Positions 1 through 45,191 of a DNA stretch of 45,191 nucleotides are shown here, one piece after another (position 1 is the first letter of the stretch; the number at the start of each line of letters is the position of its first letter). Origin of the DNA: Bacteroidales bacterium (GTDB lineage Bacteria > Bacteroidota > Bacteroidia > Bacteroidales > UBA7960); the NCBI GenBank assembly GCA_007125585.1, contig SLCY01000012.1, positions 73,627-118,817 of the forward strand. The letters are read 5' to 3'. The translations under genes were made by a program, and so were the position numbers. The notes below the pieces were generated by a model that made no database searches, was not told the DNA's origin, and worked only from the letters and a program-made list of their open reading frames with translations.

Positions 1-3000
1 GTCCTGAACCTGTTCGAGGATGTCAGCCATACAGCGGAAGTGAGCCGGCTGGATGTGAATGTGAATGGCACGGTGACCCTTGTGGCCGGGATGGAAGAGA
101 AGAAAGGGTATGTGATCATCTCCTCCACCGGTAAAAGGACATTGGGAAGCATTTACATCCCATCTGTCAATATGTATTACAAGATCATCAGTGACCCGGA
201 GACCCTCGATCACTTTCTGATCGAGATGGATGCGAGCGACAGGGACATCATTGAGAGCGGCCCTCCGCTCATTCCCGAAGATGGTGAAGGTGACCCCCGC
301 GAACAACAGCGCATCCGCGAGGTGTTGTCGCAGCATAAGCTGGGCCCCGACGACCCTGCCAATATCGACGTGATGATCGTATATACCCCGGCAGCCAGAA
401 ACTGGGCAAACAATCATGGTGGAGGCATAGCCAACGTCGTTGCCCAGTCAATGGCCAACGCGCAGCTGGTACTCGACAACAGCGAAACGCTGATGACGGT
501 CACCCTGGCCCATTCTTCCCTTGTAGACTACGAGGAGAGCGGATCTTCCGGAGCGGATCTCCGCAGGCTAACCTCTTCCGCTGATAATCCCTGGAACGAC
601 TGGAATGGCTATACCATTGCCGGCTACATGGATGAGGTTCACGATTGGCGCGATCAATATGGTGCGGACCTGACCGCCCTGTTTTCCCTGGCCTATGATA
701 CCGGCGGCATTGCCTGGCTGCTGACCAACAGGCTCGGAATACCCGGCATGGGCTTTTCAATGACAAGGGTACAGCAGGCAGGCACCGGATATACACATAT
801 CCATGAGATGGGTCATAACATGGGATTGCACCACCATAAGGAGCAGAACTTTCAACCCGGACCGACAAACTGGTCAAACTGGCCAGAAAACAATTGGTCG
901 GCCGGATGGCGCTGGCAAGGTGCAGATGACGGATACTACTGTTCTGTGATGACCTATTCGAGCGGCCAATATTACGACGACGACATTAACCATGCTACTG
1001 TCCCCTATTTTTCAAACCCCCTGGTTATCCACCAGGGTGTTCCTTCCGGGCACCCCACTGACGGGGACAATGTACGCACTTTACGGGAAATAAAGCATAT
1101 CATAGCAGCGTACCGAACAAGGGACCTGCCGTCATTGATAACCAAAGATTTTTCAAACATCACCCCCTATGCCGTGCATTCCGGCGGCGTGGTGAGTGGC
1201 GACGGCGGATTTCCCGTCACGGCCCGCGGCATTGTGTGGAGCACAAGCTATAACCCCTCATTGACAAATAATGATGGATACACAGTGGATGGCGAAGGAA
1301 TGGGTGCGTTCACCAGCAAGTTGTCGGAACTCTCTCCCCGGACAAGGTATTACGTGCGGGCCTATGCCACCAACAGCGAAGGCACAGCGTATGGGACCGA
1401 ACGTAATATTGATACACCGCGCGACACGGACATGTATACTGTCAGTTTGACCGTGACCAACCAGTTCAACATGCCTGTTCCGAATGCACAGATCACGATA
1501 ACCCCCGGCGGGGGTAACAAAATGGGAACGCCACTGGCCCGGCAGACTGGTCAACCGGGAACCCGCCCGGCAACCATTTCAGCCGTGAATAACCCTGACA
1601 AGACATTCCATGCTTCACTCTCCAAACCTAAAAGCCCTGCACCTGCCGGTCATGGCGATATGGGAGCCGGGGAATGGTTTTACTGGGATATCGGGCAAAA
1701 TGAGGGTTCTATTGGTATAGGGTCAGAAAATACCTTCCGGGTGGCTTCACGCTGGACCCCTTCAGACCTGGAACCTTTCCATGGAATGGACATCACGCGG
1801 ATGCGGGTGTACATGAACCATGAACCCGCCTTCGCCGCTGCAAAAATATGGCAGGGCCCCGAACAGTCCGAACTGGAGGAAGTGTATAGCCAGGAAATGA
1901 CCACAGCAGAGGCACAATGGGTAGAGGTTGAATTGTCAACACCCCATCCCATTGACACCGGTCTTGAGCTATGGTTCGGCTGGGAAGTGGGAGACCCGGG
2001 CGAGGGCTTTTTCCCCGCCGGACGTGATATCTCAACCGCCCATGATGGCAAAGGGAACCTGGTGCAAACAGGAGACAACCCGTGGCTGCCCCTTTCTGAA
2101 TATAATATCGTTGGCAACTGGAATATACATGCCTATGTGGAGGGCTTTGAACCCATCATCCTCTATACCGATGAAAACGGCATGGCAACCTTTGCGGGCT
2201 CAAACCGTCCCTACGGTTATGGGGTGGAAAAAGATGGTTATTCCACCGCAGAAGGCAGCTTCACTGTCGCAGGGGACGACCTGCATCTTGACCTTCTCCT
2301 GGAGGCTGATGCGTTGCTGAGGACAATGGTGTTTAATGTGGATATGTCGGACGTGGAAGGGTTTGACCCGGAACAGCACAGGGTATATGTAACAGGCGAC
2401 ATGACCGGATGGGCCGAACCCGGCACGGCGGGATCATTGGAAATGGCCCGGCAACATAAAGGTAGCAGGGTGCACGATGGTGCCCTGGTATATTCAGCGG
2501 AGCACGAAGTGTTGCTGGGTGAGTTGGAATACAAATATTTCTCAGATGCTTTTGGCACTGGCTGGGACGGCGGCGAATGGGAAGGGGAACCCAACCGTGT
2601 TGTTCCGGTGGTGGACAACATGGAACTCGATGATATCTGGGGCGTCGAAACAGAATATTTCATACTCAGCCTCTACGCAACCCCCCCTGAAGGTGGAACG
2701 CCTGAAGGTGGCGGGGTATACAAGGGAGAAACGACAGTGAATGTTCATGCCCGCGCAAACCCGGGGTTTGCTTTCTATAACTGGACAGATGCCGGCAACA
2801 ATGTGGTGAACGACGAAGCTGGCTTTGAGTACCCCATGCCATTTGAAAACGATACCCTCACTGCCCATTTTAAAAAATTACCAACGCTGACAATCCCCAC
2901 TGTAAGTGATGTTGGAGCTACCACGGCCCGGCTGCGGTCGGTTGTGGATGATGAAGGAGATGCTCCCGTTACGGACCGCGGCTTCATCTATTCCGATGGT

Positions 3001-5580
3001 CATATAACAGACACAATAACCACCGGTCAAGGTACCGGAGAGTTTATCGTTGACCTGGAAGACCTCTTTCCTGCCACCGTCTATCATATGAGTGCCTATG
3101 CAGTCAATGAATACGGAAGCAGCCGCACTGAAGAAGTGAAGTTCTATTCAGCCTTCGAAGATGCCGCCCAGGCAATTTCTTTTCTGGAAACCCATTTGCT
3201 GAACTATATGTCTTCTCCGGGCATTACCCCGGGCGAGGAAGATTTTGGCGTAAAATCGTTTGACCTGACCAACGACCTGATGGGGGAAGACATGGCAATG
3301 TGGGATGAAGGCGATGGCTGGTTTGTCGGGCACTACAGCTACACAGACCATCGTGACCCGCTGTCTGACCTGGTCAGCTATACCTGGCATCGTTATTATG
3401 AAAAAGCAGAACGGGCAAACTGGATCCTTTCATTCATTGATCAGGTGACAGGTGCATCGGAAGACAAAGACAATGTCAAGGGGCAGGCCCTGGCCATGCG
3501 CGCTTTTTCACATTTTCAGCTGGTGAAGGTCTTTTCGCATGCCCATGCCTATGATGCCGGTGCCCCCGGGATACCCTACCACACTGAACCGGTTCGCAGC
3601 TTTTCACACACCGGGCCATCGCGACACAACAAACAACCTGGCGGTAAGGACATTGCCGTGCAAGGAGAAACAGGCTTCCTGCGCACAGAAGGCCTTGATC
3701 CTTTTTATCCTAAAGGCCGCTCAAAAGGCATCCTGGAAAGGGGCACGGTGTCTGATGTATACCTTCAGCTTCAGGCTGACCTTGATGAGGCGCTCAGTTT
3801 GCTGGAAGAGCTCCCTGCACAGGCCCATCGATCGCATATTGACCTGGCAGTGGCACACGGACTGCGTGCACGGGTGGCCCTGGCCATGGAAGACTGGAGC
3901 ACAGCCGCCGAACATGCAGGCCTGGCTGTCAGCATCGCCGAAAACCATGGCAAAGCCCTCTGTACACCCAATGACCATAATGCCGGTCATTTCAACACCG
4001 TCGAGGGTAGCGAGTGGATGTGGGGCTCCGAAACAGCACGGAAAATGACACCGCATCCGACCTCCTTCTTCAGCCATATGGATGCACGCTTTGACAGTTA
4101 TGCAAGCAGCGGGGGACAAAAGTTGATCACACAGGAGCTATACCATGCGTTTCCCGATACGGATGTGCGAAAAAGCTTGTTTATTGCTCCTGGTGACGGG
4201 ATGGGTGACCTGGTCGACTACAACCAGATGAAGTTCCTTGCCCCTGAAATCGGATCCTTTGCCGGCGACTACCTGTATATGCGCCTGGCAGAGATGTACC
4301 TTATCCGTGCGGAAGCATTGGCGCGTGCAGGGGATGAGGACGTTGAGGCCCAACAAGTCCTGTATGATCTGGTCAGCATGCGGGATCCGCAGTACAGCCA
4401 AACGGAAACCACCGGGCAGGAACTGATTGACGAGATATTGCTGCACCGCCGCATGGAGCTCTGGGGTGAAGGACACCGCGCCCACGACATCAGGAGAATG
4501 CAGCTGCCGCTAGAACGACCGGAAGGTGACAACCACGACCCTGACCTCGCCGTTTTCCTTGACATTCCGGCAAATGACAGGTCTTTCCTGTGGAGGATCC
4601 CTCGCCACAGCCATCTCGAAATGGACGTTACTGAAGGCAATAGCGTGCTGGTTGAAGGGAACCCTTATGAATCAAGCCTCCTTGTTGCCCATGACGCCCA
4701 CATCTTGCTCGAAGCCATTGCCTCAGAAGGGTACCACTTTGATTACTGGATGGACGAGGGCGGTGAGATACTGGGCTATCACCCTGAATATCAACTGGTC
4801 ATGCCGGCCGGGGATATGCGGGTTACAGCCAGCTTTGCACTTTCAGAGTACACCCTGGGCATAGATGCGGAGCCGGCAGAAGGGGGAAATGTGGAAATGA
4901 CCCCCGAACAGGCTGCCTATAACATGGGCGATACAATTGACCTTGAAGCCATTGCTGGGGAGGGTTACCTCTTCGATGGCTGGAGCGGCGACACGGAGTC
5001 ACTTGATGATGAAGGCGCACCGCAGGCAACACTCACCATGCCAGCTGCCAATGTAGCTCTCACAGCCAACTTCGCCTTGGAATCGTATCTCCTCGAGGTA
5101 TCGGTCGAGCCGCCGGCATCGGGCAGTGTGTCCATAGACCCGGAAAGGGAATCCTTCCATATGGGTGATGAGATCGCCCTGACGGCCATTGCTGCTGACG
5201 GCTTTTTATTCGAAGGCTGGAGCGGCGACACAGAACTTCTGGATGATCCTGATGGTCTAACCCCTGCGATGACGATGCCTGCACGGGACGTGAACCTGAA
5301 AGCCATCTTTGCAGAAGATGACACAGGCATTGAAGATGCGGAACGGTTTGATATCACAGTCTATCCCAACCCTGTCAGGACCTCATTGAAACTTGCCGCA
5401 GAAAACACGATAATGGAGTATGTATGGGTCGTGGACATCCTGGGACAGGTTGTGTACAGCAACAAGGTAGCGCATCAGCATCATGAAATCAATGTTTCCG
5501 GATTCAGAAACGGTGTCTATTTCATTCAGGTAACAACTGCCGCCGGAGTGCACACTTACAGGGTACAGGTTACGCGGTGA
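1..5580 (+). CDS. Secreted metzincin-like metalloprotease with embedded SusD-like domain and T9SS sorting domain (5' truncated)
   Basis: The frame is open from base 1, so the true start and signal peptide lie outside the window. Residues below count from base 40. The N-terminal stretch matches the lipoprotein at 5745-6341 and is probably a pro-region. A zinc site HEMGHNMGLHH lies at about 255-265, and a SVMTY Met-turn follows at about 302, typical of metzincin (reprolysin-like) peptidases. Next come a Fn3-like domain (~367-460), a jelly-roll region like gingipain adhesins (~541-700), a starch-binding-like domain (~762-873), an InlB-type repeat (~873-947) and a second Fn3-like domain (~948-1037). 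A full SusD/RagB-like helical domain follows (~1041-1525; motifs YLYMRLAEMYLIRAEALAR and ILLHRRMELWGEGHRAHDIRR). Three more InlB-type repeats precede a type A T9SS C-terminal domain (~1768-1846; YPNPV, GVYFIQV). It is predicted to be a surface or secreted protease. SusD domains are normally separate lipoproteins, so the fusion is odd. No SusC partner is nearby. Confidence 0.85.
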   Translation, partial: VLNLFEDVSHTAEVSRLDVNVNGTVTLVAGMEEKKGYVIISSTGKRTLGSIYIPSVNMYYKIISDPETLDHFLIEMDASDRDIIESGPPLIPEDGEGDPREQQRIREVLSQHKLGPDDPANIDVMIVYTPAARNWANNHGGGIANVVAQSMANAQLVLDNSETLMTVTLAHSSLVDYEESGSSGADLRRLTSSADNPWNDWNGYTIAGYMDEVHDWRDQYGADLTALFSLAYDTGGIAWLLTNRLGIPGMGFSMTRVQQAGTGYTHIHEMGHNMGLHHHKEQNFQPGPTNWSNWPENNWSAGWRWQGADDGYYCSVMTYSSGQYYDDDINHATVPYFSNPLVIHQGVPSGHPTDGDNVRTLREIKHIIAAYRTRDLPSLITKDFSNITPYAVHSGGVVSGDGGFPVTARGIVWSTSYNPSLTNNDGYTVDGEGMGAFTSKLSELSPRTRYYVRAYATNSEGTAYGTERNIDTPRDTDMYTVSLTVTNQFNMPVPNAQITITPGGGNKMGTPLARQTGQPGTRPATISAVNNPDKTFHASLSKPKSPAPAGHGDMGAGEWFYWDIGQNEGSIGIGSENTFRVASRWTPSDLEPFHGMDITRMRVYMNHEPAFAAAKIWQGPEQSELEEVYSQEMTTAEAQWVEVELSTPHPIDTGLELWFGWEVGDPGEGFFPAGRDISTAHDGKGNLVQTGDNPWLPLSEYNIVGNWNIHAYVEGFEPIILYTDENGMATFAGSNRPYGYGVEKDGYSTAEGSFTVAGDDLHLDLLLEADALLRTMVFNVDMSDVEGFDPEQHRVYVTGDMTGWAEPGTAGSLEMARQHKGSRVHDGALVYSAEHEVLLGELEYKYFSDAFGTGWDGGEWEGEPNRVVPVVDNMELDDIWGVETEYFILSLYATPPEGGTPEGGGVYKGETTVNVHARANPGFAFYNWTDAGNNVVNDEAGFEYPMPFENDTLTAHFKKLPTLTIPTVSDVGATTARLRSVVDDEGDAPVTDRGFIYSDGHITDTITTGQGTGEFIVDLEDLFPATVYHMSAYAVNEYGSSRTEEVKFYSAFEDAAQAISFLETHLLNYMSSPGITPGEEDFGVKSFDLTNDLMGEDMAMWDEGDGWFVGHYSYTDHRDPLSDLVSYTWHRYYEKAERANWILSFIDQVTGASEDKDNVKGQALAMRAFSHFQLVKVFSHAHAYDAGAPGIPYHTEPVRSFSHTGPSRHNKQPGGKDIAVQGETGFLRTEGLDPFYPKGRSKGILERGTVSDVYLQLQADLDEALSLLEELPAQAHRSHIDLAVAHGLRARVALAMEDWSTAAEHAGLAVSIAENHGKALCTPNDHNAGHFNTVEGSEWMWGSETARKMTPHPTSFFSHMDARFDSYASSGGQKLITQELYHAFPDTDVRKSLFIAPGDGMGDLVDYNQMKFLAPEIGSFAGDYLYMRLAEMYLIRAEALARAGDEDVEAQQVLYDLVSMRDPQYSQTETTGQELIDEILLHRRMELWGEGHRAHDIRRMQLPLERPEGDNHDPDLAVFLDIPANDRSFLWRIPRHSHLEMDVTEGNSVLVEGNPYESSLLVAHDAHILLEAIASEGYHFDYWMDEGGEILGYHPEYQLVMPAGDMRVTASFALSEYTLGIDAEPAEGGNVEMTPEQAAYNMGDTIDLEAIAGEGYLFDGWSGDTESLDDEGAPQATLTMPAANVALTANFALESYLLEVSVEPPASGSVSIDPERESFHMGDEIALTAIAADGFLFEGWSGDTELLDDPDGLTPAMTMPARDVNLKAIFAEDDTGIEDAERFDITVYPNPVRTSLKLAAENTIMEYVWVVDILGQVVYSNKVAHQHHEINVSGFRNGVYFIQVTTAAGVHTYRVQVTR

Positions 5581-5682
5581 CCCAGGAAAGGTTCAGACAC
5601 GAAGGTTGAATCTGTTGGCTGATTCAGGGTCCAGTTGCCTGTCATCATATGATGAACCGGGCCTTGAGCCCATATGTTTCTC

Positions 5683-5713
5683 GAAGACAGGCGGTCATCG
5701 CCTGGTGAACTTC
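5683..5713 (+). other. Hairpin upstream of the lipoprotein gene
   Basis: CAGGCG and CGCCTG pair around a GTCAT loop, and flanking GAAG/CTTC can extend the stem. No T-run follows, so it is not a classical terminator. It lies 31 bases before the lipoprotein start and may be part of its leader. The rest of the 164-base gap shows no clear promoter. Confidence 0.35.
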
Positions 5714-5744
5714 ATCTGACCGGATCCATACATACGATGCAAAG

Positions 5745-6341
5745 ATGAAACAAAAACTCATGCCCGTTTTGGTTGTTGCCGTCCTTTTGATGGCGTGTTC
5801 CCGGCCGGCCCCTGTGGGGAGCCAATGGAATGGGCGACAGGCAGGCAATGCATTGAATGCACAAGAACCAAGCGAAATGAGGGAACCACGCAGGCATAAA
5901 TTGTTCATAACCTATTCTGATACTTTGCAGGACAAAGGAAACGTGCTGCACTTTTTTGATCAGCGGGACGACGTGATCCGATTCCGGGAAGTCTGGCTTC
6001 ACGAAGGAGTAAGTCAGGAATCCATCATCAGGGAAGGGGATGAACTCATCACCAGGCTGTTTGAGCCGGCGCCATTGTTTCTTTTGGTAGAGCGCGTTGC
6101 CACGAACATACAGGGGACGGTGATCATCAGGGCCGTGCTCCCCGGTGAGGAGAGTCGCATGATCATTGCCACTACCGGCAACAGAAGCCTGGCGCAAATG
6201 CTGCGCGCCGACAAAGACAGATTCTACCAGGTGATCAGCGAACCGGGCTCCGGCAAACACTATTTGCTGGAAATGCGGGCCAGCGACAGGGATATCCTGG
6301 AAGGCGGCGGGCCCCTGGTGCCTCCCGACAATAACAGATGA
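5745..6341 (+). CDS. Lipoprotein homologous to the pro-region of the upstream metalloprotease
   Basis: The protein is 198 residues. It begins with a lipoprotein signal peptide ending in LLMAC (Cys at 18), so it should be anchored in a membrane. Its C-terminal half aligns with the first ~95 visible residues of the upstream protease. Shared features are a leading LF(E), a GTV block, a TG-R-L block, a Y-x-(V/I)IS(E/D)P block and a closing (L/I)EM-x-ASDRDI(L/I)E motif followed by G-PL-P. The homology stops where the peptidase domain begins in the neighbour, and the gene has its own stop codon and a terminator. It could be a free-standing propeptide-like inhibitor or chaperone for the protease, or a truncated paralogue. 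The homology is read from the sequence; the role is inference. No known family was recognised. Confidence 0.7.
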   Translation: MKQKLMPVLVVAVLLMACSRPAPVGSQWNGRQAGNALNAQEPSEMREPRRHKLFITYSDTLQDKGNVLHFFDQRDDVIRFREVWLHEGVSQESIIREGDELITRLFEPAPLFLLVERVATNIQGTVIIRAVLPGEESRMIIATTGNRSLAQMLRADKDRFYQVISEPGSGKHYLLEMRASDRDILEGGGPLVPPDNNR

Positions 6342-6353
6342 TAGGCATAACAA

Positions 6354-6383
6354 AAGAAGCCCGCCGGAAAAAGCAGGCTTCTT
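6354..6383. terminator. Bidirectional terminator between lipoprotein gene and tRNA-Lys
   Basis: AAGAAGCC pairs with GGCTTCTT around a 14-base loop that can add two more pairs. On the minus strand it follows the tRNA 3' end by two bases and is trailed by TTTTGTT. On the plus strand it lies 12 bases after the lipoprotein stop. Confidence 0.7.
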
Positions 6384-6385
6384 TG

Positions 6386-6458
6386 TGACCTGGCTGGGGC
6401 TCGAACCCAGGACCCCATCCTTAAAAGGGACGTGCTCTACCAGCTGAGCTACCAAGTC
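6386..6458 (-). tRNA. tRNA-Lys (anticodon TTT)
   Basis: A 73-base cloverleaf on the minus strand. The acceptor stem GACTTGG pairs with CCAGGTC and has discriminator A. The anticodon stem CGTCC/GGATG (one G-U pair) encloses loop CTTTTAA, so the anticodon is TTT at 6423-6425. The T arm contains GGTTCGAGCC and the D arm GCTCAGCTGGTAGAGC. The 3' CCA is not encoded. A strong promoter and a terminator flank the gene. Confidence 0.96.
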
Positions 6459-6484
6459 AAAACAATTTAAGATCTCTATAAACA

Positions 6485-6507
6485 AAAACGGCAGATGCCG
6501 TTTTTTT
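6485..6507. terminator. Palindromic hairpin with T-runs
   Basis: AAAACGGCA-GA-TGCCGTTTT followed by a T-run on the plus strand and TTTTTG on the minus strand. It probably ends transcripts arriving from the minus-strand gene at 6614-7780. It sits right at the predicted start of the tRNA-Lys transcript. Confidence 0.6.
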
Positions 6508-6514
6508 GAGAGTG

Positions 6515-6545
6515 CAAAGATACTTTCAATTTTGGAAAATGCAAA
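6515..6545 (-). promoter_or_regulatory. Promoter for tRNA-Lys
   Basis: On the minus strand, TTTG (6542-6545) is followed by exactly 19 bases and then TATCTTTG (6515-6522). This matches the Bacteroidota -33/-7 promoter consensus TTTG and TAnnTTTG. Transcription would begin near 6508, about 50 bases before the mature tRNA. Confidence 0.75.
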
Positions 6546-6613
6546 TTTTTTTAAGGTTTTTACTGGTGTTGTTCAGACAAAAACAGCCCCGGGTCAGCGT
6601 TTTGCACAATCAG

Positions 6614-7780
6614 TCAATCAATCACGGGATGCCTTTCAAATACAGCTTCTTTATCGAACATCTTTCGATAAGTTGCCAGGGTAAACATCTTCTTTGCCCC
6701 AATGTGTTCAATGATCTTGATCATTTTGGGGTTAAAGTCCCCAATCCATGTAATCATCATTGATTTATAGAAATTTCTGCGGGATACAAATTGCTTGACC
6801 GACATCACCAAAGCGCTCTCGATGCCCCGGTTCTGGTATTCCGGTACGATGCCAAACACAAGTCCGTAAATGGTCCGGCACTCACCGCGCCAACGGTAAT
6901 AGACGAACTTTAGTTTGTTCCAAAGGTTAAGGTTGCCGTTCAAATAACGAAATATCTGGTTAAGCTCAGGAATCCCAATAAAAAAAGCGATAGGCTTGCC
7001 ATGGTGGTATCCGAAAACGATCAGCTCCTCGTCAACCACATCCTTCATGTCAGTAAAGTTCTTTATTGCCTGTTCCTTGCTCATCGGACGAAAGTTCTTG
7101 TGCGACCTGCTCCAGGCGTTATTGTAGATGGTCATAAAGTCTTCAGCATATTGCTCTATAAACCGGAGCTGCATGTGTTCAAAACGATAGCCCTGGGTTT
7201 TGGTCAGGCGCTCATATTTTTTACCCAGAATGGGCGGAAGGTGGGTGTCTGCTTCAATACGGTATACATATTGTTCATAGTAGATGTGAAACCCGTACTC
7301 TTCGAAAAATTTGCGGTAATATGGGGGATGGTAGTTCATGAGGTAAGGTGGTGGCATGCCAAAACCGTCGATAAGCAATCCCCAGAAACGTTCTTTCTCC
7401 CCGAAGTTCACGGGACCGTCCATGGCTTCCATTCCCCTGTGTGAAAGCCATTCTTTGCAAGTGTCGAAAAGCAGAAATGCCGCTTTTTTATCGTTGATGC
7501 ATTCGAAAAAGCCCATTCTCCCGGTGGGCTGTTTATGGGTATGGGCAAGGTTATTGTTGATAAAGGCGGCCACCCTGCCCAACAACTGGCCACTGCTGTC
7601 TTTCAATATCCACCGGCACACTTCACCGTCCTGAAAACTGGGGTTGGTTTGTGCATTAAAAACCGCTTCAATGTCCCGGTCGAGGTGCGGGATCCAGTTG
7701 GGATCTTTTTGATAAATGAAACGTGGTACCCGCAGAAACGCTTTCGATTCTCTTTTGGTTTTGACTTCAACAACTTGCAT
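6614..7780 (-). CDS. GNAT-like acyltransferase family protein (388 aa)
   Basis: A soluble protein of 388 residues without signal peptide or membrane segments. The C-terminal half has the look of an N-acetyltransferase (GNAT) fold: a strand with GLVFGIVPEYQNRGIESALV, where the Q-N-R-G turn resembles the acetyl-CoA-binding Q/RxxGxG/A motif, followed by a final strand pattern around IIEHIGAKKMFTLATYRKMF. The N-terminal half, with FIYQKDPNWIPHLDRDIEAVF and GPVNFGEKERFWGLLIDGF, resembles long uncharacterised GNAT-like proteins common in Bacteroidota. The substrate is unknown. It stands alone, with its own promoter at 7825-7832 and divergent from the SDR gene. Family assignment is moderately sure; function is not. 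Confidence 0.7.
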   Translation of the reverse strand: MQVVEVKTKRESKAFLRVPRFIYQKDPNWIPHLDRDIEAVFNAQTNPSFQDGEVCRWILKDSSGQLLGRVAAFINNNLAHTHKQPTGRMGFFECINDKKAAFLLFDTCKEWLSHRGMEAMDGPVNFGEKERFWGLLIDGFGMPPPYLMNYHPPYYRKFFEEYGFHIYYEQYVYRIEADTHLPPILGKKYERLTKTQGYRFEHMQLRFIEQYAEDFMTIYNNAWSRSHKNFRPMSKEQAIKNFTDMKDVVDEELIVFGYHHGKPIAFFIGIPELNQIFRYLNGNLNLWNKLKFVYYRWRGECRTIYGLVFGIVPEYQNRGIESALVMSVKQFVSRRNFYKSMMITWIGDFNPKMIKIIEHIGAKKMFTLATYRKMFDKEAVFERHPVID

Positions 7781-7824
7781 CGTTCATGATAAATAATAGA
7801 TAGGATCAAGGGTGCGCAGCAGCA

Positions 7825-7832
7825 CAAAAATA
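7825..7832 (-). promoter_or_regulatory. -7 box of the GNAT-like gene
   Basis: TATTTTTG on the minus strand matches TAnnTTTG, 48 bases upstream of the ATG. The -33 region holds only CTTTA at about the right distance. It forms a divergent promoter pair with the box at 7876-7883. Confidence 0.5.
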
Positions 7833-7875
7833 TGTATTTTCTCTTTCTTTAAAGTGATCGCGATTTGTAAAGTAT

Positions 7876-7883
7876 TAATTTTG
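7876..7883 (+). promoter_or_regulatory. -7 box of the SDR gene
   Basis: TAATTTTG matches TAnnTTTG and would give a leader of roughly 105 bases before the ATG at 7998. No good -33 element was seen at the usual spacing. Confidence 0.4.
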
Positions 7884-7997
7884 AGATTATATTTATGCTC
7901 TCCACCTTCAGGGTGTTGTGATGGGAGATGGCAGGACCCTGTTGTCCTGCAGAGATACAGGGATGCAGTGTCATCGGGGTCAAAAACAATAACAGAT

Positions 7998-8804
7998 ATG
8001 TTTTTCAAAGACAAAGTGATCATCGTTACCGGCGCTTCTTCCGGCATTGGCCGTGCACTGGCACTGGAAGGCCTGCTGCTTGGTGCCAGGGTTGTGCTGG
8101 CCGCAAGGAATACCAAAGCCATGCATGAGGTGGTGAAAGGATATGATCCGGAAGATTATCTCATCATCGAAACGGATGTGACCATAGAGGAAGATTGCCG
8201 GCAGCTTGTTGAAAAGGTCGCAGAACGTTTTGGCCGTATCGACATGCTTGTCAACAACGCCGGTGTGTCCATGCGGGCATTGTTTTCCGATGTGGAGCTA
8301 AAGGTGATTGACCGTCTGATGCAGGTGAACTTCTGGGGGGCTGTGTACTGTACAAAACATGCTCTGCCCTGGCTGCTGAAGTCCAGGGGGAGCCTGGTGG
8401 GCGTTTCTTCCATTGCCGGCTTCAAAGGATTGCCTGCCCGCAGCGGATATTCCGCTTCAAAATTTGCCCTCCAGGGTTTTCTTGAATCCCTGCGGGCAGA
8501 GAACCTGAAGAATGGCCTGCATGTACTTATCGCCTGTCCCGGCTTTACTGCCTCAAATATCCGCAAGACAGCACTGGCAAAAGATGGTACGATGCAGGGC
8601 GACTCGCCCAGGGCAGAAGACCAAATGATGACGGCCGAGACCGTTGCAAAGCATATCTATAAAGGCGTGGGAAAACGAAAAAGAACACTGATCCTCACCC
8701 GGCAAGGGAAACTCACCGTATGGCTGAATAAGCTATTGCCCGCATTGACTGACAAGTTGGTTTATAAGCACATGGCCAAAGAACCGGATTCGCCGTTTAA
8801 ATAG
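7998..8804 (+). CDS. SDR family NAD(P)-dependent oxidoreductase
   Basis: A classical short-chain dehydrogenase of 268 residues. The start at 7998 puts the Rossmann strand at the N-terminus (MFFKDKVIIVTGASSGIGRA); an in-frame ATG at 7812 would add 62 residues rich in low-complexity sequence and is rejected. The dinucleotide-binding TGASSGIG, the NNAG motif and the catalytic Ser-Tyr-Lys set (GVSSIAG, then YSASK) are all present. The C-terminus fits the DhrS7/SDR7C-like subgroup, which often acts on lipophilic ketones or fatty-acid derivatives. The true substrate cannot be told. It is monocistronic and divergent from the GNAT-like gene. Confidence 0.88.
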   Translation: MFFKDKVIIVTGASSGIGRALALEGLLLGARVVLAARNTKAMHEVVKGYDPEDYLIIETDVTIEEDCRQLVEKVAERFGRIDMLVNNAGVSMRALFSDVELKVIDRLMQVNFWGAVYCTKHALPWLLKSRGSLVGVSSIAGFKGLPARSGYSASKFALQGFLESLRAENLKNGLHVLIACPGFTASNIRKTALAKDGTMQGDSPRAEDQMMTAETVAKHIYKGVGKRKRTLILTRQGKLTVWLNKLLPALTDKLVYKHMAKEPDSPFK

Positions 8805-8854
8805 GTTCCTGGCGCCCGCAAACGACCATTGACTGGTGGCTGGGAATAAATACC

Positions 8855-8862
8855 TATCTTTG
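8855..8862 (+). promoter_or_regulatory. -7 box of the small acidic protein gene
   Basis: TATCTTTG matches TAnnTTTG exactly, 39 bases before the ATG at 8902. ACTG lies 19 bases upstream as a poor -33 element, and a TTG lies 23 bases upstream. Confidence 0.55.
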
Positions 8863-8901
8863 TGCAACCTCCCTTTTATCTAACCTTAAAACGAAACAAT
8901 C

Positions 8902-9369
8902 ATGAAAGAGATGCTCGAAATCAAGCCGATGACCGGTTTCGGCGAACTCAAGTTCGGTGCCACACAAGATGAAGTAATAAATGTTTTTGGCGCTCCTGAA
9001 GATACAGAAACCATCGATGTGGAAGGTGAAATTCACGAAGTGGTGGTTTGGAGTTATTGGGAAAAAGGCCATGCTGTTTATTTTGAGAAAGAGCTGAATG
9101 GTGTTTGCACCAATTTTGAGACCGACAATGAAAATGCTTCACTGTTTGGAGAACAGGTTTTTAAGTTGAACCAGGATGCCATCATATCGTTGATGAAAAA
9201 GAATGGCTTTGAGGAGTATGAAACAGAGGATGATGCTGACCTTGACGAGCACATCATATTCTTTAATGACGCCCATTTGCAGTTTGTTTTTGAAAATGAT
9301 GAGCTGGCGCTGGTTAGCTGGGCGGTTGCCATGGACGATGATGAAAAAATTCTCTGGCCCGGGGAGTGA
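8902..9369 (+). CDS. Small acidic protein of unknown function (155 aa)
   Basis: The protein is 155 residues, very rich in Asp and Glu, with no signal peptide or membrane segment, so it is probably cytosolic. It opens with MTGFGELKFGATQDEVINVFGAPEDTE spread over residues 10-36. That pattern (Gly-x-Leu/Phe-Gly-x-Thr-x-x-Glu-Val-x-x-x-Phe-Gly-x-Pro) is reminiscent of the BamE/SmpA fold, in which a helix follows a G-x-T/S-x-x-E-V motif. The rest alternates short strands with acidic loops. I do not recognise a named family. It has its own promoter, so it is probably a real, independently expressed gene. Confidence 0.75.
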   Translation: MKEMLEIKPMTGFGELKFGATQDEVINVFGAPEDTETIDVEGEIHEVVVWSYWEKGHAVYFEKELNGVCTNFETDNENASLFGEQVFKLNQDAIISLMKKNGFEEYETEDDADLDEHIIFFNDAHLQFVFENDELALVSWAVAMDDDEKILWPGE

Positions 9370-9497
9370 CCGAAAAGGTGGCGGGCCTGAACCCTGAAGC
9401 GCAGCCGTGGAACACCATGCCCTGAGGCAAAGCAATGTCATGTCCGGCTTTTAGCAAATCGCCCGCAAACCTTCAGCAAATTTATGAATGAGAGCCT

Positions 9498-10475
9498 ATG
9501 CGCGCACTGTATCCTTTAAAGTTTGAACCCATTTACAAGGACAAAGTCTGGGGTGGCCGCAGACTGAAGGATCTTTTTGCCAGGGACTTCGACCCTTTGC
9601 CCAACTGTGGCGAGTCATGGGAACTTTCGGGGATGAAAGGCAACATCTCCAGGGTTAGCAATGGCTTCCTGGCTGGCAATGAGTTGCCGGAACTTATTGA
9701 GGTTTACATGGGCGATCTGGTTGGTGAAAAGGTCTTTGGGACTTATGGCACAGAATTCCCCCTTTTGTTTAAGTTCCTGGATACCGATGCCGACCTGTCC
9801 ATACAGGTTCACCCCGATGATTCACTGGCGCGTGAGCGGCACCAGGGACGCGGGAAAACAGAGATGTGGTATGTGATTGACGCCGAACCGGGAGCCGAAA
9901 TGATCCTGGGCTTCCGGAAAGACACTTCAGCGGAGGATTACCTGCATCACCTCAGAAATAAAAGCCTGAAAGACATTCTGCATGTTGAAAAAGTGAAGGC
10001 AGGAGATGTTTTTTTTATACCGCCCGGACAGGTACATGCCATTGGCGAGGGGATCATTCTTTGTGAAATCCAGCAATCGTCCGATATCACCTATCGTATA
10101 TACGACTGGGACAGGCCAGGCGACGACGGGATGCCACGAAAACTGCATACCGAGGAGGCCATGAAAGCCATTGACTTTAAAGCCCGGGACAACAAAGTGG
10201 AATATCCGAAACAGGATAATGCCCCGGTTGAACTGGTCAAATCACCATATTTCACTACAAGGATGATCCGTTTTGATAAAAACATCCAGCAGGATTATGT
10301 TTTTGTGGATTCCTTCGTTGTTTATGTCTGCCTGGAAGGGAAATGCATGCTGAAATATCATGGTGGCTCGGAAGAGATCCGTGCAGGTGAGACCATTCTT
10401 TTACCGGCCGAGATCAATAATGTGCAATTGACCCCCGATGCTTCCTGCCGCTTGCTGGAAACCTATGTTGTGTGA
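9498..10475 (+). CDS. manA: Mannose-6-phosphate isomerase, class I (short form)
   Basis: This zinc enzyme interconverts fructose-6-phosphate and mannose-6-phosphate, feeding GDP-mannose and glycan synthesis or mannose use. At 325 residues it matches the short Bacillus-type ManA rather than the ~390-residue enteric form. The N-terminus KFEPIYKDKVWGGRRLKDLF is characteristic. Metal-site motifs are IQVHPDD, the EMWYVI strand that supplies Glu, and PPGQVHAIGEG, followed by the diagnostic EIQQSSDITYRIYDWDR. A cupin-like C-terminal strand set ends the protein. No clear -7 box was found in the 128 bases upstream, so it could be read through from 8902. The convergent glycosyltransferase ends 33 bases downstream. 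Confidence 0.93.
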   Translation: MRALYPLKFEPIYKDKVWGGRRLKDLFARDFDPLPNCGESWELSGMKGNISRVSNGFLAGNELPELIEVYMGDLVGEKVFGTYGTEFPLLFKFLDTDADLSIQVHPDDSLARERHQGRGKTEMWYVIDAEPGAEMILGFRKDTSAEDYLHHLRNKSLKDILHVEKVKAGDVFFIPPGQVHAIGEGIILCEIQQSSDITYRIYDWDRPGDDGMPRKLHTEEAMKAIDFKARDNKVEYPKQDNAPVELVKSPYFTTRMIRFDKNIQQDYVFVDSFVVYVCLEGKCMLKYHGGSEEIRAGETILLPAEINNVQLTPDASCRLLETYVV

Positions 10476-10508
10476 ATGCCGAAAGGTCAAAATGTACTCT
10501 GCTGACAT

Positions 10509-11405
10509 TTATACAGACAATCGGCATAAAATGCATAGTTTGTAAAGGTCAAAGACCCAGAGCCTGGGTTTGTTGCTTCTGAGGTGTTTTTTCATGGGCC
10601 TTTGCATGATGACGGAAAGACTTGATAAAAAATAGTTCAGCCTGAGTTTTTTAAGCCTTTGATGGGTACGCAGGATCTTTACAATGTCTGCATAATCCGG
10701 GTCACGCTCTACCATGTCATAGGTTGTCAATAAATTCTGCAGGCCTTGCCTGGTTTTATCCAGAAAGTGATCTGCACTTTCCAGTCCGACGTGCATCAAG
10801 GGGTTGTCAATATGGTTCACTTTGATGCCGTGTTTCATCAATTCATATCCGAACAGGGTATCTTCGTGGCCGTATCCCGTCAGGTCTTCACGGAAACGGA
10901 CATTGATGAAGACAGTGCGTTCAATCAGGAAGTTTCCCGTCATAAAGGATTTATATGGTTGTTGCTGACGTATGTTTGCCGGACGCACTTCGCGTTTGGA
11001 TCCGACCAGCCAATGCAGAAGGAATTCCCGGCCGGCCGGTCGCTCCATCGCGTAGGTGTGTCCGCCGCAAATGACGGCCTCAGGTTGTAACGACGAAACA
11101 TACTTTTGGAGAAAGTGGTCATTGACCACCTCTGTGTCGCAATCGATGAAAAGCAGGTATGGGTGGGTTGCCTTTTCGGCCAGGAGGTTGCGTATCTTGC
11201 TTCTGCCGGTGTTTTTCTTCAACTCTGCGTATTTTACAAAAGGCCATGCTGTCATCTTGCGGTTGATCTCTTTTATTCGGTGTGCCGATGCGTCGTCCAG
11301 CAACACCAGCTCCACAGGGAATCCGAGGCCAGCGGCCTGTTTGCCAAGTGTCTTCACCAGCCTGGTAACGTCGTGATTATATATGGGGATACATATGCTA
11401 AGCAT
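10509..11405 (-). CDS. Family 2 glycosyltransferase
   Basis: A GT-A type glycosyltransferase of 298 residues. The chosen start (ATG at 11403-11405) gives MLSICIPIYNHDV, the usual first strand; the longer frame to 11465 would translate through a promoter repeat and is rejected. The nucleotide-sugar site is shown by LLDDAS, the DxD-like DCDTE and the GYGHEDTLFGYEL motif with the catalytic acidic pair. The C-terminal basic, aromatic tail (~240-298) may touch the membrane. The acceptor is unknown. Its promoter is copy A of the 46-nt repeat, only 22 bases from the ATG and just downstream of trkH. Confidence 0.88.
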   Translation of the reverse strand: MLSICIPIYNHDVTRLVKTLGKQAAGLGFPVELVLLDDASAHRIKEINRKMTAWPFVKYAELKKNTGRSKIRNLLAEKATHPYLLFIDCDTEVVNDHFLQKYVSSLQPEAVICGGHTYAMERPAGREFLLHWLVGSKREVRPANIRQQQPYKSFMTGNFLIERTVFINVRFREDLTGYGHEDTLFGYELMKHGIKVNHIDNPLMHVGLESADHFLDKTRQGLQNLLTTYDMVERDPDYADIVKILRTHQRLKKLRLNYFLSSLSVIMQRPMKKHLRSNKPRLWVFDLYKLCILCRLSV

Positions 11406-11427
11406 ACAGAGCTTGTGATTGAGCGCC

Positions 11428-11495
11428 CAAATATACATGATTTTTTTTCGTTCGAAATTACACACAGACGAATGAAAAAAATTTATGTGAAAGCG
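11428..11495 (-). repeat. Promoter repeat, copy A (upstream of the glycosyltransferase)
   Basis: On the minus strand, 46 bases (11429-11474) are identical to 17426-17471 and 17564-17609. Similarity with the latter copy extends to 68 bases with two mismatches. The element holds a T-run, GTCTGTGTG, a TTTC at -33 spacing (18 bases) and the -7 box TATATTTG (11428-11435), so it is both a repeat and a promoter. Confidence 0.85.
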
Positions 11496-11516
11496 AAGCC
11501 AAAAAAGCGGTGCCGG

Positions 11517-12983
11517 CTAATTCTTCCAGAAGCTGGGAGAGAGAAGGAGCAGCACAGTAAATATTTCAAGTCTTCCCAGTATCATGTAGAAGCTTAATAT
11601 CCATTTGGCAGGGTCTGGAATGTTCGCATAGCTTTCGATGGGCCCGACATTGGCAATCGCTGGCCCGATATTTCCCAGGGTGGCGGCAGATGCGCCGATG
11701 GCAGAGGTGAAATCAAGTCCGAAGAGCGTCATGGAAGCGGCTCCGGCCATAAAAAGCAACATATACAATAAGAAAAACGCCAAAAAGTTGTGGATGATCT
11801 CCTGGGGGATTGTTTTTCTGTTGATCCTCACGGGGATCACCGCCATGGGATGAAGCAGTCTTTTGAACTCCAGGCGGGTATTCTTTACCAGAACCAGAAC
11901 ACGGATCATTTTTATACCACCGGCCGTTGAACCAATACATCCTCCCGTAAACATCAGCAGGAACAAGAAGAACCATAAAAAGCCCTGCCATTCCATGTAA
12001 TCTGTCGTGGTAAACCCAGTGGTGGTAACGATAGACACCACCTGAAAAAGACTTTTTCTGAACGTGTCTTCAAATTCTGACTGGTTAATCAGGAGAAGGA
12101 TTGAACAAAAAAACAGGGTAAATGCGCCCATTATTTTCAGGAAAAACAGAAACTCTTCATTGTTCAGGACCTTGTGAAACTGTCCTTTCAGAACAAAGTA
12201 GTGAAGGGAGAAACTGGTTGCCCCGAGGATCATGAAGAGAATAATGATATACTGGATATAGGCAGAGTAGCCTCTGATACTGTCGTTTTGGGTGGAGAAG
12301 CCGCCGGTGGCCATGGTGCTGAAGGCATGGTTTATGCTGTGAAACATGTCCATGCCACCAAGCATAAGCAAAACAGTGAGTATAAATGTCAGGCCTGTGT
12401 AGATCCCCCATAACCTTTTTGCTGTCTGGGTAATGCGGGGGTGAAGCCTGCTGGGTGTCGTGCCGGGGACCTCCGCCACAAAAAGCTGCATGCCCCCCAC
12501 ACCCAGAATGGGAAGGATCGCCAGCGTCAGAACGATGATGCCCATACCCCCAATCCAATGCGTCATGCTGCGCCAAAACAGCAGGCCCTTTGGCAAGCAC
12601 TCAATATCGGTCAATATGGTTGCACCCGTGGTGGCAATCCCAGAAGTTGACTCAAAGAAAGCATCTGAAAAATTGGGGATGGTGCCTCCAATATAAAAAG
12701 GAAGTGCCCCAAAAAAAGAGATACTCAAATAAATTAAGGTTACAATGATGTACCCTTCTTTTTTTCTGATATTGCGATGGTCGTGTTTTTTTGTGAGGAT
12801 GAATGCAATAAACCCCGAAAGAAAAGTGATGACGCCGGAGATCAATAAAGACCGGAGTGCTTCGGGTTCATTATAGAAAACTGACCATGGTGCAGAAAGC
12901 AACATGAACCCTGACAGCATCATGATGAGCATGCCGGTGAACTTAGTGATCAGTTTTCCGTTCAGTGAAGGTCCGTTGGCCAC
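11517..12983 (-). CDS. trkH: Potassium uptake channel subunit TrkH
   Basis: Inner-membrane ion-translocating subunit of the Trk potassium system. The 488 residues carry about ten hydrophobic segments and the four pore-loop repeats of the TrkH/KtrB family: TSGIATTGATI, STMATGGFST, TTTGFTTTDY and a weaker fourth at SAIGASAATLGNIGP. A GTG start follows the trkA stop by only two bases, so the pair is translated from one mRNA. The length matches the TrkH family. It imports K+ driven by the proton or membrane potential, gated by the cytoplasmic TrkA ring. Confidence 0.95.
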   Translation of the reverse strand: MANGPSLNGKLITKFTGMLIMMLSGFMLLSAPWSVFYNEPEALRSLLISGVITFLSGFIAFILTKKHDHRNIRKKEGYIIVTLIYLSISFFGALPFYIGGTIPNFSDAFFESTSGIATTGATILTDIECLPKGLLFWRSMTHWIGGMGIIVLTLAILPILGVGGMQLFVAEVPGTTPSRLHPRITQTAKRLWGIYTGLTFILTVLLMLGGMDMFHSINHAFSTMATGGFSTQNDSIRGYSAYIQYIIILFMILGATSFSLHYFVLKGQFHKVLNNEEFLFFLKIMGAFTLFFCSILLLINQSEFEDTFRKSLFQVVSIVTTTGFTTTDYMEWQGFLWFFLFLLMFTGGCIGSTAGGIKMIRVLVLVKNTRLEFKRLLHPMAVIPVRINRKTIPQEIIHNFLAFFLLYMLLFMAGAASMTLFGLDFTSAIGASAATLGNIGPAIANVGPIESYANIPDPAKWILSFYMILGRLEIFTVLLLLSPSFWKN

Positions 12984-12985
12984 TT

Positions 12986-14335
12986 TTATGACTTGCTTTT
13001 GAACATTTTATCTACGCCATCAAATGCTTCCGGCAGTGCAAACACCACCACTTTGTCACCTGCTTGTATCTGCATATCACCTTGTGCGATATATCCTTCG
13101 TTGTCGCGGATTACACCGCCGATGATGGCCTGCTTGGGGAAATTTAGCTTGCGGATGGTCTTCCTGGTGATGGGTGAACCTTCCCTTGCCTGAAACTCAA
13201 AAACCTCTGCATCCACGCTGGTAAGGCACTTGGTAGAGATCACTTCCGCCGTCATGGTGAAGCGGATGATGTAACTGGCGGTAGCCAGTTTTTTGTTGAT
13301 GATGGTGTCGATCCCCACACTTTGTGAAATCTCGATGAAGTCAATGTTCTCGACAAGGGCAATGGTTTTCTTGACGCCAAATCGTTTTGCCAGCAAACAA
13401 GTGAGGATGTTGGTCTCCGAATTGTTGGTCACAGCCACGAAAGCATCCATTGACCCCACACTCTCGCTTTCCAGCAGGTTGATATTCCGGGCATCACCAT
13501 TGATGACCAGGGTGGAACGAAGGATGTCAGAGAGTTCATTCGCCCTGTCGGGATTTATATCCAGGAGCTTTACGCTGAATTTTTTTTCAAGGAAGGCGGC
13601 AGCCTGGCTCCCAACAGCACCCCCCCCGATGATCATTACATTGTTGATGTCAAATTGCTTCTTGCCGCTGAGCTCCAGCAAATGGTTAATGCCCCTGGGC
13701 TTGGTGATCACATAAGCCAGGTCATTCTCGTGGAACCGGTCATCCCCCTTCGGGATGATGGTATGTGCCCGGCGATGAATGGAAACCGCACGAAAATCAT
13801 ATTGTTCATATTCCCTGGCGATCTCGCGGAGGGTTTTCCCGATAACAGGCGCCTCTTTTTCCAGCTTCACCAGCATCAACGAGAGCTTGTGTTCTGAAAA
13901 ATCAAAGATCTCTGCTGCCGCCGTGTTGGTCAACAGGTTAGCAATCTCATTGGCAGCGATCTTCTCTGGCGATACAAGGTAGTCTATCCCCAGGTCTTTG
14001 TAATGACGCTTGCATTCTTCGGTGAGGTATTCGGGTTCATTCACCTTGGCAATGCATTTTTTTGCGCCCAAACGTTTGGCCAGTATGGCCGTCAGCAAGT
14101 TCAAACGCCCATCATTATGGGCACTGATTACCAGTTCTGTGCGCCGAGCATCAGCATTTTTCAAGACCTGTATGGAGGTACTGTCGCCCACAATGGTCAG
14201 CAGATCGGAATGGGATTCTATCAGCTTCAAAAAGCTTTTGTCAGGAGCCACCAGGGTAACATCATGGTTTTCGCCGGAGAGCAATTCCGCCAAATGCAAG
14301 GCCACCTCGCTATTGCCTGCAATGAGAATGTTCAT
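12986..14335 (-). CDS. trkA: Trk system NAD(H)-binding regulator TrkA
   Basis: Peripheral gating subunit of the Trk potassium transporter. The 449 residues hold two RCK modules, as in E. coli TrkA. The first Rossmann domain starts MNILIAGNSEVALHLAELL and the second has NNVMIIGGGAVGSQAAAFLEKK; each is followed by a TrkA-C domain (~140-215 and ~365-445). The GxGxxG-like site is degenerate in the first repeat and intact in the second, a common pattern. It is the first gene of a trkA-trkH operon. Its promoter at 14365-14399 belongs to the dispersed promoter family and abuts a probable ispG terminator. Confidence 0.95.
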   Translation of the reverse strand: MNILIAGNSEVALHLAELLSGENHDVTLVAPDKSFLKLIESHSDLLTIVGDSTSIQVLKNADARRTELVISAHNDGRLNLLTAILAKRLGAKKCIAKVNEPEYLTEECKRHYKDLGIDYLVSPEKIAANEIANLLTNTAAAEIFDFSEHKLSLMLVKLEKEAPVIGKTLREIAREYEQYDFRAVSIHRRAHTIIPKGDDRFHENDLAYVITKPRGINHLLELSGKKQFDINNVMIIGGGAVGSQAAAFLEKKFSVKLLDINPDRANELSDILRSTLVINGDARNINLLESESVGSMDAFVAVTNNSETNILTCLLAKRFGVKKTIALVENIDFIEISQSVGIDTIINKKLATASYIIRFTMTAEVISTKCLTSVDAEVFEFQAREGSPITRKTIRKLNFPKQAIIGGVIRDNEGYIAQGDMQIQAGDKVVVFALPEAFDGVDKMFKSKS

Positions 14336-14364
14336 GGTCTGGAATTCTGAATGGATCTAACCAG

Positions 14365-14405
14365 CAAATATACACGACAATTTTCAATTGGCACACAGAC
14401 CGATG
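14365..14405 (-). promoter_or_regulatory. trkA promoter, member D of the promoter family
   Basis: On the minus strand: CATCGGTCTGTGTG, a 19-base spacer, then TATATTTG (14365-14372). The TGTG end of GTCTGTGTG takes the -33 position. The proximal 26 bases (14365-14390) are identical to 43540-43565 upstream of the alpha/beta hydrolase, while the distal part resembles copies A-C. It therefore links the two subfamilies. Confidence 0.7.
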
Positions 14406-14425
14406 AAAAAACCTGTCAAGGTTTT
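14406..14425 (-). terminator. Probable ispG terminator
   Basis: On the minus strand, AAAACCT-TGAC-AGGTTTT is followed by further Ts: a seven-base-pair stem, tetraloop and T-run. It lies about 180 bases after the ispG stop. The remaining gap 14426-14603 is AT-rich with short direct repeats (GCGAATG, GCAAATG) and shows no gene. Confidence 0.6.
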
Positions 14426-14603
14426 ACATCAGAAAGATGCTTGTTTTTTCTGTTTTTGTTTTTTCTTGTACTTTTTCTATGGTTTCCATCCAAAGAAGAA
14501 GCTACCAAAAAGAAAGATCACCGCTTCTGACGCAGCCCCATCAAATGCGGATTTGCCTTTAACATGGCATTTTGCGAATGGCAAATGGCAAAACGATGGT
14601 TTT

Positions 14604-15986
14604 TTACTGTTGGGTCATCAGGTGTTCCAGGGCATTTAATGCTGCATCAGGTTCCAGGTTGGTGCGTACGATCTTTTTTCCCTTGTAAAGGTTTAATGAC
14701 CCGTGCCGGTTGCCTATCAACCCGTAATCTGCATCAGCCATTTCACCCGGCCCGTTGACCATGCAGCCCATGATGGCGATCTTGATTCCGGGGTGTCCTG
14801 ACAGGCGTTTTTCCACTTTTTTTATCAGGTTGTTCATGTCAACGGTTGTGCGTGCGCAAGCCGGGCAACTGACAAATTCAGTGTCGCTGACGTTCAATCC
14901 GGCGGCCTGCATCAGATGGCGCGCTAATTGTCGTTCAAGGGCCCCATCCTTCATCATGGGTGCTTCTGCCAGTATGTTCCGGACCACCTTGTCGGACGGG
15001 ATATTGATGAACTGGGTGATGGCGTCGATGATCAGCTCGTCCGGATCAGTTGCTTCTGATCTAATGATGGCAACAGGGTCGTCGTTGGGCATGATGACAG
15101 GCGTCTTGCCTCCATGCTTCGTGAGGTGGCCTGTTATTTTTTTTGCGAATACAATTTCATTTTCCGGTGGTTCGCTGAGGCTTACACGGATGGTGTCGCC
15201 GATGCCTGATTTCAACAGGCTGATGATCCCCAGTGCTGACTTAATGCGTCCCCTGAAGCTGAACCCGGCCTCTGTGACACCGATATGCATAGGGTAAAGC
15301 ATGTTCGTTTCAAGCATGCGTTGGGTCATCATCCGGCAGGATGCGATCATATCCATGGGCTTACTTGCCTTCAATGACACCACGGTGTTATGGAACCCCA
15401 GCCTTTCAAAAGTGCGGAGATATTCTATGCTTGATTCAACAAGGGCGGTGGGGGTTTTCCCGTACCGGTCGAGGTAACGTGCGGGCAACGATCCGGCGTT
15501 GGTACCGATGCGTATGGCAGTACCATATTCTTTGCAAATATCGATGAGCGGCTTTAGTCGATAAAACAGGTTTTCATCTTCATCGACAGGTCCTTGGCCG
15601 GTTTTTCGTAAAGAAAAGGGGGGCATGGGTGTTCCGTAATTGCCGGGGTTGATCCTTATTTTTTGGGCGATGCGTGCAGATTCCGTTGCCAGTTCCGGCT
15701 TGTAATGGATATCAGCAACCAGGGGGTGATGGAACCCGGCTGCTGCCAGTTGCGTTCTGATTATTTTAAGACAGTGTACCGAGGCCATGTCCGGAATGCC
15801 GATGCGCATATAATCGGCACCGGCCTCAAATGACCTTATACACTGGTCCAGGGTGGCTCTCACATCACGTGTGTCGGTCTTTGCCATGGACTGTATCCGG
15901 ATAGGATGTCCGCTGCCCAGCGCCACATCGCCAACCCTTGCCTCCATAGAAGGAAAGCGCCTGTGTCCATGACAGTTTGTTACCAT
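14604..15986 (-). CDS. ispG: 4-hydroxy-3-methylbut-2-enyl diphosphate synthase (MEP pathway), intermediate-length form
   Basis: Converts methylerythritol cyclodiphosphate to HMBPP using a [4Fe-4S] cluster; the next-to-last step of the MEP isoprenoid route. The TIM-barrel domain (~1-278) has IQSMAKTDT, RINPGNYG, AIRIGTNAGSL and GVTEAG-x-GRIKSALGI, which resemble the Bacteroidota/plant long type. Cluster ligands are Cys374 and Cys377 (SCPAC) and Cys408, with Glu415 in GCMVNGPGE. The length, 460, falls between the E. coli type (372) and the long type (about 600). Only ~90 residues separate barrel and cluster domain, so the extra A* domain looks shortened. No other MEP gene is in the window, although mevalonate genes are. 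It lies 46 bases downstream of the phosphodiesterase gene and may share its transcript. Confidence 0.93.
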   Translation of the reverse strand: MVTNCHGHRRFPSMEARVGDVALGSGHPIRIQSMAKTDTRDVRATLDQCIRSFEAGADYMRIGIPDMASVHCLKIIRTQLAAAGFHHPLVADIHYKPELATESARIAQKIRINPGNYGTPMPPFSLRKTGQGPVDEDENLFYRLKPLIDICKEYGTAIRIGTNAGSLPARYLDRYGKTPTALVESSIEYLRTFERLGFHNTVVSLKASKPMDMIASCRMMTQRMLETNMLYPMHIGVTEAGFSFRGRIKSALGIISLLKSGIGDTIRVSLSEPPENEIVFAKKITGHLTKHGGKTPVIMPNDDPVAIIRSEATDPDELIIDAITQFINIPSDKVVRNILAEAPMMKDGALERQLARHLMQAAGLNVSDTEFVSCPACARTTVDMNNLIKKVEKRLSGHPGIKIAIMGCMVNGPGEMADADYGLIGNRHGSLNLYKGKKIVRTNLEPDAALNALEHLMTQQ

Positions 15987-16032
15987 ATAGCACGTTATAC
16001 AGGTTTGAAGTTGAGGTTAAAGCCAATACCTG

Positions 16033-17274
16033 CTAATCTTTCAGCATTCCCTCCACACGATGCAGCTTCCCATCTACGGGTGCCGGCTCAAGATTGAGTA
16101 TGCGCGCGATCAGCGGATAAAGGTCAACCAGTTCAAAGGGTTCGTGGACATGGTTTTCCTTGAAGGCCGGACCCGTGGCATAAAATATGGTATGCATGTC
16201 TTTTTTGGCATTATCCCAGCCATGGCCACCGCCCGAATAAAAACGTTCTGTGGGTTCTCCCCATCCGATGTTCCAGGTGGAGTCGGCCAGCACCACCAGG
16301 TCAAGGGTACGCGGGTTTTGTCCAAAGTTCAGACGCTCCGGGAGCTCACCGGTTTTCCAGATAAAGAGGTTCTCCACATCTTTCAAACGGTTGTAGATAC
16401 TGTCTTTCATGCCTTCCACGGGCCGCCACATCATCAGAGGATTGCCGCCAAAGGCAATATCCAGCCAGTCGCGGTCGATGTACTGCTCCAGGTCGATGTA
16501 CCGCTCCGTGCTTCGCTCCGTCATCCCATGGTCGGAGGTGACAATGATATTGATCTTGTCGGCGATGGGAAGTGCTCGCATTTTTTGTATAAAAACCCCA
16601 ACGAGGCTGTCCAGCTCCATAACCAGCTCATCTATTTCCGGACTTTCTGGCCCTGTGCGGTGACCCTGCCCGTCAGGTTCATGAAAATAGAAAGTGATCA
16701 GCTGGGGTCTTTTTTCCTCCGGAAGCTGCAACCAATAAGCCACAGTATCAATCCTGTCGCCAAAAGGGTCGCGCGTGCTGTATTCTTTCCAGTAGGTAGG
16801 CTGGGTGTTTTTTACCGGGGCTTCCGATCCCACCCAAAAGTATGAAGCAGAGGTGACTCCCTGCTTCTCTGCAGTTACCCATATGGGCTCCCCGCCATAA
16901 AAAATCCCGTTCTCAACCGACTCCCTGTCCCGCATGCGGTATGTCATATCCAACCCGGGACAATAAAAATTGTTGTTCACGATACCGTGATTGTCCGGAT
17001 ACAATCCCGTGGCTATGGAGTAATGATTGGGAAAGGTATTGCTGGGAAAGGCAGGTTTTACGTATTCGGTGGTTACACCATGTGCTGCAATATAGTCCAG
17101 GTTGGGCGTTGGCACCCGCCCTGCATAATCCCAGCGGAATCCGTCCATTGACAACATGACCACATAGGATTCCTGCCGGTCTTCATATTGATCAGACCGG
17201 CAACTGTAAATGGTGCCTGTCAGAAGCAGAAAAATCAACGCTGTTGCGGAGAATAAAACCCTTTTGTTTTTCAT
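16033..17274 (-). CDS. Lipoprotein ectonucleotide pyrophosphatase/phosphodiesterase
   Basis: Alkaline-phosphatase-superfamily enzyme of the NPP type, 413 residues. The signal peptide ends in a lipobox-like TIYSC (Cys at about 25), so it should be anchored to a membrane and face outward. Two-metal-site motifs are visible in order: MDGFRWDY, the nucleophile Thr in PSNTFPNHYS followed by ATGLYPDNHGI, EPDGQGH, TSDHGM and GGGHGWDN. NPP enzymes cleave phosphodiester or pyrophosphate bonds of nucleotides or lipids; the substrate here is not determined. Promoter box at 17303-17310. ispG follows 46 bases downstream. Confidence 0.92.
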   Translation of the reverse strand: MKNKRVLFSATALIFLLLTGTIYSCRSDQYEDRQESYVVMLSMDGFRWDYAGRVPTPNLDYIAAHGVTTEYVKPAFPSNTFPNHYSIATGLYPDNHGIVNNNFYCPGLDMTYRMRDRESVENGIFYGGEPIWVTAEKQGVTSASYFWVGSEAPVKNTQPTYWKEYSTRDPFGDRIDTVAYWLQLPEEKRPQLITFYFHEPDGQGHRTGPESPEIDELVMELDSLVGVFIQKMRALPIADKINIIVTSDHGMTERSTERYIDLEQYIDRDWLDIAFGGNPLMMWRPVEGMKDSIYNRLKDVENLFIWKTGELPERLNFGQNPRTLDLVVLADSTWNIGWGEPTERFYSGGGHGWDNAKKDMHTIFYATGPAFKENHVHEPFELVDLYPLIARILNLEPAPVDGKLHRVEGMLKD

Positions 17275-17302
17275 TTTTTAATGGGTTTGGTGAGTAACTG
17301 AA

Positions 17303-17310
17303 CAAAAGTA
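17303..17310 (-). promoter_or_regulatory. -7 box of the phosphodiesterase gene
   Basis: TACTTTTG on the minus strand matches TAnnTTTG, 28 bases before the ATG. The -33 region is only T-rich. It would also serve ispG if the two are co-transcribed. Confidence 0.5.
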
Positions 17311-17425
17311 AGGTTTTTTAATAAAAACGGCTCATTCCGTGCATTAAACGCGACCACGTAGTCACCGGCAAAAGGGATTTGTCTGGAACTGCTTCCTGAC
17401 AATGCGGCAAGGGGAGTGATGTGTT

Positions 17426-17471
17426 CATTCGTCTGTGTGTAATTTCGAACGAAAAAAAATCATGTATATTT
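17426..17471 (+). repeat. Promoter repeat, copy B
   Basis: 46 bases identical to the cores of copies A and C, pointing toward rseC. Its -7 box reads TATATTTC instead of TATATTTG. Flanking sequence differs from the other two copies, so identity is confined to the 46-nt core. Confidence 0.85.
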
Positions 17472-17533
17472 CTCCTGTAAAAATCCACCACCATTTTGTA
17501 AAAAACAATATACAAAATGCTGGTGTACAGGAG
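17472..17533. repeat. Imperfect palindrome between promoter copies B and C
   Basis: CTCCTGTA at the left end pairs with TACAGGAG at the right end. Inside, CACCA and CATTTTGTA pair with TACAAAATG and TGGTG around a loop of about ten bases. The left arm has six unpaired bases. It begins at the base after copy B and ends 10 bases before the extended copy C. It could be a hairpin attenuator in the rseC leader or a small mobile palindrome. Confidence 0.75.
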
Positions 17534-17542
17534 GAACCGCTC

Positions 17543-17610
17543 CGCTTTCACATGATTTTTTTTCATTCGTCTGTGTGTAATTTCGAACGAAAAAAAATCA
17601 TGTATATTTG
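17543..17610 (+). repeat. Promoter repeat, copy C (rseC promoter)
   Basis: Core 17564-17609 is identical to copies A and B, and the 68-base extended form matches copy A with two mismatches. The -7 box TATATTTG is at 17603-17610. The rseC ATG at 17618 is only seven bases further, so a transcript from this promoter would be almost leaderless. Confidence 0.85.
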
Positions 17611-17617
17611 TCTTGTG

Positions 17618-18055
17618 ATGAATGCAAAAAACGCACGGCAGATCTGTCATCCCGGGGAGGTTGAGCGGATTGACGGACACAAGGTGTATGTCAGGATTGC
17701 TTCACAGGCAGCTTGCGGGCATTGCCGTGCAAAAAGCCATTGTGGCATGGCGGAGTCTGTTGATAAGGTGGTTGAAGTCGATTCAGATGATCCGTCAGGC
17801 CATTCTCCCGGCCAGCAGGTCGAAATTGTTCTCGAGCGTTCGTTGGGTTACAAGGCATTGCTGATTGGCTATATACTCCCTTTCCTGATACTGCTCGGCA
17901 GCTTGTTTGCAGTGTATTTCATCACCGGCAATGAAGGCCTTGCGGCCCTGATCGCCGTGGCATTGATGGCACCTTATTATGCGTTCCTTTACCGTTATCG
18001 GGAAAAACTTCGCAAAACATTCCATTTTTCGATCAGACAACCCCCTGTAATGTAA
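17618..18055 (+). CDS. rseC: RseC/SoxR-reducing system family protein
   Basis: A 145-residue inner-membrane protein of the RseC family, often encoded next to rnf genes and linked to electron transfer from Rnf (for example reduction of SoxR iron-sulfur clusters). The N-terminal domain carries the Cys set of the family in CGHCRAKSHCG (C-x-x-C-x-x-x-x-C). Two membrane helices follow (about 84-104 and 107-125), with a basic cytosolic tail. The start at 17618 is chosen because upstream in-frame codons translate two promoter repeats. It lies 430 bases before rnfB in the same direction and reads as the lead gene of the rnf region, though rnfB also has its own -7 box. Confidence 0.88.
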   Translation: MNAKNARQICHPGEVERIDGHKVYVRIASQAACGHCRAKSHCGMAESVDKVVEVDSDDPSGHSPGQQVEIVLERSLGYKALLIGYILPFLILLGSLFAVYFITGNEGLAALIAVALMAPYYAFLYRYREKLRKTFHFSIRQPPVM

Positions 18056-18485
18056 CAATCACCAATACAGGATCCATCCTTTCTATGCAACGAACTCCGT
18101 CGATGGGAGCAAACCGCCACATCAGCCCCCGACCCCCTGTCGTGCTAACCAATAAACAGTATCCGGAACCCCAGACTTAAAAACAATTCCATCTTCATCC
18201 TCCACCCCAGCCTTAGCCTACACCTCACGATCAACCTTCAATGTTGAAAACCAAATTTAGAGTTGTTCTAAACAAGATTCTATATTGTTGGTTATCAGAT
18301 GTCTTGTTTATCATGATGTTGTTTGGGCTATACAGGGTGTTGAAATACAGCAAGTTCTAACTTTTTAAAAATCCTCCTTTTTGGGTGCCGTTTTCATTAT
18401 GTTTTCTATTTTTGCCCATTGTTGGGTGTTTATTGTTTAACAACTGTGCATTGTATTCTTTCATTCACTAATAAAACCTGGAACA
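18056..18485 (+). other. 430-base gap between rseC and rnfB
   Basis: The first half is C-rich and has no convincing gene. Two short hairpins can form: TTTAGA/TCTAAA (18256-18272) and AAACAAGA/TCTTGTTT (18270-18309). They share three bases, so both cannot form fully at once. A -7 box follows at 18407-18414. On the minus strand a short open stretch of about 30 codons exists near 18130-18220, but with no good start, so I do not call a gene. Confidence 0.4.
18407..18414 (+). promoter_or_regulatory. -7 box of the rnf operon
   Basis: TATTTTTG matches TAnnTTTG, about 70 bases before the rnfB GTG start. The -33 region is T-rich without a clear TTTG at 19 bases. It suggests the rnf genes can be transcribed independently of rseC. 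Confidence 0.5.
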
Positions 18486-19370
18486 GTGACCGAATTTTTG
18501 AATGAAATCACGTTATTTTCTGTTATCTCTTTGGGTGCTATCGGTGGTGTGGCAGCGATTGTCCTGTATATGGTGGCGCAAAAATTCAAGGTGATAGAGG
18601 ATCCGCGCATTGATAAGGTTGAGGAGTTACTGCCGGGGGCCAATTGTGGTGGTTGTGGCTTGGCTGGTTGCAGGGCATTGGCAGAAGCCATCGTGAAGGC
18701 AGAAAGTCTCGAAGGGTTTAACTGTCCGCCCGGGGGGAATGATGTCATGCAGGATATTGCCAAAGCCATGGGTTGGGAAGCCGGGGAGAAGACACCCATG
18801 ATCGCGGTGGTGCGCTGCAATGGTACACGGGAGTTTGCCCCGCCAAAAGTCCGCTATGAAGGTCTGATGACCTGTGCCTTTGCCCATAGCCTTTTTGCCG
18901 GTGAAGGCGGATGTCCTTACGGCTGCCTTGGCTGTGGCGATTGTGTAGAAGCTTGCAACTTCGACGCCATGTACATGGACCAGGAAACCGGGCTGCCTGT
19001 GATCCTTGATGACAAATGTGTTGCCTGCGGCGCTTGTGTAAAAGAATGTCCGCGCAATATCATCGAAATGCGTAAAAAAGGGAAAAAAGACCGGCGCATT
19101 TTTGTTTCATGTATCAACGAGGAAAAAGGAGGGCTGGCGCGCAAAAACTGTAAAGTGGCCTGTATCGGCTGTGGAAGATGTGTAAAAGAATGCAAGTTCG
19201 ACGCCATTTCCATGGAAAACAACCTGGCATACATCGATTTTGAAAAATGTACGCTTTGCCGTAAATGTCCACCAGTATGTCCCACCAACGCCATCCATGA
19301 ACTGAACTTCCCGCCGAGGAAACAAAAAGCCGAGAAGGCTGCGGCCAAAGAGAAAGAGCCGGGGGAGTGA
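18486..19370 (+). CDS. rnfB: Rnf complex iron-sulfur subunit RnfB
   Basis: Electron-carrying subunit of the Rnf complex, which couples ferredoxin:NAD+ electron transfer to Na+ or H+ pumping. The 294 residues show one N-terminal membrane helix (~9-30), the RnfB-specific cluster motif GANCGGCGLAGC with a later Cys, and several ferredoxin-type CxxCxxC motifs (CGDCVEAC, CVACGACVKECP, CIGCGRCVKEC, CTLCRKCPPVCP). The C-terminal tail is Lys/Glu/Ala rich. A GTG start is used; it places the helix correctly. It opens the gene order B-C-D-G-E-A typical of Bacteroidota and Clostridia-like rnf operons. Confidence 0.95.
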   Translation: MTEFLNEITLFSVISLGAIGGVAAIVLYMVAQKFKVIEDPRIDKVEELLPGANCGGCGLAGCRALAEAIVKAESLEGFNCPPGGNDVMQDIAKAMGWEAGEKTPMIAVVRCNGTREFAPPKVRYEGLMTCAFAHSLFAGEGGCPYGCLGCGDCVEACNFDAMYMDQETGLPVILDDKCVACGACVKECPRNIIEMRKKGKKDRRIFVSCINEEKGGLARKNCKVACIGCGRCVKECKFDAISMENNLAYIDFEKCTLCRKCPPVCPTNAIHELNFPPRKQKAEKAAAKEKEPGE

Positions 19371-19382
19371 TGAGGAGAGGAA

Positions 19383-19486
19383 GGTACGATGGAACGAAGG
19401 AACGTAGGAACGAAGGAACGATGGAACGAAAGAACGATAGAACGAAAGAACGATGGAACGAAAGAACGATGGAACGATGGAGCGAT
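19383..19486 (+). repeat. 8-bp tandem repeat array between rnfB and rnfC
   Basis: Thirteen consecutive 8-base units of the form GGAACGAW, with G/A exchange at position 1 and few other changes. Minus-strand frames through it give repetitive Ser/Phe/Arg-Val-Pro peptides that are artefacts. The array lies 12 bases after rnfB and ends 48 bases before rnfC. Confidence 0.9.
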
Positions 19487-19534
19487 GGGACTGGGAAATG
19501 CTGAATGCATGTTGAACCAAAACAGATGTAACAA

Positions 19535-20863
19535 TTGAAAACTTTTGTCATGGGAGGTGTTCATCCTCCGGAAAATAAGTTTGCGGAAAAGCGGTCTGTT
19601 GAACGTCTGGAACCACCGAAGTCGGTTGCGATCCCCTTATCCCAGCATTTGGGTGCACCAGCAAAGGCTGTTGTTGGAAAAGGTGACAAGGTTCAGGCCG
19701 GCCAGCTTATTGCCAAGGGAGAAGCCTTTATTTCAGCGAATATCCACGCCTCCGTTTCAGGAACGGTGGCAAAAATTGATGGGGTGATCGATGCAAGCGG
19801 CTATCGTAAAAAAGCCATATTGATCAATGTGGAAGGGGATGAATGGGCAGAAGGGATTGAAAGGGATGAAAGCCTTATTGAGGACAGTAACCTGACTGCT
19901 GAAGAAATCATCAAAAAGGTTTATGACAAAGGCATCGTGGGGATGGGTGGCGCAACCTTCCCTTCCCATGTGAAGCTGAAGGTCCCCAAAGGAAAAAAAG
20001 CCGAATATTTGATCATTAACGGGGTGGAATGTGAGCCATGCCTTACCGCTGATCATCGCCTGATGATGGAGAAAGGGCAAGAGATCATGGTGGGTGCAAG
20101 TCTGCAAATGAAAGCCCTTGGCGTCGACAAAGCCATTATCGGTATCGAGAATAATAAACCGGATGCGATCGCCCACTTGTCTAAGATCGCTGCCGGTTAT
20201 CCCGGAATTTCGGTGGAGCCACTGAAAGTTAAATATCCACAGGGTGCTGAAAAACAATTGATAAAGGCATTGGTCAACAGGGAGGTGCCGTCCGGGAAAT
20301 TACCGATAGAGGTGGGTTGCGTGGTACACAACGTCGGAACTGCTTTTGCAGTGTACGAGGCTGTTCAGAAAAATAAGCCGTTGATAGAACGTGTTGTAAC
20401 GGTTTCCGGTAGTTCAGTAAAGAAACCATCAAACTTTATGGTGCGTATCGGAACCCCCGTGGCAGAACTGATTGAGGCGGCGGGTGGCCTTCCTGACGAT
20501 ACAGGCAAGGTGGTCAACGGTGGCCCCATGATGGGCAAGGCACTCAACGACCTGAATGTGCCAGTTACAAAAGGTACGTCAGGTATCCTGATCTTTACTG
20601 AAAAAGAGTCATCCAGGCCTCCTGAACAAAACTGTATCCGCTGTGCCAGGTGCCTCACCATCTGTCCCATGGGCCTTGAACCATACCTGCTGTCATCACT
20701 TGCTGAAAAACAACGCTTTCAGGACTGTGAGGATGAACGCATTATGGACTGCATGGAATGTGGCTCCTGCCTGTATATATGCCCGTCAGGAAAACCTTTG
20801 CTCGACCATATCAGGGTTGGCAAAAACCGTGTGGGACAGATGATCCGTGAGCGATCCGGGTAG
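19535..20863 (+). CDS. rnfC: Rnf complex subunit RnfC
   Basis: NADH/FMN-binding peripheral subunit of Rnf, 442 residues. A TTG start is chosen because it gives MKTFVMGGVHPPENK, matching the family N-terminus; an in-frame stop lies just upstream, and the alternative ATG at 19550 would cut into that motif. Features include a biotinyl-lipoyl-like N-terminal domain, GIVGMGGATFPSHVK and NGVECEPCLTADHR (FMN/NADH site, NuoF-like), an SLBB-like stretch, and two C-terminal [4Fe-4S] motifs (CIRCARCLTICP and CMECGSCLYICPS). Both intergenic spacers flanking the gene carry 8-bp tandem arrays. Confidence 0.95.
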   Translation: MKTFVMGGVHPPENKFAEKRSVERLEPPKSVAIPLSQHLGAPAKAVVGKGDKVQAGQLIAKGEAFISANIHASVSGTVAKIDGVIDASGYRKKAILINVEGDEWAEGIERDESLIEDSNLTAEEIIKKVYDKGIVGMGGATFPSHVKLKVPKGKKAEYLIINGVECEPCLTADHRLMMEKGQEIMVGASLQMKALGVDKAIIGIENNKPDAIAHLSKIAAGYPGISVEPLKVKYPQGAEKQLIKALVNREVPSGKLPIEVGCVVHNVGTAFAVYEAVQKNKPLIERVVTVSGSSVKKPSNFMVRIGTPVAELIEAAGGLPDDTGKVVNGGPMMGKALNDLNVPVTKGTSGILIFTEKESSRPPEQNCIRCARCLTICPMGLEPYLLSSLAEKQRFQDCEDERIMDCMECGSCLYICPSGKPLLDHIRVGKNRVGQMIRERSG

Positions 20864-20874
20864 GGTTGGTTTTT

Positions 20875-20938
20875 GGGACGATGGAACGAAAGAGCGATGG
20901 AACGAAGGAGCGATGGAACGAAAGAACGATGGAAGAAT
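20875..20938 (+). repeat. 8-bp tandem repeat array between rnfC and rnfD
   Basis: Eight units of the same GGAACGAW repeat seen between rnfB and rnfC, on the same strand, starting 11 bases after rnfC. The last unit is degenerate. The two arrays make direct repeats on either side of rnfC. Confidence 0.88.
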
Positions 20939-20985
20939 GGGAATGATCTTTTGCAACAAACAATAGGAAACTTTACTAGACAAAG

Positions 20986-21984
20986 ATGAAAGCATTAACT
21001 GTTTCGGGGTCGCCCCATTTTCATACAGAGCAGTCGGTGAGCAAGATCATGTATGGTGTGGTTTTTTCCCTCGTACCTGCCATGCTGGTGTCGTTTTACT
21101 TTTTTGGTTTGCCTGCCATACTGATAACACTCACTGCGGTGGTTTCCTGCATGGCTTTTGAATTTATCATTCAGAAATATCTGATCAAAGGGCCATTGAC
21201 CATTTTTGACGGTTCTGCCATGATCACTGGTGTGTTGCTGGCATTCAATGTGCCCGCCAACTTGCCGTTCGGACTGGTTGTTATAGGTTCGGCCGTTGCC
21301 ATCGGCATGGGCAAAATGACTTTCGGTGGATTGGGAAAGAACCCATTTAACCCGGCCCTGGTGGGAAGGGTCTTTCTGATGATCTCTTTCCCTGTGCAGA
21401 TGACAACCTACCCCGAACCAACCGCTTTCACTACAAAACTGACAGACGCCGTTACTGGCCCAACCCCTTTGACGATTATAAAGGACGGTGTGGGCCGCGG
21501 TGAAAGTATCTCTTCCCTGATGATGCAAATCCCTGATTACATGAACTTGATGATGGGGAACCTTGGGGGGTCTGTCGGTGAAATATCTGCCATCGCATTG
21601 ATCCTTGGTGGCATATATATGCTTCTCCGGAAGATCATTTCCTGGCATACACCGGTTGCCTTTCTTGGTTCAGCAGCGGCATTTTCCGCGATATTCTGGC
21701 TTATACAACCGGAGGTCTACCCCGATCCTGTGTTTCACCTGTTTACGGGGGGGCTGATGCTGGGTGCCATCTATATGGCCACCGACTATGCCACCAGTCC
21801 GATGGCACCGCGTGGCATGATATTGTTCGGTGTTGGCTGTGGCCTGCTGACCATCATCATCCGCCTTTTTGGTGCCTATCCTGAAGGAGTGGCATTTTCC
21901 ATATTGATCATGAATGCCTTTGTGCCACTGATAAACCGTGCTTTTAAACCGAAAAGATTTGGGGAGGAGGTAAAAAATGGCTAA
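20986..21984 (+). CDS. rnfD: Rnf complex membrane subunit RnfD
   Basis: Integral membrane subunit, 332 residues with about eight to ten hydrophobic helices, homologous to NqrB. The covalent FMN attachment region is seen as TDAVTGPTPLT (about residue 160), with the Thr in the position that binds flavin via phosphoester. Conserved GKNPFNPALVGRVFL and HLFTGGLMLGAIYMATDYATSP motifs are present. Its 3' end overlaps rnfG by eight bases, so the two are translationally coupled. Confidence 0.95.
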   Translation: MKALTVSGSPHFHTEQSVSKIMYGVVFSLVPAMLVSFYFFGLPAILITLTAVVSCMAFEFIIQKYLIKGPLTIFDGSAMITGVLLAFNVPANLPFGLVVIGSAVAIGMGKMTFGGLGKNPFNPALVGRVFLMISFPVQMTTYPEPTAFTTKLTDAVTGPTPLTIIKDGVGRGESISSLMMQIPDYMNLMMGNLGGSVGEISAIALILGGIYMLLRKIISWHTPVAFLGSAAAFSAIFWLIQPEVYPDPVFHLFTGGLMLGAIYMATDYATSPMAPRGMILFGVGCGLLTIIIRLFGAYPEGVAFSILIMNAFVPLINRAFKPKRFGEEVKNG

Positions 21985-22573
21985 AAGAGAATCAACATTC
22001 CTGAACATGGTGATGACCCTGGTGATTGTTGCAGTTGCTGCTTCGTTCACGCTGGCAACAGTGTACAATTTTACCAAGGGCCCCATCGAGTTGGCCCGTG
22101 AAGCCGCCCGGCAGGAAGCGATCGGAAAGGTGTTGCCTGACTTTGATGAGCTGAGGACAGAATATATTATGCCCGTCACAGGCAGGGACTCTTTGGAATT
22201 TAACCTGGCATACAAAGATGGCCAGCTTGTTGGTGTGGCGGTAGCGACCTATACGGCCATGGGCTACAGCGGCAGGATAAGGGCCATGGTGGGATTTACG
22301 CCCGGGGGAGAGATCATCGATGTGGTCCATCTCGAACATGCAGAAACCCCCGGCCTGGGCGACAAGATCGAAAAAGACAAATCAGACTGGAGCGATCAGT
22401 TCCAGGGTTTTGATCCCAGGGAAGAAACGCTGAAAATAAAACAAGATGGTGGCAACATCGATGCAATCACAGCAGCCACCATTACCGCCAGGGCTTATTG
22501 CGATGCCATCGACAGGGCATTCCAAACCTTCGATGCCAATCACCCCAACCTTATCAACAAAGAAAAAGAATAA
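21977..22573 (+). CDS. rnfG: Rnf complex flavin subunit RnfG
   Basis: The protein is 198 residues, with one N-terminal membrane helix (~12-32) and a periplasmic FMN-binding domain, homologous to NqrC. The flavin attachment motif near the C-terminus reads DAITAATITA, where the usual sequence is S/T-G-A-T-x-T; here Ala replaces the Gly, but the acceptor Thr is kept. It overlaps rnfD at its start and is three bases from rnfE. Passes electrons within the Rnf complex on the outer face of the membrane. Confidence 0.93.
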   Translation: MAKRESTFLNMVMTLVIVAVAASFTLATVYNFTKGPIELAREAARQEAIGKVLPDFDELRTEYIMPVTGRDSLEFNLAYKDGQLVGVAVATYTAMGYSGRIRAMVGFTPGGEIIDVVHLEHAETPGLGDKIEKDKSDWSDQFQGFDPREETLKIKQDGGNIDAITAATITARAYCDAIDRAFQTFDANHPNLINKEKE

Positions 22574-22576
22574 GCT

Positions 22577-23173
22577 ATGGGACAATTACAGAATTTTACA
22601 AAAGGGTTTATCAGGGAGAATCCGGTTTTTGTATTGCTCCTGGGACTATGTCCGGCACTGGGTGTTACCACTTCTGCTTTTAATGGCCTCGGCATGGGGC
22701 TTGCCACCACATTTGTGCTTGTTTCGTCAAATATCGTGGTTTCCCTCATCAAAAACCTGATCCCCACAAAGGTCAGGATCCCCTCCTTCATTGTGGTGAT
22801 CGCCTCTTTTGTGACCATCACCGAACTGGTGATGGAAGCTTTTTTGCCTGCCCTGTTCGAAGCATTGGGCCTCTTTATCCCCCTTATCGTGGTTAACTGC
22901 CTTGTGATGGGAAGGGCAGAGGCCTTTGCAAGCAAGAACAACACCTGGAGCGCCATCATTGACGGACTCGGTATGGGCCTTGGATTTGCCTTCGCACTGA
23001 CAATACTGGGCGGCCTGAGAGAAATCCTCGGCGCAGGTGAGATCTTCGGATGGTCCATATTTGCCGGCGACGGCATGCTTGTGTTCGTGCTGGCTCCGGG
23101 TGCCTTTATAGGCCTTGGATACCTGGTGGCACTCAACAACATTGTAAAAAAGAAACTTGACCAAAACGCGTAG
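22577..23173 (+). CDS. rnfE: Rnf complex membrane subunit RnfE
   Basis: The protein is 198 residues with six predicted helices, homologous to NqrD. Typical sequence: [40 protein letters not shown] and [26 protein letters not shown]. Together with RnfA it forms the membrane core that binds the iron-sulfur cluster between half-helices (Cys in GLCPALGVT and VVNCLVMG). Tightly packed between rnfG and rnfA (3 and 2 bases). Confidence 0.95.
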
Positions 23174-23175
23174 CC

Positions 23176-23754
23176 ATGGAATATATCATCATTATCATAG
23201 GGGCCGTATTCGTCAATAACATTGTATTGGCCCAGTTTCTGGGGATTTGCCCCTACCTGGGGGTGTCTGCCCGTGTGTCTACCTCCGTTGGCATGTCAGG
23301 TGCCGTGATGTTTGTGATGACCCTGGCCACCCTGGTTACTTTTTTGATCTTTCATTACATCCTTGTTCCCTTGAATATCGAATACCTCCAGACCATTTCC
23401 TATATCCTGGTGGTTGCATCACTGGTACAGATGGTGGAGATTATTCTGAAAAAGGTGAGCCCGGCATTGTACCAGGCGTTGGGTATCTTTCTGCCCCTGA
23501 TCGTTACCAACTGCGCCATCCTGGGTGTCACCATCCTCTCAGTCAGGGAGGATTTCGGGTTTAACCTCCTGGAAGGGGTTGTATTTGCTGTTGGTAACGC
23601 CCTTGGCTTCGCCCTGACGATCATCCTCTTTGCCGGCATCAGGGAACACCTCGACCTGATGGATGTCCCAAAAGGGATGAGAGGTGCACCGGCAGCACTC
23701 GTAGTAGCCGGTATCCTGGCACTGGCCTTCATGGGTTTCGCAAACCTGGTCTGA
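23176..23754 (+). CDS. rnfA: Rnf complex membrane subunit RnfA
   Basis: The protein is 192 residues with six helices, homologous to NqrE and inverted relative to RnfE. Signature stretches: FVNNIVLAQFLGICPYLGVS and PLIVTNCAILGV, whose Cys residues pair with those of RnfE to bind the membrane cluster. It is the last gene of the operon. It converges on the dihydropyrimidinase gene with a 72-base gap that shows no clear terminator. Confidence 0.95.
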   Translation: MEYIIIIIGAVFVNNIVLAQFLGICPYLGVSARVSTSVGMSGAVMFVMTLATLVTFLIFHYILVPLNIEYLQTISYILVVASLVQMVEIILKKVSPALYQALGIFLPLIVTNCAILGVTILSVREDFGFNLLEGVVFAVGNALGFALTIILFAGIREHLDLMDVPKGMRGAPAALVVAGILALAFMGFANLV

Positions 23755-23826
23755 TTGGCAGGTCCCGGAAACTCCCCGATCCATAACATCATTGGAGGGG
23801 CCCCTATGGTGGATGTATATAAGTTT

Positions 23827-25215
23827 TCAAGCCCCCGGTCCCCCAAATAAAGTGCGTTTCAAAAACTGCCCGTGAGGAGCCCCTGTCAATTTCCCATCTT
23901 CTGCCACGATCTGTCCTTTTGAAACAACCATGTTGGGATGCCCCCTGGTCTTTGTCCCTTCATAAATGTTGACGTCGCTGTTTTGATGATGGGTCGAGGC
24001 TGATATCATCCTCATTGCCAACGGATCCCAGATCACCAGATCGGCATCAGACCCTTCGGCTATCACCCCTTTTTGAGGGTATAACCCAAAAATTTTTGCC
24101 GGTTGTGTGGCACAGCGATCCACAAATTGCTGGCGGCTGATTCTGCCCTCCAACACCCCAAAGGTGTAAAGCAATGCCAGGCGGTGCTCCACGCCACCGG
24201 CACCATTGGCGATCCTGCGGAAATCTTCTTTGCCTGCTTGCTTTTGCTCCATGAAGAAAGGGCAGTGGTCGGTACCCACCACCTGTATCGTCTTGTCCTG
24301 TAAAGCTTGCCAGAGTGCGTCCCGGTCTTTTTCCGATCTGAGCGGCGGACTCAGCACATAAGGCGCAGCTGCTTCAAAAGGTCCATCGTATAGAGAAACA
24401 TCCAACAGCAGGTGATGGACGCAGACCTCCGCCATAACAGGCTGACCTTTATTTTGTGCCTTCCTTATGTGTTCAAGGGATTGTGCGGCAGAGACATGTA
24501 CGATATATAAGGGGCAAGCGGTTTTTTCGGCAACGGAAATGGCTTTCTCCACCGCCCTGCTTTCAGTATGCGGCGGACGGCTAACCGGATGGGAAGCTGG
24601 GCCGAGCTGTCCGGAAAATGCCAGCTCACGGCGTAACATTTCGATCTCATCACCCGTTTCACAGTGTACGGTTACCATCCCACCGGAACGGGCAACTACC
24701 CCCATCACCTTTTCCATCACCTCATCATCAATACCAATGGCCCCTTTGTAAGCCATGTACAGCTTGAAAGAGGGCAGCCCGGCCTTGACACAGGCCCTGA
24801 TCTCATCAGCCGTCGTATCTGTCCACTCCACCGGACTCACGTGGAAGCTGTAGTCTGCCATGCTCCCCTCCGCCTCACGGTGCCGGCAGGTAAGCGCCCC
24901 GGTGAGTGACACGCCTCTTGAGGGGGTGACAAAATCAATAAGGGTGGTCGTGCCACCCATCAGTGCTGCCCTGCTGCCGGTATAGAAATCATCGGATGAA
25001 CGGCCTGCCCCTGTGGGGAGACTCATGTGCACGTGGGGGTCTACCCCCCCCGGAAAAACCAGCATGCCCGTTGCATCTATCATTTTTACAGACGGTCCGG
25101 CAGGTAAGGGAATGTTTTTCGCAATACGTTCAATGCTGCGACCGCAAACAAGAATGTCAGCCAACAACTCTCTGTCAGCATTCACGATCGTGCCATTTTT
25201 TATCAACAGCTTCAT
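23827..25215 (-). CDS. Dihydropyrimidinase / HyuA-like cyclic amide hydrolase
   Basis: Zinc amidohydrolase of 462 residues that opens cyclic amides such as dihydropyrimidines or hydantoins. The start at 25215 gives MKLLIKNGTIVNAD, the usual family start; the longer frame is not supported. Metal-site motifs: GGVDPHVHM, the carboxylated Lys in SFKLYMAYKG, VTVHCE, LYIVHVSA and GTDHCPF. It resembles E. coli HyuA (phenylhydantoinase) of the purine-catabolism region, and other genes of that type occur at 37963-45191. A role in the same nitrogen-salvage route is possible but not proved. Promoter at 25240-25280 belongs to the dispersed promoter family. Confidence 0.88.
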   Translation of the reverse strand: MKLLIKNGTIVNADRELLADILVCGRSIERIAKNIPLPAGPSVKMIDATGMLVFPGGVDPHVHMSLPTGAGRSSDDFYTGSRAALMGGTTTLIDFVTPSRGVSLTGALTCRHREAEGSMADYSFHVSPVEWTDTTADEIRACVKAGLPSFKLYMAYKGAIGIDDEVMEKVMGVVARSGGMVTVHCETGDEIEMLRRELAFSGQLGPASHPVSRPPHTESRAVEKAISVAEKTACPLYIVHVSAAQSLEHIRKAQNKGQPVMAEVCVHHLLLDVSLYDGPFEAAAPYVLSPPLRSEKDRDALWQALQDKTIQVVGTDHCPFFMEQKQAGKEDFRRIANGAGGVEHRLALLYTFGVLEGRISRQQFVDRCATQPAKIFGLYPQKGVIAEGSDADLVIWDPLAMRMISASTHHQNSDVNIYEGTKTRGHPNMVVSKGQIVAEDGKLTGAPHGQFLKRTLFGGPGA

Positions 25216-25239
25216 AGATCCGGCTTTTATGTTGATCCA

Positions 25240-25280
25240 CAAATTTACATGACATTTTTTAATCGAGACGCAGACTGATG
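25240..25280 (-). promoter_or_regulatory. Dihydropyrimidinase promoter, member E of the promoter family
   Basis: On the minus strand: CATCAGTCTGCGTC, a 19-base spacer, then TAAATTTG (25240-25247). The layout equals that of the trkA promoter, with the same distance between the GTCTG element and the -7 box, but identity is lower. The ATG lies 25 bases downstream. Confidence 0.6.
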
Positions 25281-25343
25281 AACCGGCCATTGACCTGATC
25301 GTACATCCAGGTGGATGGTCATTGGTTGGCAGGAACCAAAGGA

Positions 25344-25967
25344 TCACAGCAGCTTCAACTCGAACTGTTCGTTGCAGCTTGGTTTGAATCCTAGCTTTCT
25401 AAGGTATTTTTGGTGCTGGGGCGTATGTCCCTTTGTGACTACCCGTGTAAACCCATCCGCGATCATCTCGTTTTTTAAACGATGAAAGACAAATCTCCCG
25501 TTTTTAAAATCGCGGTACTCAGCGATTACATAATCCAGGGCCACCTGAAGGGTGTTTTCGTTGACACGCCGGCCAAGGAAAAGACCCGTTACAGCCATGT
25601 CGCGCAAAATAAAAAAGCTATGGGTGTTTTTTTCGGGTCGATGGACAAATCCCGGGAAAAAGCGCTGAATGTCGTCATGGTAAAACTCCAGAAAGCGCTT
25701 CATGTACTTGTTGTCATTTCTGACTTGCATTGTTTCAAACACTTCTTTTTTTGAAAAAATGTTTGCCAGGTAATACATATCCACTCCCGCAATAAAACCG
25801 TTGAGGATAGCCACCGGCATTGCACCGATAATGAACCCGTAAGTACAGAACAAGACAGCCCCGATCAGGTTGATGATCCTGAATTTAACAATGGAGCTCA
25901 TTGTCATGCTGATGGCGATGATGATAGAAGCTGTATAGCCGATCAATGCGTAAATGTTGCTTTCCAT
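25344..25967 (-). CDS. Membrane protein: YgjV-like N-terminus with acyltransferase-like C-terminus
   Basis: The protein is 207 residues. The first ~75 form about three membrane helices (ALIGYTASIIIAISMTMSSI, then LIGAVLFCTYGFIIGAMPVAI), matching the YgjV inner-membrane family. The cytosolic C-terminal part (~80-207) looks like a GNAT-type strand-helix pattern: FILRDMAVTGLFLGRRV, then LDYVIAEYRDFKNGRFVF, and finally HQKYLRKLGFK, the usual GNAT ending with a 'LGF' turn. The domain arrangement is what I read; its function is unknown. A weak -7 box lies at 26008-26015. It is downstream of the mevalonate kinase gene with a 353-base gap. Confidence 0.72.
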   Translation of the reverse strand: MESNIYALIGYTASIIIAISMTMSSIVKFRIINLIGAVLFCTYGFIIGAMPVAILNGFIAGVDMYYLANIFSKKEVFETMQVRNDNKYMKRFLEFYHDDIQRFFPGFVHRPEKNTHSFFILRDMAVTGLFLGRRVNENTLQVALDYVIAEYRDFKNGRFVFHRLKNEMIADGFTRVVTKGHTPQHQKYLRKLGFKPSCNEQFELKLL

Positions 25968-26320
25968 AATGTCATGAATGAAATGATCCGATCAGGCGTG
26001 AAGGATGTAAAGATAATCATTAAACCCAAGAAAAGCTCATTGCCATCGCAAGTTGTTGAGTTGTCTGTTTTGAGCATTGCGGCGCCCAAAGCAGCCAGTG
26101 AAAAAAACGATCATGAAATGGTTTTTACGTTCTATGAAACACATTGTTCACGATGCGCACAAACAAGGAGGGCAGCTTGCCTTCGATCGGGACCGGCAGG
26201 GGGCTGCATTGTCTTATTTCATGTGTGGGCCTGGTGCTGGCCTTATCCTGCAATTTTTACAGCAAGAAAAAGGGCATCTGATCATGTGCCGGAGATCCCT
26301 TCTGGGGGGGTAACGGATGA
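25968..26320. other. 353-base gap between the YgjV-like gene and mevalonate kinase
   Basis: On the minus strand, TATCTTTA (26008-26015) is a near-match to TAnnTTTG, 41 bases before the YgjV-like ATG. On the plus strand, 26153-26281 is an open frame of 42 codons whose product would have a lipobox-like LVLALSC and a short basic tail; this could be a tiny lipoprotein but may be chance. Longer plus-strand frames here look non-coding. Confidence 0.3.
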
Positions 26321-27286
26321 TCAATCAACCGGCAACTTTATCAGTCGGCTGGTATGTGTCTGGATAGCTGAAGAAGCATCCCCGTAATTGTCCGTGTAGC
26401 CCAGGAGAAACCCTCCACCGCCCGCTCCACAGAGCTTCAAAGCATACTGCCCCGAAGTCAGGCCTTCAATCCATAATGACCTGAACGACTCCGGGATCAT
26501 TTCATGGAAAAGGTCGAGTTGAAGGTGGGATAGCCTGCTGATGTCCCGGCTTAGCCCCGTGTCACCGCACAGGGTTGCATCAATGCATGCGTCATTGAGG
26601 GCAATGTACTCCTGCCGGAGCATCTCATTGAATGCTTTGCTTTTCAGTTTTTGCTGAAAAATGGCCACCAGGGAAGATGTTTTTCTGGAGATCTGTGTGT
26701 TCACAAGAAAGAACCCCCCATCCCCTTTCCCGTTATTTGGCGGTAGAGGCGTTGAAACAGATACTTCCTGGTTGTGCCCGATCAAAAGCGGACGATCAAC
26801 AAACGCACTCAAAGGGTCAAGCCCTGAGCTGGCACCATGAAAGAACGCCTCCATGCTTGAGAAGATCATTTTCAGTTCGGCCAGATGCTGCGGAGATATT
26901 TTATCAGCCGGAAGCACAGGTTTTCGTGAGTACCGGGAAAAGACGGCCGCGACAAGTACGCCTGAACTGCCCAGCCCATAACCCGAGGGGATGTCTGAGG
27001 CAAGATAAATCCCACGACGAAGGTCTTCTGCAAAGGCATCCAGGTCAACAACACCCCTAATCAACGGCTCCGATTCCAGTTCATGAAGGAATTGAAGGAA
27101 GGCCAGCAGCTGTTTGTTGGAATGGTCAGCCATTCTCCGTAACCTCCAGTCCATCAAGGGTTCAGGGAAGTAAAGCGCTGCATTGTAGTGTTTGAAGGGT
27201 ATGGTGAGTGCCCTTGATCCGGCCATCAAACTGTACTCTCCAAAAAGCAGGATCTTCGCATGAAAACCCTTTGATTTTGTACGCAT
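26321..27286 (-). CDS. mvk: Mevalonate kinase (GHMP family)
   Basis: ATP-dependent phosphorylation of mevalonate, a step of the mevalonate route to IPP. The 321 residues begin MRTKSKGFHAKILLFGEYSLM, where the GEYxxxxG start motif of mevalonate kinases is clear; the upstream GTG at 27307 is less likely. The ATP loop SDIPSGYGLGSSG, the GASSGLDPLSAF stretch with the catalytic Asp, and the C-terminal KLCGAGGGGFLLGY are all present. Last gene of the mevalonate block, 49 bases after the decarboxylase. Substrate identity is supported by the family motifs and by the neighbours. Confidence 0.9.
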   Translation of the reverse strand: MRTKSKGFHAKILLFGEYSLMAGSRALTIPFKHYNAALYFPEPLMDWRLRRMADHSNKQLLAFLQFLHELESEPLIRGVVDLDAFAEDLRRGIYLASDIPSGYGLGSSGVLVAAVFSRYSRKPVLPADKISPQHLAELKMIFSSMEAFFHGASSGLDPLSAFVDRPLLIGHNQEVSVSTPLPPNNGKGDGGFFLVNTQISRKTSSLVAIFQQKLKSKAFNEMLRQEYIALNDACIDATLCGDTGLSRDISRLSHLQLDLFHEMIPESFRSLWIEGLTSGQYALKLCGAGGGGFLLGYTDNYGDASSAIQTHTSRLIKLPVD

Positions 27287-27335
27287 AATGATAATATTAA
27301 CAGTCACCGGATCGCCTCCTGCTGGAGAAACCCGG

Positions 27336-28433
27336 TTACTTGCTTCCGTGCGCTATCCTTTCCGGCCCGGTGCCCATCCCATCATCGATCCATCGGCCAT
27401 CCCGGCAAAGGCTTGTCAGCTCATCCCTGATGAATGGTATGACCTGTGCTGCATCTGATTCAGGATATATTAAGTGAATGTTTGGGCCGGCGTCGAGGGT
27501 AAAATAAGCATGTGCCCGGGTTTCTCTGCGAAACTCCCTGATTTTCTCCAACAACCGGATGGTGTTGGGGTGCATAAGGATGTATCCGGGGCTGGATGAC
27601 ATCATCAGGCTGTGCAGGCTGAGGGCTTCATTCTCAATTATTTCACCGAACAATGGCATCTCTCCCCTTTGCAGCGCATTCAACAACCTCCCCAGATTTG
27701 CGGAGGCCTGCTCCTTCCTTTGCTCCCGGTAAGGGTGATGATGCATCAGCGCATGTCCGGCAGAGCTGGAAACCTTCTTGGTACCGCTGTCCACGATCAG
27801 CACCGCGTCTTTCATTTTCATGAAGCGGCGATGAACATGGCGGCTTTCGAGTTTGACGGCGTATTCATCGGAGCTGCCTGGCAGCTGTTCTGTTTTACCC
27901 CATAAAACCATGCCGTCATAGATGGATCTGCAGGCACTCCCGCTACCCAGACGGGCCATAAAGGAAGCCCTGCGGAGAAACGCTTCAGTGCCCGGTGCCT
28001 TGCCGCTGATCTCAGCTTCAATACTGCAGACGCACAGTGCCAGCGCACTGAAAGCCGCAGCCGAGGATGCTATGCCCGCGGAATGGGGAAAGCTGCTCTC
28101 ACTGTCTATATGAATTTGTGCATGCTTCAGGAAAGGGAAGAACGGCACCAACCCTTCCAGGTAATTATCGATCCTTGACTTAAAAATGTCATTGACCTGC
28201 CCATTCAACGAAAAAGAAACCAATTCGAAAGGGCTGTCGGGATCAATTGAATAATCCATGCATATCTTTACCACGCTCCCTTTGAGGACAAAACTCAGTG
28301 ACGGATTCATGGGTATTTGTACCGGATATTTTCCCCAGTATTTTACCAGGGCGATGTTGGCCGGGCTTTGCCAGCATGTCTGGCCGGATGTTCTGGGAAA
28401 ATCTGTTGCCTGGCCTGATAACTGAATGGTCAT
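27336..28433 (-). CDS. mvaD: Diphosphomevalonate decarboxylase
   Basis: Converts mevalonate 5-diphosphate to IPP with ATP and loss of CO2. The 365 residues show the family signature SPANIALVKYWGK, the ATP-binding SAGIASSAAAFSALAL and the catalytic Asp in TLDAGPNIHLI. The start codon overlaps the stop of the upstream GHMP kinase (ATGA), so the two are translationally coupled. This enzyme is specific to the classical mevalonate route, which makes the pathway assignment of the whole block firm. Confidence 0.93.
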   Translation of the reverse strand: MTIQLSGQATDFPRTSGQTCWQSPANIALVKYWGKYPVQIPMNPSLSFVLKGSVVKICMDYSIDPDSPFELVSFSLNGQVNDIFKSRIDNYLEGLVPFFPFLKHAQIHIDSESSFPHSAGIASSAAAFSALALCVCSIEAEISGKAPGTEAFLRRASFMARLGSGSACRSIYDGMVLWGKTEQLPGSSDEYAVKLESRHVHRRFMKMKDAVLIVDSGTKKVSSSAGHALMHHHPYREQRKEQASANLGRLLNALQRGEMPLFGEIIENEALSLHSLMMSSSPGYILMHPNTIRLLEKIREFRRETRAHAYFTLDAGPNIHLIYPESDAAQVIPFIRDELTSLCRDGRWIDDGMGTGPERIAHGSK

Positions 28434-29377
28434 TTTTTGTTTTTTTTGTTGATCCGCATCGCTTCAAAAGGGATAATGGGGCCATGCCCTTTTTCTTTGA
28501 AATATTGAATGATCTCTTCTTTCTTCAGCTTTGATGCAGCGAGCAGAAAATCGCCGCCCCATGCTCCCAGTGACTTGACTGCACCGGGAAAACCAGTGAA
28601 GTGAGTGTGCTGAACAGGGTCCTTGCCCAAACACTTCCCGACAATGGATTCATGTCTGTGCATCATATCTGTGAAATCATCTATGCTGGTGGCAGAGGCC
28701 ATTCGCTCAGACAGTTCCGATATCTCCTCTGTCTGGGCAGCAGTCACTGCCCCCCTGTCAAAGCTTTTGAGGCTTTTCGCACTGTCTTGTTTATTGCCGC
28801 TGTAGATGAAAACCAGTTGATCACTAAACGGCGGGGCAAAGTCAACGGGCTGGACTACCGGATAATGATTTTTCCCGGAATATTTGTAAAGGATGGGTTG
28901 CTGGCTCCTGGCACAGGCAATGTCGTAGCCTGAACCGTCACCCACCCGGAAAAAGAGATCAAAGGGGTTGATATCTGCCCACCACGCGACATTGGAGATC
29001 AGCGAGGAGCTGCTTCCAAGCCCCCATTCAATGTCAAAATCAATATCACTGACAACCTTCCAATGCTGTTTTTCGGACAAAAAGGAAGGGTTAAGCTTCC
29101 TGGAAGCCCGCAACAACTGTTGAATGAAGACGACGGATTGACGCTGGCTGTCGGGATGTAAGGCTGTATCCGCATTCAGGTCATTGCCATGAAAAACGGC
29201 ATGCAGCCATGCTTTGCCCTGAATGTAACTGTGCCATGAGACTCGCGTGTTTGACGATGATTCTGATGCAATGCCCAGTGACTGTCCGTAGCGGACAGGC
29301 ATGGCCAATGCCCGGGAACCATTCAGCACCAGGTACTCTCCGGTGATCATCAGCTTGCCGTTGGATTTGAAATACAT
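28430..29377 (-). CDS. GYDIA-type GHMP kinase, candidate phosphomevalonate kinase
   Basis: The protein is 315 residues. It has the GHMP start (KSNGKLMITGEYLVLNG), the ATP loop WGLGSSSSLISN and the diagnostic GSGYDIACA motif that names the GYDIA family known from Bacteroidota mevalonate clusters. The C-terminal GAWGGDFLLA resembles the phosphomevalonate kinase motif GAGGGD. In the gene order it stands exactly where phosphomevalonate kinase is needed, between HMG-CoA reductase and the decarboxylase, and no other candidate is present. I infer that role; the family is established but the reaction is not proved here. It overlaps mvaD by four bases. Confidence 0.82.
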   Translation of the reverse strand: MYFKSNGKLMITGEYLVLNGSRALAMPVRYGQSLGIASESSSNTRVSWHSYIQGKAWLHAVFHGNDLNADTALHPDSQRQSVVFIQQLLRASRKLNPSFLSEKQHWKVVSDIDFDIEWGLGSSSSLISNVAWWADINPFDLFFRVGDGSGYDIACARSQQPILYKYSGKNHYPVVQPVDFAPPFSDQLVFIYSGNKQDSAKSLKSFDRGAVTAAQTEEISELSERMASATSIDDFTDMMHRHESIVGKCLGKDPVQHTHFTGFPGAVKSLGAWGGDFLLAASKLKKEEIIQYFKEKGHGPIIPFEAMRINKKNKK

Positions 29378-29534
29378 GGTTGGTGCTTCTTGATATAACG
29401 CCCGACTTGTTTCAGGGATCCTGGTGTTGCGCTACGCCCCCTGGTTTTTCAGTGTTCTGTATTCGAATTCATCGACGGCCACAACAACGGACCATGAAGC
29501 CTTTCAATTGTTCTCAGTGGACTGTAAGACGGGA

Positions 29535-30866
29535 TCAAGTGCCCCGTTTTCTTATGACTTCCAGGAATTGTGCGACAGCCTGGTATGAGATCTTTTCTTC
29601 TGCGAAATGTTTTTTAATATATCTTGCTTCTTCTTTGGTGGTGTTCAGTTGCATGATGATGTTGGACAGGTGCATCCGCATGTGGCCGGACTGGATCCCG
29701 GTGGTTGTAAGTGAGCGGATGGCCGCGAAGTTGTTTGCCAGTCCGGCAGCACCGGCGACCATCATCAGCGCTTTAGCATCAGGATTGCCGAGCATTTCGA
29801 GTGAACGGGCAGCAAGAGGGTGCAGGCGCGTCAGTCCCCCTACGGTGCCCAATGCCATGGGCATCTGCAATGAGAAAGAAAACCGGTTGTCTTGAACATC
29901 TGCCTGGCTCAGCGAACGGTATTGGCCTGATCTTGCAGCCCAGGCATGGGCACCGGCCTCAATGGCCCGAAAATCGTTGCCCGTGGCCAGGATCACAGCA
30001 TCCACCCCGTTCATGATGCCCTTGTTGTGCGTGGTGGCCCGGTATATATCTGACTCTGCAACTTTCAGTGCCAAAATAAAACGACGCACGAAAGCTTCTG
30101 CAGAAAGTTGTGGCGCTGCATGCCCCAGTGCATCAACATCGCAGGAAACGCTTACTTCTACCAGGCATTGATCATTGTAGTTGGAAAGGATGGCCATCAG
30201 GGGCTCATAATCATTTCGATCAAAGCCATCCGTATTGTCAAAAAACGAACCCAATGCAGAAGCAAACACTTCCAGGCATGAGTTGATGAAATTGGCACCC
30301 ATGGCATCGATGGTATCGAAGCGGACATGAAGCTGGAAATAGCCGTCAATGAGGTGGCGCCGGTCGTTGAGTGTGATTGTTCTGATGCCGCCCCCTCGCT
30401 GTTCCATGTTTTTTGTCACCGGTTTTGCTTCCGCCCGCAGCGATGATTCAATATCCGGCATGGCCGCCTTCAGTTTGTCCGCCGCACCCCCATAAAGGAA
30501 ATGCAACTGGCCATTTTTTATGTTCTGTGCGACCCTTGCATGGAATCCGCCTTTTTCAACCCAGAAGCGCGCGGCCGAAGAGGCGGCTGCAACCACCGAG
30601 CTCTCTTCGGTGACCATGGGTACCATGAAGAGCTTCCCGTTGATAAGAAAATTCGGGGCTACATTGTAAGGAAGGGGGTAATTGGAAATGGTATTTTCGC
30701 TGATGCCGGAAAGGATCTCCTGTGTTTCTTCGTCAGGATGTTGAAATGATTCAAATTGTTTTGCTGTTGATGCCGGGTCCTCAAACCTTTCTGACGCCAA
30801 AAGGAGTTTCTCTTGTGGTGACAATTTCGAAAACCCTTTCAATATCTTATTTTTTCCCATCTTCAA
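29535..30866 (-). CDS. mvaA: HMG-CoA reductase, class II type
   Basis: Reduces HMG-CoA to mevalonate with two NAD(P)H. The 443 residues carry VTEESSVVAAAS (catalytic Glu), the class II DAMGAN motif in the dinucleotide site, HNKGIMNGVDAV (catalytic Lys), the Asp-containing ATGNDFRAIEAGAHA, and the flexible C-terminal catalytic His in SGHMRMHLSN. Class II enzymes can also run in the degradative direction, but downstream kinases and decarboxylase indicate biosynthesis. A 163-base spacer separates it from the IPP isomerase gene and 157 bases from the next kinase. I saw no promoter in either spacer. HMG-CoA synthase is not in the window. Confidence 0.93.
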   Translation of the reverse strand: MKMGKNKILKGFSKLSPQEKLLLASERFEDPASTAKQFESFQHPDEETQEILSGISENTISNYPLPYNVAPNFLINGKLFMVPMVTEESSVVAAASSAARFWVEKGGFHARVAQNIKNGQLHFLYGGAADKLKAAMPDIESSLRAEAKPVTKNMEQRGGGIRTITLNDRRHLIDGYFQLHVRFDTIDAMGANFINSCLEVFASALGSFFDNTDGFDRNDYEPLMAILSNYNDQCLVEVSVSCDVDALGHAAPQLSAEAFVRRFILALKVAESDIYRATTHNKGIMNGVDAVILATGNDFRAIEAGAHAWAARSGQYRSLSQADVQDNRFSFSLQMPMALGTVGGLTRLHPLAARSLEMLGNPDAKALMMVAGAAGLANNFAAIRSLTTTGIQSGHMRMHLSNIIMQLNTTKEEARYIKKHFAEEKISYQAVAQFLEVIRKRGT

Positions 30867-31029
30867 TAACGTGTGATGTGTTTGGCAAAACTTGGTGTTT
30901 CGGCATTCTTTTTCAGCGTATTGTGTTCCGTGACCGGTTGTTGTCGTGTTGACTCAATCGGTGTTTTTGCTGCACGCTTAGATCAAACCGGGTGGCATGC
31001 CGGGCCATGTCTTCATGTTGGGTTGACGG

Positions 31030-32028
31030 TTATTCCCTTACCCGCAGGAAAGCATAGGCCATTTGCAAGCCTTTGACCTGATGCAGCACGAAGTTACGCA
31101 ATTGTGGATAATCTTCCCTGGCATATTTTAGGAAAGTGGAAGCCTGTCCGTATATGGCGGGGAGCCTGGATTTACGGATGAGGTAGTAGCCGTCCAGAAA
31201 CGATTTGATGCCTCCTGATATGATCAGTTGTTTGCAACGGATTTGATCCTGTTCCTGTTCAACGATATGGTTGACCATGTTTACCATCTGGGTGGCATCG
31301 TGGCCAATAAAAGACAATGGTTCAAACAGCTCTTTGGGCTGTTGGCTGTTGCGCATGAGTTCCACCCTGGCAAAATTGGTGCCGCCAAAGGCACCGAACT
31401 CAATGGCTGCGAGGGGCAGTTTCAGCAAGGCCCGTAAACTTTCCATGCCCATCCCTTGTCCCACCTCTTTGGCCATTACCGGAAAATCCACTTGGTCGAG
31501 CAGATCACGGACAGAATCGATGGCTGGTTGCTGGAGGCGGTCACCCTCGGGTTGAAACCATTCCTGGAAAGGGTTCACATGTATGATCAGCCCATCGGCC
31601 CGCAGTTTATCCACCAGCCTGATGATCTTATCCACTTTTTTCTCCATGAGCAGGATCTCCAGCTGGTTAACACCCAGGTTTGCGTAAAGTGGCAGGTCAT
31701 TGCCAATGATCTCACGCATATCGAAGTCATGAAGATACCTGTCGTCATCCATAATGATGCGGCAGGAGCCCAGCCCCATGCCCATGCCAAATTCGCGACA
31801 GGCCCTGGCCAGGTTCCTGTTGATGGTGCCCGCCAGTTTTGTGCCGCCGGTCATGCTCGACACCCATAGCGGCAATTGCATCTTTTTGCCGAGGAATTCT
31901 GTTTCGGGGATGTTATTGGAGGGATGGGCGCTTAGCACCGGTTCATACATGAAGCGCGCATCCATCTCGGGGACCAATGTTTGTGAAGCAAAGGCGAGGT
32001 CGATATGATCTCTTTTCCGGTCTTCCAT
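31030..32028 (-). CDS. fni: Type 2 isopentenyl-diphosphate isomerase (FMN-dependent)
   Basis: Interconverts IPP and DMAPP. The 332 residues start MEDRKRDHIDLAF, and the family motifs are PLWVSSMTGGTKLAGTINRN (FMN site), MGLGSCRIIMDD, NPFQEWFQPEGDR and the phosphate-binding AFGGTNFARVE. A C-terminal phosphate loop, SGGIKS, is also present. Type 2 isomerases are usual with mevalonate-pathway bacteria. The gene begins only 14 bases after the acyl-CoA dehydrogenase stop, so the two should share one mRNA from the promoter at 33244-33251. Confidence 0.93.
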   Translation of the reverse strand: MEDRKRDHIDLAFASQTLVPEMDARFMYEPVLSAHPSNNIPETEFLGKKMQLPLWVSSMTGGTKLAGTINRNLARACREFGMGMGLGSCRIIMDDDRYLHDFDMREIIGNDLPLYANLGVNQLEILLMEKKVDKIIRLVDKLRADGLIIHVNPFQEWFQPEGDRLQQPAIDSVRDLLDQVDFPVMAKEVGQGMGMESLRALLKLPLAAIEFGAFGGTNFARVELMRNSQQPKELFEPLSFIGHDATQMVNMVNHIVEQEQDQIRCKQLIISGGIKSFLDGYYLIRKSRLPAIYGQASTFLKYAREDYPQLRNFVLHQVKGLQMAYAFLRVRE

Positions 32029-32042
32029 ATACAGGACGTTTT

Positions 32043-33197
32043 TTACACGCCGAGATAGCGCGAGATAACCAGGCGGAGGATCTCCGAGGTGCCTTCTCCG
32101 ATTTGCAGGAGGCGCTGGTCGCGATAAAAGCGTTCCACAGGGTGGGGCTTGAACAAGCCTTTGGCACCATGTATCTGTACAGCTTCGTCAGCTATTTCAC
32201 GGGCGATTTCGGAGGCATACAACTTGGAAATGGCGGCTTCCCTTGCAAACTGCATGTTGTTGTCTTTTCTCCAGCAGGCGTTATAAAGGGTGTTACGGGC
32301 GAGTTCTGTCTTCACGTCCATGTCTGCAAGCTTAAAACCCACTGCCTGAAACTTGGAGATGGGTTTTGCAAACTGAACCCTTTCCTTTGAATATTCCAGG
32401 GATGCTTCCATGGCCCCCAGTGCAAGGCCGAGTCCGATGGCCGCAATAGACAAACGGCCTGCGTCAAGGGTGTTCAGCATGATGCGGCCACCATAGCCCT
32501 CCTCTCCAAGCAGGTTCCCGGCGGGGACCTTGCAGTCTTTGAAAAACAGTTTGCCGGTGTCGCTCGCACGCCACATCATTTTTTGCTTGCTCGGCTCAGT
32601 GGTAAAGCCAGGGGTCCCACGCTCCACAATGATGGCAGACAATTGCTTCCTGCCATTTTTTTGGCCGGTGACTGCCTGGAGGGTGACACCACCGGAAATT
32701 GAAGAAGCAGAATTGGTAATGTGTGTTTTGGTACCGTTGATCAGCCAAAAGCCATTTTCCAACGTGGCGGTGGTTTCGGTACCCATGGCATCTGAACCAG
32801 CTTTTTCCTCAGTCAACCCAAATGCCCAGGTCATCTTGCCCGTAGACAATGGGGGGATAAAGCGCCTTTTTTGCTCCTCTGTGCCGTATTTCATTATCGG
32901 CGCTATAGCCAGCGAGTTCACAGCAGCCACCGTAGCGGCCTGTGAACTGTCAACCCTTGCCAGCTCCTCTACGATGATAATGTAGGAAAGGGTGTCTAAA
33001 TTTTGACCACCAAGCTCTTTGGGCACCTGGATCCCAAAGAACCCCATATCACCCATCTTTGCGGTGAGCTCCAGGGAAAAGGTCTCCGTTTCATCCAAAT
33101 CTGCAGCCAAAGGTTTGATCTCCCGCTCTGCAAACTCACGAACCCGCATTCTGAGCGTCTCGTGAGCCTCTGTTACAAAAGGATTGCTTAACATCAA
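32043..33197 (-). CDS. Acyl-CoA dehydrogenase, probably acting on isovaleryl-CoA
   Basis: FAD enzyme of 384 residues that oxidises acyl-CoA at the alpha-beta bond. Motifs: FGLTEEKAGSDA, ERFYRDQRLLQIGEGTSEILR. The catalytic base Glu sits at residue 368, the position used by short-chain (SCAD-like) enzymes; human isovaleryl-CoA dehydrogenase uses a different Glu and has Ala at this place. So the fold does not by itself prove isovaleryl-CoA as substrate. The surrounding methylcrotonyl-CoA carboxylase and hydratase genes make that substrate likely. It has its own promoter and is followed 14 bases later by IPP isomerase. Confidence 0.88.
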   Translation of the reverse strand: MMLSNPFVTEAHETLRMRVREFAEREIKPLAADLDETETFSLELTAKMGDMGFFGIQVPKELGGQNLDTLSYIIIVEELARVDSSQAATVAAVNSLAIAPIMKYGTEEQKRRFIPPLSTGKMTWAFGLTEEKAGSDAMGTETTATLENGFWLINGTKTHITNSASSISGGVTLQAVTGQKNGRKQLSAIIVERGTPGFTTEPSKQKMMWRASDTGKLFFKDCKVPAGNLLGEEGYGGRIMLNTLDAGRLSIAAIGLGLALGAMEASLEYSKERVQFAKPISKFQAVGFKLADMDVKTELARNTLYNACWRKDNNMQFAREAAISKLYASEIAREIADEAVQIHGAKGLFKPHPVERFYRDQRLLQIGEGTSEILRLVISRYLGV

Positions 33198-33243
33198 CGA
33201 AGGATTAATTTATGTTTTTTTAGGACTTGGTGATATAATATAA

Positions 33244-33251
33244 CAAAAATA
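33244..33251 (-). promoter_or_regulatory. -7 box of the acyl-CoA dehydrogenase/fni unit
   Basis: TATTTTTG on the minus strand matches TAnnTTTG, 46 bases before the ATG at 33197. It lies in the 133-base gap after the biotin carboxylase gene. The -33 region is T-rich (CTTTTAC) without an exact match. Confidence 0.55.
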
Positions 33252-33330
33252 TCCGGCTGTGGTTCTGTAAAAGTATAAAAAAAATCTTTATCTGCATTCC
33301 TTCGTTGTTTCACCAAGGTGTTCAATGTTA

Positions 33331-35322
33331 TTATATCAGCTTATCGGTTAATTGGATTAACAGACTGTTGTCTTCGACCATGTCACCGTCTTTGACACTG
33401 ATCTGTTTTACATAGGCTTTGGCTGTAGCAATGATCTTGTTTTCCATCTTCATTGACTCAAGCACCAGCAATGTGTCTCCTTTGTTTACCTCGTCGCCGG
33501 GCTCTACATTGATTTTTATAACAGTACCGTGCATTGGCGCCTTGATAAGGCTTTCCCCCTCAAGCACCGGATTTTTGTTGATCTCCCTGAGGGTTTCTTT
33601 ACCAAGATGGCATGCAGGACATACGGTGGCAGTGACACCCTCGTGCTGAAAAATGACTTCACCATTCACGGAATGATAAAACAATGTATGAATATTGCCG
33701 CCGACATCAATGCGCATGGAATGGGAGTCTCTCTCCAGCAAACGATAGGTGATCTCCCTGTCACGACCGGTGATACTCATGTGGTATGCATTGTGGTATA
33801 GGTATCTCTGTTGCAGCAACTTTTTGTTGATTAAGAGTTTGGTGGTTGGTAAAAGGCGCCACGCCCCAATCCGATGCCAGGTGTTTTTTCCCTGGTGGTC
33901 GTTAGTGGGATTGGCAAAAATAAAGGCCATTGCAAGGAGGTTGTTGTCAATTTCATTGCCTCCCTCTTTCTGTTTCCGTTCTAAAAATCCGGCTGCGGCC
34001 CCGGTATCAATGTTTCCTTCGATAAAGTCCCGGGAATTTATCAGGTCGATCAACAAAGAAATGTTTGTCTGTACTCCCAGCAGTACGTAGTTTTTCAGAT
34101 GGTGTTGAAGTTTTTTCCTTGCTGTTTCCCTGTCTGACGCATGAGAGATCACTTTGCTTACCATGGGGTCAAAAAGACTGCTTATCTCCCCCCGTTTGTC
34201 AAGTGCGGTATCTATTCGCAGGCCTTTGCCCTCAGGTGTTTTATGGTAAAGCACCTTCCCCGGGGAAGGCAAAAACCCTTTTGCCGGGTCTTCAGCATAA
34301 ACTCTGGCTTCTATGGCATGTCCATTTATTTTGACATCTTCCTGGGAAAAAGGGATGGGTTCGCCCATCGTTATCCTGATCTGTTCCCTGACGATGTCTA
34401 TCCCGGTAATCATTTCGGTTACAGGATGTTCTACCTGGATCCGTGTATTCATCTCCAGGAAATAAAAGTTACTGTCCTGCACCAGGAATTCTACTGTGCC
34501 TGCGTTTCTGTATCCGATATCCCTGGCCAGCAGGATGGCTGCACGCATCAGCTTGTTGCGCAGGCTATCTGAGACCATCGGGGCCGGCGCCTCTTCAATG
34601 ATCTTTTGGTGGCGACGTTGCAGGGAGCATTCTCTTTCGAACAAGGTCACCACGTTGCCATGATGATCAGCCAAAAGTTGTATCTCAATATGTCGGGGGC
34701 CGGGCAGGTATTTTTCTATGTATACCTCATCGTTGCCGAAATATTTTTTTGCTTCGCGCCGGGTACTTTCCAGGATCTCCCCGAGTTCAGCGGCGGATCC
34801 TGCAACGCGCATCCCTTTTCCGCCGCCACCGGCTGCAGCTTTGGCCATGATTGGAAAACCGATATGACTCGCTTTTTCCATTAACAAGGGGATCTCTCCT
34901 GTAGCACCTTCAATTATGGGGATTCCCAGCTTGCTTGCCAGTGCTCTGGCCTCCCTCTTGTTCCCCATCAGGCGGATGGCGTTTTCTGTCGGCCCGATAA
35001 ACAGTAGCCCCGCTTCCTGTACCGACCTTGCAAACAATGGGTTTTCAGACAAAAACCCGTATCCCGGATGTATGGCATCTGCTTTGCATTGACGGGCAAT
35101 GCTTACCAACTGCTCAATGTTCAGGTAGGTGTCTGCCAATCCCTTGCCAGCAAGGAGATATCTTTCATCTGCCTCACTTACATGCATCGACCCCCCGTCG
35201 GCCTCCGTATAGACGGCTACCGAGGCAACACCCATTTGATGGAGTGTTTTGAATATCCGCACAGCGATTTCACCACGGTTGGCCACCAAAACTTTATTGA
35301 TATGCTTCATGCCTTTTACCAT
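33331..35322 (-). CDS. Methylcrotonyl-CoA carboxylase alpha subunit (biotin carboxylase + biotin carrier)
   Basis: Carboxylates its own biotin with ATP and bicarbonate. The 663 residues hold an N-terminal biotin carboxylase (KVLVANRGEIAVRI, the ATP-grasp loop AAAGGGGKGMRV, EMNTRIQVEHPVTE) and a C-terminal biotinyl domain with the target Lys in ESMKMEN (about 630). The ~130-residue linker fits acyl-CoA carboxylases. Partner is the carboxyltransferase at 36249-37856. The ATG follows the hydratase stop with no gap; an inner Met at residue 5 is also possible. Acetyl- or propionyl-CoA carboxylases share this layout, but the beta subunit and hydratase point to methylcrotonyl-CoA. Confidence 0.9.
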   Translation of the reverse strand: MVKGMKHINKVLVANRGEIAVRIFKTLHQMGVASVAVYTEADGGSMHVSEADERYLLAGKGLADTYLNIEQLVSIARQCKADAIHPGYGFLSENPLFARSVQEAGLLFIGPTENAIRLMGNKREARALASKLGIPIIEGATGEIPLLMEKASHIGFPIMAKAAAGGGGKGMRVAGSAAELGEILESTRREAKKYFGNDEVYIEKYLPGPRHIEIQLLADHHGNVVTLFERECSLQRRHQKIIEEAPAPMVSDSLRNKLMRAAILLARDIGYRNAGTVEFLVQDSNFYFLEMNTRIQVEHPVTEMITGIDIVREQIRITMGEPIPFSQEDVKINGHAIEARVYAEDPAKGFLPSPGKVLYHKTPEGKGLRIDTALDKRGEISSLFDPMVSKVISHASDRETARKKLQHHLKNYVLLGVQTNISLLIDLINSRDFIEGNIDTGAAAGFLERKQKEGGNEIDNNLLAMAFIFANPTNDHQGKNTWHRIGAWRLLPTTKLLINKKLLQQRYLYHNAYHMSITGRDREITYRLLERDSHSMRIDVGGNIHTLFYHSVNGEVIFQHEGVTATVCPACHLGKETLREINKNPVLEGESLIKAPMHGTVIKINVEPGDEVNKGDTLLVLESMKMENKIIATAKAYVKQISVKDGDMVEDNSLLIQLTDKLI

Positions 35323-36096
35323 TTACCATTCAGGCTTTCGTTTTTCTTTAAATGCCTGTATGCCTTCCCGGGCTTCTTTCCCTTTTTTTATCTCTTTCAG
35401 AACGTTGGCTGTATGATCAAACAATTGTTTGTTCATTGGTTTGCTGCTCACTTCAATGATCAGCTGTTTGCACATTTTTGTTGCCTCTGGGGCATTTTTA
35501 AGGATTTCCGTGCAAAGATATGCTTTGTATTTTTCTAATTCATCCGGGGTCCCTGACTTGTCAATCAATCCGGCTGCCAGCGCATCTTCTGTTCCAAAAG
35601 TGATCCCTGATAGCATGAGCTGGCGCGCCCTGAACTCTCCAGTGCGGCGGACCACAAAAGGAGTGATCGTAGCCGGTATGAGCCCGAGTCGTACTTCACT
35701 GAATGCAAATTCTGCGGTGTCGACAGCCAGCACAAAGTCCGCTCCTGCCATCAGTCCCAATGCACCCCCCATTGCTGTGCCGTGGACCAAAACGATCATA
35801 GGCTTTGAAAAAGAATAGACCGCATTGAAAAGCTTTGGAAGAAGCACCGCTGGTTGCTGGTTTTCAGGAAGTTCCTGCCGGCTCATCCAGGCAAGGTCTG
35901 CGCCGGCAGAAAAGATTTTCCCTTTGCCGCGCAGCACAACAACCTTTATCTGATCGTCGGCTTCCGAAGCCTTTAGCACATGCAGCAATTCACCGGCCAT
36001 GTGCTGATCGATGGCATTCCTTTTGTCTGTCCGTGCCAGATGAATCGTAAGGATCTGTGATTCACAGTCAGTATGTAAACTTGTGTATGGGGCCAT
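35323..36096 (-). CDS. Enoyl-CoA hydratase, predicted 3-methylglutaconyl-CoA hydratase
   Basis: Crotonase-fold protein of 257 residues. The start MAPYTSLHTD (36096) is preferred; an ATG at 36126 would add ten residues. Motifs: RTDKRNAIDQ, KIFSAGADLAWM (oxyanion hole), GTAMGGALGLMAGADFVLA and FAFSEVRLGLIPATITPFV, in which the two acidic catalytic residues usual for hydratases lie (Glu in FSEVRLG). Set between both methylcrotonyl-CoA carboxylase subunits, so it most likely hydrates 3-methylglutaconyl-CoA to HMG-CoA. This product is the substrate of the HMG-CoA reductase encoded downstream. Confidence 0.85.
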   Translation of the reverse strand: MAPYTSLHTDCESQILTIHLARTDKRNAIDQHMAGELLHVLKASEADDQIKVVVLRGKGKIFSAGADLAWMSRQELPENQQPAVLLPKLFNAVYSFSKPMIVLVHGTAMGGALGLMAGADFVLAVDTAEFAFSEVRLGLIPATITPFVVRRTGEFRARQLMLSGITFGTEDALAAGLIDKSGTPDELEKYKAYLCTEILKNAPEATKMCKQLIIEVSSKPMNKQLFDHTANVLKEIKKGKEAREGIQAFKEKRKPEW

Positions 36097-36248
36097 TTCT
36101 ATACAATAATTTAGGATCCGATGCAATCATTGTGAAAACGTCAATGCGATCATTTCAACATTCATGTTCTCAATCTTCCAAAGTTTTTTTTGCCTTACCC
36201 ATTTGCAATCTGTTTTTCTTTGCGACAGGGGTCGGTCATGACGGCTTA

Positions 36249-37856
36249 TCACATCCTGTAAACACCGCTGTGGGGTTCCCCGAACTTTTTGTTGAGGGAT
36301 GTTGCGATGGCAAGGGCCAGCACCTGTCTTGTCTGCATCGGTTCAATGATCCCATCATCCCATAATCGTGATGAACTATAATATGGTGATCCTTCTTCCT
36401 CGTATTTTTCGAGGATGCTGGCTTTTATTGCCTCAAGCTCTTTCGGGTCTGCTTTCATCCCCCTGGCTTCCACTTGGTCTGCCTTCACCTGGGCCAGTAC
36501 CATTGCCGCCTGTTGTCCGCCCATTACGGAAATTCTCGCACCGGGCCACATGAAGAGGAAGTGTGGATCAAAAGCCCTGCCTGCCATTGCATAGTTTCCT
36601 GCTCCGTAAGAGCCACCGGTAATGACGGTAAATTTGGGAACGGAGGCGTTGGCGACGGCATGTACCAGTTTGGCCCCATCCCTTGCCAGTCCTGCGTTTT
36701 CATACACCTTGCCCACCATGAAGCCGGTGATGTTCTGCAAAAAGAGGATCGGCACCCTTCTGAAGTTGCACAACTGTATGAAGTGGGTCCCTTTCAGTGA
36801 TGATTCGGCAAAGAGTACGCCGTTGTTGGCGATGATGCCGACGGGGTACCCCATGATATGTGCGAATCCAGTCACGAGGGTGGTGGCGTATCTTGCTTTG
36901 AACTCATGGAAGCGGCTGCTGTCCGTGAGCCGGGCGATCACCTCATAGGGATCTGTTTGTTTTTTTTGATCGGCCTGCAAGATGCCTGTGAGTTCTTGAG
37001 GGTCATAATGAGGTTCTTCAGATGTCCTGATATCGAGTTGCTGTTTGCCATGGGGCTGCAAGGTTTCAAATATGCTGCGGCAGATCGATATGGCGTGTTG
37101 GTCGTTTTCTGCAAAGTGATCGGCTACACCCGATCTGGTGGTGTGTACCTCTGCGCCACCAAGGTCTTCGGGTGTTACCACCTCACCGGTAGCTGCTTTA
37201 ACCAGGGGTGGGCCGCCAATGAAGATGGTTCCCTGGTTCTTGACAATGATGGTTTCATCGCTCATAGCGGGGATGTAAGCACCACCTGCGGTGCATGATC
37301 CCATCACCAGGGCAATTTGCGGACAACCCCTGGCAGATAGTTGTGCCTGATTGAAAAATATGCGCCCGAAGTCGTCCCTGTCAGGAAACACCTCTGCCTG
37401 GTTGGGAAGAAAGACTCCCCCCGAGTCAACCATATAAACACAGGGCAGGTTGTTTTGCATGGCAATTTCCTGCGCCCTGACATGCTTACGTATGGTCTCC
37501 TTCACATAGGTGCCTCCTTTTACCGTGGCATCGTTGGCGATAATGAGTGCCTCCCTGCCGTGAATCACACCAATACCGGTTACTATGCCAGCACCAGGGA
37601 AATTGTCGTCGTATTGCCCGTAAGCTGCCAGTGTAGATAACTCCAGAAAGGGGGTGCCGGGATCGATCAGCAGGTCTATCCTTTCCCGTGCCAGCAACTT
37701 TCCCCTGGCACGGTGTTTTTCCGTGGCATGTTCAGGCCCTCCCTGCATCACACGGTGCATGATATCACGATGCTTCTCAAGGATTGCAGCATAGTGCTTC
37801 TTGTTTTCCAGAAACTCCGGACTGTCGGGATTAACGTGTGAAGGAATGGTGTACAT
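36249..37856 (-). CDS. Methylcrotonyl-CoA carboxylase beta subunit (carboxyltransferase)
   Basis: Transfers CO2 from carboxybiotin to 3-methylcrotonyl-CoA in leucine breakdown. The 535 residues carry the strong family signature VYMVDSGGVFLPNQAEVFPD followed by RDDFGRIFFNQAQLSARGCP, then VMGSCTAGGAYIPAMSDE and GGPPLVKAATGEVV, and in the second half LQNITGFMVG and VITGGSYGAGNYAMAGR. The VDSGG/LP-x-Q-x-EVFPD stretch is typical of MCC-beta rather than propionyl-CoA carboxylase. It starts the leucine-type block. A weak -7-like box (TACATTTT) lies upstream in the 106-base gap. Confidence 0.93.
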   Translation of the reverse strand: MYTIPSHVNPDSPEFLENKKHYAAILEKHRDIMHRVMQGGPEHATEKHRARGKLLARERIDLLIDPGTPFLELSTLAAYGQYDDNFPGAGIVTGIGVIHGREALIIANDATVKGGTYVKETIRKHVRAQEIAMQNNLPCVYMVDSGGVFLPNQAEVFPDRDDFGRIFFNQAQLSARGCPQIALVMGSCTAGGAYIPAMSDETIIVKNQGTIFIGGPPLVKAATGEVVTPEDLGGAEVHTTRSGVADHFAENDQHAISICRSIFETLQPHGKQQLDIRTSEEPHYDPQELTGILQADQKKQTDPYEVIARLTDSSRFHEFKARYATTLVTGFAHIMGYPVGIIANNGVLFAESSLKGTHFIQLCNFRRVPILFLQNITGFMVGKVYENAGLARDGAKLVHAVANASVPKFTVITGGSYGAGNYAMAGRAFDPHFLFMWPGARISVMGGQQAAMVLAQVKADQVEARGMKADPKELEAIKASILEKYEEEGSPYYSSSRLWDDGIIEPMQTRQVLALAIATSLNKKFGEPHSGVYRM

Positions 37857-37962
37857 GGTTTGTTTCCAGTTATATCAATAAAATGTAAGAGATCTTCATT
37901 CGGTTGTGCCCCACCAAGGAGATCACATTCAGGCATGGTTTCATCACAAGACAGTGGATGGG

Positions 37963-39243
37963 TTAATGCTTCTTCATTTTTTTCCATAGCCTCGCGGCGT
38001 GCTTTTTTGATTCTTTAAACACCGACTCCGTATCAATGGTTTGAACTTGCCGGTTTTTTACCAGCAACTTGCCTTTGGCGATCACATCCGTGACATGGGA
38101 TGTGTTGAGACCAAAGATAAAATGGCCGGGGAAATTGTTTTGGTTGACCTCGGTAGGACTGTCATAATCCAGCACCACCAGATTGTTTTCGCTGTCGCCG
38201 GCGAAATTGTTTTGTGCGAGATATCGGTGTACATTACGGAAACGCTGATATACCGACATAAAGTCGAGCTTTTCGCAGGTCTGCCCTGCGAAAAAAGCCG
38301 CTTTCGCACTTCTGAGCATGTCGCTGTGCATGCCGTCGGTGCCGAGCATGATATTGTCGCCCAGGCCTTGGCTGGTAAAGCAACCTACTTTGTTTTTCAG
38401 GTTGCTTTCCATGTTTTCGACGATCCAGCATGGTTTTTTCTTTATCATCTTTCGCTCCCTGGCGTCCAGATGCAATCCGTGGACCAGGATGGTTTTTGGC
38501 GAATCCAGGACACCTGCCTCGTTAAGTCGTTGTGTTACCTGCTGATAATAAGTTTGCAGGCAATGATCCTGGTCATATCTGTCTTCGGCCAGGTGCATGT
38601 GGATGCCACTGTTGTATTGTTGCATCAACGCCATGGCCTTTTGGAGGGTTTTAGGACCCACGGTAAAGGAAGCATGAAGTCCGACGAGCCCTTGCCGTTG
38701 TTGAAGATACCTTTCTGTCTCTTCCAGTCCTTTCCTTGCCTTATCCGTTCCGTCACGGTCGGTGGCCTCATAACAAAGCAAATGGCTAATTCCCACTTCA
38801 TCAAAAGCGTCGGCGATGATATCCAACGATCCTTCGATACAGTTGGGAGAGGCGTGATGGTCAATGACGAAGGTGGCACCTGCTTTTGCTGCGGCAATGG
38901 CCGTGGCCAAAGCACTGTAGCGGATGGTGTCGGAGTCGAGACTTTTGTCAAGTGTCCACCAGATGTACTTCAGTATCTCACGGAAGTCAGCGGGTGGCTT
39001 CGGGGGCGGTGGCATGCCCCTGGCCAGTGCCGAATAGACATGGTGGTGGCCAACAGCAAATGATCTGGTCACCAGCTTCCCTGAGCAGTCGATCACCTCA
39101 TGCCGGCTTGCTTCCGCGACCTCTTTCTCGTCTGTCACCCAACGAATGCTACCCTTTGGACCTTCTTCCACGAGAAGGTCGCCAGTCCTGAAGTTGAGCG
39201 TGTCCCATTCAATGAATGTGGTGTTCTTTAGTAAAATGTCCAT
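37963..39243 (-). CDS. SsnA-like amidohydrolase/deaminase
   Basis: Metal-dependent amidohydrolase of 426 residues, close in pattern to E. coli SsnA of the purine-catabolism region: FAVGHHHVYSALARGM (metal His pair), YIWWTLDKSLD, VIDHHASPNCIEGSL, CYEATDRDG, HMHLAEDRYD, ILVHGLHLD and LGTDGMHSDM. The family includes guanine, chlorohydrolase-like and unknown deaminases. SsnA has no proven substrate. Neighbouring xanthine dehydrogenase makes a role in purine or related heterocycle breakdown plausible. The 181-base gap upstream contains a 7-bp tandem repeat and a CATTCA/TGAATG hairpin. Confidence 0.85.
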   Translation of the reverse strand: MDILLKNTTFIEWDTLNFRTGDLLVEEGPKGSIRWVTDEKEVAEASRHEVIDCSGKLVTRSFAVGHHHVYSALARGMPPPPKPPADFREILKYIWWTLDKSLDSDTIRYSALATAIAAAKAGATFVIDHHASPNCIEGSLDIIADAFDEVGISHLLCYEATDRDGTDKARKGLEETERYLQQRQGLVGLHASFTVGPKTLQKAMALMQQYNSGIHMHLAEDRYDQDHCLQTYYQQVTQRLNEAGVLDSPKTILVHGLHLDARERKMIKKKPCWIVENMESNLKNKVGCFTSQGLGDNIMLGTDGMHSDMLRSAKAAFFAGQTCEKLDFMSVYQRFRNVHRYLAQNNFAGDSENNLVVLDYDSPTEVNQNNFPGHFIFGLNTSHVTDVIAKGKLLVKNRQVQTIDTESVFKESKKHAARLWKKMKKH

Positions 39244-39361
39244 AGAAAAAATATGTTTCTAAGTGTATGTGTTTTTTTGAATAATTCCATTCAGTAAAGT
39301 GAATGCCCCGTCGTGATTTTTGTTGAAAAAAAGTGTAAACCTATTTCAGGACGAGACATAA

Positions 39362-39403
39362 TCCTTCTTCTTTCTTCTTACTTTATACTGCTTACTTCTT
39401 ACT
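39362..39403 (-). repeat. 7-bp tandem repeat array
   Basis: Read on the minus strand: AGTAAGA, AGTAAGC, AGTATAA, AGTAAGA, AGAAAGA, AGAAGGA, six 7-base units. It lies between the xanthine dehydrogenase stop and the SsnA-like gene. Unit and sequence differ from the 8-bp arrays of the rnf operon. Confidence 0.7.
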
Positions 39404-39424
39404 ACCAGTGCCCCGAGCCAATGA

Positions 39425-42037
39425 TCAACCCCGCTTAACCGGCAGCTCCTTCTTCATCTCCCCATCATACGCCGCATACGCATTGGCCACGGCGGCGGCC
39501 GTAGGCACCATGCCTATTTCGCCGATCCCTTTTGCACCGTAAGGTCCGTGCGGGTCCTTTGCTTCAATGCCTATCACCTCAACATCAGGCATGTCTTTGC
39601 AGCGAATGATGCCGAGGTCTTTCAACTTTGTATCTGGCAGTTTGCCTTCTTCCATGGCGAGATTCTCGGTGAGCGCATAACCCACTCCCATGTGGACAGC
39701 GCCATGGATCTGCCCTTCAAACAGTGTTGGGTTCATGATCCTGCCCGCATCATGTGCGGCAATCACTTTTCTGATGCTTCCATCATCGTTCAGAATGACA
39801 ACCTGTGTGGCATAGCCGTAAGAAAAATGAATTTTGGGGTCTGCGATGTTCTCGCCAGGCTTGCAGGTCCAGTCGCATACGTATTTTCCTTTATAAACAT
39901 GACCCGAAAGGTGATCCAGCGCTTTTTCAATGTTGTTGTTGCCTGAAAGGTCTTCTCTGATTTTTATTGCTGCATCGATGATGGCATTGCCCAGCAAGGC
40001 GGTGCCCCTTGATGATGTCGTCATTCCTGTTGGCACATTTTCCTGTGTGTCAACCACCACTTCAATGATTGACGGGTCAATACCTGTTTCCTGGTGAAGC
40101 GTCTGAATGGCCATGGTATGAATTCCCTGCCCCATTTCCGTCCAGCCGTGATGGATCTTTACTTTTTTTCCGGATATTATTTCGATCTTCACCTCGCTTT
40201 CATCTGTCATGCCATTGCCCACCCCAGAATTTTTCAGGGTACATGCGATGCCTGCGTACCTTGCATTTTCAAAATCTTCTTTCACGGCAAGCAATGTTTC
40301 TTTCAGTCCCACGCCTTCCAGCTTTTGTCCGGTGGCAGTTGTTGCACCATCACACAAGGCATTGTTGTATCGCATTTGCCAGCGGCTGAACCCTCCCTGA
40401 CGGCACAAATCGTCTATACACGACTCCAGTGCAAAGACCACCTGGGGAACACCAAAGCCGCGCATGGCACCCGATGGTATGTTGTTGGTGTAGATTGTTT
40501 TGGCATTGAGTTCCACGGCCGGTATTGTGTATCCTCCGGTAGCATGTCCCACCACCCTTTCCATGACCTTTGTGCCGACAGAGGCGTAGGCACCCGTGTC
40601 GCCCAGGGCGTTCAACCTGATGGCCGTCAGTTTCCCCTCTTTATCGCAGCCCAGCTGCATGTCCATCCACACAGGATGTCGCTTGGGGTGCATGCGGATG
40701 GACTCTTGCCTGTTCAGGTGTACTTTTACAGGCTTTTTCATCAGCCATGCAAAGAGACCGGCATGTCCCTGCACAGTGAGGTCCTCTTTGCCGCCAAAGC
40801 CACCGCCATTGGCAACCTGTGTTACCTTCACCATCTCCTCTTTCAGTCCAAGGATCTGGGCCACCTGTTTCCTGTCAACATACACTCCCTGTCCCTGGCT
40901 GTAAAGCCTGATGCCCTTATCTTCCGGCATGGCGATGGCGCACTCCGTTTCAAGAAAGGCATGCTCTACACGCTGGGTCTTGTAAACAGCTGAGGAAACG
41001 AAGGCAGCATCCTGAAAGGCTTTTTCGGTGTCACCAAACTGTATACTACAGGTTTCCAACACATTGGATCTGCCTTGGTGAACCTGTATGCCGCCGGGTT
41101 TTGCCGCCTCATGAATGTCATACACCGGATCCAGCACTTCATAATCGACCCGGATCATCGCGGCTGCTTTCCTGGCAATTTCCTCTGTTTGCGCTACCAC
41201 ACCGGCAAGCACATCGCCGATATAATGGGTAATCTCTCCTGAATCAATCATCAAAGGCCAGTCCCGGAATATCAGGCCTGCCATTTTATCTCCGGGGATG
41301 TCCCGGGCAGTGAATACGCGAACAACCCCTTCCAATGCTTCGGCTGACGAAACATCAACATCCCGGACCTTTGCCCGGGGATGGTCTGTGAATTTCAATG
41401 CGCCATAAAGCATGTCATCGAAAAACATATCATCAACAAAGGCGCGTGCACCCAATGCGGTGTCGTAGGACTGGTATTTCGGCCAGGCTTCTCCGATGCC
41501 TGCTTTGCCGGGTACGTCGGTGATGTTGCCGCCGTTGTTTGCTATCAGGGCCGCTTCAATGGCGTCAACGATCTTGATGTAACCCGTGCAGCGGCATAGG
41601 TTGGGATTGATGGTGCGGATGATCTCATCCCTGGATGGCCGCCCCTTTTTCCCGAACAATTTTTTTGACCGCATGATAAATCCTGGTGAGCAAAACCCGC
41701 ACTGAACGGCACCATGTGCAGCAAACAAGGTGCCGATGAAACGCCGGAAATTTTCCGGCAAGCCCTCCGTGGTAATGATATTTGCGTCCGCCAGGTCTTT
41801 TATCCGTGTCCGGCAGGCCAGTTTCGCCTTGCCATTGATCTCCACGGTGCATGCACCGCAGCTTCCTTCACCGGAGCAACCGTCCTTCGGCGATGTGATC
41901 TGATGCTGTGAACGCAGATAGGGCAGCAGCATCCTGCCGGTATCTCCGCTATACCTGTGTAACTTGCCGTTGATGGTAAATGCGATCATCTCTTGGTACT
42001 GTCTGGGTTTGTTTTGAACATGTTGCTCTTTCGGCAT
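39425..42037 (-). CDS. Xanthine dehydrogenase, fused iron-sulfur and molybdopterin subunits (selenium-dependent type)
   Basis: Molybdenum hydroxylase of up to 870 residues; a start at 41989 (MIAFTINGK) is equally plausible. The N-terminal part has the [2Fe-2S] ligands DGCSGEGSCGACTV and CGFCSPGFIM with NLCRCTGY. The C-terminal part has the molybdopterin domain: GGGFGGKEDLTVQGHA, SGAMRGFGVPQ and the catalytic Glu in AKGIGEIGMVPTAA. The compact fused layout without a central FAD domain fits the selenium-dependent XDH / XdhD type, which needs a labile selenium cofactor (no selenocysteine codon). An FAD partner subunit is not in the window. Predicted to hydroxylate xanthine or a related heterocycle. 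Confidence 0.9.
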   Translation of the reverse strand: MPKEQHVQNKPRQYQEMIAFTINGKLHRYSGDTGRMLLPYLRSQHQITSPKDGCSGEGSCGACTVEINGKAKLACRTRIKDLADANIITTEGLPENFRRFIGTLFAAHGAVQCGFCSPGFIMRSKKLFGKKGRPSRDEIIRTINPNLCRCTGYIKIVDAIEAALIANNGGNITDVPGKAGIGEAWPKYQSYDTALGARAFVDDMFFDDMLYGALKFTDHPRAKVRDVDVSSAEALEGVVRVFTARDIPGDKMAGLIFRDWPLMIDSGEITHYIGDVLAGVVAQTEEIARKAAAMIRVDYEVLDPVYDIHEAAKPGGIQVHQGRSNVLETCSIQFGDTEKAFQDAAFVSSAVYKTQRVEHAFLETECAIAMPEDKGIRLYSQGQGVYVDRKQVAQILGLKEEMVKVTQVANGGGFGGKEDLTVQGHAGLFAWLMKKPVKVHLNRQESIRMHPKRHPVWMDMQLGCDKEGKLTAIRLNALGDTGAYASVGTKVMERVVGHATGGYTIPAVELNAKTIYTNNIPSGAMRGFGVPQVVFALESCIDDLCRQGGFSRWQMRYNNALCDGATTATGQKLEGVGLKETLLAVKEDFENARYAGIACTLKNSGVGNGMTDESEVKIEIISGKKVKIHHGWTEMGQGIHTMAIQTLHQETGIDPSIIEVVVDTQENVPTGMTTSSRGTALLGNAIIDAAIKIREDLSGNNNIEKALDHLSGHVYKGKYVCDWTCKPGENIADPKIHFSYGYATQVVILNDDGSIRKVIAAHDAGRIMNPTLFEGQIHGAVHMGVGYALTENLAMEEGKLPDTKLKDLGIIRCKDMPDVEVIGIEAKDPHGPYGAKGIGEIGMVPTAAAVANAYAAYDGEMKKELPVKRG

Positions 42038-42143
42038 TTTCTGTCCCGTTCAGAGTCTGAAATATCAGCATTGCCGTGCGATGTCCCCGAACCATGAACA
42101 CCATAAGTGCCAAAGGTCATCAGGCACATCGCAGATTAATCCC

Positions 42144-43424
42144 TCAAGGCTTGCACGCATCCTTGCCTCGTGCTTCCCATTGTTGTTTAAAAAAATCAAT
42201 ATCCGGGTCCATGGCTTCCGGAAGTTGTATCGTTTTTTCGAACGATCGCAGGTCTTTGAGACCACTGCCGGTCGACATCACGATATTGTGGGATCCCGGC
42301 TCCAGCTTGTCTTCTCGGTGGTGCTTCAGTAAGCCGGCAAAGGCTGCTGCGGCGGCAGGTTCAGGGAAAATCCCGGTATTGCGCGACTGAATCGCGGCTG
42401 CCGAAAGAATATCTGAGTCACTGACGGTGATCCACTCCCCGTGGTGTTTTAGAAGCATATCTTTGGCCATTAAGAAGTTACGGGGCACATCCACGGAAAT
42501 AGAATCCGCAATGGTGGTGCTTGCATGCGGAACAAAGGCATTGACATCCATATTCCTCACCAGGTTGTCACTTTTTTCTGACTGTACTGCCACAATGACC
42601 GGTATATTTTCAATAATGCCCAGGGCCAGGAGGTCTTCAAAACCTTTATAAACCCCAGATATGATCACCCCGTCGCCTACCGGGACAAAAATGCGTCCGA
42701 TCGGCCTGTCTGCCATTTGTTCAAACAGTTCAAAGGCAGCGGTTTTCTTCCCTTCAATGGTAAGGGGGTTGTATCCTGTATTACGGTTGTACCAGCCATA
42801 TGTTTCGGTTAGCTGTATGCTCAGGTCATAGGCCTGGTCGTAAGTGCCCCTGACCGGGATAATGTGGGCGCCGTACATCATGATCTGTACAATCTTGGCT
42901 CGCGGTGCTGTATGTGGCACCAGAACCATTGCGTTCTGTTGCTGCGCAGCGCATATGCCGGCAAGGGATGAACCGGCATTGCCGGTAGATGCCGTTACAA
43001 TGGTGTCAATACCCGACTCTTTTGCGAAAGCCGACACAAGGGCCGATGCCCTGTCTTTATAAGAAAATGTGGGATTCTGGCTGTCATCCTTGATGTATAA
43101 ACAGTAAGTGAGCTTTTTTCCGTCCAGTCGATCATAAGCATACAGCGGGGTGTTGCCTATCCGGAGCGATGGCAGGCTTGCTGTATCCCTTATTGGCAGC
43201 AGGCCAATAAACCCATCCCTTTTCAGGTCCCCATACCCGGAAATTTTTTTTCGCAGGTGCGGATAATCGTATATTGTTTTCAGTACGCCCCTTGATGGCT
43301 TACCAGGTGTATTGTCCCGGCTGCAGGCCGGACACAGGTACAGAACCTGACCGTTGGGGTCATAATGCTTTCCACATTGGGTGCATTCGAATAAAAAGCC
43401 TGCGCTTATTTTACCGGTAACCAT
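42144..43424 (-). CDS. Threonine synthase-like PLP enzyme with N-terminal zinc ribbon
   Basis: Fold-type II PLP enzyme of 426 residues. The N-terminus carries CTQCG and CPAC (zinc ribbon). The PLP Lys lies in NPTFSYKDRAS, where true threonine synthase has NPTGSFKDRG; the phosphate loop is ASTGNAGSSLAG and the C-terminal cofactor motif is STGSGLKDL. Such threonine-synthase paralogues are often found beside SsnA and XDH genes, so the true reaction may be an ammonia-lyase or amino-acid synthase of that pathway instead of threonine synthesis. Classical thrA/thrB neighbours are absent. It is divergent from the alpha/beta hydrolase gene. Confidence 0.78.
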   Translation of the reverse strand: MVTGKISAGFLFECTQCGKHYDPNGQVLYLCPACSRDNTPGKPSRGVLKTIYDYPHLRKKISGYGDLKRDGFIGLLPIRDTASLPSLRIGNTPLYAYDRLDGKKLTYCLYIKDDSQNPTFSYKDRASALVSAFAKESGIDTIVTASTGNAGSSLAGICAAQQQNAMVLVPHTAPRAKIVQIMMYGAHIIPVRGTYDQAYDLSIQLTETYGWYNRNTGYNPLTIEGKKTAAFELFEQMADRPIGRIFVPVGDGVIISGVYKGFEDLLALGIIENIPVIVAVQSEKSDNLVRNMDVNAFVPHASTTIADSISVDVPRNFLMAKDMLLKHHGEWITVSDSDILSAAAIQSRNTGIFPEPAAAAAFAGLLKHHREDKLEPGSHNIVMSTGSGLKDLRSFEKTIQLPEAMDPDIDFFKQQWEARGKDACKP

Positions 43425-43539
43425 AACTAGCTGCTTATTTGACCAATTTATTAATTTTTATGCAAACCATGGTTGTTTTTTGTAACTTTCTACTGAAAAT
43501 AAGGCAATGTGTATCTGGTTTTGCCGGCCGGCCGTGTAT

Positions 43540-43565
43540 CAATTGAAAATTGTCGTGTATATTTG
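43540..43565 (+). promoter_or_regulatory. Alpha/beta hydrolase promoter, member F of the promoter family
   Basis: These 26 bases are identical to the trkA promoter (14365-14390, other strand) and end with the -7 box TATATTTG (43558-43565); TGTA is at the 19-base -33 spacing. The leader to the ATG at 43680 would be about 105 bases. The rest of the 255-base divergent gap shows no clear promoter for the minus-strand gene. Confidence 0.7.
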
Positions 43566-43679
43566 AATAGGTGAATATTGCAAAGCGGTTGACTTGTTAT
43601 CATTTAGGATGGGATGACTGAATAAAAAAAATGAATTGATATGCTATTCGTCATGTTATTCGATTCTTTGAAGTAAGCC

Positions 43680-45029
43680 ATGAACCTTAAGAAACCATTT
43701 TCTTTGACGGCTTTGTTTTTGATGGTCTTTTCCCTTTATGGGATGGAATTCCCGTTCAAAAACAGTCATCTTACCGATCTGGATGGGATCCGAATCCATT
43801 ACCGGTATTGGGAGGTGGAGGAGCAGTCGCCCATACAAAATATTTTGCTGGTGCACGGGTTTGGCGCATCCACTTTTTCCTGGCAGGAGGTGGCAGACAG
43901 TTTGAACACGTTGGGTTTTGCGATAGTGGCCATTGATGTACCACCTTTCGGTTATAGTGATAAGTCGTACAAGATCAATCAGTCGATCACAGCGCATGCG
44001 GAACGATTGCACCGATTTGTTCAGCAGGAGTTTCCCGGCCGGCGCTGGCATCTTGCAGGGCATTCCATGGGTGGGGCTGTCTCCCAGGCTTATGCGCTCA
44101 TGTATCCTGAAGATCTTGAGAGTGTCACGTTTGTTTCTGCCGCACTTTTTCCTGAGCTACCCAGGACGGAGCAGCCAACAAACCTGTTATTGCGGCTTTC
44201 ACCACTGCGTTTTGTCTTTGGTGAGTTGGCTGAAGAATGGTTTATCCGGGAGAGGAGGGTGGAGCGTTTATTGACATCGGCCTATGGTGTTGAACCCACA
44301 GATTACCAGGTGTCAGCTTATCTGGAACCTTTGTCCATACCGGGTACGGCCCGGGCAATTTTTTCAGCCGCTGCTTATCACCGGGAGCTTGCCGATCTGG
44401 ATGCCTCCGACCTCAGTGTGCCTGCAATCGCCATTTGGGGGGATTCGGATAGCTGGGTGCCCCATAAATCGAGGCGCCCTGGCTTGGAAAGAATGCCGGA
44501 AACAGAGCTTGTTTTGCTGGAAAATGCCGGGCATAATCCCATGGAGACACACTTTCACGAGTTCATGGAGGCGTGGATGCCCTTTCTGCGGTCGGTAACG
44601 GATGACAGCTATGACCCGGCATTACGGTCCAGCAGCGAAAGTCACGTCAGCAGGGGCCAGGGCAATGCGTTGTTTGATATGGTGTCCAACTTTCGTTCCT
44701 CAATCTCTCAATTCCTTCAATACCCCCGTACGGTCATTGAATTCCTGGATGAGCTCATCCCAAAGGGTTACCTGGTTGAAAAGGGCAGGCCATATTTTTC
44801 GGTCGTACCAAAGCTGGTTGAGGTCTTCCACATCTTTCTGCTGCTGTTCAACCCAGGTGAAATACTTCAGGTTGTGAATGGCCTTGCGGTCCAGGTAGTT
44901 CAACTCCTTCATGTGATCAGTTGTGCAGCCCATCAGGCACTTCTCAAAATCCTTGATGGCTTGCCTTTCGACATATCTGCCCCTTTCTTCGTTGAGTTCT
45001 GCGAGCCTCGAACGGTAGAGATCAGCTGA
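43680..45029 (+). CDS. Exported alpha/beta hydrolase with an antisense C-terminal extension
   Basis: A signal-peptide-like N-terminus (~1-22) precedes an alpha/beta hydrolase. Oxyanion motif HGFGAS; nucleophile Ser129 in GHSMGGA; acid at Asp255 or Asp257 in WGDSDSW; His285 in AGHNPME. The fold is complete by about residue 310. The frame then continues to 449 without a stop. From residue 341 on (44700-45029) it runs antisense through the coding sequence of the convergent PLP enzyme and looks like a shadow of it. The normal stop may have been lost by mutation or sequence error, or the tail may be real. Substrate unknown. Confidence 0.75.
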   Translation: MNLKKPFSLTALFLMVFSLYGMEFPFKNSHLTDLDGIRIHYRYWEVEEQSPIQNILLVHGFGASTFSWQEVADSLNTLGFAIVAIDVPPFGYSDKSYKINQSITAHAERLHRFVQQEFPGRRWHLAGHSMGGAVSQAYALMYPEDLESVTFVSAALFPELPRTEQPTNLLLRLSPLRFVFGELAEEWFIRERRVERLLTSAYGVEPTDYQVSAYLEPLSIPGTARAIFSAAAYHRELADLDASDLSVPAIAIWGDSDSWVPHKSRRPGLERMPETELVLLENAGHNPMETHFHEFMEAWMPFLRSVTDDSYDPALRSSSESHVSRGQGNALFDMVSNFRSSISQFLQYPRTVIEFLDELIPKGYLVEKGRPYFSVVPKLVEVFHIFLLLFNPGEILQVVNGLAVQVVQLLHVISCAAHQALLKILDGLPFDISAPFFVEFCEPRTVEIS

Positions 45030-45191
45030 GTCGGTAGCAACAGACAATACCACATCTTCATCTGTCAGTTCATAATATTTGGCTGTTTTTATCGCAGACA
45101 GCAAGTTGGCGATACAAGAGATCCCAAGCAGTGACAGGCCATCTATCTCTGTGTTTTCCAAACCGATGGAACGAAGGTATTCACGGCCTGC
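44700..45191 (-). CDS. PLP-dependent cysteine-synthase-like enzyme (C-terminal part; 5' end outside window)
   Basis: The reading frame is open to the last base of the window, so only the C-terminal ~163 residues are seen. The segment has GLSLLGISCIANLLSAIKTA, a Gly-rich helix region typical of the end of fold-type II PLP enzymes, then DVVLSVATDSADLYRSRL and the unusual C-terminal helices HNLKYFTWVEQQQKD and LWYDRKIWPALF. I recall this long C-terminus from large cysteine-synthase-like proteins in bacterial clusters with SsnA and XDH genes. The assignment is tentative because the catalytic part is missing. It is overlapped antisense by the alpha/beta hydrolase frame. Confidence 0.65.
   Translation of the reverse strand, partial: AGREYLRSIGLENTEIDGLSLLGISCIANLLSAIKTAKYYELTDEDVVLSVATDSADLYRSRLAELNEERGRYVERQAIKDFEKCLMGCTTDHMKELNYLDRKAIHNLKYFTWVEQQQKDVEDLNQLWYDRKIWPALFNQVTLWDELIQEFNDRTGVLKELRD

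Follow-up and report, generated by a model that had tools for sequence, protein, structure and literature searches.

Leucine or isovalerate probably serves some Bacteroidales as the raw material for isoprenoid units. The case, argued from sequence, centers on nine consecutive genes in the window (the whole 45,191-nucleotide stretch of DNA analyzed here), which together would quite likely turn isovaleryl-CoA, derived from leucine or isovalerate, into IPP and DMAPP with no need of HMG-CoA synthase. An open reading frame check placed all nine genes on the minus strand, at the positions and in the order that the earlier note had reported. In the leucine half, which comes first, an acyl-CoA dehydrogenase (ACAD) would convert isovaleryl-CoA to 3-methylcrotonyl-CoA, 3-methylcrotonyl-CoA carboxylase (MCC) would carboxylate this product to 3-methylglutaconyl-CoA, and a hydratase would add water to yield HMG-CoA. 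In the mevalonate half, HMG-CoA reductase would then form mevalonate, mevalonate kinase, a GYDIA-family kinase and a decarboxylase would carry it on to IPP, and an isomerase would turn IPP into DMAPP. Two oxidations from 2-ketoisocaproate give four electrons, the same four that HMG-CoA reductase spends, so by stoichiometry the path from 2-ketoisocaproate to mevalonate is redox-neutral.

Among 149 genomes of the order, nine (the window's own among them) carry the complete gene order on a single contig, and three more carry a nearly complete one. The same order was found in a public MAG contig (L151, PWNY01000415.1), and because it recurs in this contig and in relatives, the arrangement is more than chance. 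Leucine genes are joined to mevalonate genes in 12 of the 42 mevalonate genomes (hereafter fused genomes), spread over nine families, with operon-like gaps between the ACAD and isomerase genes (median 12 bp, range -29 to 102, window included). In three loci, a MenA/UbiA-type prenyltransferase gene follows mevalonate kinase. The window's own junction between the two halves measures 14 bases (32029..32042, minus strand), as the earlier note had it; the single promoter proposed to precede this gene pair was not confirmed, since no Bacteroidota-type -33/-7 pattern was found within the block, where sigma-70-type matches numbered 16 against 11.2 +- 3.1 in shuffles. Nine terminator-like sites were detected on the minus strand, none of them inside a gap of the block, and four window junctions have gaps of 122-163 bp, which leave room for internal promoters. 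The block is probably one functional unit, a probable operon whose genes would be co-transcribed.

The leucine half opens with MCC-beta, the carboxyltransferase subunit of MCC (36249..37856, 535 aa; PF01039, 502 bits). Its best PDB match is the MCC beta subunit 3u9r at 701 bits, with near-equal scores to otherwise-named entries (4q0g AccD1, 694; 9tps 'propionyl-CoA carboxylase beta', 693) and 283 bits to 1vrg, named propionyl-CoA carboxylase. MCC-alpha (33331..35322, 663 aa), comprising biotin carboxylase and biotin carrier (PF02786, PF00289, PF02785, PF00364), completes the pair of alpha and beta subunits required by the Liu pathway. Between the two lies an enoyl-CoA hydratase family protein (35323..36126, 267 aa; PF00378, 169 bits), a probable 3-methylglutaconyl-CoA hydratase judging by gene context. 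It reached 198 bits against NF005675 and 189 bits against NF004227 (gamma-carboxygeranoyl-CoA hydratase), both below cut-off, and its PDB matches include isohexenylglutaconyl-CoA hydratase 4zu2 (111 bits). The near-equal score to the gamma-carboxygeranoyl-CoA model, together with an AtuA gene that one relative (G031, L102) carries within its MCC operon, would fit a carboxylase and hydratase that act on terpenoid acyl-CoA, as in geranyl-CoA/Atu-type degradation, instead of leucine intermediates. We consider this improbable, as MCC-beta scores much lower against geranyl-CoA carboxylase (5ikl, 452 bits) than against MCC (701 bits) and none of the nine block proteins carries an AtuA domain.

The fourth gene encodes the ACAD (32043..33197, 384 aa), which we propose as isovaleryl-CoA dehydrogenase from its gene context. 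By score, it falls outside the isovaleryl-CoA subfamily and closer to short-chain/butyryl types: its best PDB match is 5ol2 'acyl-CoA dehydrogenase' (355 bits), and entries named short-chain or butyryl-CoA dehydrogenase reach 283-304 bits, compared to only 212-228 bits for those named isovaleryl-CoA dehydrogenase. We take MCC-beta, hydratase, MCC-alpha and ACAD to be the gene set of the Liu (leucine/isovalerate utilisation) operon. The block's leucine half contains these same four genes; in contrast to the Liu operon, the pathway-ending lyase was not found here, and five mevalonate genes follow instead.

The first of these encodes a type 2 isopentenyl-diphosphate isomerase (IDI; 31030..32028, 332 aa), which matched TIGR02151 at 200 bits, below the equivalog cut-off of 281, and PDB 1vcf at 117 bits. 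The classical-pathway members HMG-CoA reductase, mevalonate kinase, phosphomevalonate kinase (the role we infer for the GYDIA protein) and decarboxylase are all present in the block. The GYDIA-family GHMP kinase (28430..29377, 315 aa) scored above the NF040656 cut-off (306 versus 225 bits), and Foldseek matches of its predicted model (pLDDT 94) are GHMP kinases, with mevalonate kinases and phosphomevalonate kinase 3gon (TM 0.70) among the best, making a phosphomevalonate kinase probable. The diphosphomevalonate decarboxylase (27336..28433, 365 aa; PF22700, PF18376) reached 155 bits against TIGR01240, below the equivalog cut-off of 171, and 132 bits against PDB 6n0x. The last gene encodes a mevalonate kinase-like GHMP kinase (26321..27307, 328 aa) with 65 bits to TIGR00549, below the equivalog cut-off of 163; no PDB mevalonate kinase was found as a sequence match. 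The top 18 Foldseek matches of its predicted model (pLDDT 91) are mevalonate kinases (TM 0.54-0.65 to the query), four of these chains being titled only MKvar or MKbur; identity to the best-matching mevalonate kinases is 16-18%, and galactokinases rank next.

HMG-CoA reductase, of the class II type (29535..30866, 443 aa; PF00368, 291 bits), matched PDB 7n7s at 392 bits, and E88, K282, D298 and H395, which we take to be catalytic, are invariant in 11 sequences (window plus 10 relatives). A second HMG-CoA reductase is encoded elsewhere in the same genome, so HMG-CoA may have another use. The block reductase is nearest to the NAD-dependent 'degradative' NCBI model (TIGR00532, 257 bits, cut-off 260), which would suit a catabolic block whose reductase runs from mevalonate to HMG-CoA, with the leucine genes leading onwards. 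This is very unlikely, because mevalonate breakdown requires HMG-CoA lyase, found in none of the 12 fused genomes, and has no role for two kinases, a decarboxylase and an isomerase. Pseudomonas mevalonii-type mevalonate catabolism, likewise, has a similar reductase but requires the lyase not found here.

According to the earlier note, the block contains neither HMG-CoA synthase nor HMG-CoA lyase. This proved correct, and the core inference survives a search across the whole genome, a 96.5% complete draft of 120 contigs, in which neither was found. Three synthase models were run on 149 genomes of the order, this one included: PF01154, TIGR00748 for the archaeal type, and A1, an alignment specific to Bacteroidia that also covered 247 genomes of the class. 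PF01154 and A1 found no synthase in the window's genome, and TIGR00748 gave background only (best E 4.7e-7); for the lyase, the best NF004283 match (E 1.4e-7) equaled the background of genomes without a clear homologue. None of the three models found a synthase in the 11 other fused genomes, or in any of the 42 of 149 order genomes with a block-type HMG-CoA reductase, and none was found near the reductase, in up to 10 kb on each side of 80 loci. Synthases were detected by TIGR00748 in two order genomes (528 and 511 bits), both without any HMG-CoA reductase, and by A1 in 11 of 247 class genomes (597-748 bits); within the order, A1 yielded only about 70 bits in those same two genomes and less than 28 bits in four others.

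Two ordinary pathways, one for leucine catabolism and one for mevalonate, might simply lie side by side, with a synthase missed through genome incompleteness or protein divergence. This would be in line with the draft assembly and with the 30 of 42 mevalonate genomes in which the halves are not joined. Genome G040 (unfused, 97% complete) points the same way: HMGR, GYDIA kinase, decarboxylase and mevalonate kinase are present, and no synthase, no lyase and no MCC-beta above propionyl-CoA carboxylase level were found, so that some other source of HMG-CoA must exist there, which the leucine-fed reading does not account for. We nonetheless judge a missed synthase unlikely: it would have escaped three models in 42 of 42 reductase genomes although the same models do detect synthases elsewhere, the chance of incompleteness hiding it in every one of the 12 fused genomes is about 10^-17 if these are independent, and the proximity of both halves recurs across nine families with the lyase missing. 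With synthase and lyase both undetected, 3-methylglutaconyl-CoA hydration is the remaining known producer of HMG-CoA and HMG-CoA reductase its remaining known consumer; the catabolic exit would be closed, and leucine-derived HMG-CoA could lead only to mevalonate.

The leucine half might also run in reverse, making isovaleryl-CoA for iso-branched lipids, which are typical of the phylum. Alternative isovaleryl-CoA synthesis in myxobacteria (the Aib route) leads from HMG-CoA to isovaleryl-CoA and requires the synthase; it likewise connects leucine breakdown to the mevalonate pathway through 3-methylglutaconyl-CoA, but in the direction opposite to that proposed here. The two order genomes with archaeal-type synthase and no reductase do carry MCC-beta and hydratase-type genes. 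For the window's genome, such a reversal is hardly credible, as it needs the synthase as its HMG-CoA source, and none was found.

Lyase homologues are present in 40 of 149 order genomes, with best scores of 172-204 bits (NF004283), all below the NCBI cut-off of 246 bits; they are putative HMG-CoA lyases. Of the mevalonate genomes, none of the 12 fused and 22 of the 30 unfused have a homologue above 100 bits (naive Fisher p 1e-5); among those at least 90% complete, the counts are 0 of 10 and 20 of 27. The association does not reach significance when only phylogenetically independent pairs are counted, of which there are three (at most five). Eight unfused mevalonate genomes also lack the lyase. 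Six unfused relatives carry a lyase homologue directly after ACAD, at the place taken by IDI in fused genomes. MCC-beta, counted at 59% identity or more and including two fragments, is present in 38 of the 42 mevalonate genomes and in 23 of the other 107 (Fisher 4e-15, kinship uncorrected); outside the order, genomes with and without the reductase carry MCC-like genes equally often.

MEP genes, which the earlier note does not mention, are present as well, namely Dxr in the same genome (455 bits) and, in the window at 14604-15986, IspG (361 bits, cut-off 280), so leucine need not be the sole IPP source and the block may not be essential. Probably, the block would provide a second, leucine-fed supply beside MEP. 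The proposal that leucine carbon reaches isoprenoids without acetyl-CoA condensation holds in part, favored by the undetected synthase and lyase and weakened by the MEP genes and by an ACAD outside the isovaleryl-CoA subfamily. Isovalerate supplied externally is no less possible a source than leucine; if it, or some other branched acid that the cell imports and activates, were used in place of leucine, the block would be an isovalerate-to-isoprenoid route. No block gene acts upstream of isovaleryl-CoA, and isovalerate is common in anaerobic habitats; leucine, however, is the usual source of isovaleryl-CoA, and we rate such a replacement of leucine as possible but less likely than not.

PMC5993337 describes a leucine-to-HMG-CoA-to-sterol route in trypanosomatids (Trypanosoma brucei, Leishmania, T. 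cruzi), in which HMG-CoA reductase receives its substrate directly from isovaleryl-CoA dehydrogenase, MCC and 3-methylglutaconyl-CoA hydratase, bypassing acetyl-CoA. That route is eukaryotic and mitochondrial, and according to the same paper T. brucei has both HMG-CoA synthase and a gene for a putative lyase, whereas here a bacterium carries one gene block and both were not found. The classical flavobacterial pathway, as described in PMC4026382, shares HMG-CoA reductase, mevalonate kinase and decarboxylase with the block, but starts from acetyl-CoA via HMG-CoA synthase, which was not found here, where leucine genes adjoin. The same paper reports no canonical phosphomevalonate kinase in that pathway, another GHMP kinase being suspected, and lists Elizabethkingia anophelis and Flavobacterium branchiophilum as lacking any MEP enzyme, in contrast to the MEP genes present here. 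Our literature search found no earlier description of a bacterial leucine-mevalonate gene block without synthase.

More broadly, we lean towards a Bacteroidales mevalonate pathway without acetyl-CoA entry, drawing HMG-CoA from branched-chain amino acid breakdown, which several lineages would have fixed by joining the gene sets and losing the lyase, making leucine (or isovalerate) a dedicated precursor beside MEP. The survey of the class leaves room for a wider reading, in which many Bacteroidia that carry this reductase (30 of the 41 sampled) would likewise run a mevalonate pathway lacking HMG-CoA synthase. Pathway-completeness annotation would label such genomes 'incomplete mevalonate pathway', overlooking the route. 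If true, this would be a bacterial isoprenoid pathway that begins with an amino acid, where the known ones begin with acetyl-CoA or with pyruvate and glyceraldehyde phosphate; a single gene block would encode it, and gene content alone would be enough to tell it from the classical route. How Bacteroidales can have a mevalonate pathway while lacking HMG-CoA synthase would then be explained, the making of quinones and lipid carriers would be tied to the supply of amino acids or isovalerate, and a compact natural module for turning leucine into isoprenoids would be at hand.

The segment at 26321-37856 carries nine minus-strand open reading frames, whose family matches bear out the order described in an earlier note: in the direction of transcription, 3-methylcrotonyl-CoA carboxylase beta (MCC-beta), enoyl-CoA hydratase, MCC-alpha, acyl-CoA dehydrogenase (ACAD), type 2 IPP isomerase, class II HMG-CoA reductase, GYDIA kinase, diphosphomevalonate decarboxylase and mevalonate kinase. 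The ACAD and isomerase genes, at which the leucine half meets the mevalonate half, are indeed 14 bases apart, and four further gaps measure 122-163 bases; the single promoter proposed for these two genes found no support in scans for Bacteroidota-type or sigma-70-type patterns. Nine minus-strand terminator-like sites occur in the window, none of them within the gaps of the block, and both strands together hold 24 such sites, compared with 14.6 ± 4.0 in shuffles. Among PDB entries, MCC-beta matched MCC best (701 bits, versus 452 for geranyl-CoA carboxylase), and of the entries named propionyl-CoA carboxylase, 1vrg reached 283 bits but 9tps (PCC beta) 693. ACAD matched 5ol2 best (355 bits) and scored lower against named isovaleryl-CoA dehydrogenases (212-228 bits) than against named short-chain or butyryl-CoA dehydrogenases (283-304 bits), so that its role on isovaleryl-CoA rests on gene context. 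Mevalonate kinase gave a weak sequence match; the top 18 Foldseek matches to its predicted fold (pLDDT 91) were mevalonate kinases, four of these chains being titled merely MKvar or MKbur, followed by galactokinases. For the GYDIA model (pLDDT 94), the matches were GHMP kinases, including those for mevalonate and phosphomevalonate. The stretch immediately upstream of the block, 37963-42037, encodes an SsnA-like aminohydrolase and a selenium-dependent xanthine dehydrogenase, and genes of the same families also precede the block in a locus of the same genus (L054).

The whole block lies on a single contig in nine genomes from seven families (our own, G032, G146, G042, G051, G136, G080, G020 and G093). 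Three more hold near-complete versions, bringing the fused loci to nine families in all: G131 shows no kinase before the contig end, the G014 contig starts inside MCC-alpha and has its kinase 1.4 kb off, and G138 has no MCC-alpha in place. Across these 12 fused loci, the ACAD-isomerase gap has a median of 12 bp (range -29 to 102); medians at the other seven junctions run from -4 to 46 bp. In unfused relatives, the run from reductase to kinase, with or without a leading isomerase, sits apart from the leucine genes, in several cases beside housekeeping genes. Among named loci (the best 80 of at least 588), one, L151 from Bacteroidales bacterium isolate CSSed10_347, carries the whole block and is the nearest named relative, its MCC-beta being 86% identical to that of the window; two Ancylomarina loci, among them L153 of the cultured Ancylomarina euxinus, run from ACAD through isomerase, reductase, GYDIA and decarboxylase to kinase, and L226, from a Bacteroidales MAG, reads MCC-alpha, ACAD, reductase. 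A quickly built reductase tree rejects a single clade of fused genomes (AU p 6e-7), so that the fusion arose several times, or else was transferred or reversed; resolution in the MCC-beta tree is too low to decide this.

A genome-wide search for HMG-CoA synthase and HMG-CoA lyase, named beforehand as the point at which a leucine-fed pathway could fail, returned neither in the organism's own genome (2.57 Mb, 96.5% complete), with no match to the synthase profile PF01154 on any of its 120 contigs. PF01154 alone was dropped as proof of absence, as Bacteroidia synthases score just 72-82 bits against it; we therefore built an alignment of 11 Bacteroidia HMG-CoA synthases (A1) and repeated the search. 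Across the 149 genomes of the order, PF01154 matched two (G012 and G047), whose synthases are of archaeal type (TIGR00748, 511 and 528 bits, all remaining matches staying below 70 bits), and with A1 these two genomes scored about 70 bits and four others below 28 bits. HMG-CoA reductase was present in 47 of the 149, nearly all compared genomes being drafts, and neither profile nor A1 searches found a synthase in any of the 47. By our own sorting, 42 of these are of block type and five are not (G010, G016, G035, G123 and G128); kept among the 42 are G075 and G117, which have reductase fragments (the former in a locus that looks decayed, the latter near a contig edge), as well as G005 (contig end) and G053, with no GYDIA match beside the reductase. 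The G075 locus (L086, G075:C31) retains a full-length isomerase gene and about 60 codons of the reductase; its 20 kb stretch gave no match to GYDIA, decarboxylase or kinase. No synthase was found among the recurrent reductase neighbours scanned in unfused relatives (pheT, sigma-54 activator, LptE, TPR protein and chaperonin) or in the stretches examined around the best 80 of at least 588 named loci, and a plasmid search returned distant reductases only. The archaeal-type synthase loci are L099 (G012:C342) and L100 (G047:C132), the latter with thiolase and OB-fold neighbours; both genomes have MCC-beta, lack HMG-CoA reductase and a lyase homologue above 100 bits, and possibly run the reverse route, to isovaleryl-CoA.

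The lyase model NF004283 matched above 100 bits in 40 of the 149 order genomes, in none above the NCBI cut-off of 246. Such homologues occur in none of the 12 fused genomes versus 22 of the 30 other mevalonate genomes (0/10 versus 20/27 among genomes at least 90% complete), eight unfused ones also being without. In 11 of the 30 (G103, G134, G110, G100, G005, G119, G046, G048, G073, G075 and G117) the homologue lies in the stretch around MCC-beta, directly after ACAD in six (G134, G110, G005, G119, G048 and G075); in the remaining unfused genomes this stretch is short or contains none. Among the named loci, one (L166) holds a lyase homologue close to its reductase. Since close kin share their fusion and lyase states, an independent-pairs test on the reductase tree had just three pairs on supported branches and three to five overall, which puts significance out of reach (sign test not significant).

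With synthase and lyase absent, hydration of 3-methylglutaconyl-CoA is the remaining known source of HMG-CoA, and HMG-CoA reductase its remaining known use. The leucine half would convert isovaleryl-CoA through 3-methylcrotonyl-CoA and 3-methylglutaconyl-CoA into HMG-CoA, from which the mevalonate half would yield mevalonate, mevalonate 5-phosphate, the 5-diphosphate and IPP, interconverted with DMAPP. Judged by gene content, the block quite likely makes IPP and DMAPP from isovaleryl-CoA, and hence from leucine or isovalerate, without HMG-CoA synthase. Between 2-ketoisocaproate and mevalonate, the four electrons set free by two oxidations equal the four that HMG-CoA reductase spends, so the route would be redox-neutral. 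A MenA/UbiA-type prenyltransferase gene, below NCBI cut-offs, directly follows mevalonate kinase in three relatives (L053, L073 and L080), in keeping with an isoprenoid product.

MCC-beta (at least 59% identity) accompanies the mevalonate genes in 38 of 42 genomes, a count that takes in two fragments, versus 23 of 107 other order genomes (Fisher 4e-15, uncorrected for kinship). Three of the four exceptions (G053, G062 and G084) have homologues at 44-45% identity, and G040 one at 34%, the level of propionyl-CoA carboxylase. G040 (97% complete) carries reductase, GYDIA, decarboxylase and kinase at L064 (G040:C68), and a search of its genome for synthase, MCC and lyase found none; it stands as a counter-example, with an HMG-CoA source that the leucine route does not explain. 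In G031, which has no clear lyase homologue, an AtuA-family gene (acyclic terpene utilisation; L102:13376-15178) lies between MCC-alpha and ACAD.

Other reductases were also encountered. The organism's own genome encodes a second, different one of about 390 aa (G000:C118:8273-9373; L007, L033; 414 bits to PF00368), adjoining a gene for a mechanosensitive channel, an arrangement shared by two further genomes of the genus (L034, L036); the 20 kb stretch around it holds no mevalonate gene of block type. Together with G040, this second reductase slightly lowers our confidence in the leucine route. Four loci (L041-L044; G128, G010, G124 and G123) encode reductases of about 735-780 aa, and all three scanned (L042, L043 and L044) end in a C-terminal APH-type phosphotransferase domain; by their domain content, such proteins could combine HMG-CoA reduction with phosphorylation of the product.

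In the wider class sample, 41 of 247 genomes have a reductase of about 440-490 aa (one a contig-edge fragment), and GYDIA lies within 1.5 kb of it in all nine loci examined. A1 matched at 597-748 bits in 11 of the 247, all within those 41, leaving 30 in which no synthase was found; at most six candidates were scored per genome and some had more, making class figures softer than those of the order, and TIGR00748 was applied to the order sample alone. MCC-beta was rejected as a discriminating marker outside the order, MCC-like genes (at least 42% identity) being, by our count, about equally common in reductase genomes (38/40) and controls (37/40), so the wider reading for the class draws on the missing synthase alone.

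Leucine carbon is established to enter HMG-CoA and mevalonate directly in trypanosomatids, and a 2018 paper calls this unique to them (PMC5993337). T. brucei has HMG-CoA synthase as well, according to the same paper, whereas none was found in the block genome. Flavobacteria are reported to use the mevalonate pathway, and two of them to have no MEP enzyme at all (PMC4026382); the main text of a 2026 paper on the diversity of isoprenoid pathways in bacteria contains no words beginning leucine or bacteroid (PMC13001223). Searches of the openly accessible literature brought up no earlier report of mevalonate genes joined to leucine genes in one block.

The organism's own genome has Dxr, as do 142 of 149 order genomes, and the window encodes IspG (14604-15986, 460 aa), above the TIGR00612 cut-off and matched by two longer NCBI models in two separate stretches. 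Dxr was not seen in three mevalonate genomes, G046, G084 (only 77% complete) and G101, the last showing no decarboxylase or kinase beside its reductase; if the G046 and G101 genomes are complete, both would need the route of the block. Genes for an Rnf complex, a ferredoxin-linked ion pump, lie at 18486-23754 (RnfB, C, D and A identified). As the MEP genes Dxr and IspG are also present, the block is probably a second isoprenoid supply, or one for other conditions. On balance, we lean towards a Bacteroidales mevalonate pathway without acetyl-CoA entry, which would be fed by branched-chain amino acid breakdown, several lineages having joined the two gene sets and lost the lyase; many Bacteroidia with this type of reductase may likewise run a synthase-free mevalonate pathway.
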